A stretch of DNA of 40,474 nucleotides. It comes from an uncultured Lachnospiraceae bacterium (GTDB lineage Bacteria > Bacillota > Clostridia > Lachnospirales > Lachnospiraceae). Each line of letters begins with the position of its first letter. Within the stretch, counting starts at the first letter, position 1. The position numbers and the translations under genes were made by a program. This document shows, piece by piece, positions 1-40,474 of the stretch. The stretch lies in contig CACZIO010000026.1 of the NCBI GenBank assembly GCA_902781215.1, positions 1 through 40,474 on the forward strand, read 5' to 3'. The notes beneath the pieces are model-generated. The model had not been told where the DNA came from. It worked only from the letters and a program-made list of their open reading frames with translations, and did no database searches.

Positions 1-1
1 C

Positions 2-2197
2 TTCGGCTCCTATTGGGGACTGCAAAAATGGGATTCCCTGGACATCAACGAGATCATATTCCAGCTGCAGGCGCCACTGGAGGGGACGGACAGCGGGATC
101 ATCCACGACTATCTGCTGAGGGGACTCCTGCCGGTCCTGGTCCTGGCCGTCATCTACATCGCTGTACAGATCTTCATGACCCGCAAAAATAAGGAGAGAG
201 CGCGCCGCGGCTTTACGATCGGATGCCTGGTCCTGTCCCTCCTCGGCTGCATCTGGCTCTACCAGGCGGTCTGGCAGGGACTTGGAATCGGTGAGTGGAT
301 CGCTGCGCAGAACAGCGACTACGATTTCATCGCCGAGCACTATGTGGATCCGAAAGATGTAGAGCTGGAGTTTCCGGAGAAGAAGCGGAACCTGATCTTC
401 ATTTATCTCGAGTCCATTGAAACCTCTTTTGCCGATCAGGAATCCGGCGGCGGGATGGAGCAGAACCTGATTCCGGAGCTGACGAAGGCCGCAATGGAAA
501 ACGAGGACTTCTCAGGTGCAGACGATGCCCTGAACGGGGGATTGTCCTATTACGGGACAACATTTACAGCCGGAGCGATCTTCGGGATGTCCTCAGGGCT
601 TCCCCTGCGGATTGGGATCGGCACCAATAATATGGATACACAGGACTCATTTTTCCCGGGTCTCACGACGATCGGAGACATTCTGCAGGAGGAGGGCTAC
701 CGGCAGGTCTTCCTGTGCGGGTCGGACGCGACATTCGGAGGCCGCCGGCTCTTCTTTCATGACCACGGAGATTTCGAGATCCGTGACTACCCCTACGCGA
801 TCGAGCAGGGGTGGATTCCGGAGGACTATAAGGAATTCTGGGGCTATGAGGACGAAAAGCTCTTTTCCTATGCAAAAGAGACACTGCAGGAGCTCGCGGA
901 GGATCCGGAGACGCCCTTTAACCTGACCATGCTGACAGTGGACACACATTTCCCGCACGGCTATAAATGCAGGCTCTGCCAGAATGAGGTTGAGGACAAC
1001 CAGTACGCAAATGCTGTCGCCTGTTCCAGCCGTCAGGCTGCGGAATTCATCTCCTGGATTCGGGAGCAGGATTTCTATGAAAATACAACTGTGATCCTGA
1101 CAGGGGATCACCCGACCATGGCAGGGGTGATCACGCCCCTGATCGCGGAGGGCTACCGCAGAAAGACCTACACAGCTTATCTGAACGCTGCGGCAGAGCC
1201 TGTGAACGGAGATGAACGGCGCCTTTTTTCGACACTGGACAACTTTCCCACGACCCTGGCCGCGCTCGGAGTGAAGATCGAGGGTGACCGGCTCGGACTT
1301 GGAACAAATCTGTTCTCCGGCACCAGGACGCTGGTGGAGGAGTGTGGGGACACGGAGCTTGACGCCAATATGAAGCTTCGGTCCGCACTCCTGGAGAGGC
1401 TGGAAAAAACGGATGTCATGTCGGAAGCTCTGATCGAGAGATACCATGACGTCGCCCGCAACCAGCTTGTCCTGGACTCCTATGACCCGGATACGGGAAG
1501 TGCGACATTCAGGATCACACTGGATTTTCAGGGAAATCCGCTGGTGGATGGATTTTATGCGGTCTGTCGTGAAACAGGCGGCAGCGACACACAGAGGGTG
1601 GCACTGGTCCGGGACGAGGAGACAAAGTATGATTACACAGGAACCGCCGATCTTTCCGACTGGAAGGCATTTGACGGCGACGTCAGTATTGAAATGCATC
1701 TGAAAAGCGGGGATGTGGTGGAGGATATGACGACCCTTCATCTGTCCGCGCTCACGCTCCTGCATGACGATTTACCCGGTTACCTGGATCTGCTGCGGAC
1801 TGATGAGCAGTTTAAGAATATGTCGGTCCTCCTGGCCGTCAAGGGCGAGGCGACCGAAAAGCTCACAGAGACAGAAGTGGAAGCGATGAAGGCTCTGGGG
1901 CTCCAAAAAGCAGAGGAGATCGCCGGACAGAGCAGGATCAGCTATGCCGCCATCATAGAGCCGGGAAATGTCCGGGAGGAAGCCGGATACAAAGAACTGA
2001 CCATGTCAGGCCTTCTGGCGGACGGACAGACCTCCTATGAAATCCGGAGCGGAGGACATGACTACGGCAACAAGGCCTGCATCGTGATCGGTGACGAAGA
2101 TCATGCCATGAATCACAGAGGCATCAATCTCGTTGTCTATGCTTCCGCGGAAGGAAGAGTGATCGATACGGTGCGCTTTGATACCAGGTCACATTGA
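2..2197 (+). CDS. LtaS/OpgB-like phosphoglycerol transferase (sulfatase fold), 5' end missing
   Basis: The reading frame is open from base 2, so the gene starts before the window and the first internal ATG (176) is not the start. The visible 731 residues begin in the membrane part: hydrophobic segments at about residues 43-60 and 69-90. An alkaline-phosphatase-superfamily domain follows, with the metal-site motif YLESIE, the sequence GTTFTAGAIFGMSSGLPL (codons 557-610), which matches the region holding the nucleophilic threonine in OpgB/LtaS enzymes, then LTVDTHFPHGY and TGDHPTM. Such enzymes move glycerol-phosphate from phosphatidylglycerol onto a glycopolymer or glucan outside the membrane. 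After about residue 445 there is a C-terminal extension of nearly 290 residues that I do not recognise. The next gene is a glycosyltransferase, which fits a surface glycopolymer locus. The acceptor cannot be told from sequence. Confidence 0.85.
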   Translation, partial: FGSYWGLQKWDSLDINEIIFQLQAPLEGTDSGIIHDYLLRGLLPVLVLAVIYIAVQIFMTRKNKERARRGFTIGCLVLSLLGCIWLYQAVWQGLGIGEWIAAQNSDYDFIAEHYVDPKDVELEFPEKKRNLIFIYLESIETSFADQESGGGMEQNLIPELTKAAMENEDFSGADDALNGGLSYYGTTFTAGAIFGMSSGLPLRIGIGTNNMDTQDSFFPGLTTIGDILQEEGYRQVFLCGSDATFGGRRLFFHDHGDFEIRDYPYAIEQGWIPEDYKEFWGYEDEKLFSYAKETLQELAEDPETPFNLTMLTVDTHFPHGYKCRLCQNEVEDNQYANAVACSSRQAAEFISWIREQDFYENTTVILTGDHPTMAGVITPLIAEGYRRKTYTAYLNAAAEPVNGDERRLFSTLDNFPTTLAALGVKIEGDRLGLGTNLFSGTRTLVEECGDTELDANMKLRSALLERLEKTDVMSEALIERYHDVARNQLVLDSYDPDTGSATFRITLDFQGNPLVDGFYAVCRETGGSDTQRVALVRDEETKYDYTGTADLSDWKAFDGDVSIEMHLKSGDVVEDMTTLHLSALTLLHDDLPGYLDLLRTDEQFKNMSVLLAVKGEATEKLTETEVEAMKALGLQKAEEIAGQSRISYAAIIEPGNVREEAGYKELTMSGLLADGQTSYEIRSGGHDYGNKACIVIGDEDHAMNHRGINLVVYASAEGRVIDTVRFDTRSH

Positions 2198-2278
2198 ACC
2201 GGTGTGACGAAGGGTCTGTACCGTACGGTCGGAGAAGACAAAGGAGAGGACGAAGAAAGAGGTTTCTGAAAACGACTG

Positions 2279-2308
2279 TTGCAGAGGCGGCGCTCTTTAC
2301 GATACAAT
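2279..2308 (+). promoter_or_regulatory. possible promoter for the glycosyltransferase gene
   Basis: TTGCAG (2279-2284) and TACAAT (2303-2308) are separated by 18 nt in the 182-bp gap before the gene at 2380. The -10 box is good and the -35 box matches only TTG, so this is a weak call. No terminator with a T-run is visible in this gap. Confidence 0.35.
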
Positions 2309-2379
2309 ACTAAGGTATACGGATTTGCGGGGACAGTCCGCGCAAATATACGAACTGAACGTCTGACGGGGAATGGCAG

Positions 2380-3486
2380 ATGAATAAAAAACGTAAGAAG
2401 ATCCTGTTTGTTGTAGAGTCGATGGGAGGTGGAGTTTTCACCTTCCTGGTCGGCCTGTGCAATGAACTGGTCACAGACTATGACATATATGTTGCCTATG
2501 GAGTGCGCAGGCAGACACCGGACAACTTCTCAAAGTATTTTGACGATAAAGTCCATCTGATCCGGGTGCATCATTTTGAGAGGTCCATCGATCCCAGAAG
2601 TGATGTGCGCGCATTTGTGGAGCTCCGCAGGATCGCGAACAGCATAAGACCGGACATCATTCATCTGCATTCATCGAAGGCGGGGGCGCTGGGGAGATGG
2701 GCATTTAACGGGAAAAAGATCCCCCTGTTCTACACGCCCCATGGTTACAGCTTCCTGATGTCCAATTATGATGCCGTGAGAAGGTTCTCCTACAGGATGG
2801 TGGAGCGGGTCTCTGCCATCCGCAACTGCACGACGATCAGCTGCAGCGAGGGCGAGCATGAGGAGACGCTCCGGCTGACGAAAAATGCACTTTTTGTCAA
2901 CAACGGGATCAACATCGATGAGATCCAGCGGATGATGGATTCCATCGAGATCGAAACGAATAAAGAATTCACGGTCTTTACGCTCGGGCGGATCTGCTAT
3001 CAGAAAAATCCGAAGCTGTTTAACGAAGTGGCCTCCAAGGTGCCGGATGTGCACTTTGTGTGGGTCGGGGACGGCGAGCTCAGAAACCAGCTCACTGCCC
3101 CAAATATTGAAGTGACAGGCTGGCTGAGCAGGGAGGATGCTCTGCGCCGCTCCATGTCGTCCGATATCTTCATTCTGACCTCCCTTTGGGAGGGCCTCCC
3201 GATGTCGCTGCTCGAATCCATGTACATGGAAAAGGTTTGTATCGTCAACGACGTGATCGGAAGCCGGGATGTCATTTCCTCGGGCAGCAATGGCTTTGTA
3301 TGTAAAAATGCGGATGAGTTTGTTGAAGCGATTCAGAGCATCCGCACAGACCCGGATTCCTTCAAAAGACTGTCGGGGCAGGCGCGGCAGGACATTCTGA
3401 CAAAGTACAATACAGCGATCATGGCGGACAAGTATCGGGAAATCTATGAGAACGCTCTCCGTAAGAACAACAAAGGTAAAAGCTGA
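2380..3486 (+). CDS. GT4-family glycosyltransferase
   Basis: A 368-residue protein with the two-Rossmann GT-B layout. The N-terminal half starts KKILFVVESMGGGVFTFL and contains IRPDIIHLHSSKAG and YTPHGYSF. The C-terminal half has the nucleotide-sugar donor motif EGLPMSLLE (first Glu near residue 271, second 8 residues later), typical of retaining GT4 enzymes such as CapM and EpsD/F types. It is predicted to be cytoplasmic and to add a sugar to a lipid-linked repeat unit; donor and acceptor cannot be assigned. It ends 2 bp before the pyruvyl transferase gene, so the two are almost certainly co-transcribed. The start is preceded only by a weak GGGGAA ribosome site. Confidence 0.88.
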   Translation: MNKKRKKILFVVESMGGGVFTFLVGLCNELVTDYDIYVAYGVRRQTPDNFSKYFDDKVHLIRVHHFERSIDPRSDVRAFVELRRIANSIRPDIIHLHSSKAGALGRWAFNGKKIPLFYTPHGYSFLMSNYDAVRRFSYRMVERVSAIRNCTTISCSEGEHEETLRLTKNALFVNNGINIDEIQRMMDSIEIETNKEFTVFTLGRICYQKNPKLFNEVASKVPDVHFVWVGDGELRNQLTAPNIEVTGWLSREDALRRSMSSDIFILTSLWEGLPMSLLESMYMEKVCIVNDVIGSRDVISSGSNGFVCKNADEFVEAIQSIRTDPDSFKRLSGQARQDILTKYNTAIMADKYREIYENALRKNNKGKS

Positions 3487-3488
3487 AC

Positions 3489-4694
3489 ATGAGTGAGTCA
3501 GTAATGAAAACCGCAATTGTCTCCTGCTATTTCCAGCCAAATTACGGATCTATGCTGCAGGCCTATGCAACGCAGATGGCACTGGACCGGCTTGGACAGG
3601 CAAATGAAACGATCTGTATAGATGGCCTCCGGGATGAGATCCGCCATAAAAAGCTCCTGTATTTTGCAAAGGCTTCCCTTACCTCCGATATCCTCCTTTC
3701 CAAAGCCGGCATGGCGGCTTCCAGGCTCAGGAGAAGGATTCCGGGAAGTGACTACGGGAAAATGATCCGGGCGCGGAAGGAAGCATTTCAGAAATTCCAG
3801 GACAGTCACTTCCGGCTGTCGGATTCCTACGGATCGCGCAGCGAACTGACGAGAGCGTGTGCGGAAAAGTACAGCGCGGTCCTGGTCGGAAGTGACCAGC
3901 TCTGGCTGCCCGCCAATATAGCGGCGGATTATTATACACTCGGTTTTGTCCCGGAGGGGATCAATACGATCGCCTATGCGACCAGCTTCGGTCAGGCCGA
4001 CCTTCCCCGCAAGATCAGAAAAGCTGCCGCCGGATTCCTTCCGGCCATCCGCCACATCGGTGTGCGCGAGCGGTCGGGGCAGAAGCTGGTGAGAAGGCTC
4101 TGCGGGCGGAAAGTACCGGTTGTCGCGGACCCCACACTTCTGTTCACTGCAGAGGAGTGGGACAGACTGGGGCAGGACAGACCTCTTGCGGAGGGCGGCT
4201 ACATCTTCTGCTATTTTCTGGGAAACAATCCTGCCCATCGGGACTTTGCTTCCCGGTTGTCGCAGGCGACAGGAAACCGCATCGTTGCCCTGACGCATGT
4301 CGATGAATATGTTCACAGTGACAATGGATATGCGGATGAAACACCGTGGGATATAGGACCCTCCGAATTCCTGAACCTGATCAGAGATGCAGAGTGGGTC
4401 TGTACGGATTCCTATCACTGCACTGTGTTTTCCATGTTATATAAACGCAGGTTTTTCTCTTTCCGGCGATACAGCCGGAAGACAGTACAGTCGACAAACA
4501 GCCGGCTGGATACACTGCTCGAACAATGCGGACTTACCGAGAGACTATTGACGGGAAAGGAAGAGATCCCGTCCTGCACAGACTTGAACATCGATTACAA
4601 GAAGGTCCACAGACGGATAGACAGATTGCGAGAGTATTCCTGGAAGTATCTGAAGGATGCTCTGGAGGATAAGACAGAGACCGACCTGGTCTGA
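3489..4694 (+). CDS. polysaccharide pyruvyl transferase family protein
   Basis: A 401-residue member of the polysaccharide pyruvyl transferase family (PF04230; CsaB/WcaK relatives). Family landmarks in order are NYGSMLQAYATQ near the N-terminus, VGSDQLWLP, a RERSGQKLVRRL segment, ADPTLLF and a late TDSYHCTVFSMLYKRRFF block. The family transfers pyruvate from phosphoenolpyruvate to a sugar as a ketal, adding negative charge to surface polymers. Many members sit in exopolysaccharide loci next to FrhB-like iron-sulfur proteins, and one of those occurs here at 8430. A second in-frame ATG at 3504 is an alternative start. It follows the GT4 gene by 2 bp and leads into the DUF4422 gene. Confidence 0.88.
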   Translation: MSESVMKTAIVSCYFQPNYGSMLQAYATQMALDRLGQANETICIDGLRDEIRHKKLLYFAKASLTSDILLSKAGMAASRLRRRIPGSDYGKMIRARKEAFQKFQDSHFRLSDSYGSRSELTRACAEKYSAVLVGSDQLWLPANIAADYYTLGFVPEGINTIAYATSFGQADLPRKIRKAAAGFLPAIRHIGVRERSGQKLVRRLCGRKVPVVADPTLLFTAEEWDRLGQDRPLAEGGYIFCYFLGNNPAHRDFASRLSQATGNRIVALTHVDEYVHSDNGYADETPWDIGPSEFLNLIRDAEWVCTDSYHCTVFSMLYKRRFFSFRRYSRKTVQSTNSRLDTLLEQCGLTERLLTGKEEIPSCTDLNIDYKKVHRRIDRLREYSWKYLKDALEDKTETDLV

Positions 4695-4778
4695 CAGATG
4701 ACCGATCACGTAAATCTGCCCGTGCTGCGGGCAATGGCGGGGCTGAGGCCTGCAGCCGGAATGAAAGGGCGAAGGCGA

Positions 4779-5606
4779 ATGGGAACACCAATCGTAAAAA
4801 TCCTTGTTGCTTCACATAAAAAATACAGAATGCCTGCAGACGACATTTACCTTCCGCTGCATGTCGGTGCCGAGGGCAAGGTGGATGAGAAGGGAAGGGC
4901 GCTGGATCTTGGATGGGTCAAGGACAATACAGGAGACAATATTTCCAGACTCAATCCGGGATACTGCGAGCTGACAGGGCTGTACTGGGGCTGGAAAAAT
5001 CTGAAGGCGGATTACATCGGTCTTGTGCATTACCGGAGGCATTTCTGCATCCGGAAAAGAAGCCGGGATCCTTTCGATAATGTGCTCACAGGAGACCAGC
5101 TCAGGCCCCTTCTGAAGAAATACTGGGTATTTGTGCCGAAGAAGAGACGCTATTTTATCGAGACGCTTTATTCCCACTATGCGCATACGCACTATGCCGA
5201 GCACCTGGATACAGCGCGGGCTGTCATCGAGGAGCAGTGTCCGGAATATCTTTCCTCCTTTGACAGGATCATGAAACAAAGACATGGCTATATGTTCAAC
5301 ATGATGATCATGAGAAGAGACCTGGCTGACAGCTATTGTTCCTGGCTGTTCAAGATTCTTTTCGCTCTGTCGGAAAAAATGGGAGACGACAGCCAGCTGT
5401 CCTTCTACCAGGGAAGGTACTTTGGCAGGGTTAGTGAGATCATCCTGAACGTGTGGCTGGATCATCAGGTCGCCACTGGTGTGATCCCGGCTGACAGGAT
5501 CCGCGAGCTCCCGACAATCTACACGGAAAAGATCATGTGGTACAAAAAAGCCTCTTCATTCCTGCGGGCCAAATACCTCGGCAAAAAATATGAGGGGAGT
5601 TTCTGA
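4779..5606 (+). CDS. DUF4422 domain protein, glycosyltransferase-like
   Basis: A protein of about 275 residues that is nearly all DUF4422 (PF14393), from VKILVASHKKYRMP to the C-terminus. Typical blocks are DIYLPLHVGA, DNTGDNISRLNPGYCELTGLYWGWKN, YIGLVHYRRHF, and a later HGYMFNMMIMRRDLADSYCSWLF. The domain occurs in capsule and lipopolysaccharide clusters and is thought to be a glycosyltransferase; the reaction is not established. I chose ATG 4779 because it has a purine-rich AAGGCG ribosome site and begins just before the domain. An upstream in-frame ATG at 4698 would add 27 basic, non-homologous-looking residues and lacks a ribosome site. It is the last gene of the first run of surface-polymer genes. 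Confidence 0.82.
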   Translation: MGTPIVKILVASHKKYRMPADDIYLPLHVGAEGKVDEKGRALDLGWVKDNTGDNISRLNPGYCELTGLYWGWKNLKADYIGLVHYRRHFCIRKRSRDPFDNVLTGDQLRPLLKKYWVFVPKKRRYFIETLYSHYAHTHYAEHLDTARAVIEEQCPEYLSSFDRIMKQRHGYMFNMMIMRRDLADSYCSWLFKILFALSEKMGDDSQLSFYQGRYFGRVSEIILNVWLDHQVATGVIPADRIRELPTIYTEKIMWYKKASSFLRAKYLGKKYEGSF

Positions 5607-5768
5607 TCGCTCTGCATGAGCGGGCACTACATGGATGCGGTGCGGAAGATGCAGCATGTACGCAGCATGTACGGGCAGCAAAGGAGTCGAGAGGGGTGCG
5701 TCAAAATACTGATTTCCCGGGAAGGCGCCTGCCACAGGTATTAATCACGAAGAAATTGATATTTTTTC

Positions 5769-5790
5769 CACAAACTTTGTACAAGTTGTG
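5769..5790. promoter_or_regulatory. imperfect dyad around TTGTACAA upstream of a promoter
   Basis: CACAA (5769-5773) and TTGTG (5786-5790) flank a perfect 8-bp palindrome TTGTACAA (5777-5784), with one base offset. It ends 4 bp before the predicted -35 box, a usual place for an operator. The binding protein is unknown. The rest of the 5607-5768 stretch holds only a short direct repeat (GCAGCATGTAC twice, about 5651-5671). Confidence 0.4.
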
Positions 5791-5794
5791 AGTT

Positions 5795-5821
5795 TTGCAA
5801 TCGATTTCATTGTGGTAGTAT
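5795..5821 (+). promoter_or_regulatory. promoter of the short leader/sRNA before the rhomboid gene
   Basis: TTGCAA (5795-5800) and TAGTAT (5816-5821) are spaced by 15 nt; shifting the -35 to TTTGCA gives 16 nt. The expected start point is about 5828, at the foot of a perfect hairpin. The boxes are moderate matches, but position relative to the hairpin and terminator makes the unit convincing. Confidence 0.5.
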
Positions 5822-5827
5822 CTGAGT

Positions 5828-5916
5828 GTCAGCAAGAGCTGACAACCATTACCCCCCTAAGCATTATTACATCCCAAGGAAAAACCCGGCTGCCTCTATC
5901 GGCTGCCGGGTTTTTT
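5828..5916 (+). ncRNA. candidate ~90-nt small RNA or attenuator leader
   Basis: Between the promoter and the terminator lies about 90 nt with no reading frame of note. It opens with a perfect 7-bp hairpin, TGTCAGC (5827-5833) and GCTGACA (5838-5844) around an AAGA loop. An unpaired pyrimidine-rich stretch with six consecutive C follows (about 5852-5857), then the terminator. The C-run could pair with a ribosome binding site, as in C-rich regulatory RNAs. Because the rhomboid ATG lies only 38 nt past the T-run, it may instead be a conditional terminator controlling that gene. I do not recognise a named RNA family. Confidence 0.45.
5883..5916 (+). terminator. intrinsic terminator
   Basis: AACCCGGC (5883-5890) pairs perfectly with GCCGGGTT (5905-5912); a GCC/GGC pairing extends the stem inwards past one mismatch, and TTTTTT follows (5911-5916). 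It ends the candidate small RNA and separates it from the rhomboid gene. Confidence 0.85.
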
Positions 5917-5954
5917 CGTACAGGCTCGCAGTTTTCCTATGGAAGTGAGGACCG

Positions 5955-6689
5955 ATGATGGAAAAGCAGAAATCTATTTACGGAATGAGTGATAAGAGAC
6001 CTGCACGGTCTTCCATTCCCATGGTCAACTATGCCCTGATCGCGGTCAATGTTCTGGTCTTTCTGGCGGGTACCGCCGCGGCGGGCGGGGGCATGACCGG
6101 AGAGATGCTCTATGCGCGGGGAGCCCTGTACGCGCCGCTGATCCTCAAGGGACAGGGTTTCTACCGACTTCTGACTGCTGTCTTTCTGCATGCGGACCCG
6201 GCCCATCTGGTCAACAATATGATCGTGCAGCTTGCGGCGGGTACGATCCTGGAAAAAAGGATCGGACATATCCGGTATGCTGTTGTGTATGTGCTCTCCG
6301 GTCTGGCGGGCAACCTGGTCTCTGTCGGGGCGGACTGGATGTCCGGCAGCTACGGCTATTCCGTGGGGGCCAGCGGCGCGGTATTCGGTGTCCTGGGGGC
6401 GCTGATCTTTCTGATCACGCGCATGACGGTGAGATCTCTGCGGAGGCAGAAGCACAGCAGTGTCTGGTATCAGGGAGGCGGCGCAGGATCGGGAGACCGG
6501 GCCGGGAGGAAATACCGGAGCCTGCTGCTGCGCACCGGGATCATGACCGCCTATCTGGTGTACAGCGGCTGGAGCAACCCCGTGATCAATCAGGCGGCCC
6601 ATATCGGCGGCCTGGTCTGTGGCTTTATCCTCTGTGCCGTCCTGATGATGACAAGACCGGATGTTGACCTCAATGAATTACTGCAATGA
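5955..6689 (+). CDS. rhomboid-family intramembrane serine protease
   Basis: A 244-residue multi-pass membrane protein with the rhomboid catalytic pattern. The segment LTAVFLHADPAHLVNNM carries the family's H-x-x-x-N motif, GASGAVFG holds the catalytic serine (about Ser140), and AHIGG holds the catalytic histidine (about His216). These form the Ser-His dyad that cuts single-pass substrates within or at the edge of the membrane. A charged cytoplasmic loop (about residues 157-185) interrupts the last helices. ATG 5955 and ATG 5958 are both possible; AAGTGAGG lies 4-7 nt upstream and the spacing favours 5958. It sits within surface-polymer genes but follows its own promoter-leader-terminator unit, so its expression may be separate. 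Its substrate is unknown. Confidence 0.92.
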   Translation: MMEKQKSIYGMSDKRPARSSIPMVNYALIAVNVLVFLAGTAAAGGGMTGEMLYARGALYAPLILKGQGFYRLLTAVFLHADPAHLVNNMIVQLAAGTILEKRIGHIRYAVVYVLSGLAGNLVSVGADWMSGSYGYSVGASGAVFGVLGALIFLITRMTVRSLRRQKHSSVWYQGGGAGSGDRAGRKYRSLLLRTGIMTAYLVYSGWSNPVINQAAHIGGLVCGFILCAVLMMTRPDVDLNELLQ

Positions 6690-6721
6690 CTGTCCGGGGG
6701 AACCGGTGCCGTTGCAGAACA

Positions 6722-6801
6722 GGTGCGGTTCATGTAAAATGATGCATGTCTGTGCAGAAACCGGTGTGGTCTTTGTAAAATGACGCTTGTCCGTGCAAAC
6801 T
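6722..6801 (+). repeat. two-copy 41-bp direct repeat
   Basis: Copies start at 6722 and 6763. Each reads GGTGYGGTY, then a few variable bases, TGTAAAATGAYGC, and ends TGTCYGTGCA. The copies differ at several positions. It lies between the rhomboid stop and a hairpin cluster and has no coding sense that I can see. Confidence 0.55.
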
Positions 6802-6831
6802 GTTTCGACAGCATGTTTTCCGCTATATAAA

Positions 6832-6998
6832 GAGTGAAAAATCTTGTCGATACAAGATTTTTCGCTCTCGGAGCTTTGTGCCGTGAGACGGCCCAAAGCT
6901 CTGCTGATCCTTCAGAGAATATCGCCAATTTCAAAGCCCTTATATGTAAGGCTTTGAAATGCGAATTTCTCTTCAGGTTGCCGCTCTGGCGAGCGGCA
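6832..6998 (+). repeat. cluster of four consecutive strong hairpins in the 5' region of the Wzy-like gene
   Basis: Four inverted repeats lie end to end. Hairpin 1: 6832-6847 with 6852-6867, 16 bp with one G-T pair, loop CGAT. Hairpin 2: GAGCTTTG (6871-6878) with CAAAGCTC (6894-6901), plus an inner GCCG/CGGC stem. Hairpin 3: GAGAA (6915-6919) with TTCTC (6967-6971), an inner ATTTCAAAGC (6928-6937) with GCTTTGAAAT (6951-6960), loop TATG. Hairpin 4: TGCCGCTC (6979-6986) with GAGCGGCA (6991-6998), loop TGGC. None has a T-run, so they are not ordinary terminators. The GGAGGA ribosome site of the next gene follows at 7004. Hairpin 4 has an inverted near-copy at 26704-26735. Confidence 0.75.
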
Positions 6999-7019
6999 TT
7001 GTCGGAGGAATGAATACTT

Positions 7020-8417
7020 ATGGAGTTACGCGAGAGCAGCGGCAGGCCTTTTTCTGACTGGCTGAAAAAGGGCCTGCTTTCCGGGAAGATCTCCGGAGTG
7101 GTCATGGGCGTGACAGATCTGATATTCTATCTGGCTTTCGCCGTCTGTTACTCATGGTCCTTTATTCGTCAGACAACTTTGTTCACCAGGATCATGACCC
7201 ATGACCAGAGGCATTTCGTTGACGGCATTTACAACAACATGGCCCTCGTGGCTATTCTCTGCGGCATTGTGGCCCTGCTCCTGCAGAACAGCGTGCGGCT
7301 GGCCGTTTTTGAGGGAGTTCTGGCAGCGGCGGGATACGCCTGCTGGAAGGAGGGCAGCGGCAAAGCCTACCTGTTTGTCATGTGCGCGCTGATCGTCGGT
7401 GCGACAGGGCGGTCCTTCCGGGTGATCCTGTCCGAGACCGTGTTTCTTGGCACTGTACTCATGATCTGTGCTGTCTCTGCATCGCAGATGGGCATCATTG
7501 AAGACCTGGTCTACAACGGGACCAGGCATTCCTTCGGGATCGTCTACTGCACGGACTGCGCCGCCCACATCCTCTTCCTGATGCTGGCCTGGCTGATGCT
7601 GCGGATCGAATCGATCCGTGCAGTGGATTATCTGCCGCTGATCCCGGCGATGATCCTGATGAGCTTTAACGGCGCCAAGACGAATTTCCTGTGCGCCCTC
7701 ATGATGATCGCCGGAACAGTCCTGTATCATCTGACCGTGCGGTGGAAGGGCAGGCGGATCTGGAAGTGGCCTGCGGCGGTTCTGTGCTGTTTCTTTCCTC
7801 TGTTCACTGTCTTCTCACTGTGCGCGCCCTTTTTGATCAACATTGATCAGCCGGCTCTGAGGGCCAGGCTGGACTCGATTGATCCGTCGCTTACCATGCG
7901 CCTGGAGATGGGCCGCAGGGCCTTTTCCGAGTATGAAGTGAGACTGTTCGGAACAAAGATGAGTGAACACGGATTCGGCGGAAAGGTTGGCGGTTTCGAG
8001 GGCTGGGACAAGTATTTCTTTATTGATAATTCCTATGTCAGGCTGCTGATGCTGGGCGGTGTTTCACTGCTCCTGCTTCTGATCGCTGCACTGACCTGGT
8101 CGCAGCTGCGATGCTTTGCCAGCGGCAGATATGGCTGTGTGTTCCTGCTGTGGATCATTGCGGTCGTCTGTGTCATGGAGCACCACCTGATCGAGCCCTC
8201 TTATAATATCTTTCCGTTGATGGCTTTTACGGGGTCTTCTTTTTTTCGAATCAGGAATCGTGAGGGAAAAAAGTCTGCCCGGAAGGCCGGGCATGACCGG
8301 ACGGAGAATGGTACAGTGGAGGATGCCAACGAAAAATCGCCTCCGCGAGTTTTTCGGACAAATGCTTTGCATTTGTTGACGATTGCCTGCGCACTTACGT
8401 GCTCCGGCATGGTATGA
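7020..8417 (+). CDS. Wzy-like polysaccharide polymerase (predicted integral membrane protein)
   Basis: A 465-residue protein with about ten hydrophobic segments spread from residue 28 to 400. A large soluble loop (about 280-335) ends in FIDNSYVRLLMLGG, the D-N-S-Y-x-x-x-L-x-x-G pattern common in oligosaccharide repeat-unit polymerases. That, and its place among glycosyltransferases, suggest it joins lipid-linked repeat units outside the membrane. Wzy proteins are poorly conserved, so this is an inference from topology and motif. Ribosome site GGAGGA lies 10 nt before the ATG. The last 30 or so codons run through a hairpin cluster (8330-8409), so the C-terminal tail is probably repeat-derived and not conserved. 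No flippase is visible in the window. Confidence 0.68.
   Translation: MELRESSGRPFSDWLKKGLLSGKISGVVMGVTDLIFYLAFAVCYSWSFIRQTTLFTRIMTHDQRHFVDGIYNNMALVAILCGIVALLLQNSVRLAVFEGVLAAAGYACWKEGSGKAYLFVMCALIVGATGRSFRVILSETVFLGTVLMICAVSASQMGIIEDLVYNGTRHSFGIVYCTDCAAHILFLMLAWLMLRIESIRAVDYLPLIPAMILMSFNGAKTNFLCALMMIAGTVLYHLTVRWKGRRIWKWPAAVLCCFFPLFTVFSLCAPFLINIDQPALRARLDSIDPSLTMRLEMGRRAFSEYEVRLFGTKMSEHGFGGKVGGFEGWDKYFFIDNSYVRLLMLGGVSLLLLLIAALTWSQLRCFASGRYGCVFLLWIIAVVCVMEHHLIEPSYNIFPLMAFTGSSFFRIRNREGKKSARKAGHDRTENGTVEDANEKSPPRVFRTNALHLLTIACALTCSGMV
8330..8409 (+). repeat. three-hairpin cluster overlapping the end of the Wzy-like gene
   Basis: Hairpin 1: 8330-8340 with 8345-8356, 11 bp with one bulged G. Hairpin 2: ACAAATGC (8358-8365) with GCATTTGT (8369-8376), loop TTT. 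Hairpin 3: TGCC (8384-8387) with GGCA (8406-8409) and inner GCAC/GTGC around TTAC. No T-run follows, and the GTG of the next gene is at 8430. The part from 8385 to about 8420 closely resembles 37734-37770 upstream of guaA: both have GCCTGCGCA, five variable bases, GTGCT, one variable base, CGGCATGG. Confidence 0.7.
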
Positions 8418-8429
8418 AAGGACAGAAAC

Positions 8430-9644
8430 GTGATTGCTTTACATGACAGAAAGGCCTGTACAGGCTGCACGGCATGTGCGGCGGTCTGCCCCGTGCAGTG
8501 CATTCAGATGATTCCGGATGAGGAGGGCTTTCTGTACCCTGTCGTGGATACAGAAACCTGCATCCACTGCGGCCGCTGTGAACAGGTATGCCCTGTATCC
8601 GCAAAGAGAGAGGAAAAGTCATTCCCCCAGGAGGCATATGTCCTTCAGCACCGGGATGAGGATGTCCGCCATGAGAGCACTTCCGGCGGCGCCTTCAGCG
8701 CGATCGCGGAGTGGATCATCGGACAGGGGGGCGTTGTCTTCGGTGCGGCCTTCACGGATGATTTTACCGTGATACACACAGCTGTGGTAGAAAAAAAAGA
8801 CCTGTGGAAGTTCCGCAACAGCAAGTATGTGCAGAGCGATGTCGGCAGGACCTATGAGGAAGCCGCAGCCTGTCTGTCGCAGGGGCGGTGGGTCTGTTAC
8901 AGCGGGACCCCCTGTCAGATCGAAGGCCTTGCGGCATATCTGGGGAAACCGTATGAGAGACTCATCACCGTGGATATCGTCTGCCACGGGGTTCCCTCCC
9001 CCCTGATCTGGAGAAAGTATCTGGAGATGCAGGATGGAAAGCTGGGGAGCTATGCAGGGATCCGCTTCCGCGACAAGTACTATGGCTATAAGTATTCCAC
9101 GCTGTCATTTTTTGACAGGGTCGGGAAGACCATCTATGCGCACGGAATCGATACGGACCAGATGATCAGGGCTTTTTTCTCCGATATCTGCGACCGGCCG
9201 TCCTGTTATCACTGTCCGTTTAAGAAGAGGTACCGGGTCAGTGATTTTACCCTGTGGGACTGTTTTGATGTCTTCCTGTATGACAGGCGGATGGATGACG
9301 ACAGGGGAACCTCTTCTGTCCTGATCCACACGGACAAGGGGCGGCAGGTATTCTCTGAAGTGAAAAAACAGGCCCGCTGCAGGCAGGTGAGTCCGGATCT
9401 TCTGACGTCGTGCGCGAAAGAGATGTTCCACAGCGTAAGCCCCAATCCCCGGAGGGGGGCCTTCTTTGAGGACGCGCGTCATCTGTCGGGACAGGAGCTC
9501 TTTGACCGCTATTTCCCGGAGACAGCCAGGGTCCGGTGCGCAAGGTTTCTGAGGGTCTCCATGTACAGGCTGGGCATCTACGCCCCGGTCAAAAGGGTCG
9601 TCACCAGGGTCAAACGGATCCGGCGGCGGCAAAGGCAGGCTTAG
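8430..9644 (+). CDS. FrhB-like iron-sulfur protein (coenzyme F420 hydrogenase/dehydrogenase beta family)
   Basis: A 404-residue protein. Two ferredoxin-type 4Fe-4S motifs come first: C10-x2-C13-x2-C16-x3-C20-P and C44-x2-C47-x2-C50-x3-C54-P. The FrhB N- and C-terminal domains follow, with STSGGAFSAIAEWII, the YSGTPCQIEGLAAYLG motif, DIVCHGVPSPLIWRKYLE and a late RPSCYHCPFK cysteine cluster. In non-methanogens this family often sits in polysaccharide loci beside pyruvyl transferases and is presumed to be a flavin/FeS oxidoreductase acting on a sugar or lipid carrier; the substrate is unknown and F420 use is not implied. The start is GTG, with AAAGGA 7 nt upstream, and it lies 12 bp after the Wzy-like gene. 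Confidence 0.87.
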   Translation: MIALHDRKACTGCTACAAVCPVQCIQMIPDEEGFLYPVVDTETCIHCGRCEQVCPVSAKREEKSFPQEAYVLQHRDEDVRHESTSGGAFSAIAEWIIGQGGVVFGAAFTDDFTVIHTAVVEKKDLWKFRNSKYVQSDVGRTYEEAAACLSQGRWVCYSGTPCQIEGLAAYLGKPYERLITVDIVCHGVPSPLIWRKYLEMQDGKLGSYAGIRFRDKYYGYKYSTLSFFDRVGKTIYAHGIDTDQMIRAFFSDICDRPSCYHCPFKKRYRVSDFTLWDCFDVFLYDRRMDDDRGTSSVLIHTDKGRQVFSEVKKQARCRQVSPDLLTSCAKEMFHSVSPNPRRGAFFEDARHLSGQELFDRYFPETARVRCARFLRVSMYRLGIYAPVKRVVTRVKRIRRRQRQA

Positions 9645-9759
9645 TTTTTTAAATATGGATCAGCGTTTGCGGCGGCTGCCGACAATGCCCGGAACCAAAG
9701 AAATGATTATACCGGTTCTCATACCGGCCTGAATTGATACGGATTAAGAAAGGTTTTTT

Positions 9760-11298
9760 ATGAAAAGAGAAAGTGGAATTCTGTACCCTGTGTCCTCGCT
9801 CCCCTCGAAATTCGGCATCGGCGCCTTTTCGAGGGAGGCCTATGAATTTGTCGACTTTCTGAAGGAGGCGGGCCAGTCCTACTGGCAGGTCCTGCCGCTC
9901 TGTCAGACCGGCTTCGGGGATTCGCCCTACCAGTCGGTCTCATCGTTTGCCGGCAACCCCTACTTCATCGACCTGGAGAAGCTGATCGAAGAGGGGCTGC
10001 TGACCTGGGATGAGGTGAATCGCTTTGATTTCGGCTCTGATCCGGAGAAGGTCGACTACGGGGCTCTGTACAATCACCGCTATGAGGTCCTGCGGATCGC
10101 CTTTGACAGGTTCCGGGAGCTGGAAAGTTCTCCTGCACACAGCGATTATCATGCGGAGTATCAGGAGTATCTGGAGAAGGAACACTACTGGCTCACTGAC
10201 TATTCGCTCTATATGGCCCTGAAAAAGAAATATGAGGGCAGGTCCTGGATGGACTGGGAGGACGGGGAGCGCCTGCGCGACCCGAAAGCCCTGGAAGCGG
10301 CGGCGGAGGACCTGGCGGAGGAGATCGATTTCTACCGCTTCCTGCAGTTCGAGTTCGACCGCCAGTGGAAAAAGCTCCACGCCTACGCGGCTGAACAGGG
10401 AATCAAGATCATCGGTGACCTCCCCTTCTATGTGGCCATGGACAGCGCGGCGACCTGGGCTCACGCGGACATCTTCCGCTTTGACAAGGACTTGGTGCCG
10501 ACGGTCGTGGCCGGCTGTCCGCCGGATGCCTTCTCCCCGACCGGTCAGCTCTGGGGCAACCCCGTCTATGACTGGAAAAAGCTCAAGAAGACCGGCTATG
10601 CCTGGTGGATCCGGCGCTTTGCCCGCAACTTTGAGTTTTATGACGTGGTCCGCCTCGACCATTTCAACGGCTTTGCGGAATACTACGAGGTTCCCTACGG
10701 GGATGAGACCGCGGAAAACGGCAAGGTCGTCAAAGGACCCGGCATGGACTTCTTCCGCGCAGTCAAGAAGGAACTGGGCGACGTCGCCATCATTGCCGAG
10801 GACCTGGGCAATATTACCCCTGCGACCGAAAAGCTCCTGGCCGGGACCGGCTTCCCCGGCATGAAGGTCCTCCAGTTTGCCTTCGACCCCAGTGAGTCCA
10901 GCTACTACCTGTCCTACAACCATGTGAAAAACGCCGTCGTCTACACGGGCACCCACGACAACACGACGACCCGGGCCTGGATCGAGCAGTGCAGCGACCA
11001 TGACCGCGATTTCGCCCGCAGATTTATCCACTCTGAATACACGGATTACGGCACCTTCACCTGGGACTTTATCCGTGAGGCCTACCGCAGCGTCTGTGAC
11101 CTCTGCATCATCCCCATCCAGGACTATCTGGTCAAGGGCGAGGAGGCACGGCTCAACACACCGGGTACCGCCCAGGGCAACTGGCAGTGGCGCGTCCTAC
11201 CGGATTTCCTGTCCCATGAGCTGGCGCAGAGCATCCGGGGGCTGACAGAGACCTATGGGAGGATGCCGAAAGGGGAGCAGAAAAAGAAGAATTCCTGA
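9760..11298 (+). CDS. malQ: 4-alpha-glucanotransferase (amylomaltase)
   Basis: A 512-residue GH77 enzyme of normal length. It starts RESGILYPVSSLPSKFGIGAFS and shows the family's catalytic residues: the nucleophile Asp300 in VVRLDHFNG, the acid/base Glu347 in IAEDLG and the transition-state Asp400 in GTHDNTT. It moves alpha-1,4-glucan segments between maltodextrins or to glucose in the cytoplasm, in maltodextrin or glycogen use. It stands alone between the surface-polymer genes and a convergent gene. AAGAAAGG lies just before the ATG. A bidirectional terminator follows at 11321. The 115-bp gap upstream contains CCGACAATGCC (9680-9690), matching the end of the repeat at 6974-7005 in reverse. 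Confidence 0.96.
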   Translation: MKRESGILYPVSSLPSKFGIGAFSREAYEFVDFLKEAGQSYWQVLPLCQTGFGDSPYQSVSSFAGNPYFIDLEKLIEEGLLTWDEVNRFDFGSDPEKVDYGALYNHRYEVLRIAFDRFRELESSPAHSDYHAEYQEYLEKEHYWLTDYSLYMALKKKYEGRSWMDWEDGERLRDPKALEAAAEDLAEEIDFYRFLQFEFDRQWKKLHAYAAEQGIKIIGDLPFYVAMDSAATWAHADIFRFDKDLVPTVVAGCPPDAFSPTGQLWGNPVYDWKKLKKTGYAWWIRRFARNFEFYDVVRLDHFNGFAEYYEVPYGDETAENGKVVKGPGMDFFRAVKKELGDVAIIAEDLGNITPATEKLLAGTGFPGMKVLQFAFDPSESSYYLSYNHVKNAVVYTGTHDNTTTRAWIEQCSDHDRDFARRFIHSEYTDYGTFTWDFIREAYRSVCDLCIIPIQDYLVKGEEARLNTPGTAQGNWQWRVLPDFLSHELAQSIRGLTETYGRMPKGEQKKKNS

Positions 11299-11320
11299 CA
11301 GCAGAATTCCTGATATTCAA

Positions 11321-11360
11321 AAAAGCAGCCCTGACGTCGCTCGACGCCGGGGCTGCTTTT
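11321..11360. terminator. bidirectional intrinsic terminator between malQ and the SGNH gene
   Basis: AAAAGCAGCCC (11321-11331) pairs with GGGCTGCTTTT (11350-11360), with an inner CGTCG/CGACG stem. The A-run on the left and T-run on the right let it work on either strand, as expected between convergent genes. Confidence 0.85.
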
Positions 11361-11442
11361 CATGACAGATAGTATTCCGGTCCTGTACAGCCCCACATGA
11401 AAATGCAGGGCGCAAAAAAGGATCATGATGACTGATTAACAC

Positions 11443-13041
11443 TCATTTGTACGAATCATGGGTACAGGTCAGATCACCTTTCCCCGTATCGATCCGGCAG
11501 GCATCCAGCAAGTCGCCGGTCTCCCTGTTGAAAACTGCGATCTGCAGTCCGCCGCCGGGAAGGGCATATCCCAGTCCGTTTACAGTGATGGAAATGCCGT
11601 CGCTGACCTGTTCACTTTCCCCGTCTGCCTTTCCGCTGGTGATACGATAATCCAGGCATCCGGCCGTTCCCTCGACCATATCTGCAAAATCAGGAGAATC
11701 TGTGTTTTCGGCAGCGGTATCGCCCGGGGAAGAACCCTCCTCCTCCGGAACCCACCCCATGCCGGGCCCGGCATGATCCGTCTCATAGACGACCCGGCCC
11801 TGGTCGATCACGGCGATCCAGCCATGACCCTTCCAGTCCGAGAGATTCCGGGAAATGCCGATTCCTTTCAGACGTTCTCCGCTCTTTTCATCCAGACAGC
11901 TGCTGTCGATTCTGCTGCCCAGCGCCATCAGGACGACAGCGTCCTTCACAGGCTGATCATGCGCGTCTTCCACCAGGATGTTGGCCTCATGCCGAAAGGA
12001 AGGGGTTCCCTGCAGACAGGCTTTCATTCTTTCCAGGGGGTAGTTTTCCGCATCCTGATCAATTTTCGCATAGATCCCGCCGCTTCCGCGCCGGTCCGGA
12101 AGCGTGAAGTGATCATGGAGGTAGGCACCCAGGTCGGCCGTGACCTTTTCCGCGCCCCATCGGTTCACATGCTCTCCGTCACAGACTTCTCTTTTTACAT
12201 CAATGCCTGATTCGATTTCACTTCCTATATAACTGAGAAAGGGAATCCCTTCCTGATCCGCAATGGCGGTTAAATCCTGCGCGGCGCTCCAGCGCAGGTT
12301 GTAGCCCTCCTGACCTATGAAGACGCCCTTTGCGGGTACGGGCATCGACAGAAGCAGGAGAGAGGTTCCCGTCTCCCTGCAGAGCTCTGTGATCTGCCTC
12401 AGGTCATCCAGAGAGGACGGAGTGATGGCGTTTTCGATATAGTCGGGGGCCTGAAAACCTTCGCTGACCCTTCGATATCCGGTCGTCCTGCCGCCGTAGA
12501 AAGGCTTTCTGCCGGCGGGCAGGGCATCTGTCTCCGATAATTCCTCCCAGCGGCTGTGATATACATGAAGAGGGAAAAAGAATTCTGTCCATTTTTCTCT
12601 GGGAACCAGCTCCGTGATGATCCGGATCCTGTTTTCAGAAAAAGGAGGCATGACATCGGTGATATAATGCAGGAAAGATGAATCTGTGTCAGCGTCATCT
12701 GCGATGACACGCCCGACATCCAGAACGATCAGGGACGGGTGGTCTCTTTCGATTGCCTCCCGGGCCAGATAGTAGGATGCTTTTAAGGGCTGGTTTGCCG
12801 AACAGAGGTTGTAGGACGCGATCCCGTACCGGCGGTAGAGCTCCATCGGCTGAATACCGAACATTGTGAGAGAGGAACCCACGAAAACCACATCGAAGGT
12901 ATCATGCGGATATCGGAAATAGTCCTGGCACAGCCCCTCCGAATCCTCCAGCCTCAGAAAACTGTCCAGAGACATGATCATTGCCGCAAGCAGGGCGCAG
13001 AAGACTGCACCTGCGATCATTCTTTTAAAAAATAATTTCAT
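11443..13041 (-). CDS. membrane-anchored SGNH/GDSL-hydrolase-like protein
   Basis: A 532-residue protein. One N-terminal hydrophobic segment (about residues 8-24) should anchor it facing outward. An SGNH-type domain follows, with VVFVGSSLTMFG (block I, Ser57 at the nucleophile position), an NLCSANQPLKASY segment, LIVLDVG, and D288-x2-H291 in CDGEHVNRWGAEK, matching the catalytic Asp and His. This resembles DltD/AlgX-like proteins that help acylate surface polymers, but an esterase role is equally possible. Residues after about 330 form a second region with an acidic low-complexity linker (about 430-455) that I do not recognise. GGGAG lies 7 nt before the ATG. It is convergent with malQ and divergent from carB. 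Confidence 0.72.
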   Translation of the reverse strand: MKLFFKRMIAGAVFCALLAAMIMSLDSFLRLEDSEGLCQDYFRYPHDTFDVVFVGSSLTMFGIQPMELYRRYGIASYNLCSANQPLKASYYLAREAIERDHPSLIVLDVGRVIADDADTDSSFLHYITDVMPPFSENRIRIITELVPREKWTEFFFPLHVYHSRWEELSETDALPAGRKPFYGGRTTGYRRVSEGFQAPDYIENAITPSSLDDLRQITELCRETGTSLLLLSMPVPAKGVFIGQEGYNLRWSAAQDLTAIADQEGIPFLSYIGSEIESGIDVKREVCDGEHVNRWGAEKVTADLGAYLHDHFTLPDRRGSGGIYAKIDQDAENYPLERMKACLQGTPSFRHEANILVEDAHDQPVKDAVVLMALGSRIDSSCLDEKSGERLKGIGISRNLSDWKGHGWIAVIDQGRVVYETDHAGPGMGWVPEEEGSSPGDTAAENTDSPDFADMVEGTAGCLDYRITSGKADGESEQVSDGISITVNGLGYALPGGGLQIAVFNRETGDLLDACRIDTGKGDLTCTHDSYK

Positions 13042-13188
13042 TCAGTGCTCCCGTCAAAATATCATGCTGCCGGGAATGACAGGCAGATTCCTGGTTTTTT
13101 TGCTGATCGGCTATGCCGGAGATTTCCTGCGACTGGAAACCGGAGGCAGAGCTGTATTTCAAGCCATGTGTCGATCTATTCTTGTGGA

Positions 13189-13217
13189 ATTGTACATTTT
13201 ATAAGGGATTATTTCAA
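13189..13217 (-). promoter_or_regulatory. promoter for the SGNH-like gene
   Basis: Read on the minus strand, TTGAAA (13212-13217) and TACAAT (13189-13194) are 17 nt apart. It lies about 150 bp upstream of the gene's start, in the 360-bp divergent gap 13042-13401. Apart from this and the carB promoter, I see only AT-rich sequence with a repeated AAAGAATGT (about 13269-13289). Confidence 0.55.
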
Positions 13218-13309
13218 CAGAAAATCCATTATTATGCGCCTGAAAGCATCTGCGGCCGGTCAAACAAAAAAAGAATGTAAAAAGAATGTTATCTTACATA
13301 AATAATTCA

Positions 13310-13338
13310 TGGATTTTTTGGAGACGTGCGTATATAAT
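13310..13338 (+). promoter_or_regulatory. promoter for the stand-alone carB
   Basis: A perfect TATAAT (13333-13338) lies about 64 bp before the carB ATG. The -35 position at 17 nt spacing reads TGGATT, a poor match, so the promoter may need an activator. No attenuator or terminator lies between it and carB. Confidence 0.5.
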
Positions 13339-13401
13339 GTGTTAGATAAACTGAAGAGGCAGTGAATGGCGGCATAAAAAGGCCGTCAGAGAGGAGAGTA
13401 C

Positions 13402-16400
13402 ATGCCCCAGAGAACAGACATCCACAAGGTACTGATCATAGGTTCCGGTCCGATTGTCATCGGACAGGCGTGTGAATTTGACTATTCGGGAACGCAGGCC
13501 TGTAAGGCACTGCGGAGCCTGGGATATGAGATCGTGCTGGTCAACTCGAATCCGGCGACGATCATGACAGACCCGGAGATGGCGGACAGGACCTATATCG
13601 AGCCCCTCAACGTCGACAGGGTCACACAGATCATCAAGAAGGAGCGCCCCGATGCCCTCCTGCCCAACCTGGGCGGCCAGTCCGGCCTGAACCTGTGCGC
13701 GGAGCTCTACAAGGCCGGTGTACTGGATGAATACAATGTCAAGGTCATCGGTGTGCAGGCGGATGCCATCGAGCGCGGTGAGGACCGGATCGAGTTCAAG
13801 AAGACCATGGACATGCTGGGCATTGAGATGGCCAGGAGCGAGGTCTCCTACAGCGTGGAGGAGGCTCTGGCGATCGCGGACAGGCTCGGATATCCCGTTG
13901 TCCTCCGTCCCGCCTACACCATGGGCGGCGCCGGCGGCGGCCTTGTCTATAATAAGGAAGAACTCAAGACTGTCTGCGCGCGCGGACTGAAAGCCTCTCT
14001 GATCGGTCAGGTCCTGGTGGAGGAGTCCATCCTGGGCTGGGAGGAGCTGGAGCTCGAGGTCGTCCGTGACAAGGACAACAACATGATCACGGTCTGCTTC
14101 ATCGAGAACGTGGACCCGGTCGGCGTGCACACAGGCGACTCCTTCTGCACGGCCCCCATGCTGACCATCGATGAGGACCTGCAGAAAGAGCTGCAGAAGC
14201 AGGCCTACAAGATCGTCGAGCACATCGGCGTCATCGGCGGCACCAACGTGCAGTTCGCCCATGATCCCGTCAGCGGCCGCGTGATCGTCATCGAGATCAA
14301 CCCCCGTACATCCAGGTCCTCCGCCCTGGCCTCCAAGGCGACCGGCTTCCCCATCGCCCTGGTCTCCGCCAAGCTGGCGAGCGGCCTGACCCTGGCGGAG
14401 CTGGAGGATTCCCGCTTCGGCACCCTGGACAAATATGTTCCCACCGGCGATTTCGTCGTCGTCAAGTTTGCCCGCTGGGCCTTTGAGAAGTTCAAGGGCG
14501 TCGAGGACAAGCTGGGCACGCAGATGCGCGCTGTCGGCGAAGTCATGAGCATCGGCAAGACCTATAAGGAGGCCTTCCAGAAGGCCATCCGGTCCCTGGA
14601 GAAGGGCCGCTACGGTCTGGGTCATGTCAACAACTTCGATCAGCTGTCTCTGGATGAGCTCAGAAACCTCCTCCGCAGCGCCTCCTCCGAGCGCCACTTC
14701 ATCATGTACGAGGCGCTCCGCAAGGGCATGACCGTGGATGAGGTCTTCGAGATCACCAAAGTCAAGCACTATTTCGTCGAGCAGATGAAGGAACTGGTCG
14801 AGGAGGAAGAGGCCCTGGTCAAGGCCTTCAAGGGCTCTGTCCCCTCTGACGAAGCCCTGCTGCAGGCCAAGAAGGACGGCTTCTCCGACCACTACCTGGC
14901 ACAGATCCTCGAGGTCTCCCAGGATGAGATCCGCCATGCCCGCGAAGCCCTGGGCTGCACCGAGAACTGGGAGGGCGTCCATGTCAGCGGCACTCAGGAC
15001 AGCGCCTACTATTATTCGACCTACATCGGCGAGGACAGGAACCCCATCAACGAGGACAAGCCCAAGATCATGATCCTGGGCGGCGGCCCCAACCGCATCG
15101 GCCAGGGTATCGAATTTGACTACTGCTGTGTCCACGCGGCCCAGTCCCTGAGAAAGCTGGGCTTCGAGACCATCATCGTCAACTGCAACCCCGAGACCGT
15201 CTCGACCGATTACGACACCTCCGACAAGCTCTATTTCGAGCCCCTGACCCTGGAGGATGTCCTCTCTATCTATAAAAAGGAAAAGCCCGTCGGCGTCATC
15301 GCCCAGTTCGGCGGCCAGACCCCTCTGAATCTGGCCTCCAAGCTGGAGAAGGAGGGCGTGAAGATCCTGGGAACTTCCCCCGCCATCATCGACCTGGCGG
15401 AGGACCGCGACCACTTCCGCGCCATGATGGACAAGCTGGGCATCCCCATGCCCGAGGCCGGCATGGCGACCACTGTCGGGGAGGCACAGGCGATCGCGGC
15501 CAAGATCGGCTATCCGGTCATGGTCCGTCCCTCCTATGTCCTGGGCGGACGCGGCATGGAGGTCGTCCACGACGACGAGCAGATGGCTGACTATATGGCG
15601 GCGGCTGTCGGCGTCACGCCCGACCGTCCCATCCTGATCGACCGCTTCCTGCACAATGCCATGGAGTGCGAGGCGGACGCGATCTGTGACGGCACGCACG
15701 CCTTCGTCCCTGCGGTCATGGAGCACATCGAGCTGGCCGGCATCCACTCCGGCGACTCGGCCTGCATCATCCCCTCCAGACATATTTCGGAGAAGAATCT
15801 GGAGACCATCCGCGAGTATACACGCAGGATCGCCGAGGAGATGCATGTCGTCGGCCTGATGAACATGCAGTATGCCATCGAGGACGATATCGTCTTCGTC
15901 CTGGAGGCCAATCCCCGCGCATCCCGCACGGTCCCGCTGGTCTCCAAGGTCTGCGGCATCCGCATGGTGCCCCTCGCGACCGAGATCATCACGGCGGAAC
16001 TGACCGGACGCAAGTCCCCCGTCCCGGATCTCAAGGAGAAGGATATTCCCTACTACGGCGTCAAGGAGGCCGTCTTCCCCTTCAACATGTTCCCGGAGGT
16101 CGACCCCATCCTCGGACCCGAGATGCGGTCCACCGGCGAGGTCCTGGGCATTTCCCGCTCGACCGGCGGTGCCTTCTACAAGGCCCAGGAGGCGGCCAAG
16201 ATGATCCTGCCCCTGGATGGCGCCGTGCTCATCACCCTGAGCGAGCCCGACCGTCCCTATGCGCCGGAGATCGCGCGCAGGTTCCGCGAGGCTGGCTTCA
16301 AGATCTACGCGACCGAGCACACCTGCCATGCGATCGCCCAGGCCGGGATCCCTGTCGAGCGCGTCAACAAAAACTACGAGGGCCGTCCCAACATCCTGGA

Positions 16401-16632
16401 CATGATCACCAACGGTCAGATCCAGATGATCGTCAACACCCCTATGGGCAAGGGCGCCCGCCACGACGACAGCTACCTGCGCAAGGCGGCCATCAAGGCC
16501 AAGATCCCCTATGTCACCACGGCGGCAGCGGGCCTCGCGGCGGCGGAGGGCATCAGCCACCTCAAGCGCAAGGGCAGAGGACTCATCCTGCCTCTGCAGG
16601 AGTGGCACGCCATGATCCGCGACAAGGACTGA
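13402..16632 (+). CDS. carB: carbamoyl-phosphate synthase large subunit (stand-alone copy)
   Basis: A 1076-residue protein of normal CarB length. The first ATP-grasp synthetase half starts VLIIGSGPIVIGQACEFDYSG, and the second repeats it at about residue 555 as IMILGGGPNRIGQGIEFDYC. The C-terminal regulatory domain has the MGS-like block NTPMGKGARHDD. It makes carbamoyl phosphate from bicarbonate, ATP and ammonia passed from CarA. No carA lies beside it; the only carA in the window is at 31334, next to a second carB (34218). Codon use is strongly biased to GCC, CTG, GTC and ATC, as in highly expressed genes. The ATG follows GAGGAGAG. Two copies in one genome often serve arginine and pyrimidine synthesis separately; which this serves is not visible. 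Confidence 0.95.
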   Translation: MPQRTDIHKVLIIGSGPIVIGQACEFDYSGTQACKALRSLGYEIVLVNSNPATIMTDPEMADRTYIEPLNVDRVTQIIKKERPDALLPNLGGQSGLNLCAELYKAGVLDEYNVKVIGVQADAIERGEDRIEFKKTMDMLGIEMARSEVSYSVEEALAIADRLGYPVVLRPAYTMGGAGGGLVYNKEELKTVCARGLKASLIGQVLVEESILGWEELELEVVRDKDNNMITVCFIENVDPVGVHTGDSFCTAPMLTIDEDLQKELQKQAYKIVEHIGVIGGTNVQFAHDPVSGRVIVIEINPRTSRSSALASKATGFPIALVSAKLASGLTLAELEDSRFGTLDKYVPTGDFVVVKFARWAFEKFKGVEDKLGTQMRAVGEVMSIGKTYKEAFQKAIRSLEKGRYGLGHVNNFDQLSLDELRNLLRSASSERHFIMYEALRKGMTVDEVFEITKVKHYFVEQMKELVEEEEALVKAFKGSVPSDEALLQAKKDGFSDHYLAQILEVSQDEIRHAREALGCTENWEGVHVSGTQDSAYYYSTYIGEDRNPINEDKPKIMILGGGPNRIGQGIEFDYCCVHAAQSLRKLGFETIIVNCNPETVSTDYDTSDKLYFEPLTLEDVLSIYKKEKPVGVIAQFGGQTPLNLASKLEKEGVKILGTSPAIIDLAEDRDHFRAMMDKLGIPMPEAGMATTVGEAQAIAAKIGYPVMVRPSYVLGGRGMEVVHDDEQMADYMAAAVGVTPDRPILIDRFLHNAMECEADAICDGTHAFVPAVMEHIELAGIHSGDSACIIPSRHISEKNLETIREYTRRIAEEMHVVGLMNMQYAIEDDIVFVLEANPRASRTVPLVSKVCGIRMVPLATEIITAELTGRKSPVPDLKEKDIPYYGVKEAVFPFNMFPEVDPILGPEMRSTGEVLGISRSTGGAFYKAQEAAKMILPLDGAVLITLSEPDRPYAPEIARRFREAGFKIYATEHTCHAIAQAGIPVERVNKNYEGRPNILDMITNGQIQMIVNTPMGKGARHDDSYLRKAAIKAKIPYVTTAAAGLAAAEGISHLKRKGRGLILPLQEWHAMIRDKD

Positions 16633-16671
16633 AGACGATTTATAGCACTACACGTGCGGTGCGGAAGATCA

Positions 16672-16804
16672 TGCCCTTACGGGCAGCCCGCAACCGTCAA
16701 TATTCCCTTCGGGCCTGCGCAAGACTCGCAAGCGGGTCCTGCATGTGCGGGCCAATCAGATGACAGACATGTCTGCCGGCAGAAAACGCTGTTTTCTGCC
16801 GGCA
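16672..16804 (+). repeat. hairpin cluster between carB and the LRR gene
   Basis: TGCCC (16672-16676) pairs with GGGCA (16681-16685) around TTAC. A C-UUCG-G tetraloop follows at about 16706-16713, then GACTCGC with GCGGGTC (about 16723-16738), the palindrome CAGACATGTCTG (16764-16775), and a perfect 14-bp stem, 16774-16787 with 16791-16804, loop GCT. None is followed by a T-run. GCCTGCGCAA (16713-16722) recalls the repeat at 8385 and 37735. Confidence 0.65.
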
Positions 16805-16861
16805 CATCTATATAAAGGATCAGCAGCTTTTGTATTGTTTTGATCGGGACGAGATAGGAAA

Positions 16862-19552
16862 ATGACGAAGAAAAAGACAGAAATCAGCAGACATCGGGAA
16901 GAGAAAACAAGAACGGACAGGAACATGCAGTTCCTCCTGACGGCGGCCGGAATGATTCTGATCTTAGTGATCCTGGTCAGCATGTTCCGCCTTTTTTCAA
17001 TGAGGAACAGCGTCAGAATCCCGGATTCAGCCTTAAAAAAGGCGATCCAGGAGGAGCTGGATCTGGGGGACCGGGAGATCACAAAAAAAGATGCGGAAAG
17101 ACTCACGCAGCTGATCTACGACGGAAATACGCATGACGCGCAGATCGCGGACCTCACCGGTATTTCAGCCTTCCCGCATCTGCAGAAGCTGGACGTCCAT
17201 GGAAATGCGCAGATCAGGGACCTGCAGCCGCTGACAGGACTGTCGGAGCTCAGGGAACTGGACCTGCACGGGAATTTCCTGATCCGCGACCTGTCCCCTC
17301 TTGCCGGACTGGAGAACCTTGAGAGCCTTGATCTCGAAAGGGTATACGGGATCCGTGACATAAGCCCGCTGGCCAAGCTGCCGCATCTCCAAAAGCTCAA
17401 CCTCCTCAAGGACTATTTTGTGGAAGACCTGCAGACGGTGTCATCGATCCGGTCTCTGACGAGCCTGAATATAAGCGGACTGCGGCTCAGGGATATCGCC
17501 TTCCTGGAGCCCTTGTCGGAGCTGGAGGAGCTTCGGCTGCAAAACAATCAGATATCGGATCTCGGCGTCCTGGCCGGGATGCCGTCGCTGCGCGTATTGA
17601 ATCTGTACAACAACCAGGTCTCGGACATCACTCCACTGCGCGGCCTGACGCAGATGGAAGAGCTGGATCTCGGCTACAACATGGTCACGGAGATTTCATC
17701 GCTGGCGGAGATGGACCGGATGGAAAAACTGGTTCTGCGCGGGAATGCCGTCCCGGATATTGACGCGCTGAGAGAGATGAAAGGCCTGAAGGTTCTGGAT
17801 CTGGATGGCTGTGTGATCGAGGATATTACCCCGCTGACAGGCATGACGGAGATGGAGGAACTGTCTCTGTACGGCTCGCAGATCGTGGATCTCGCGCCGC
17901 TCGGGACCATGACCGGGATGAAGACACTGGAGCTGCGCGGCAATCCGGTCGACGATCTTTCCCCTCTTTCCGGCATGACAGAGCTGACATTCCTGAGTCT
18001 GTCCCAGACCGGAGTTTCTGACATCTCACCCCTTTGGAACATGACAAAGCTGGAACGGCTGGAGATGTGGGATAACCGGATCAGTGATATCAGCGCGCTC
18101 GCGGGTATGACAGAACTGAAACGGCTGGAGAGCAGCAACAATCAGATCCGTGATATCAGTGCGCTGGCTGATATGAAAAAGCTGGAATACCTGGAGCTGG
18201 ATGAAAACGAGGTGGAGGATATCGCACCTCTGCGCGGGGACACTGCGCTCCGCGTCCTCTACCTCAATCACAATGATGTAAAGGATATCACAGCTCTGGC
18301 CGGCATGGAGGATCTGTGGTGGCTGGAACTGACCGGAAATCCTGTCAGGGACCTGACAGCCCTGGATCAACTGGACGCGCTGGAGTTTGTGGAGACGGAG
18401 ACACTTTCCCCGGAGATCCGGAGTCTTTCCGCGGGCGGAGAAGAGGAGACATCCGGGGAGCAGCCGGCGGAGACGGAATCCGATGTAATCAGTGATGTGG
18501 AACCTGATCTGCTGATCACACCCATTTTCCCCGGGATGGACAGCGACGGAGATGCCGTACTGGTCCGATCGGAGGGAGAGAACCTCCTGATGGATACAGG
18601 GAATAATACGACTGATCAGACGGTGCAGGCGCTCAAGAACCTGGGGATCCGGGAACTGGACATCTATCTGTCTCACTGGCACGATGATCATTACGGCCAG
18701 ATCCTCAGGATCCTGGATGACGAAGATTTCCATGTGGGAAAGCTGTACCTGCCGGGGGCAGAGGTCTTCACCCGGCTGTATGATGAGAAGCAGTATTCCA
18801 TGATGCCCTGGTGGAAGGATTATCAGCGTCATTACTCCAACTACTGCAGGATCATGGAGGAGATTGAAGCCAGAGGAATTACCGTGGAATACCTGGAGCA
18901 GGGCTCGACCTTCCGGATCGGGAGTGCCCAGGCGGAAGTCCTCTACAAAAATGAGAATCCTGTCCTTGACAATTCACAGGAAAGGACCATCACCTACATC
19001 AACAATTCCAGTCTGGTGACCATGATCACCTCGAAGGAAGGGATCCGCTATCTGACCTGCGGAGACATCGAGGAGGAGACAGAACAGAAGATCCTGGATG
19101 AGGGGATCGATATCCGGTGCGACATTTTCAAGATGAACCACCACGCGTGCTGGACTTCCAACACAGAAGCTTTCCTGGATCAGGCGGCTCCCGCCTATGC
19201 TTTTTACAATATTGCGGAGAAAAGGTTTAACAAGCGAACCTATTTCTGCAAGGACACTGTCGTGCGGATGATGCGCAGATCCAACGTCTTCTCCAATTCC
19301 ATGAACGGCGATATGACCTTTGCCGTGCGCGGGAGCGTCATTGATGTGCAGGCACCGGCGCACACGAAAACGGAGACAGTTACCTATATGACGGAGGACG
19401 GAAGAGAAGAGACGCGAAGGCTCCGGTTCAATGAGTTCGCCCCGGAATATCTGCGGGCCTGTGCCCTTCCGGAGGGCGCTGTCTATTTATCCGGCGGCAG
19501 TGATGATCTGCAGATCGGAGACGATGTCCGGACAGAAAAGGATAAAAAATGA
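16862..19552 (+). CDS. secreted leucine-rich-repeat protein fused to a metallo-beta-lactamase-fold domain
   Basis: An 896-residue protein. A basic N-terminus and one membrane segment (about residues 24-44) place the rest outside the cell. About 18 tandem leucine-rich repeats of 22-23 residues (about 100-510) follow the internalin/SDS22 pattern, for example LEELRLQNNQISDLGVLAGM. After an acidic linker (about 520-545), a metallo-beta-lactamase-fold domain starts near residue 549: LLMDTGNN, H605-x-H607-x-D609-H610 in SHWHDDHYG, YLTCGDIEEE and a later NHHACW histidine, a ComEC/Rec2-like arrangement. All main metal ligands appear present, so it may be an active hydrolase; the substrate is unknown. 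A ribosome site GAGATAGG precedes the ATG. It has its own terminator and looks monocistronic. Confidence 0.85.
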   Translation: MTKKKTEISRHREEKTRTDRNMQFLLTAAGMILILVILVSMFRLFSMRNSVRIPDSALKKAIQEELDLGDREITKKDAERLTQLIYDGNTHDAQIADLTGISAFPHLQKLDVHGNAQIRDLQPLTGLSELRELDLHGNFLIRDLSPLAGLENLESLDLERVYGIRDISPLAKLPHLQKLNLLKDYFVEDLQTVSSIRSLTSLNISGLRLRDIAFLEPLSELEELRLQNNQISDLGVLAGMPSLRVLNLYNNQVSDITPLRGLTQMEELDLGYNMVTEISSLAEMDRMEKLVLRGNAVPDIDALREMKGLKVLDLDGCVIEDITPLTGMTEMEELSLYGSQIVDLAPLGTMTGMKTLELRGNPVDDLSPLSGMTELTFLSLSQTGVSDISPLWNMTKLERLEMWDNRISDISALAGMTELKRLESSNNQIRDISALADMKKLEYLELDENEVEDIAPLRGDTALRVLYLNHNDVKDITALAGMEDLWWLELTGNPVRDLTALDQLDALEFVETETLSPEIRSLSAGGEEETSGEQPAETESDVISDVEPDLLITPIFPGMDSDGDAVLVRSEGENLLMDTGNNTTDQTVQALKNLGIRELDIYLSHWHDDHYGQILRILDDEDFHVGKLYLPGAEVFTRLYDEKQYSMMPWWKDYQRHYSNYCRIMEEIEARGITVEYLEQGSTFRIGSAQAEVLYKNENPVLDNSQERTITYINNSSLVTMITSKEGIRYLTCGDIEEETEQKILDEGIDIRCDIFKMNHHACWTSNTEAFLDQAAPAYAFYNIAEKRFNKRTYFCKDTVVRMMRRSNVFSNSMNGDMTFAVRGSVIDVQAPAHTKTETVTYMTEDGREETRRLRFNEFAPEYLRACALPEGAVYLSGGSDDLQIGDDVRTEKDKK

Positions 19553-19639
19553 TCGATGAGACCCGCCCTTTTTCAGATCTGAAGACAGCACAACAAAGCA
19601 AATCCAGATATGAATCTGAATCAAATCTGAAATAATAAG

Positions 19640-19684
19640 AAGACCCGGTCCGCAGCCGCGTGAGCTGTGGACCGGGTCTTTTTG
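19640..19684 (+). terminator. intrinsic terminator after the LRR gene
   Basis: AAGACCCGGTCC (19640-19651) pairs perfectly with GGACCGGGTCTT (19669-19680), with an inner CAGC/GCTG stem, then TTTTTT ending at 19683. Upstream, 19569-19633 holds several ATCTGAA repeats, including TTCAGATCTGAA, of unknown meaning. Confidence 0.88.
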
Positions 19685-19696
19685 AGTGCCGTATGT

Positions 19697-19855
19697 ACCG
19701 CCCGGGACGTATCTGATTGGTTCTTTTGTACCGGGGAGAACCGTCCGGGATGTATCTGAATGGTTCTTTTGTACCAGCCGGAACCGTCTTCAGTGGTTTC
19801 CGGTAGTTTTGTACCGGGCAGAACCGTTAGCGGTGGTTTTGGTGGTTTTCGAGGT
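19697..19855. repeat. four-copy degenerate ~43-bp tandem repeat (ACCGTC/TTTTGTACC type)
   Basis: Units start at 19697, 19740, 19783 and 19823 (steps 43, 43, 40). Each starts ACCGYCC or a relative; the first three reach a TTTTGTACC block and the next GAACCGT. The first two are the most alike. It fills the gap between the LRR terminator and the 3' end of pncB. The GAACCGTC core recurs in the 39-bp repeats at 31213. Confidence 0.65.
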
Positions 19856-19862
19856 CAGATGA

Positions 19863-21338
19863 TCAGGCGTCAGCCATCTGCATCTTCTTCTCGGTGATCT
19901 CATCCAGAAGGCGGAGCTTGTTGTCATACAGCTTCTGGGACAGGTCGACATAGACCTGGTGAGGGTTCACGAGACGGCGGGACTCCTCCCAGAGGGTATC
20001 CTGCTCCTTCATGCAGTAGTCGCGGATCTCCATGGTCTTCGGGGAGGTGTAGACGCACTGGCCGTCCTTGAAGAGCGGCACCATGAGCTCGCGGAGGGAG
20101 AACTCGCCGGGGTTGAGCCTGGTCTTTTTCCAGGGCTCGACGGGATCGAAGAGGGTGATGGCTTCATTCTCGGTGAAGGTTTCCTCCTCCAGGCAGATGA
20201 GGTCGGCCTGGATCTTGTGCTCGGGCTCGTTGTAGACGCGGTAGATCTTCTTGTCGCCGGGATTGGTGACCTTCTCGGTGTTCTCGGACAGCTTGATCTT
20301 GGGTACGAAGTTGCCGTCGTCGTCCTGGATGGCGGCCAGCTTGTAGACGCCGCCGAAGGACGGGTTGTCCTTGGCTGTGATCAGGTTGGTGCCGACGCCC
20401 CAGGAGGTGATCGTCGCGCCCTGGCTCTTGAGGGAGTCGATCAGGTGCTCGTCCAGGTCGTTGGAGGCGGAGATGATGGCGTCCGGGAAACCGGCCTCAT
20501 CCAGCATCTTGCGGGCTTTCTTGGAGATATAGGCCAGGTCGCCGCTGTCCAGGCGGATGCCGTAGCCCTTGCCGAGCGTCCCCTTGTCGCGCATGTACTG
20601 GAAGGTGCGGATGGCGTGGGGAACACCGGACTTGAGGGTGTCGTAGGTGTCCGCCAGCAGGATACAGGCGTTGGGATAGAGGTCCGCATAGGTCTTGAAG
20701 GCGCTCAGCTCATCCGGGAAGCTCATGATCCAGCTGTGGGCGTGGGTGCCCTTGACAGGGACGTCAAAGAGCTCGCCGCAGAGGACGTTGGAGGTGCCGA
20801 CACAGCCGGCGATGACTGCCGCGCGCGCGCCGTAGGTACCCGCGTCGGGACCCTGGGCTCTGCGCAGGCCGAATTCCATGACGCCGTCTCCGCGCGCCGC
20901 GTAGCAGATGCGGGCCGCCTTGGCGGCGATCAGGCTCTGGTGGTTGATGATGTTGAGGATGGCGGTCTCCATGAGCTGGGCCTGGGCGATGGGGGCGATG
21001 ACCTTGACCATGGGCTCGCGGGGGAACATGAGGGTGCCCTCCGGGATGGCATAGATGTCGCCGGTGAACTTGAAGTCCGCCAGATAGTCGAGGAAGTCGG
21101 CGTCAAAAATGCCCAGACTCCGCAGATATTCGATGTCCTGGCTGGAAAAATGCAGATCCTTCACATAGCGGACCAGCTGCTCGACGCCGCACATGATGGC
21201 ATAGCCGCCCCCGAAGGGATTGGTGCGGTAGAAGGCGTCGAAGATGACCGTGCGGTTCTCCTCCTTGTTTTTGAAGTAGCCCTGCATCATTGTCAGTTCG
21301 TACAGGTCGGTGAGAAGGGTCAGGTTTTGTCTGTCCAT
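19863..21338 (-). CDS. pncB: nicotinate phosphoribosyltransferase
   Basis: A 491-residue enzyme that joins nicotinate and PRPP to give nicotinate mononucleotide in NAD salvage. It starts MDRQNLTLLTDLYELTMMQG, a standard N-terminus. Family blocks include FRTNPFGGGY-like (here YRTNPFGGGYAIMCG), EFGLRRAQGPDAG, GTSNVLCGEL and GTHAHSWIMSF (about residues 197-207, around the conserved histidine), then RLDSGDL and SNDLDE. I chose the ATG at 21338 because AAAGGAGAA lies 5 nt upstream; an upstream in-frame ATG at 21368 would add ten unlikely residues. It has its own promoter and is divergent from the AI-2E-family gene. Confidence 0.95.
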   Translation of the reverse strand: MDRQNLTLLTDLYELTMMQGYFKNKEENRTVIFDAFYRTNPFGGGYAIMCGVEQLVRYVKDLHFSSQDIEYLRSLGIFDADFLDYLADFKFTGDIYAIPEGTLMFPREPMVKVIAPIAQAQLMETAILNIINHQSLIAAKAARICYAARGDGVMEFGLRRAQGPDAGTYGARAAVIAGCVGTSNVLCGELFDVPVKGTHAHSWIMSFPDELSAFKTYADLYPNACILLADTYDTLKSGVPHAIRTFQYMRDKGTLGKGYGIRLDSGDLAYISKKARKMLDEAGFPDAIISASNDLDEHLIDSLKSQGATITSWGVGTNLITAKDNPSFGGVYKLAAIQDDDGNFVPKIKLSENTEKVTNPGDKKIYRVYNEPEHKIQADLICLEEETFTENEAITLFDPVEPWKKTRLNPGEFSLRELMVPLFKDGQCVYTSPKTMEIRDYCMKEQDTLWEESRRLVNPHQVYVDLSQKLYDNKLRLLDEITEKKMQMADA

Positions 21339-21453
21339 GAGTTCTCCTTTTGCGCTGCCGCCCCTCATTCTGCATTAAGCGCTGCCTGCAGAGGGGCCGG
21401 CCCTGAAAAAAATGGTAGAATCACCCGAAAAGCGGGATTACATATTGCTATTA

Positions 21454-21482
21454 ATGATACCCCATTTGGTTCGATTGTGCAA
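21454..21482 (-). promoter_or_regulatory. promoter for pncB
   Basis: On the minus strand, TTGCAC (21477-21482) and TATCAT (21454-21459) are 17 nt apart. The leader to the pncB ATG is about 110 nt and contains a short CCCG/CGGG hairpin near 21425-21437. Otherwise the divergent gap 21339-21744 holds the other promoter and a GC-rich inverted repeat (GCCCGG/CCGGGC, about 21668-21684). Confidence 0.55.
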
Positions 21483-21633
21483 TGAATACAGTGGCGGCAG
21501 GGCGTGTCCGGCAACGCCGGATGATGCGGTCCATACCGCGGGGGCCGTGACAGGCAGCCGGATGACCACATGCAGAACAGGAAGACAATATGAGGACGAG
21601 TGCGGAATTTCTCTACTGCTGAGGGAACTGACC

Positions 21634-21642
21634 TGTTATAAT
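21634..21642 (+). promoter_or_regulatory. extended -10 promoter for the AI-2E-family gene
   Basis: TGTTATAAT (21634-21642) is an extended -10 element with a perfect TATAAT. The -35 region (about 21614) is poor, as often seen with extended -10 promoters. It lies about 100 bp before the gene. Confidence 0.5.
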
Positions 21643-21744
21643 AAAAAGCAGATCGAAAAGACATTGCGCCCGGGCTGTCCGGGCCCAAAAGCACCCGGAC
21701 AAAACAGACAGGGATGACAGTATCCGGGGAGGGGAGAAAACGTC

Positions 21745-22884
21745 TTGAAACCTGAAAACCGAAAGGAATTACTGCTCACAATTGCAGCGGCCACTGCGGT
21801 CGTGTGTGTGATCGTCCTGTTTTTTTTCCGCACATCTGTCTTTACGGGATTTTTCCGCAGGACGATCCGGATTCTCAAGCCCTTTCTCTACGGGGCTGTG
21901 ATCGCGTATCTGCTCTATCCCCTGTGCAGGCGGCTGGAGGAAAAGCTGCACATGAAGCGGCTCCCTGCCATCCTGCTTTCCGTGGCCTTGATGTTCGCAA
22001 TGGTGATCATCCTCCTGATCGCGGTCATTCCGGAGCTGGTGACCAGCCTCACAGAGCTGGTCAGGGGGATTCCCGGGACGGTCACCAGGACGGAGACCTG
22101 GCTGTCCGGTCTTCTGGATTCGCAGAGTGAGCTGCTGCAGACCCTGGAGGGGTATGTCGATCTGACGACGGAGGGGATGGAGACCTTCCTCAAATCAAAT
22201 GTCCTGCCCCAGCTGAGAAATATCGCGACCAGCATGAGCAAAAACTTCAGCGGTCTGCTGAAGGTCCTGCAGAATTTCATCCTGGGTTCCATCATCGCGA
22301 TCTACCTGCTGGAGAGCCGGGACAGGTTCGCGGTGCAGATGAAGATGGTGGTCTACGCGGTATTTCCCAGGAACGTGGCAGAGTGGATCCGCAGGGAGGC
22401 GCGCTTCACCAATGAAAAGATCAGTGGATTTATCGTCGGCAAGATGATTGATTCCCTGATCATCGGGGTGACCTGTTTCGTCTTCGTGATGATCACGGGC
22501 ATGCCCTACGCCATGCTGATCAGCATCATCGTCGGCGTGACCAATATGGTCCCCTTCTTCGGCCCCTATCTGGGCGGCATCCCGTCTGCCATCCTGCTCC
22601 TGACGGTCTCGCCCGTCCGCTGCCTGGTCTTCGTGATCTTTATCGTCCTGCTCCAGCAGCTGGACGGAAACGTGATCGGCCCCAGGATCCTGGGCAACAA
22701 GCTGGGCCTGTCCGCCTTCTGGATCCTCTTCGCGATCCTGGTCTTTGGCTCCATCTGGGGGATCCCCGGCATGCTGGTGGGCGCGCCGGTCTTCGCGGTC
22801 CTCTATGACATCGCCCGCAACGCAGTCCTGACCCTTCTTGAGAAAAAGGGCGAAAAGGATCTGCTGGATGAATACAAAAAATAG
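21745..22884 (+). CDS. AI-2E family transporter (PerM-like permease)
   Basis: A 379-residue integral membrane protein of PF01594. It has two N-terminal helices (about residues 9-27 and 43-58), one at about 75-97, a soluble middle loop of about 70 residues, then a C-terminal set with the family blocks GFIVGKMIDSLIIG, GVTNMVPFFGPYLGGIP and LQQLDGNVIGPRILG. Members export varied small solutes; the name comes from a proposed autoinducer-2 role and should not be read as proof of one. The start is TTG, with GGGGAGGGGAG about 9 nt upstream; no in-frame ATG lies nearby. The next gene follows within 85 bp, so the two may be co-transcribed. Confidence 0.9.
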   Translation: MKPENRKELLLTIAAATAVVCVIVLFFFRTSVFTGFFRRTIRILKPFLYGAVIAYLLYPLCRRLEEKLHMKRLPAILLSVALMFAMVIILLIAVIPELVTSLTELVRGIPGTVTRTETWLSGLLDSQSELLQTLEGYVDLTTEGMETFLKSNVLPQLRNIATSMSKNFSGLLKVLQNFILGSIIAIYLLESRDRFAVQMKMVVYAVFPRNVAEWIRREARFTNEKISGFIVGKMIDSLIIGVTCFVFVMITGMPYAMLISIIVGVTNMVPFFGPYLGGIPSAILLLTVSPVRCLVFVIFIVLLQQLDGNVIGPRILGNKLGLSAFWILFAILVFGSIWGIPGMLVGAPVFAVLYDIARNAVLTLLEKKGEKDLLDEYKK

Positions 22885-22968
22885 GGAGATGCCGCCATGC
22901 GGATTTCCCGTTCGTGGTGCCTGTGCACTTCATGTCCCGGCATGGATGAAAAGGAAGGATGTGAGAAG

Positions 22969-23577
22969 ATGATGATTTTTTCGACGGAAGGACTGGAATG
23001 GACCAGAGAGCCCGCGGACTATTACATCGGGGCGGACAGGATCGAGATCACGACACAGCCGCACACAGACCTGTGGCAGAGGACCTACTATCACTTCCGC
23101 AATGACAATGCCCCCGTCCTGCAGATGGAGACAGAAGAGCGGTTTTTTTCTTTCGTCGTGAAGACGGATTTTTCCGGGAGCGGCCACCGCTTTGACCAGT
23201 GCGGGATCGCCATGTATCTCGACAGCGAAAACTGGCTGAAGGCCTCCGTGGAGTATGAGAATGAAAGCTTCCAGCATCTGGGGTCCGTCGTCACCAACCA
23301 CGGCTATTCGGACTGGGCGACCACGGAGATCCCGGCGGACGTCAGGACCATGTGGTATCGGCTCAGCCGGCGGGAGGATGATTACTGCATCGAGTGCTCC
23401 CGGGACGGGAAGGCCTTTTCCCAGATGCGGGTCTGTCACATGCATGAGGGCGGCGGCAGGATCCGCTTCGGCATCTACGCCTGCAGCCCCGAGGATTCCA
23501 GCTTCCGGGCCGTCTTCACGGATCTGCAGATGACAGACTGCGCGTGGAAGGCCCACGACGGACAGCAGCCGGACTGA
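22969..23577 (+). CDS. DUF1349 domain protein (concanavalin-like beta sandwich)
   Basis: A protein of 202 residues that is almost entirely a DUF1349 domain (PF07081), a beta-sandwich of the concanavalin A-like type. It starts IFSTEGLEWTREPADYY and includes DLWQRTYYHFRNDNAPVL, FDQCGIAMYLDSENWLKASVEYE and SRDGKAFSQMRVCHM. The domain's function is not settled; carbohydrate binding is guessed from the fold. No signal peptide is seen, so it should be cytoplasmic. GGAAGGA lies 9 nt before ATG 22969, and the domain begins there; an in-frame ATG at 22897 with GGGAG is a real alternative that adds 24 cysteine-rich residues. It ends 28 bp before the ABC transporter genes. Confidence 0.78.
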   Translation: MMIFSTEGLEWTREPADYYIGADRIEITTQPHTDLWQRTYYHFRNDNAPVLQMETEERFFSFVVKTDFSGSGHRFDQCGIAMYLDSENWLKASVEYENESFQHLGSVVTNHGYSDWATTEIPADVRTMWYRLSRREDDYCIECSRDGKAFSQMRVCHMHEGGGRIRFGIYACSPEDSSFRAVFTDLQMTDCAWKAHDGQQPD

Positions 23578-23605
23578 AATGACAATGGGCAGGGGAGGAA
23601 GAACT

Positions 23606-24634
23606 GTGGATCAGAAAAAAAGAATGACGATGAAAAGACATATTTATATGGCGGTATCCGCGCTTGTGATGATCTGCCTGTTGGCGGCCTGCGGCGGAAA
23701 GGCAGAAAGCGCCGGCGGAAAAACGGCGGCAGATCAGGGGAAGGCGGCAGACCGGCCCGTCAGGATCGGCGTGTTGCAGATCGCGGACAGCTTCCCGCTC
23801 TATGTGGCGGAGGAGGAGGGCCTGTTTGAGGAGAACGGGCTCGATGTGGAGATCGTCGAGTTCCAGAGTGCGTCCGACCAGTCCGTGGCCTATGAGGCGG
23901 GCGAGCTGGACGGTATGATGACGGATATGATCGTCCAGAGCCTGGTCAACAAGTCCTCGGAGGACGGCATGAAGACCGTTGCCATGGCCTTCGGAGGGGA
24001 TGCCTCCGAGGGACGCTTTATCGTGGCGTCCTCCCCGGATTCGGAGATCAAGGAGCCGGCGCAGCTGGCGGGCGCCAGGATCGGAATCTCCGAGAACACC
24101 ATGATGGAATACCTGGTGGGCTGCTATCTGGAGGACCTGGGTGTGGACCTGGAGAGCGTGGAGATGGTCAATATTCCCAAGCTGACCCTGCGCCTGGACC
24201 TGCTCATGGAGGGCAGTGATATCCAGGCGGCGATCCTTCCCGACCCGCTCGCGATTGAAGCCGAGTCCCGCGGCTGCCTGGCCGTGATCGATGACACGAA
24301 GCTGGGAAAGAATTATTCCCAGAGTGTGATCACGCTCAGAAAGAGCCTGATTGAAGACGATGCCGGGACGCTCGAAGCCTTCCGGACCGCCTACAATGAG
24401 GCCATCGGGAGGATCAATGCCGACCCGGAGTCCTTCCTGGACCTGTTTTACGAGAAGGCCAATGTGGCGGAGCCCCTGCAGGGTAGATATACGGTCCCTT
24501 CCTACACACCGGACTGTGTCCCTTCGCAGGAGGATGTGGCCCGTATCCAGGACTTCATGGTGAACAAGGGCCTGCTGGAGGAGCCTTTCTCCTATGAGGA
24601 TATGGTTGCAGACCTTCCGGGAGGAGATGCATGA
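23606..24634 (+). CDS. ABC transporter substrate-binding lipoprotein, NitT/TauT (SsuA/THI5-like) type
   Basis: A 342-residue lipoprotein. The signal peptide ends in the lipobox LLAAC (Cys29), and a low-complexity linker leads into an NMT1/SsuA-like binding domain: RIGVLQIADSFPLYVAEEEGLFEENGLDVEIVEF, then LAGARIGISENTMMEYLVG. Family members bind sulfonates, nitrate, bicarbonate or thiamine precursors; the ligand here is not clear. I chose GTG 23606 because GGGGAGGAAG lies just upstream; ATG 23579, right after the previous stop, has no ribosome site, and ATG 23624 is also possible. The gene overlaps the ATPase gene by 4 bp (ATGA), so the two are translationally coupled. Confidence 0.85.
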   Translation: MDQKKRMTMKRHIYMAVSALVMICLLAACGGKAESAGGKTAADQGKAADRPVRIGVLQIADSFPLYVAEEEGLFEENGLDVEIVEFQSASDQSVAYEAGELDGMMTDMIVQSLVNKSSEDGMKTVAMAFGGDASEGRFIVASSPDSEIKEPAQLAGARIGISENTMMEYLVGCYLEDLGVDLESVEMVNIPKLTLRLDLLMEGSDIQAAILPDPLAIEAESRGCLAVIDDTKLGKNYSQSVITLRKSLIEDDAGTLEAFRTAYNEAIGRINADPESFLDLFYEKANVAEPLQGRYTVPSYTPDCVPSQEDVARIQDFMVNKGLLEEPFSYEDMVADLPGGDA

Positions 24635-25470
24635 CAGGTGAAATCGATCATCGCATACACAACGGTGGCGTCATGATCAGCAAAAAAGATGATAGAAGCC
24701 TTGAAGAAAAGCAAGTCAGGCGGGAAGGCAGGGAAGACCTGATCGCCCGGGTCAGCGGAGTCTCCTTCGCCTATCCGGACGATCCGGCACGGCCGGTCCT
24801 TCGCGGCCTGGACCTGGAGATCGTCCGCGGTGAGTGCCTGGCGGTCCTGGGGGAGTCCGGCAGCGGGAAAACGACGCTCTTAAAGCTGCTCTGCGGTCTT
24901 CTGATACCGACGGAGGGGACCATCCTCTTTGAGGGCGAGCCCCTGGGCGGCCCCCGCAGTGACATCGCGCTGATCTTTCAGAATTACGGACTGTTTCCCT
25001 GGAAGACAGTTCGGGAGAACATCCTGCTGCCCGCCGAGCTCCGCGGCGAAGCGAAAAAAGAAGAACCGAGGCTGGAAGACCTGCTGGAATATCTGGGGCT
25101 CAGTGAACATGCCCGGAAATACCCTGCCGAGCTGTCCGGCGGGCAGCGCCAGCGCACTGCCCTGGGGCGGGCGGTCATGAGCAGGGCATCCCTCCTCCTG
25201 ATGGACGAGCCCTTTTCCGCCCTCGACCTGCGCAACCGGGTCCGCCTCCAGGCCTTTATGAAACAGTTCCTGGAGGACACAGGCATGACGTCCGTGATCG
25301 TCACGCACAGCATCGAGGAGGCCCTCCGCATGGGGGACCGGGTCGCCGTATTCGATGAAAAAGAAGGCAGGATCTCTGAGATCCTGGCGGGATTCCGCCG
25401 GGAAAAGGACCTGCAGGGCAGCGAATATGAAGCGCGTGCCGGGCGGCTCCGGCAACAGCTGCTGTCCTGA
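24631..25470 (+). CDS. ABC transporter ATP-binding protein, NitT/TauT type
   Basis: A 279-residue ATPase. It has Walker A GESGSGKT (about residues 74-81), the Q-loop FQNYGLFPWKTV, the signature LSGGQRQR (about 168-175), Walker B LLLMDEPFSALD and the H-loop VTHSIEEA. The FPWKTV segment is typical of the SsuB/TauB/NrtD group. It powers uptake through the permease encoded at 25679. The ATG overlaps the stop of the binding-protein gene, and GGGAGGAG sits just upstream. A second in-frame ATG at 24673 is possible and would drop a poorly conserved leader. Confidence 0.94.
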   Translation: MTGEIDHRIHNGGVMISKKDDRSLEEKQVRREGREDLIARVSGVSFAYPDDPARPVLRGLDLEIVRGECLAVLGESGSGKTTLLKLLCGLLIPTEGTILFEGEPLGGPRSDIALIFQNYGLFPWKTVRENILLPAELRGEAKKEEPRLEDLLEYLGLSEHARKYPAELSGGQRQRTALGRAVMSRASLLLMDEPFSALDLRNRVRLQAFMKQFLEDTGMTSVIVTHSIEEALRMGDRVAVFDEKEGRISEILAGFRREKDLQGSEYEARAGRLRQQLLS

Positions 25471-25678
25471 AGTGTCCCGGTTTGAAAAAACACCGGCGCA
25501 TTCTCGTGACTTCATAACAGTCGTGTGAGGTTTCACGGGCCAAAGAACAAGTATTTTTGCAGCTGTTACATCGATCTGCCGGAGGGCAGGAAGCTGTGAC
25601 TGCGGCTTTCCGGCTTCTGACCCGGATACGATGAAAAGAACAGCATAACAAAAGGAGCTGCATCAAAGAATCGTACTT

Positions 25679-26458
25679 ATGAAAAACAAAAAAACACCGG
25701 TGGATCATAAAAAGACACCGGGACTGATGGTCCTGAGTATCCTTGTGCTCCTGCTCATCTGGCAGGCGGCCGCAGCGGGACTGGACCGCTATTTCCTGCC
25801 GACTCCCGCAGCGACCATGCAGACACTGGCGGGACTGCTGAGAGAGGAAAAGATCTGGAGCCATCTGGGCGCCAGCTTCCGCCGCATCACGCTGGGGACA
25901 CTGACGGGCCTGCTGGCCGCCCTTCCCCTGGGGATCCTCATGGGGAGGTCCGGCGCGGCCGACGCGGTGCTGGGCTCTTTTTTCCGGCTCGTCTATCCGG
26001 TTCCCAAGGTGGTCTTCATGCCCGTCATCGTCGTGATGCTGGGCATTGGCGACATCTCAAAGATCTTTCTCATATCGGTCGCTGTTTTTTTCCAGATGAC
26101 CATCATCATCCGGGACAGCACGGCCTCACTGGACCCTGACCTGTCGGACGTGATGCGCAGCATGAAGGCAGGTCCGGTCTTTACCCTCCGGCACCTGATC
26201 CTGCCGGGGATCACCCCGGGGATCCTGACGGCGCTCAAGACCTCCCTGGGCACCTCCGTCGCGCTTTTAATGATCACGGAGCTGTTCGCCTCAACCTCAG
26301 GTCTGGGCTACTATATCATGAACTCCATGGATGCCAGAAAATATCCGGAGATGTACAGCGGGATCATCCTGCTCATGGCCATGAGCGCCCTCATGTACGC
26401 TTTTCTGGAACTGGCGGAGCGCGTCCTGTGCAGGTGGAGGTACAAGGGGAGCCTGTGA
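25679..26458 (+). CDS. ABC transporter permease, NitT/TauT type
   Basis: A 259-residue permease of the BPD_transp_1 family with about six membrane helices. The SsuC/TauC-like landmarks are ILVLLLIWQAAAAGL at the start, LIYP-like LVYPVPKVVFMPVIVVMLGIGD, the EAA loop region around TLRHLILPGITPGILTALK, and ITELFASTSGLGYYI. It partners the ATPase and binding protein just upstream, although 208 bp separate it from the ATPase gene. The gap has no terminator that I can see, and the nearest purine-rich site (AAAGGAG, 25650-25656) is 22 nt from the ATG, which is long. The start is therefore less certain than the gene. Confidence 0.92.
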   Translation: MKNKKTPVDHKKTPGLMVLSILVLLLIWQAAAAGLDRYFLPTPAATMQTLAGLLREEKIWSHLGASFRRITLGTLTGLLAALPLGILMGRSGAADAVLGSFFRLVYPVPKVVFMPVIVVMLGIGDISKIFLISVAVFFQMTIIIRDSTASLDPDLSDVMRSMKAGPVFTLRHLILPGITPGILTALKTSLGTSVALLMITELFASTSGLGYYIMNSMDARKYPEMYSGIILLMAMSALMYAFLELAERVLCRWRYKGSL

Positions 26459-26553
26459 CCGGAAGGTGAACATTGACATAACACACTTCCGATCTGTGTA
26501 CCGGCTGCGGCGGCAGGACTTTAATGCCCGGAAGGTGAACGTTGACATCACAT
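26459..26553 (+). repeat. two-copy direct repeat duplicating a -35 region
   Basis: A 23-25 bp element starting CCGGAAGGTGAAC and continuing RTTGACATMACA occurs at 26459 and 26528, 69 bp apart. The second supplies the -35 box of the murT promoter. The first has TTGACA too, but only TGTGTA at the matching -10 position, so it is probably a dead or weak promoter copy, or the shared part is a protein binding site. Confidence 0.6.
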
Positions 26554-26569
26554 TTCCCGCGGGTATAAT
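26542..26569 (+). promoter_or_regulatory. consensus promoter of the murT-gatD unit
   Basis: TTGACA (26542-26547) and TATAAT (26564-26569) are both perfect and 16 nt apart. The expected start is about 26576, only 5 nt before the terminator stem. The asnB promoter at 29279 has the same boxes and spacing. Confidence 0.85.
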
Positions 26570-26577
26570 ATGTTTTC

Positions 26578-26639
26578 AGAGCAAAGGCGCTTGAAGAAAC
26601 GGACCGATCGTCCGTCTGTTCAGCGGCCTTTGCTTTTTT
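26578..26639 (+). promoter_or_regulatory. attenuator: leader terminator with AAAGGC hexaloop, murT-gatD copy
   Basis: GCAAAGGC (26581-26588) pairs with GCCTTTGC (26626-26633), TTGAA pairs with TTCAG/A further in, and an inner ACGGAC/GTCCGT stem (26599-26604, 26610-26615) caps it; TTTTTT follows to 26639. Inside the left arm, AGC (26580-26582) and GCT (26589-26591) can form a small hairpin with loop AAAGGC, which would exclude the terminator. The first 14 nt are identical to the asnB leader. Loop A1 and G4 match what ANTAR proteins recognise, but I see only one such hairpin. Read-through would reach murT 153 nt on. Confidence 0.72.
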
Positions 26640-26703
26640 GTTGTTCTGCGGTTTTGGCAGTCAGGTGAGTTTTCTGCGGCTCCTTACCGGCAGCTCACTC
26701 TTA

Positions 26704-26735
26704 CCGACCATGCCGCTCGCCAGAGTGGCAGCCTG
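26704..26735 (-). repeat. inverted copy of the 6974-7005 hairpin repeat
   Basis: Read on the minus strand, these 32 nt match 6974-7005 with three differences, including the TGCC(A/G)CTC-TGGC-GAGCGGCA hairpin. Another hairpin lies just before it (GTGAG at 26665 with CTCAC at 26695). It sits in the leader between the attenuator and murT. Confidence 0.7.
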
Positions 26736-26792
26736 GTGCACCGGAATTTTTGACAACATTTCATGACAGCTCCTGGTCATGGGGGAAAAACG

Positions 26793-28298
26793 ATGACAGA
26801 AATGAATGACCTGAAGAAAAATGATCCGTCTTTGCCAAATGATACGGTTTCAAAACAGGACCTGCCGTCGGCCTGTGCGCGGATGCCGGTCCGGACGGCG
26901 CTGGCTGTCGCCGCCTGCAGGCTGTCGCGCGCGGCCCTGCACGGTCTGGGACGGGGCGGAACGGCGCTTCCGGGCAGACTGGCCATGCGTTTTCGCGGGG
27001 ATATCCTGTCCGTGACCTCCCGGGGCGTGGAGACGGTCCTGGTCACGGGAACAAATGGAAAAACGACGACAGCCAGGATGCTGGCGCATGCCATGGAGAA
27101 GGCGGGCAGACCTGTGATCTGCAACCGGGCCGGCGCCAATCTTCTGTCGGGGGTGACAGCGGAATTTGCGGCGGCGGCAGACCTTTGCGGCCGGCCCCGC
27201 GGAAAGCAGTACGCTGTCATTGAGTGCGACGAAGGCGCCCTGCACCAGGCGGCGCCGCTCGTGCAGCCCCGCGTGATCGTCGTGACCAACCTGTTCCGGG
27301 ACCAGCTGGACCGCTATGGCGAGGTCATGCATACACGCGAAGCGATCCTGGAAGGAATCCGGAGCGTGCCCGGCGCAGTGCTCTGCCTGAACGCGGATGA
27401 TTCCCTCACCGCGTCGATCGCCCTGGAGGTCCCGAATCCGGTGGTCTGGTACGGCATCGAGCAAAATGCCGTTTGCAGGAAAGACGGACCGGAGGACCAG
27501 GCTGCGGAGAAGTTCAGCGGGATCAGCGACGCGCGCTGCTGTATCCGCTGCGGGGCGGAATATACCTACCGCTATCGAACCTATGCCCATCTGGGAGGGT
27601 ATTGCTGTCCCGCCTGCGGCTTTGCCCGCCCCGTCCCGGATGTGGTGGTGACCGCCGTCGATGAAAGCGGCCCCGCGGGCTCCCGGGTGCGTATGCGTAT
27701 GACGGCGCAGTCCGCCGACTTTTCTGTCCGGATCGCCCTGCCGGCCCTCTACAATGTCTACAACGCCGCAGCTGCCGTGAGCGCCTATACAGCCGTCGGG
27801 CTCCCGCGCACTGAGATCCTGGCCGGGCTGGCGGACGTGCGGACCGGCTTCGGCCGCATGGAGCGGTTCGAGATCAATGGCGTCTCCATACAGATGATCC
27901 TGGTCAAAAATCCCGCCGGCTGTGGTCAGGCGCTGGATTATCTGTGCTCCCTCCGGGAAGCCTGCCGGGTGGTGCTGTGTCTCAATGACCGGGACGCGGA
28001 CGGCCACGACATCTCCTGGATCTGGGATGTCGACTATGAACAGCTGGCGGGACAGGACAATATCCGGGGCTTTTATGTCTGGGGAGACCGGGCAGAGGAC
28101 ATGCAGCTCCGGCTCAAGTACGCCGGGATCGACCAGGACAGGATCCGCCTGATCCCGGAAAAGGAAAAGCGGCGCCTGCTGGCACGGATCAGCCGCGGCA
28201 GGACGCCGGTCCATATACTGACCAACTACACCGCCATGCTGTCCCTGCGGGATCTGCTGAGCAGGGCCGCCGGAAAGGGTGCATTCTGGAAAGGATAA
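26793..28298 (+). CDS. murT: lipid II isoglutaminyl synthase, Mur-ligase subunit MurT
   Basis: A 501-residue Mur-ligase-like protein. The ATP site is VTGTNGKTTTARML; a four-cysteine zinc ribbon (C250-x2-C253 ... C272-x2-C275) is inserted in the central domain, as in known MurT. The C-terminal DUF1727 region carries ILVKNPAGCGQALDYL and DGHDISWIWDVDYE. With GatD it amidates the alpha-carboxyl of D-glutamate in lipid II to D-isoglutamine, using glutamine and ATP at the inner face of the membrane. I chose ATG 26793, preceded by GGGGGAAAA; ATG 26763 adds ten residues without a ribosome site. gatD follows 110 bp on. The leader holds the shared attenuator. Confidence 0.93.
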   Translation: MTEMNDLKKNDPSLPNDTVSKQDLPSACARMPVRTALAVAACRLSRAALHGLGRGGTALPGRLAMRFRGDILSVTSRGVETVLVTGTNGKTTTARMLAHAMEKAGRPVICNRAGANLLSGVTAEFAAAADLCGRPRGKQYAVIECDEGALHQAAPLVQPRVIVVTNLFRDQLDRYGEVMHTREAILEGIRSVPGAVLCLNADDSLTASIALEVPNPVVWYGIEQNAVCRKDGPEDQAAEKFSGISDARCCIRCGAEYTYRYRTYAHLGGYCCPACGFARPVPDVVVTAVDESGPAGSRVRMRMTAQSADFSVRIALPALYNVYNAAAAVSAYTAVGLPRTEILAGLADVRTGFGRMERFEINGVSIQMILVKNPAGCGQALDYLCSLREACRVVLCLNDRDADGHDISWIWDVDYEQLAGQDNIRGFYVWGDRAEDMQLRLKYAGIDQDRIRLIPEKEKRRLLARISRGRTPVHILTNYTAMLSLRDLLSRAAGKGAFWKG

Positions 28299-28407
28299 AA
28301 GGTGTATGTTGATTGGATGCTGCCCGGCGAATCACCGGCCGCAGCGAAGAAAGATATAAGACAGGAGATAACGACGCAGGGGAGAAAAGAGAAAAAAGGA
28401 ACAGACC

Positions 28408-29136
28408 ATGGAATTGAAAATATGTCATCTCTATCCGGATGTGCTCAATCTCTACGGGGACCGGGGAAACATCCTCTGTATGCAAAAACGTCTGGAATGG
28501 CGCGGCATTTCCTGCCGGGTGGATCAGGTCCGGCTGGGGGAGCGGAAGAGCCTGGCCGGCTATGATCTTTTTTTTATCGGAGGAGGACAGGATTTTGATC
28601 AGGAGATCCTCCTGGAGGACCTGCGCAGGCACAAGGGGCCGGAGATACGGGCCGCTCTGGCTGACGGCGGAACCTTCCTGTGCATCTGCGGCGGCTACCA
28701 GATGATGGGACACGATTATGAGACCGCCGACGGCGCAAAATGCGAGTTCCTGGGCGCGATCGATTTCCATACGGCCGGCGGGGCCAAGCGGATGATCGGC
28801 AACTACGCCTACCGGCTGGATGAGGAGGACGGGGCCGGCACGGTCGTCGGCTTCGAGAACCACAGCGGCCGCACCTGGCTGGGCAGCGGCGTCCGTCCGC
28901 TGGGCAGGGTCCTGAAGGGGTACGGCAACAACGGAGAGGACGGGACCGAGGGCGCCCGGTTTGAAAATGCCTTCTGCACCTACAGCCACGGCCCTGTTCT
29001 GCCCAAAAACCCCGCATTCGCGGACCTGCTGATCAGGACCGCGCTTTTGAGAAGGTATGGCTCCTGTGAGCTCGATCCTCTGGAGGACGGGTTTGAACAG
29101 CTGGCCCATGACCGCGTCCTGAGACGGATCCGGTGA
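28408..29136 (+). CDS. gatD: lipid II isoglutaminyl synthase, glutaminase subunit GatD
   Basis: A 242-residue class I (triad) glutamine amidotransferase of the CobB/CobQ-like type. It starts LKICHLYPDVLNLYGDRGNI, as in GatD proteins; the nucleophile Cys94 is in CICGGYQMMG and the catalytic histidine is about His194 in YSHGPVLPKNP. These positions agree well with known GatD. It releases ammonia from glutamine and passes it to MurT for lipid II amidation. AAGGAACAG lies just before the ATG. The residue order and the partner upstream make this assignment firm. Confidence 0.94.
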   Translation: MELKICHLYPDVLNLYGDRGNILCMQKRLEWRGISCRVDQVRLGERKSLAGYDLFFIGGGQDFDQEILLEDLRRHKGPEIRAALADGGTFLCICGGYQMMGHDYETADGAKCEFLGAIDFHTAGGAKRMIGNYAYRLDEEDGAGTVVGFENHSGRTWLGSGVRPLGRVLKGYGNNGEDGTEGARFENAFCTYSHGPVLPKNPAFADLLIRTALLRRYGSCELDPLEDGFEQLAHDRVLRRIR

Positions 29137-29186
29137 CGCGTAACCGGTGTGCCAGTGCCGCCTGTAGATCAGTGTGTGAAGATCGG

Positions 29187-29206
29187 GCTGCGCGCAGCAT
29201 TTTTTT
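29187..29206 (+). terminator. weak possible terminator after gatD
   Basis: GCTG (29187-29190) and CAGC (29195-29198) around CGCG are followed by ATTTTTTT (to 29206). The stem is only 4 bp, so this is a modest call; it would separate murT-gatD from the asnB promoter. Confidence 0.45.
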
Positions 29207-29261
29207 AAATGGAGTTCACGAAATACAGGACAGATACCAAGATAAAAAGAAAAATGTATCA

Positions 29262-29271
29262 TTGTATACAA
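29262..29271. promoter_or_regulatory. palindrome TTGTATACAA upstream of the asnB promoter
   Basis: A perfect 10-bp palindrome ends 7 bp before the -35 box. It fits the GT-n-AC layout of GntR-family operators. No GntR gene is in the window, so the binder is unknown. Confidence 0.4.
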
Positions 29272-29278
29272 ATTTGGA

Positions 29279-29306
29279 TTGACAAGAAAAAGCTCCTGAG
29301 TATAAT
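29279..29306 (+). promoter_or_regulatory. consensus promoter of the asnB-carA-pyrG-carB-guaA unit
   Basis: TTGACA (29279-29284) and TATAAT (29301-29306) are both perfect and 16 nt apart, exactly as at the murT promoter. The expected start is about 29312, just before the terminator stem. Confidence 0.87.
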
Positions 29307-29316
29307 AAGACAACGA

Positions 29317-29370
29317 AAGCAAAGGCGCTTGAGGCGACGGCGGAAGCCGTCTCTTCAGGCGCCTTTTTTT
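29317..29370 (+). promoter_or_regulatory. attenuator: leader terminator with AAAGGC hexaloop, asnB copy
   Basis: AAAGGCGCTTGA (29321-29332) pairs with TCAGGCGCCTTT (29355-29366); an inner GACGGC/GCCGTC stem with GGAA loop caps it, and the T-run ends at 29370. AAGC (29317-29320) and GCTT (29327-29330) can instead form a small hairpin with loop AAAGGC, excluding the terminator. The inner stem differs from the murT copy at several bases but stays paired, which argues for a selected RNA structure. The asnB ATG is 88 nt past the T-run. Confidence 0.78.
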
Positions 29371-29392
29371 GTATGATTACTTGTTTTATCGC

Positions 29393-29434
29393 ATAAGCGA
29401 TCATACATAAGCGATCATACATAAGTGATCATCT
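29393..29434 (+). repeat. three tandem 14-bp repeats in the asnB leader
   Basis: ATAAGCGATCATAC occurs at 29393 and 29407 exactly, and at 29421 with three changes. GTATGAT (29371-29377), right after the terminator, is complementary to ATCATAC in the repeats, so alternative hairpins can form. The repeats end 24 bp before the ATG. Confidence 0.75.
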
Positions 29435-29458
29435 GTGATACAGAAAGGCAGGTAAAAT

Positions 29459-31135
29459 ATGTGCTCAATACTTGCATACTGCAGCGGGCAGGCGGATCCG
29501 GCGGTCGTGGCGGAAATGCTGGCCAGGACCATCTCGAGGGGACCGGATGACAGCCGTCTGATGGAGACCGGCCATGGGTACCTGGGCTTCAACCGGCTCT
29601 CGATCATGGGGCTCACGCCGGAAGGCATGCAGCCCTTCGTTATGGACGGCAATGCTGTCGTGTGCAACGGAGAGCTGTACGGCTTTCGGAAGATGCGGGA
29701 GAGCCTGAAGAAGCGCGGCTATTCTTTCCACAGCGATTCGGACTGCGAGATCCTGCTCCCCATGTACCGGGAATTCGGGCCGGAGATGTTCCGGCTCCTG
29801 GACGCGGAGTTCGCCCTGGTCCTGTATGACGCCCGGGCCGGGCAGTACATCGCCGCGCGCGACCCGGTGGGGATCCGTCCCCTCTATTACGGGCAGGATG
29901 AGAAGGGATGTTATGTCTTTTCCTCCGAGCCCAAAAGCCTGGTTGGAATCTGTGCCCGGATCAGGCCTTTCCCGCCCGGCCACTATGCCGTGATCGATGC
30001 GGGGCCCGCAGCTTCAGAATCGGCGGGACAGTCAAGAAAGGGACGGGGAAAAGAGCATGGATGTCTGTCGCAGGATCGCGGCCAACAGATGGTCCTGCAT
30101 GAGTACAGGCGGATCTGGCAGGCAGACCACGTGAGTGGGGACGACATGGGCCGGGTCGCTCAGAACATCCACGACAGGCTCCTGGCCGGCATCGAGAAGC
30201 GCCTGGACGCCGATGCGCCCGTGGGATTCCTTCTGTCCGGAGGCCTCGATTCCTCGCTGGTCTGCGGCGCGGCGGCCAGGCTCCTGGACAGGCCCCTGCA
30301 GACCTTCGCGATCGGGATGGATGTCGATGCCATCGATCTCAAATATGCCCGCAAGGTGGCTGAATATATCGGCAGCGACCACCACGAGGTGATCATCACC
30401 AGGGAGGACGTCCTGGATGCCCTGGATCCGGTTATCGCGGCCCTGGGGACCTGGGACATCACGACCATCCGCGCCTCGATCGGCATGTACCTCGTCTGCA
30501 AATGGATTCATGAGAACACGGACATCCGGGTCATCCTGACCGGAGAGATCTCCGACGAGATCTTCGGCTACAAGTACACGGATTTCGCCCCGGACGCGGC
30601 TGCTTTCCAGGCGGAATCGGAAAAAAGGATCCGGGAGATCCACATGTACGACGTCCTCCGCGCGGACCGCTGTATCAGTGTCCACTCCCTGGAGGCCCGC
30701 GTGCCCTTCGGGGATCTGGACTTTCTGTCCTACTGCATGTCCATCGACCCGGAGATGAAGCTCAACCGCTATGGGATCGGCAAATATCTCCTGCGCCACG
30801 CTTTTGAACAGGACGGACTCATCCCGCGCGAGATCCTGATGCGGGAGAAGGCCGCCTTCTCCGATGCGGTCGGCCATTCCCTGCGCCTGGACATCATCGA
30901 TTACGCACAGTCTCTCTATACAGATGAGGAATACGAGACGAAGCGGCGCCGGTACAGGCACGGCATGCCCTTTACAAAGGAATCTCTTTTGTTCCGCGAG
31001 ATCTTTGAAAAATACTATCCCGGCCAGGCGGAGATGATCACCGACTTCTGGATGCCCAACAGGGACTGGGAGGGCTGCGACGTCAACGACCCCTCCGCCA
31101 GTGTCCTGTCCAACTACGGCGCCAGCGGCGTCTGA
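29459..31135 (+). CDS. asnB: asparagine synthase (glutamine-hydrolysing)
   Basis: A 558-residue class II amidotransferase. The N-terminal nucleophile Cys2 (MCSILAY) starts the glutaminase domain, with SRGPDD, GFNRLSIMG and CNGELYG. The synthetase domain has the pyrophosphate loop LLSGGLDSSLV and EISDEIFGYKY. It makes asparagine from aspartate, glutamine and ATP. Compared with E. coli AsnB there is an insertion of about 25 polar residues between the domains (about residues 180-205, rich in Ala, Ser, Gln and Gly). AAAGGCAGG precedes the ATG. It is the first gene of a unit running to guaA and lies downstream of the attenuator and repeats. Confidence 0.94.
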   Translation: MCSILAYCSGQADPAVVAEMLARTISRGPDDSRLMETGHGYLGFNRLSIMGLTPEGMQPFVMDGNAVVCNGELYGFRKMRESLKKRGYSFHSDSDCEILLPMYREFGPEMFRLLDAEFALVLYDARAGQYIAARDPVGIRPLYYGQDEKGCYVFSSEPKSLVGICARIRPFPPGHYAVIDAGPAASESAGQSRKGRGKEHGCLSQDRGQQMVLHEYRRIWQADHVSGDDMGRVAQNIHDRLLAGIEKRLDADAPVGFLLSGGLDSSLVCGAAARLLDRPLQTFAIGMDVDAIDLKYARKVAEYIGSDHHEVIITREDVLDALDPVIAALGTWDITTIRASIGMYLVCKWIHENTDIRVILTGEISDEIFGYKYTDFAPDAAAFQAESEKRIREIHMYDVLRADRCISVHSLEARVPFGDLDFLSYCMSIDPEMKLNRYGIGKYLLRHAFEQDGLIPREILMREKAAFSDAVGHSLRLDIIDYAQSLYTDEEYETKRRRYRHGMPFTKESLLFREIFEKYYPGQAEMITDFWMPNRDWEGCDVNDPSASVLSNYGASGV

Positions 31136-31168
31136 CCAGGCTGTACGGGACCAGAGGGTGGGACCGGG

Positions 31169-31316
31169 GGGACGGTTCTATGGCCCCATTGGTCTGGGCG
31201 TGAGGAACCGTAGAACCGTCCCTGCGGTCCTTGCCGGGAAGTGGAACCGGAGAACCGTTCCTGCGGTCCTTGCCGGGAAGTGGAGCCGGAGAACCGTCCC
31301 TGTGGTCCCTCGGGAC
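31169..31316 (+). repeat. 39-bp tandem repeats and a 12-bp inverted repeat between asnB and carA
   Basis: Units starting GAACCGTYCCTGYGGTCC begin at 31213, 31252 and 31291 (the last is partial), with a 39-bp step. GGGACGGTTCTA (31169-31180) is a perfect inverted copy of TAGAACCGTCCC (31211-31222), so a hairpin with a 30-nt loop can form. The repeats keep a frame open (RRTVPAVLAGKW), but no ribosome site supports translation. The GAACCGTC core also occurs in the repeat at 19697. Confidence 0.8.
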
Positions 31317-31333
31317 GATGAGGTAAATGACAG

Positions 31334-34079
<2,746 letters not shown>

Positions 34080-34217
34080 CGCCCGGAGACATCGCGCAGA
34101 AGATGCCGGAAAATCCGTTCCCCAATGACACCCCATGCCATTGTAAAAAAGGGATCCTGAATTCGTCCCGGATGACATATGCGTTCGGAAAGGCAGATAA
34201 ACCATAAGGAGGCATTC

Positions 34218-37200
34218 ATGCCAAAGAGAGAAGACATCCACAAGGTCCTGGTCATCGGCTCCGGCCCCATCGTGATCGGACAGGCGGCGGAGTTCGACTA
34301 CGCCGGCACTCAGGCCTGTCTGGCGCTGAAGGAGGAGGGCTGTGAGGTCATCCTGTGCAATTCCAATCCGGCGACGATCATGACGGACACATCCATCGCG
34401 GACAAGGTCTATATGGAACCGTTGACCCTGGAGTATATCGCCAGGATCATCCGGTACGAGCGCCCTGATGCCATCCTGCCGGGGATCGGCGGCCAGACAG
34501 GCCTGAATCTGGCCATTCAGCTGGAGAAAAAGGGCGTGCTGGCCGAGTGCCGGACGCAGCTTCTGGGCACGCGAAGCAGGTCCATTGAGCAGGCGGAGGA
34601 CCGCCGGCTCTTCAAGGAGCTGTGCGAGCGCCTGGGCGAGCCTGTTCTTCCCTCTGAGATTGCCGGATCCATGGAGGAAGGAGTGGATGCCGTGAGGCGG
34701 ATCGGCTTCCCGGTCGTCCTGCGTCCCGCCTTTACCCTGGGCGGCACGGGCGGCGGCTTCGCGGAAAATGAAGAGGAGTTTGAGACCCTGATGAAGCACG
34801 CCCTGGAGTTGTCCCCGGTCCGCCAGGTCCTGGTCGAAAAGAGCATCCGCGGCTTCAAGGAGATCGAATATGAGGTCATGCGGGACAAAAACGACACGGC
34901 GGTCACCATCTGCAACATGGAGAACCTGGACCCGGTCGGCATCCACACCGGGGATTCCATCGTCGTCTGCCCCTCCCAGACCCTCACCAACAGGGAATAC
35001 CACATGCTCAGGGACAGCGCCCTCAGGGTCATCCGGGCATTGGAGATCGAGGGAGGCTGCAACGTCCAGTTCGCGCTCGACCCGCATTCCTTCCAGTATT
35101 ACCTGATCGAGGTCAATCCCCGTGTCTCCCGGTCCTCCGCCCTGGCCTCCAAGGCCAGCGGCTATCCCATTGCCCGCGTGTCCGCCAAGATCGGCATCGG
35201 CATGACCCTGGACGAGATCATGCTGGCCAACACACTCGCCTGTTTTGAGCCCGCTCTGGACTACGTGGTCACCAAAATGCCCCGCTTTGCCTTCGACAAG
35301 TATCCCCGCACGGACCTCGTGACAGACTCGCAAGGAAAGACACCGGCTGCCCCGTTCCGGAACGGCACGGACAACACCCTGTCCACGCAGATGAAGGCGA
35401 CAGGCGAGGTCATGAGCATCGGCAGGACCTTTGAGGAGAGCCTGCTCAAGGCCGTCCGGTCTCTGGAGACCGGCCACCTCCACCTCTATGACCCGAAATT
35501 CGACGGCCTGGATGACCGCGGCCTGCTGGAATATATCCGGGAGGGCAGGGATGACCGCATTTTCGCCATCGCCCAGATCGTCCGCAACTGCATCGCGAGG
35601 GCGGAGAGTGAGGACCGGGCATGGCAGGGGGCAGCACAGCCCACTGATCCTGTCCCCGCAGAAGCGCTGGATAAAACAGGTCGGGAGATCTGCCGGATCA
35701 CGGGGATCGACGCCTTTTTTGTCCGCAAGATCCGCAATATTATTCTGATGGAAAAAAAGCTGCAGACAGGGCCGGGCGATCTGGACCTGCTGCGCGAAGC
35801 CAAAAGGACGGGCTTTTCCGACCATATCATCGGAAAATACTGGGACATGACAGAGGAGCAGGTCTTTGCCCTGCGCCGGGACCTGGGGATCGTCCCTGTC
35901 TACAAGATGATCGACACATGCGCCTCCGAATTTGACAGCTATGTGCCGTATTTTTACTCGACCTATGAGGAGGAGAATGAGGCCTTCCCGGCGGGAGGCG
36001 CGGCAGAGGAGAGAGTGCGGTTTCTGAGGCTCCGCGGCGGTGTGACGGAGGAAGCCGCGGGAGATGCCGGGGAGGACGCCGGCATTAGCAAGATCATCGT
36101 TCTGGGCTCCGGACCCATCCGGATCGGCCAGGGTGTCGAATTTGACTACTCCACCGTCCACGCCGTGCAGACCCTGCAGAAGGCCGGCTACGAGGCCATC
36201 ATCATCAACAACAACCCGGAGACGGTCTCCACGGATTACACCTGCTCCGACAAGCTCTATTTCGAGCCCCTCTGCGTCGAGGACGTCATGAATGTGATCG
36301 CCATGGAAGAGCCGGAGGGCGTCATCGCCACCCTGGGCGGCCAGACGGCGGTCAACCTGGCGGAGCCCCTGCACGCGCGCGGGGTCAGGATCATCGGAAC
36401 GGACTGTGACGCCATCGAGCGGGCGGAAAACCGGGATACCTTTGAGAAGCTCCTCGAGGAGCTGGAGATCCCCCAGCCCAGGGGGCGGGCCGTCACCTCG
36501 GTCGAAGAGGGCGTCCGGGAGGCGGCAGACATCGGATATCCTGTTCTCGTGCGGCCCAGCTTTGTCCTGGGCGGACGCGCCATGCAGATCGTGGGCAAGG
36601 AGGAGGAACTGCGGGAATATCTGAAGACGGCTGTGGAGATCGACGTGGACAAGCCCGTTCTCGTGGACAAATACATCCGCGGCAGGGAAGTCGAGATCGA
36701 CGCGGTCTGTGACGGAGACCAGGTCTTTGTCCCCGGCATCATGGAGCTCGTCGAGCGCACCGGCGTCCACTCGGGGGACTCCATCAGCGTCTATCCGCCC
36801 TGCAGTCTCTCCGACCAGGTCAAATCGACCATCCTGGACTATGCCGGGAGACTGGGGATGGGCATCGGCATCCGGGGTCTCTTCAACATCCAGTTCATCG
36901 TGGACCAGGAGGACCGGGTCTTCATCATCGAGGTCAACCCCCGCTCCTCCCGCACGGTCCCCTTCCTCTCCAAGGCGACCGGTTACAGCCTGGCTGACAT
37001 GGCGACCCTGGTCAGCCTGGGCATCTCCCTGCGGGACCAGGGGATCACGCCGGAAACCGCCGGCTGCCGCGATCAGGGGCCGCATGCCTGTACAGCTGTA
37101 TATCCGAAAGAAAAAGAGCGCTATTACGTCAAGGTACCCGCATTCTCCTTTTCCAAGCTGCTGGGCATGGACGCCTACCTGTCCCCGGAGATGAAATCGA

Positions 37201-37670
37201 CGGGAGAAGCCATCGGCTATGACAGGAAACTCCACCGGGCCATGTACAAGGCCCTGATCGCCTCCGGCGTGCGCCTGCGCAGCTACGGCACCGTTGTCGT
37301 CAGCGTCGCGGATGAGGACAAGATCGAGACTATTCCCCTGATCAGGCGCTTCTATGACATGGGCTTCAACATCGAGGCGACCACGCTCACGGGTGAATAT
37401 CTCAAAAAGGCAGGAATCCACACCCGCATCCGCCGCAAGCCCAGCGAGGGAAGCAGTGAGATCCTGGATTCCATCCGCACCGGCTTTGTCAGCTACGTGA
37501 TCAATACCAGGGCCATCCTGTCCGGTGTCCACTACGGGGACGGCGTCCGGATCCGCGCCTGCGCCACACAGAACAATGTCCCTATGCTGACATCTCTCGA
37601 CACCGTCCGCATGCTGCTGGATGTTCTGGAGGAAATGACCATGGGAATCTCCACGATCGATGCGGTGTGA
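34218..37670 (+). CDS. carB: carbamoyl-phosphate synthase large subunit (second, longer copy)
   Basis: A 1150-residue CarB, about 75 residues longer than the copy at 13402. Both synthetase halves are present ([21 protein letters not shown] at the start and [21 protein letters not shown] at about residue 630), and the C-terminal regulatory domain ends [19 protein letters not shown]. The extra length is in insertions at about nt 35310-35375, 35605-35690 and 35975-36085, in low-complexity or poorly conserved stretches. The C-terminal domain differs clearly from the other copy (NTRAILSG in place of NTPMGKGA), which suggests different allosteric control. AAGGAGG precedes the ATG; an in-frame ATG at 34179 lacks one. 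It is in the same unit as carA. Confidence 0.95.
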   Translation: [1150 protein letters not shown]

Positions 37671-37734
37671 AGCTGCATCACCGTCTGGCAGCTGCGAAGC
37701 AAGCGCTCCCTCTGCGAATGTATGCCTTGGCAAA

Positions 37735-37770
37735 GCCTGCGCAATGATGTGCTGCGGCATGGATGGAAAG
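37735..37770 (+). repeat. copy of the 8385-type repeat upstream of guaA
   Basis: GCCTGCGCA (37735-37743), five variable bases, GTGCT, one variable base and CGGCATGG, then GGAAAG closely match 8385-8420 in order and spacing. Nearby GCTGCGAAGC and TGCCTTGGCA can form small stems. The 207-bp gap between carB and guaA shows no T-run terminator. Confidence 0.55.
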
Positions 37771-37877
37771 CTGCAAACCGCAGGCCGGAGATTGACAGAT
37801 GTGCGCAAAGACTGGTAAATTTGCACTATATCCCTTTCATCAAGTATGTCTGTGAACAGGAGGTCATCACTGCAGGT

Positions 37878-39599
37878 ATGGGAAGAGAGCTAGTCATCAT
37901 CCTGGATTTCGGCGGACAGTATAAACAGCTGATCGCCCGCCGTGTCCGCGAATGCAATGTATATTGCGAGATCCACCCGCATACACTTTCGATTGAAAAA
38001 ATCAAGGCCATGGACCCGAAGGGAATCATCCTGACCGGCGGTCCCGCCAGCGTCTACGATGAGAAATCCCCCACATGTTCACCGGAGCTCTTCGCGCTCG
38101 ACATCCCGGTCCTGGGGATCTGTTACGGATCCCAGCTCATGGCCTACCGGGCAGGGGCGCCTATGTCTGCCGCAGCCGCTGACAGTGCGGCTGAAAATGA
38201 CGGACCGGCGGCAGACAGGTTCGGCTCCAATCCGGATGCCGTGAAGACAGCTCCCGTCAGCGAATACGGCAGGACAGAGGTCATCATCGACGCACCGGAT
38301 TCCATGCTGTTCAGGGATGTCGTTCTCTCCGGCGGTCAGAGTGGACCGAGCGGACAAGACATAGATCACGGACAGGATGAGAATAAAACCGACGTACAAG
38401 CCGGATCCACCATCTGCTGGATGAGCCACACGGACTATATCGCAAATATTCCGGACGGCTTCCGGATCACGGCCCACACGGCCCACTGCCCGGTGGCGGC
38501 CATGGAGAACCCTGAGAGGAAGCTCTATGCCGTCCAGTTCCACCCGGAGGTGGTCCACACACCCGAGGGCACGAAGATGCTGCGCAGCTTTGTCATGGAT
38601 GTCTGCGGCTGCAGGGGCGACTGGGTCATGTCCTCCTTCGCGGAGCAGACCATTCAGGAACTGCGCGACAAGATCGGGGATCAGCACGTCCTGCTGGGCC
38701 TGTCCGGCGGCGTCGATTCCACCGTCGCGGCCGCCCTCCTGTCCAGAGCCATCGGCGACCAGCTCCACTGTGTCTTTGTCGATCACGGTCTCATGCGCAA
38801 GAACGAGGGCGACGAGGTGGAGCAGATCTTCGGACCGGACGGGGACTTCGACCTGCACTTCATCCGTGTCAACGCCCAGGAGAAGTTTTACCGGCGTCTC
38901 ATCGGCCAGACTGACCCCGAGACCAAGCGCAAGATCATCGGGGAGGAATTCCCCCGCGTCTTCGGGGATGAGGCCAGAAAACTCAGGGGCAGGGTCCGCT
39001 ACCTGGCCCAGGGCACCATCTATCCGGACGTCGTCGAAAGCGGCGACGGCAAGACCGGCGACGTCATCAAATCCCACCACAATGTGGGCGGACTCCCCAT
39101 TGAGCTGGTCCGCGAACTGGGCTTTGACGAGACGCCTATCGAGCCCCTCCGCATGCTCTTCAAGGACGAGGTCCGCCGCGTGGGCCTCGAGCTGGGCATC
39201 CCCCGCGACCTGGTCTACCGCCAGCCCTTCCCGGGGCCCGGCCTGGCCGTCCGCATCGTCGGCGAGATCACGCCCTACAAGGTCCAGATCGTCCAGGAGG
39301 CCGACTACATCTTCCGTGAGGAGCTGCACAAGGCCGGCGCAGACGAGGGACTGGGTCAGTACTTCGCCGCCCTCTCCAACATGCACAGCGTCGGCGTCAT
39401 GGGAGACCACCGGACCTATGGCCTGGCCGTTGTCCTCCGCGCCGTCATCACCAGCGACTTCATGACCGCCGAGGCCGCCAACATCCCCTGGGAGGTCCTC
39501 CAGACCACCATGAACCGCATCATCAACGAGGTCGACGGCGTCAACCGCGTCCTCTACGACATCACCAGCAAACCGCCCGGAACCATAGAGCTGGAATAA
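37878..39599 (+). CDS. guaA: GMP synthase (glutamine-hydrolysing)
   Basis: A 573-residue GMP synthase, converting XMP to GMP with glutamine and ATP. The class I glutaminase domain starts [21 protein letters not shown], with nucleophile Cys82 in GICYGSQLM and histidine in FHPEVVHT. The ATP-pyrophosphatase domain has [12 protein letters not shown], and the dimer domain ends KPPGTIELE. Two low-complexity insertions of about 25-30 residues interrupt the glutaminase domain (nt 38154-38265 and 38330-38405), so it is longer than E. coli GuaA (525). I chose ATG 37878, with GGAGG 14 nt upstream; the frame stays open back to 37722 but that part has no family similarity. Last gene of the amidotransferase unit. 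Confidence 0.96.
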
Positions 39600-39606
39600 T
39601 GTACAA

Positions 39607-39652
39607 AAGTCCGAGAATCCTTATTTATAAGGGCTTTCGGACTTCTTTTTTT
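39607..39652 (+). terminator. intrinsic terminator after guaA
   Basis: AAGTCCGA (39607-39614) pairs with TCGGACTT (39637-39644), with an inner CCTTA/TAAGG stem, followed by a T-run to 39652. It lies 8 bp after the guaA stop and ends the unit that starts at 29301. Confidence 0.88.
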
Positions 39653-39741
39653 GTCAGTGACAATCACATGACAATAATTTTAAATAGGTACTGGAACGAG
39701 AGTTCCGCTTTCGCAAATGAAAACCCAGGAGGAGATAGATT

Positions 39742-39774
39742 GTGATTTCGCTGATTGTTTCACTGATCGTATGA
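39742..39774 (+). CDS. possible 10-codon hydrophobic micro-ORF
   Basis: AGGAGGA lies 8 nt before GTG 39742, which opens a 10-codon frame reading MISLIVSLIV and ending TGA. The ribosome site is the best in the 39653-40219 gap, and the peptide is an internally repeated hydrophobic string. It may be a leader peptide, a remnant or chance. A GGAAC/GTTCC hairpin lies upstream at about 39693-39706. An overlapping 36-codon frame (39717-39827) has no ribosome site. Confidence 0.25.
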   Translation: MISLIVSLIV

Positions 39775-39988
39775 TGATAGATAAGACACACAACGGTTCC
39801 ACTATCGTGATGAGAAAAAAGCTGTGATGAAAACTTCCAGTTTGAGGAGATAACGGATTGAAGGCAGATCGGATTCCGGCAGGCGGGAAGATCCGGCAGT
39901 TCAGAATGTCCGATTTGCGAAAAACCCGGTACTGATCGGCAGCAAAAGCTATTTCTGCTCCAGTCAGGATTGCCGCTTTGTCATCTGA

Positions 39989-40103
39989 CGAAAAATATAA
40001 AACAAATACTGCGAAAAACATAAAATAAAAGAGACGAAAAGCGCAAAACATAAACCGCGAAAAGTATAAAACAAACCTTGCGAAAATGACAAAATCAAGA
40101 TAA
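39989..40103. repeat. five tandem 23-bp repeats upstream of the ATPase gene
   Basis: Units start at 39989, 40012, 40035, 40058 and 40081, exactly 23 bp apart. The consensus is CGAAAA, four variable bases, AAAAYA, a few A, then variable. The period is about two turns of B-DNA and not a multiple of three, so it is DNA-level structure and not a coding repeat. There are no spacers, so it is not CRISPR. It may be a set of operators or a bent A-tract element. Confidence 0.85.
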
Positions 40104-40104
40104 G

Positions 40105-40219
40105 ATGGCATTCAAAGGGCAACGTACTTATCATACGAGACATAATATGGCGTCCTGGAGGACGTCAGCAAGTCGAGCATCTGCAGTAATACTTGCTGCA
40201 GGGAGTAGGAGAATGCCAT
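40105..40219. repeat. inverted repeats in the leader of the ATPase gene
   Basis: ATGGCATTC (40105-40113) is perfectly inverted as GAATGCCAT (40211-40219), directly before the ATG. Inside it lie CGTCCT/AGGACG (about 40151-40164) and CAGCAAGT (40166-40173) with ACTTGCTG (40191-40198). The outer pairing would cover the ribosome site GGAG (40208-40211), so the fold could limit translation. Confidence 0.6.
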
Positions 40220-40474
40220 ATGGAATATATCAGGAGAATTGTGGATCAGGAGATTGATAAAAGAATAAAGGCTTTCAATGCGATCAATATTATAGGGCCC
40301 AAGGGGAGCGGCAAGACCAGGACCGCTCAGGAGAGATGCAAGACAATCATTGAATTCCAGGATGAAGAGCGCCGTGATGGTTACCTGGCTGTTGCTGAAA
40401 CGGCACCTCGACTGTTTTTCTCCAATGATAAGCCAATTCTTTTTGATGAATGGCAGGATGCCCCTAAAATCTGG
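40220..40474 (+). CDS. DUF4143-type AAA ATPase, 3' end beyond window
   Basis: The first 85 residues of an ATPase cut by the window end. It starts MEYIRRIVDQEIDKRIKAFNAI, with Walker A GPKGSGKT at about residues 27-34 and Walker B PILFDEWQDAP. This is the N-terminal AAA_14 half typical of proteins that end in DUF4143, a widespread family of uncertain role. GGAG lies 8 nt before the ATG. An ATG at 40213 is in another frame. The base composition is lower in GC than the genes before it, and the gap upstream carries tandem repeats, so this may be a horizontally acquired gene. Confidence 0.85.
   Translation, partial: MEYIRRIVDQEIDKRIKAFNAINIIGPKGSGKTRTAQERCKTIIEFQDEERRDGYLAVAETAPRLFFSNDKPILFDEWQDAPKIW

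Follow-up and report, generated by a model that had tools for sequence, protein, structure and literature searches.

Organization of the amidotransferase island

A preliminary description of the window (the whole stretch of 40,474 nucleotides that was analyzed) had placed glutamine amidotransferase systems side by side in two units, and genes for MurT-GatD, AsnB, CarA, PyrG, CarB, and GuaA were indeed identified at 26.7 to 39.6 kb, with some starts refined. Each unit opens with its own perfect promoter and a common leader. The features of the island (26.5 to 39.65 kb) are as follows.

26542..26569, + strand: sigma-A promoter of unit 1, TTGACA-16-TATAAT (12/12 consensus)
26580..26640, + strand: leader 1, AGC[AAAGGC]GCU mini-hairpin (26580-26591) overlapping an intrinsic terminator (leader model, 34.5 bits, E 5.6e-5)
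26763..28298, + strand: murT, lipid II isoglutaminyl synthase, Mur-ligase subunit (PF08353 above cut-off; NF045635 best, below its cut-off)
28408..29136, + strand: gatD, glutamine amidotransferase subunit of MurT-GatD (PF07685 above cut-off; NF045636 best, below its cut-off)
29279..29306, + strand: sigma-A promoter of unit 2, TTGACA-16-TATAAT (12/12 consensus)
29318..29370, + strand: leader 2, AGC[AAAGGC]GCU mini-hairpin (29318-29329) overlapping an intrinsic terminator (leader model, 44.7 bits, E 1.1e-7)
29459..31135, + strand: asnB, glutamine-hydrolysing asparagine synthetase (NF006949 and TIGR01536 above cut-off)
31334..32446, + strand: carA, carbamoyl-phosphate synthase small (glutaminase) subunit (TIGR01368 above cut-off)
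32463..34079, + strand: pyrG, CTP synthase (NF003792 and TIGR00337 above cut-off; start read from the sequence)
34218..37670, + strand: carB, carbamoyl-phosphate synthase large subunit (NF003671 and TIGR01369 above cut-off; start read from the sequence)
37792..37821, + strand: promoter-like site, possible own start for guaA, TTGACA-18-TAAATT (10/12, TG-extended; chance level)
37878..39599, + strand: guaA, GMP synthase (NF000848 and TIGR00884 above cut-off)
39608..39652, + strand: terminator-like stem (AGTCCGA/TCGGACT) and T-run ending unit 2 (direct sequence reading; not in the terminator scan)

pyrG sits between carA and carB, a detail that had not been spelled out before. The match of asnB was the asparagine synthase B equivalog, and its assignment as a DAP-amidating enzyme was set aside. 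carAB and pyrG are pyrimidine genes and guaA is a purine gene; none of pyrB, pyrC, pyrD, and pyrF was among the window genes scanned, that is, no pathway-type pyr operon was found.

The matching control proposed for the two units proved to be real and more specific than claimed: in both, TTGACA-16-TATAAT (12/12) is followed by an identical leader start, 10 to 11 nt 3' of the promoter. A promoter scan of the stretch under study returned 13 promoter-like sites versus 4.4 in shuffles, and these two were the only perfect ones. Within unit 2, gaps of 198, 138, and 207 nt occur, and no run of at least 4 T was present in its four intergenic gaps. Five runs of 5 to 6 T lie inside unit 2 genes ahead of the T-run at 39646, and the scan gave two weak + strand terminator-like sites with broken T tails, at 32618 (pyrG) and 36704 (carB). 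The proposed lack of an internal T-run terminator until after guaA thus held for the gaps of unit 2 and was nearly right overall, given the five intragenic runs and two weak sites. guaA may lie on the same transcript, or it could be driven by its own promoter.

Two leaders with competing folds

The 15-base sequence AGCAAAGGCGCTTGA was identical at 26580 and 29318. When up to 3 mismatches were allowed, a pattern search returned 4 matches where chance would give 1.29 (4 were reached in 2 of 100 shuffles). Two are exact, at the leader starts, and the remaining pair corresponds to the opposite arms of those hairpins. Terminator folding scored z values of -4.1 (leader 1) and -6.6 (leader 2), with equally stable shuffles in 0 of 200. 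Predicted energies of the terminator and of the mini-hairpin state were -30.2 versus -14.6 kcal/mol in leader 1 and -36.8 versus -19.3 kcal/mol in leader 2, and by sequence the two structures are mutually exclusive.

With a covariance model, five leaders were found in the draft genome, ahead of the two island units, glnA plus an ANTAR gene, purF, and amtB. The model gave no sixth leader, its next-best match (E 3.1) being only an echo on the opposite strand, and the ANTAR gene beside glnA is the only one of the genome. Independent promoters with unlinked control, which the preliminary description had named as a finding that would speak against it, were not borne out, in that both units share their leader with each other and with glnA-ANTAR, purF, and amtB. 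No leader match was seen at other amidotransferase genes of this genome (PF00117 genes on contigs C8 and C9; class II genes on contigs C16, C2, C11, and C102). A second carA, 72% identical, lies on contig C122, 3' of an apparent asnB gene end; it is either a second copy or a contaminant.

Survey of the leader in 250 genomes of the family

The exact pattern TATAAT-N(2-18)-GCAAAGGCGC was found in 19 of 250 genomes, with some spurious matches, and a covariance model was adopted because this pattern was too strict. Of the 22 pattern loci, 15 went into the model (R1), including four from the window's own genome; five loci without a terminator by the criteria of the script (L019, L023, L026, L027, and L031) and two without AGC/GCU (L022 and L030) were excluded. 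Since R1 was built from matches to an exact 10-base pattern, the frozen 5' arm is partly an effect of ascertainment. A leader match at E 0.05 was obtained in 132 of the 250 genomes. Distinct leaders scoring at least 30 bits numbered 119, and 118 of these had a gene call.

Nitrogen-assimilation or glutamine-amide genes followed 93 of these 118 leaders (5 of the 93 from the window's genome), namely, GS III (30), amtB (27), purF (9), gltB (9), asnB (7), pyrG (4), carA (3), and carB, glnA, gdhA, and murT (1 each), and other or unknown gene kinds followed the remaining 25. Genes were grouped by BLAST, with at least one member per group confirmed by Pfam. Among the leaders surveyed, only the window's genome had one ahead of murT.

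Loop positions A1, A2, G4, and G5 were invariant in all 119 leaders, with positions 3 and 6 varying, and this invariance persisted in 105 leaders outside the reach of the seed pattern. The three-base mini-stem was paired in 117 of 119. The terminator showed frequent compensating changes (pairing in 97.8% of cells versus 93.4% when shuffled; 39 double-sided changes versus 5.5, in an alignment fitted to the model). When the mini-stem flanks were redealt, with flank pairing not required, the observed second-pair pairing was reached in 500 of 2,000 deals, and mini-stem covariation is therefore only partly significant. The end of a -10 box lay 7 to 15 nt ahead of the hairpin, a range chosen after the leaders were inspected, in 75 of 118 leaders versus 13.9 (61 of 104 versus 12.0 without seed-type leaders). 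An upstream second hexaloop (P1; linker of 5 to 12 nt) occurred in 6 of 118 leaders versus 6.3 in shuffles (6 of 104 versus 5.3 without seed-type leaders), and inspection by eye of the surveyed leader sequences showed no evident hexaloop in the upper part of the terminator stem that could be a displaced P1.

The hairpin was also recovered upstream of glnN, chosen by protein only (the 30 best protein matches minus one at a contig end). In 16 of these 29 loci, a terminator contained a hairpin with an AANG[GA]N hexaloop (0.05 in shuffles; 0 to 1 for six decoy loops), on stems that include AGC/GCU, GGC/GUC, GAC/GUC, and AAC/GUU. In 11 of the 29 the hexaloop was not found, even without the flank-pairing requirement.

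In Bacillus, pyrG attenuation involves slippage at the start site and a hairpin at the very 5' end. A comparable protein-free attenuator here, sensing nucleotides by such slippage or binding a metabolite as RNA, would suit the extreme 5' position of the hairpin and the presence of pyrG and carA among the first genes. We nevertheless give this reading hardly any credence: GS III and amtB genes lead the regulon, not CTP or purine genes, no Rfam family reached its curated threshold in the window, and a fixed initiating base was not seen by eye. Moreover, the alternative fold consists of three pairs only and so calls for a protein.

The candidate ANTAR regulator

Of the 219 genomes that carry an ANTAR gene, 80 had a strong leader (E 1e-4), compared with 1 of the 31 that lack one (Fisher P = 3.8e-5). 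Ten of the 31 had a leader match at E 0.05; nine of these matches were weak, and the tenth, in genome G202, had an E value of 3.3e-7. A relaxed ANTAR search of these leader-matching genomes gave sub-cut-off matches only; G202 was likewise rejected as a missed carrier, the match at a contig end being unconvincing as an ANTAR domain.

At individual stem pairs, as many as 48 of 116 leaders have G-U in place of G-C or A-U, and the stem is followed by a T-run, features of an RNA rather than of a DNA palindrome. GlnR and TnrA are DNA-binding nitrogen regulators of Bacillus, and an operator for a repressor of this kind just 3' of the start site is conceivable from the position of the element, a few bases from each predicted start, and from its partly palindromic sequence. 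Against these points stand the RNA features just given and the finding that leader presence tracks a gene for an RNA-binding ANTAR protein, which together make an operator highly improbable.

The putative regulator of the window's genome ends in a C-terminal ANTAR domain (PF03861, 49.1 bits). When this protein alone was the query, a sequence search of solved structures gave no match at E 0.01; a profile built from 13 regulators matched Rv1626, EutV, AmiR, and NasR. For a structure model of one regulator, the four best fold matches were Rv1626 and EutV, with AmiR within the best seven. The phospho-accepting aspartate of the receiver was missing at the aligned site in all 13 regulators, which carry N (7), G (5), or, in the window genome's own, F.

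Conservation of the gene set in relatives

Synteny was assessed in the best 80 of 562 confirmed carA loci, those nearest to the window's, many of which are short. At least one other same-strand glutamine amidotransferase gene was present in 49 of these 80, at least two in 36, and at least three in 19; for the 40 loci of at least 15 kb among them, the numbers were 28, 22, and 16. Loss of the gene set in relatives had been named in advance as a possible refutation, and the set was instead conserved, in 49 of the best 80 of 562 loci. Grouping by shared glutamine donor stood as the core of the arrangement and failed as its whole rule, in that clusters of relatives add the aspartate-nitrogen genes purA, purB, and purC, and dapF with an aminotransferase gene.

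The island might alternatively reflect grouping by pathway, that is, genes for nucleotide synthesis that have asnB and murT nearby, and the leaders might be plain terminators or stabilizing 5' hairpins without regulation. Such grouping would account for the pyrimidine and purine genes of the island and for the purA, purB, and purC of relatives, and a leader at E 1e-4 was present in only 5 of the best 80 of 562 carA loci. Yet genes of the pyrB, pyrC, pyrD, and pyrF type (representatives confirmed by Pfam) never accompanied amidotransferases: among the same 80 loci, 49 had an amidotransferase context, 10 a pyr-gene context, 0 both, and 21 neither. In addition, the same leader precedes glnA-ANTAR, amtB, gltB, and purF, and loop bases are fixed where a terminator alone would permit covariation. 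We therefore regard pathway grouping as very unlikely. The low count of leaders at carA loci indicates that the gene cluster is wider than leader control; in the nearest relative, murT-gatD is present without a leader.

Proposed mechanism

We think it likely that the island belongs to a regulon for nitrogen under ANTAR-type transcription antitermination, with the regulator encoded beside glnA. RNA polymerase would start at the strong sigma-A promoter, and AGC-AAAGGC-GCU would be made within a few bases. By default, AAAGGCGCU would pair with the downstream arm to form the intrinsic terminator, and transcription would stop within about 60 nt. An active ANTAR protein, from the neighbor of glnA, would keep AGC[AAAGGC]GCU folded into the mini-hairpin, with A1 and G4 in its hexaloop, block the terminator, and allow readthrough into murT-gatD and asnB-carA-pyrG-carB-guaA, as well as at glnA-ANTAR, purF, and amtB. 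Given that the switch precedes both amtB and glnA, it is most likely active when nitrogen or glutamine is scarce. The earlier suggestion that one signal sets all these genes gains support from the common leader and the conserved gene set, with regulon membership pointing to glutamine or ammonia as a candidate signal. In this gut-type bacterium, one nitrogen signal probably sets the island, glnA, and amtB genes together.

More tentatively, Clostridia may possess a glutamine-economy regulon based on one-hairpin ANTAR antitermination, in which an ANTAR protein with a pseudo-receiver, its gene next to that for glutamine synthetase, might read glutamine status directly, perhaps via feedback-inhibited synthetase or a PII-like partner, and coordinate ammonium uptake and glutamine synthesis with the main consumers of the glutamine amide. 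If so, it would be an RNA-level counterpart of Bacillus GlnR/TnrA, and no P1 recruitment hairpin would be needed where the antitermination hairpin is the first to be transcribed.

The proposed regulon would explain why genes of different pathways are neighbors here: genes and their control can, in Clostridia, be organized around the nitrogen donor instead of the product. It is a concrete one (glnA or GS III, amtB, gltB, purF, asnB, carAB, and pyrG; here also murT-gatD and guaA), and its short RNA element can be used to find it. The presence of MurT-GatD (lipid II amidation) under the same switch would link cell-wall modification to nitrogen supply, and receivers without the aspartate raise the question of what these regulators sense.

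Comparison with known systems

The eut motif reads AGCAANGRRGCUY (13 bases), which the window leaders fit except at the ninth letter. A 13-nucleotide motif is mentioned in passages of PMC3369931/PMC8934654. The EutV-controlled eut leaders of Enterococcus faecalis resemble those described here in their A1/G4 hexaloop mini-hairpin overlapping an intrinsic terminator and in the ANTAR family of the regulator (passages of PMC3369931 and PMC8934654). In contrast, leaders here lack an upstream P1 and have their hairpin a few bases from the predicted start, the regulator lacks the phosphorylated receiver aspartate, and the targets are nitrogen-assimilation and amidotransferase genes. Compared with the dual-hexaloop ANTAR target RNA class, as passages of PMC3369931 define it, the A1/G4 hexaloop, the terminator overlap, and a genome-encoded ANTAR protein are present, whereas P1 is not. 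EutV is stated to need the upstream P1 hairpin (passages of PMC3369931); passages of PMC8934654 report binding of an isolated P1 or P2 hexaloop and argue that the EutV dimer is unable to hold both at once, with P1 as a recruitment hairpin. Leaders without P1 offer a natural test of that role.

In the literature searched (titles, abstract starts, and passages, with few subscription journals), neither an amidotransferase regulon nor one-hairpin ANTAR leaders were found described. In predicted ANTAR nitrogen regulons of Desulfotomaculum and Pelobacter, several operons per genome, nitrogen genes, and terminator overlap are found as here (passages of PMC3369931). Those regulons were found with a two-hairpin model, and glutamate synthase is the only amidotransferase operon named in these passages. 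An antiterminator or ANTAR gene is tied to glutamine synthetase genes, as here, in Clostridium acetobutylicum (nitR) and C. thermocellum (Clo1313_2030), and a nitrogen role has been proposed for these glnA-linked antiterminators of Clostridia; passages of PMC4676874 describe GS-GOGAT genes and an antisense RNA, versus a leader family and amidotransferase regulon here. AmiR of Pseudomonas aeruginosa, an ANTAR pseudo-receiver controlled by a partner without phosphorylation, is comparable to the regulator described here (passages of PMC8934654); AmiR acts on the amidase operon (PDB title) via its partner AmiC, whereas the present regulator adjoins glnA.

Gene content and control signals of the island

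The window corresponds to contig 26 in a draft genome of 3.33 Mb (132 contigs, 94.67% complete). The gene order murT, gatD, asnB, carA, pyrG, carB, guaA was established by Pfam and NCBIfam; AsnB, CarA, PyrG, CarB and GuaA passed curated equivalog cut-offs, and MurT and GatD matched their own families best, yet under the NCBIfam strict cut-offs. Among the best 80 of 562 confirmed CarA matches in the named genome collection, the closest was that of Lachnospiraceae bacterium UBA4380 (72% identity), which suggests that the genome belongs to the Lachnospiraceae. Both units, murT-gatD (unit 1) and asnB-carA-pyrG-carB-guaA (unit 2), were headed by TTGACA-16-TATAAT, and in both the promoter was followed by AGCAAAGGCGCTTGA, at 26580 and 29318. 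The terminators of these two leaders had fold energies of −30.2 and −36.8 kcal/mol; since folds that preserve the AGC[AAAGGC]GCU mini-hairpin are less stable than the terminator folds by 15.6 and 17.5 kcal/mol, the terminator should win unless the mini-hairpin is held. A T-run was absent from all four intergenic gaps of unit 2, and five runs of 5 to 6 T and two weak plus-strand terminator-like sites lay within its genes.

The unit 1 promoter region was present twice (26459-26485 and 26530-26556; CCGGAAGGTGAAC-TTGACAT), and the upstream copy, as read from the sequence, had a −35 box and no clear −10 box. Other repeats were a 14-base repeat (CATAAGCGATCATA, 2.9 copies, 29392-29432) between leader 2 and asnB, a 39-base tandem repeat (2.7 copies, 31204-31308) in the asnB-carA gap, and a 23-base A-rich repeat (4.3 imperfect copies, 39989-40086) past the unit 2 terminator. 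A second, lone carB (13402-16632; 1076 aa, 41% identity to the island CarB) was preceded by a TATAAT box and gave no leader match. Carbamoyl-phosphate synthase large subunits of two kinds were encoded in the one window. A protein of 896 aa, encoded at 16862-19552, combined numerous leucine-rich repeats with a metallo-beta-lactamase-like domain.

The probable regulon within the genome

A pattern search of the genome that allowed at most two mismatches yielded 13 matches (3 exact) versus 8 for the reversed control. With the covariance model R1, built from 15 leaders, five leaders were found at an E value of 5.6e-5 or better, the sixth-ranked match being an opposite-strand echo (E 3.1). The leaders stood ahead of the following genes:

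glnA, then the genome's single ANTAR gene, then an aminotransferase gene
purF
amtB
murT-gatD
asnB-carA-pyrG-carB-guaA

R1 gave no leader matches at the genome's other amidotransferase genes. On contig 3, a glutamate synthase gene lay downstream of a gene for type III glutamine synthetase (GS III), any leader of which would be off the contig because the gene starts 29 bases from the contig end. Another short contig of this genome (contig 122, L073) carried an apparent asnB end, then carA (72% identity to the window carA) and a carB-like frame, and is either a second island copy or a near-relative contaminant. A PPDK_N-domain protein of ~840-900 aa was encoded downstream of purF (L071:1958-4687), behind a leader of its own at L092 (1-2514) and, as a look-alike, downstream of carB in the nearest relative (L157, 12711-15398); it is an uncharacterised member of the nitrogen regulon.

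Leaders in related genomes

R1 matches were obtained in 132 of 250 family genomes (E 0.05) and in 53 of 245 class-wide genomes (E 0.001), 47 of the latter outside the family; adjoining genes of the class-wide matches were inspected at the loci returned. Strong family matches were taken by rank, not by gene, and then positioned. A downstream gene could be called for 118 of 119 distinct leaders scoring at least 30 bits, and in 93 of the 118 (five from this genome) it belonged to nitrogen assimilation or glutamine-amide transfer, group members being checked by Pfam. The remaining 25 comprised 6 circularly permuted ATP-grasp genes, 2 ABC ATPases, 2 family-3 solute-binding proteins, 2 class-III aminotransferases and 13 single genes. 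Leaders preceded asnB, carB and amtB in the nearest relative, where a fourth lay further along, and a 16-kb run in genome G002 carried four, before purF, gltB, amtB and pyrG, with GS III in between.

The six leaders ahead of ATP-grasp genes were distributed over five loci of relatives (L066, L048, L051, L132, L112; one gene by Pfam). Tandem leader pairs preceded one gene at L084 (3478/3534), L079 (14438/14380) and L066 (1501/1549), possibly as two-stage attenuation.

Neighborhood of carA

The carA loci compared were the best 80 of 562 confirmed in named genomes, nearest to the window carA. Among these, same-strand neighbors (BLAST labels) were purF (36), pyrG (31), asnB (23), GS III (16), guaA (16) and amtB (15), and some loci also took in glmS, purA, purB, purC and NAD synthase. 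One locus (L166) had the order GS III, amtB, asnB, guaA, pyrG, purF, carA, carB, dapF, aminotransferase gene. Relatives of pyrB, pyrC, pyrD and pyrF were found in none of the 49 amidotransferase-type loci; pyr relatives occurred at 10 other loci and neither context at 21 (representatives of both types checked by Pfam). Near carB, commonly after it, dapF was present at 24 and a dapL-kind class I/II aminotransferase gene at 31 of the 80 loci (L157-L236); in the genome under study an aminotransferase gene also lay behind glnA-ANTAR.

R1 gave 22 matches at E 0.05 over the 80 loci, several of them weak or on the opposite strand. Because just five loci (L157, L216, L182, L206 and L177) reached E 1e-4, either the gene cluster is broader than this leader control or R1 misses other stems.

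The preliminary description had proposed that one signal governs a gene set picked by its nitrogen donor, glutamine, and both the regulatory anatomy and the comparison support this. Because amtB and glutamine synthetase have the switch in common, we infer that the signal is nitrogen related and that the switch is on when nitrogen is short.

Probable link to ANTAR regulators

Of the 219 genomes with an ANTAR gene, 80 had leaders at E 1e-4, versus 1 of the 31 without (P = 3.8e-5); at E 0.05 the counts were 122 of 219 versus 10 of 31 (P = 0.012). These P values overstate the significance because the genomes are related. Loop positions A1, A2, G4 and G5 were invariant in 119 leaders, and positions 3 and 6 varied (14 and 7 changes); the 105 leaders outside the seed pattern had the same loop constancy, with matching changes in the other terminator arm.

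Because R1 was derived from exact-pattern hits, a motif-free test was run on the DNA upstream of 29 GS III genes selected by protein alone; these were the 30 top-scoring matches less one that was truncated at a contig end. In 16 of the 29, a terminator contained a hairpin with an AANG[GA]N hexaloop, versus a mean of 0.05 in 60 dinucleotide shuffles and 0 or 1 for six decoy loops; the opposite strand gave 4, as expected of near-palindromes. Stems included AGC/GCU, GGC/GUC, GAC/GUC and AAC/GUU. When pairing was not required, 28 candidate hexamers were found in 18 of the 29 loci; relative to flanks dealt anew, pairing was in excess at the loop-closing pair (2 of 2000 deals), more weakly so at the third stem pair (32 of 2000), and not at the second (500 of 2000).

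Comparison with known ANTAR systems

EutV requires two hexaloop hairpins, P1 and P2, spaced 5-12 nt in eut leaders (PMC3369931), whereas P1 was undetectable in the leaders studied here (6 of 118 versus 6.3 in shuffles). A −10 box ended only 7-15 nt ahead of the hairpin in 75 of the 118 versus 13.9 in shuffles (61 of 104 versus 12.0 with seed-type leaders excluded). A 2022 structure paper argues that both hexaloops cannot touch the EutV dimer simultaneously, that each isolated hexaloop is bound by EutV, and that the role of P1 may be to recruit EutV (PMC8934654); leaders lacking P1 are consistent with this view.

The regulator genes directly adjoined a glnA gene in 10 of 13 cases, with one intervening gene in 2 more. 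One regulator's predicted model (mean pLDDT, 84; pTM, 0.63) was nearest Rv1626 and EutV (TM-scores, 0.58-0.60). Unlike these two, in which the receiver aspartate is phosphorylated, the 13 aligned regulators lacked this residue (7 have N, 5 have G, and that of the genome under study has F). AmiR, as described in PMC8934654, is a pseudo-receiver protein under the control of a partner. The control proposed here would work like ANTAR antitermination but lacks two of the features by which the EutV class is defined.
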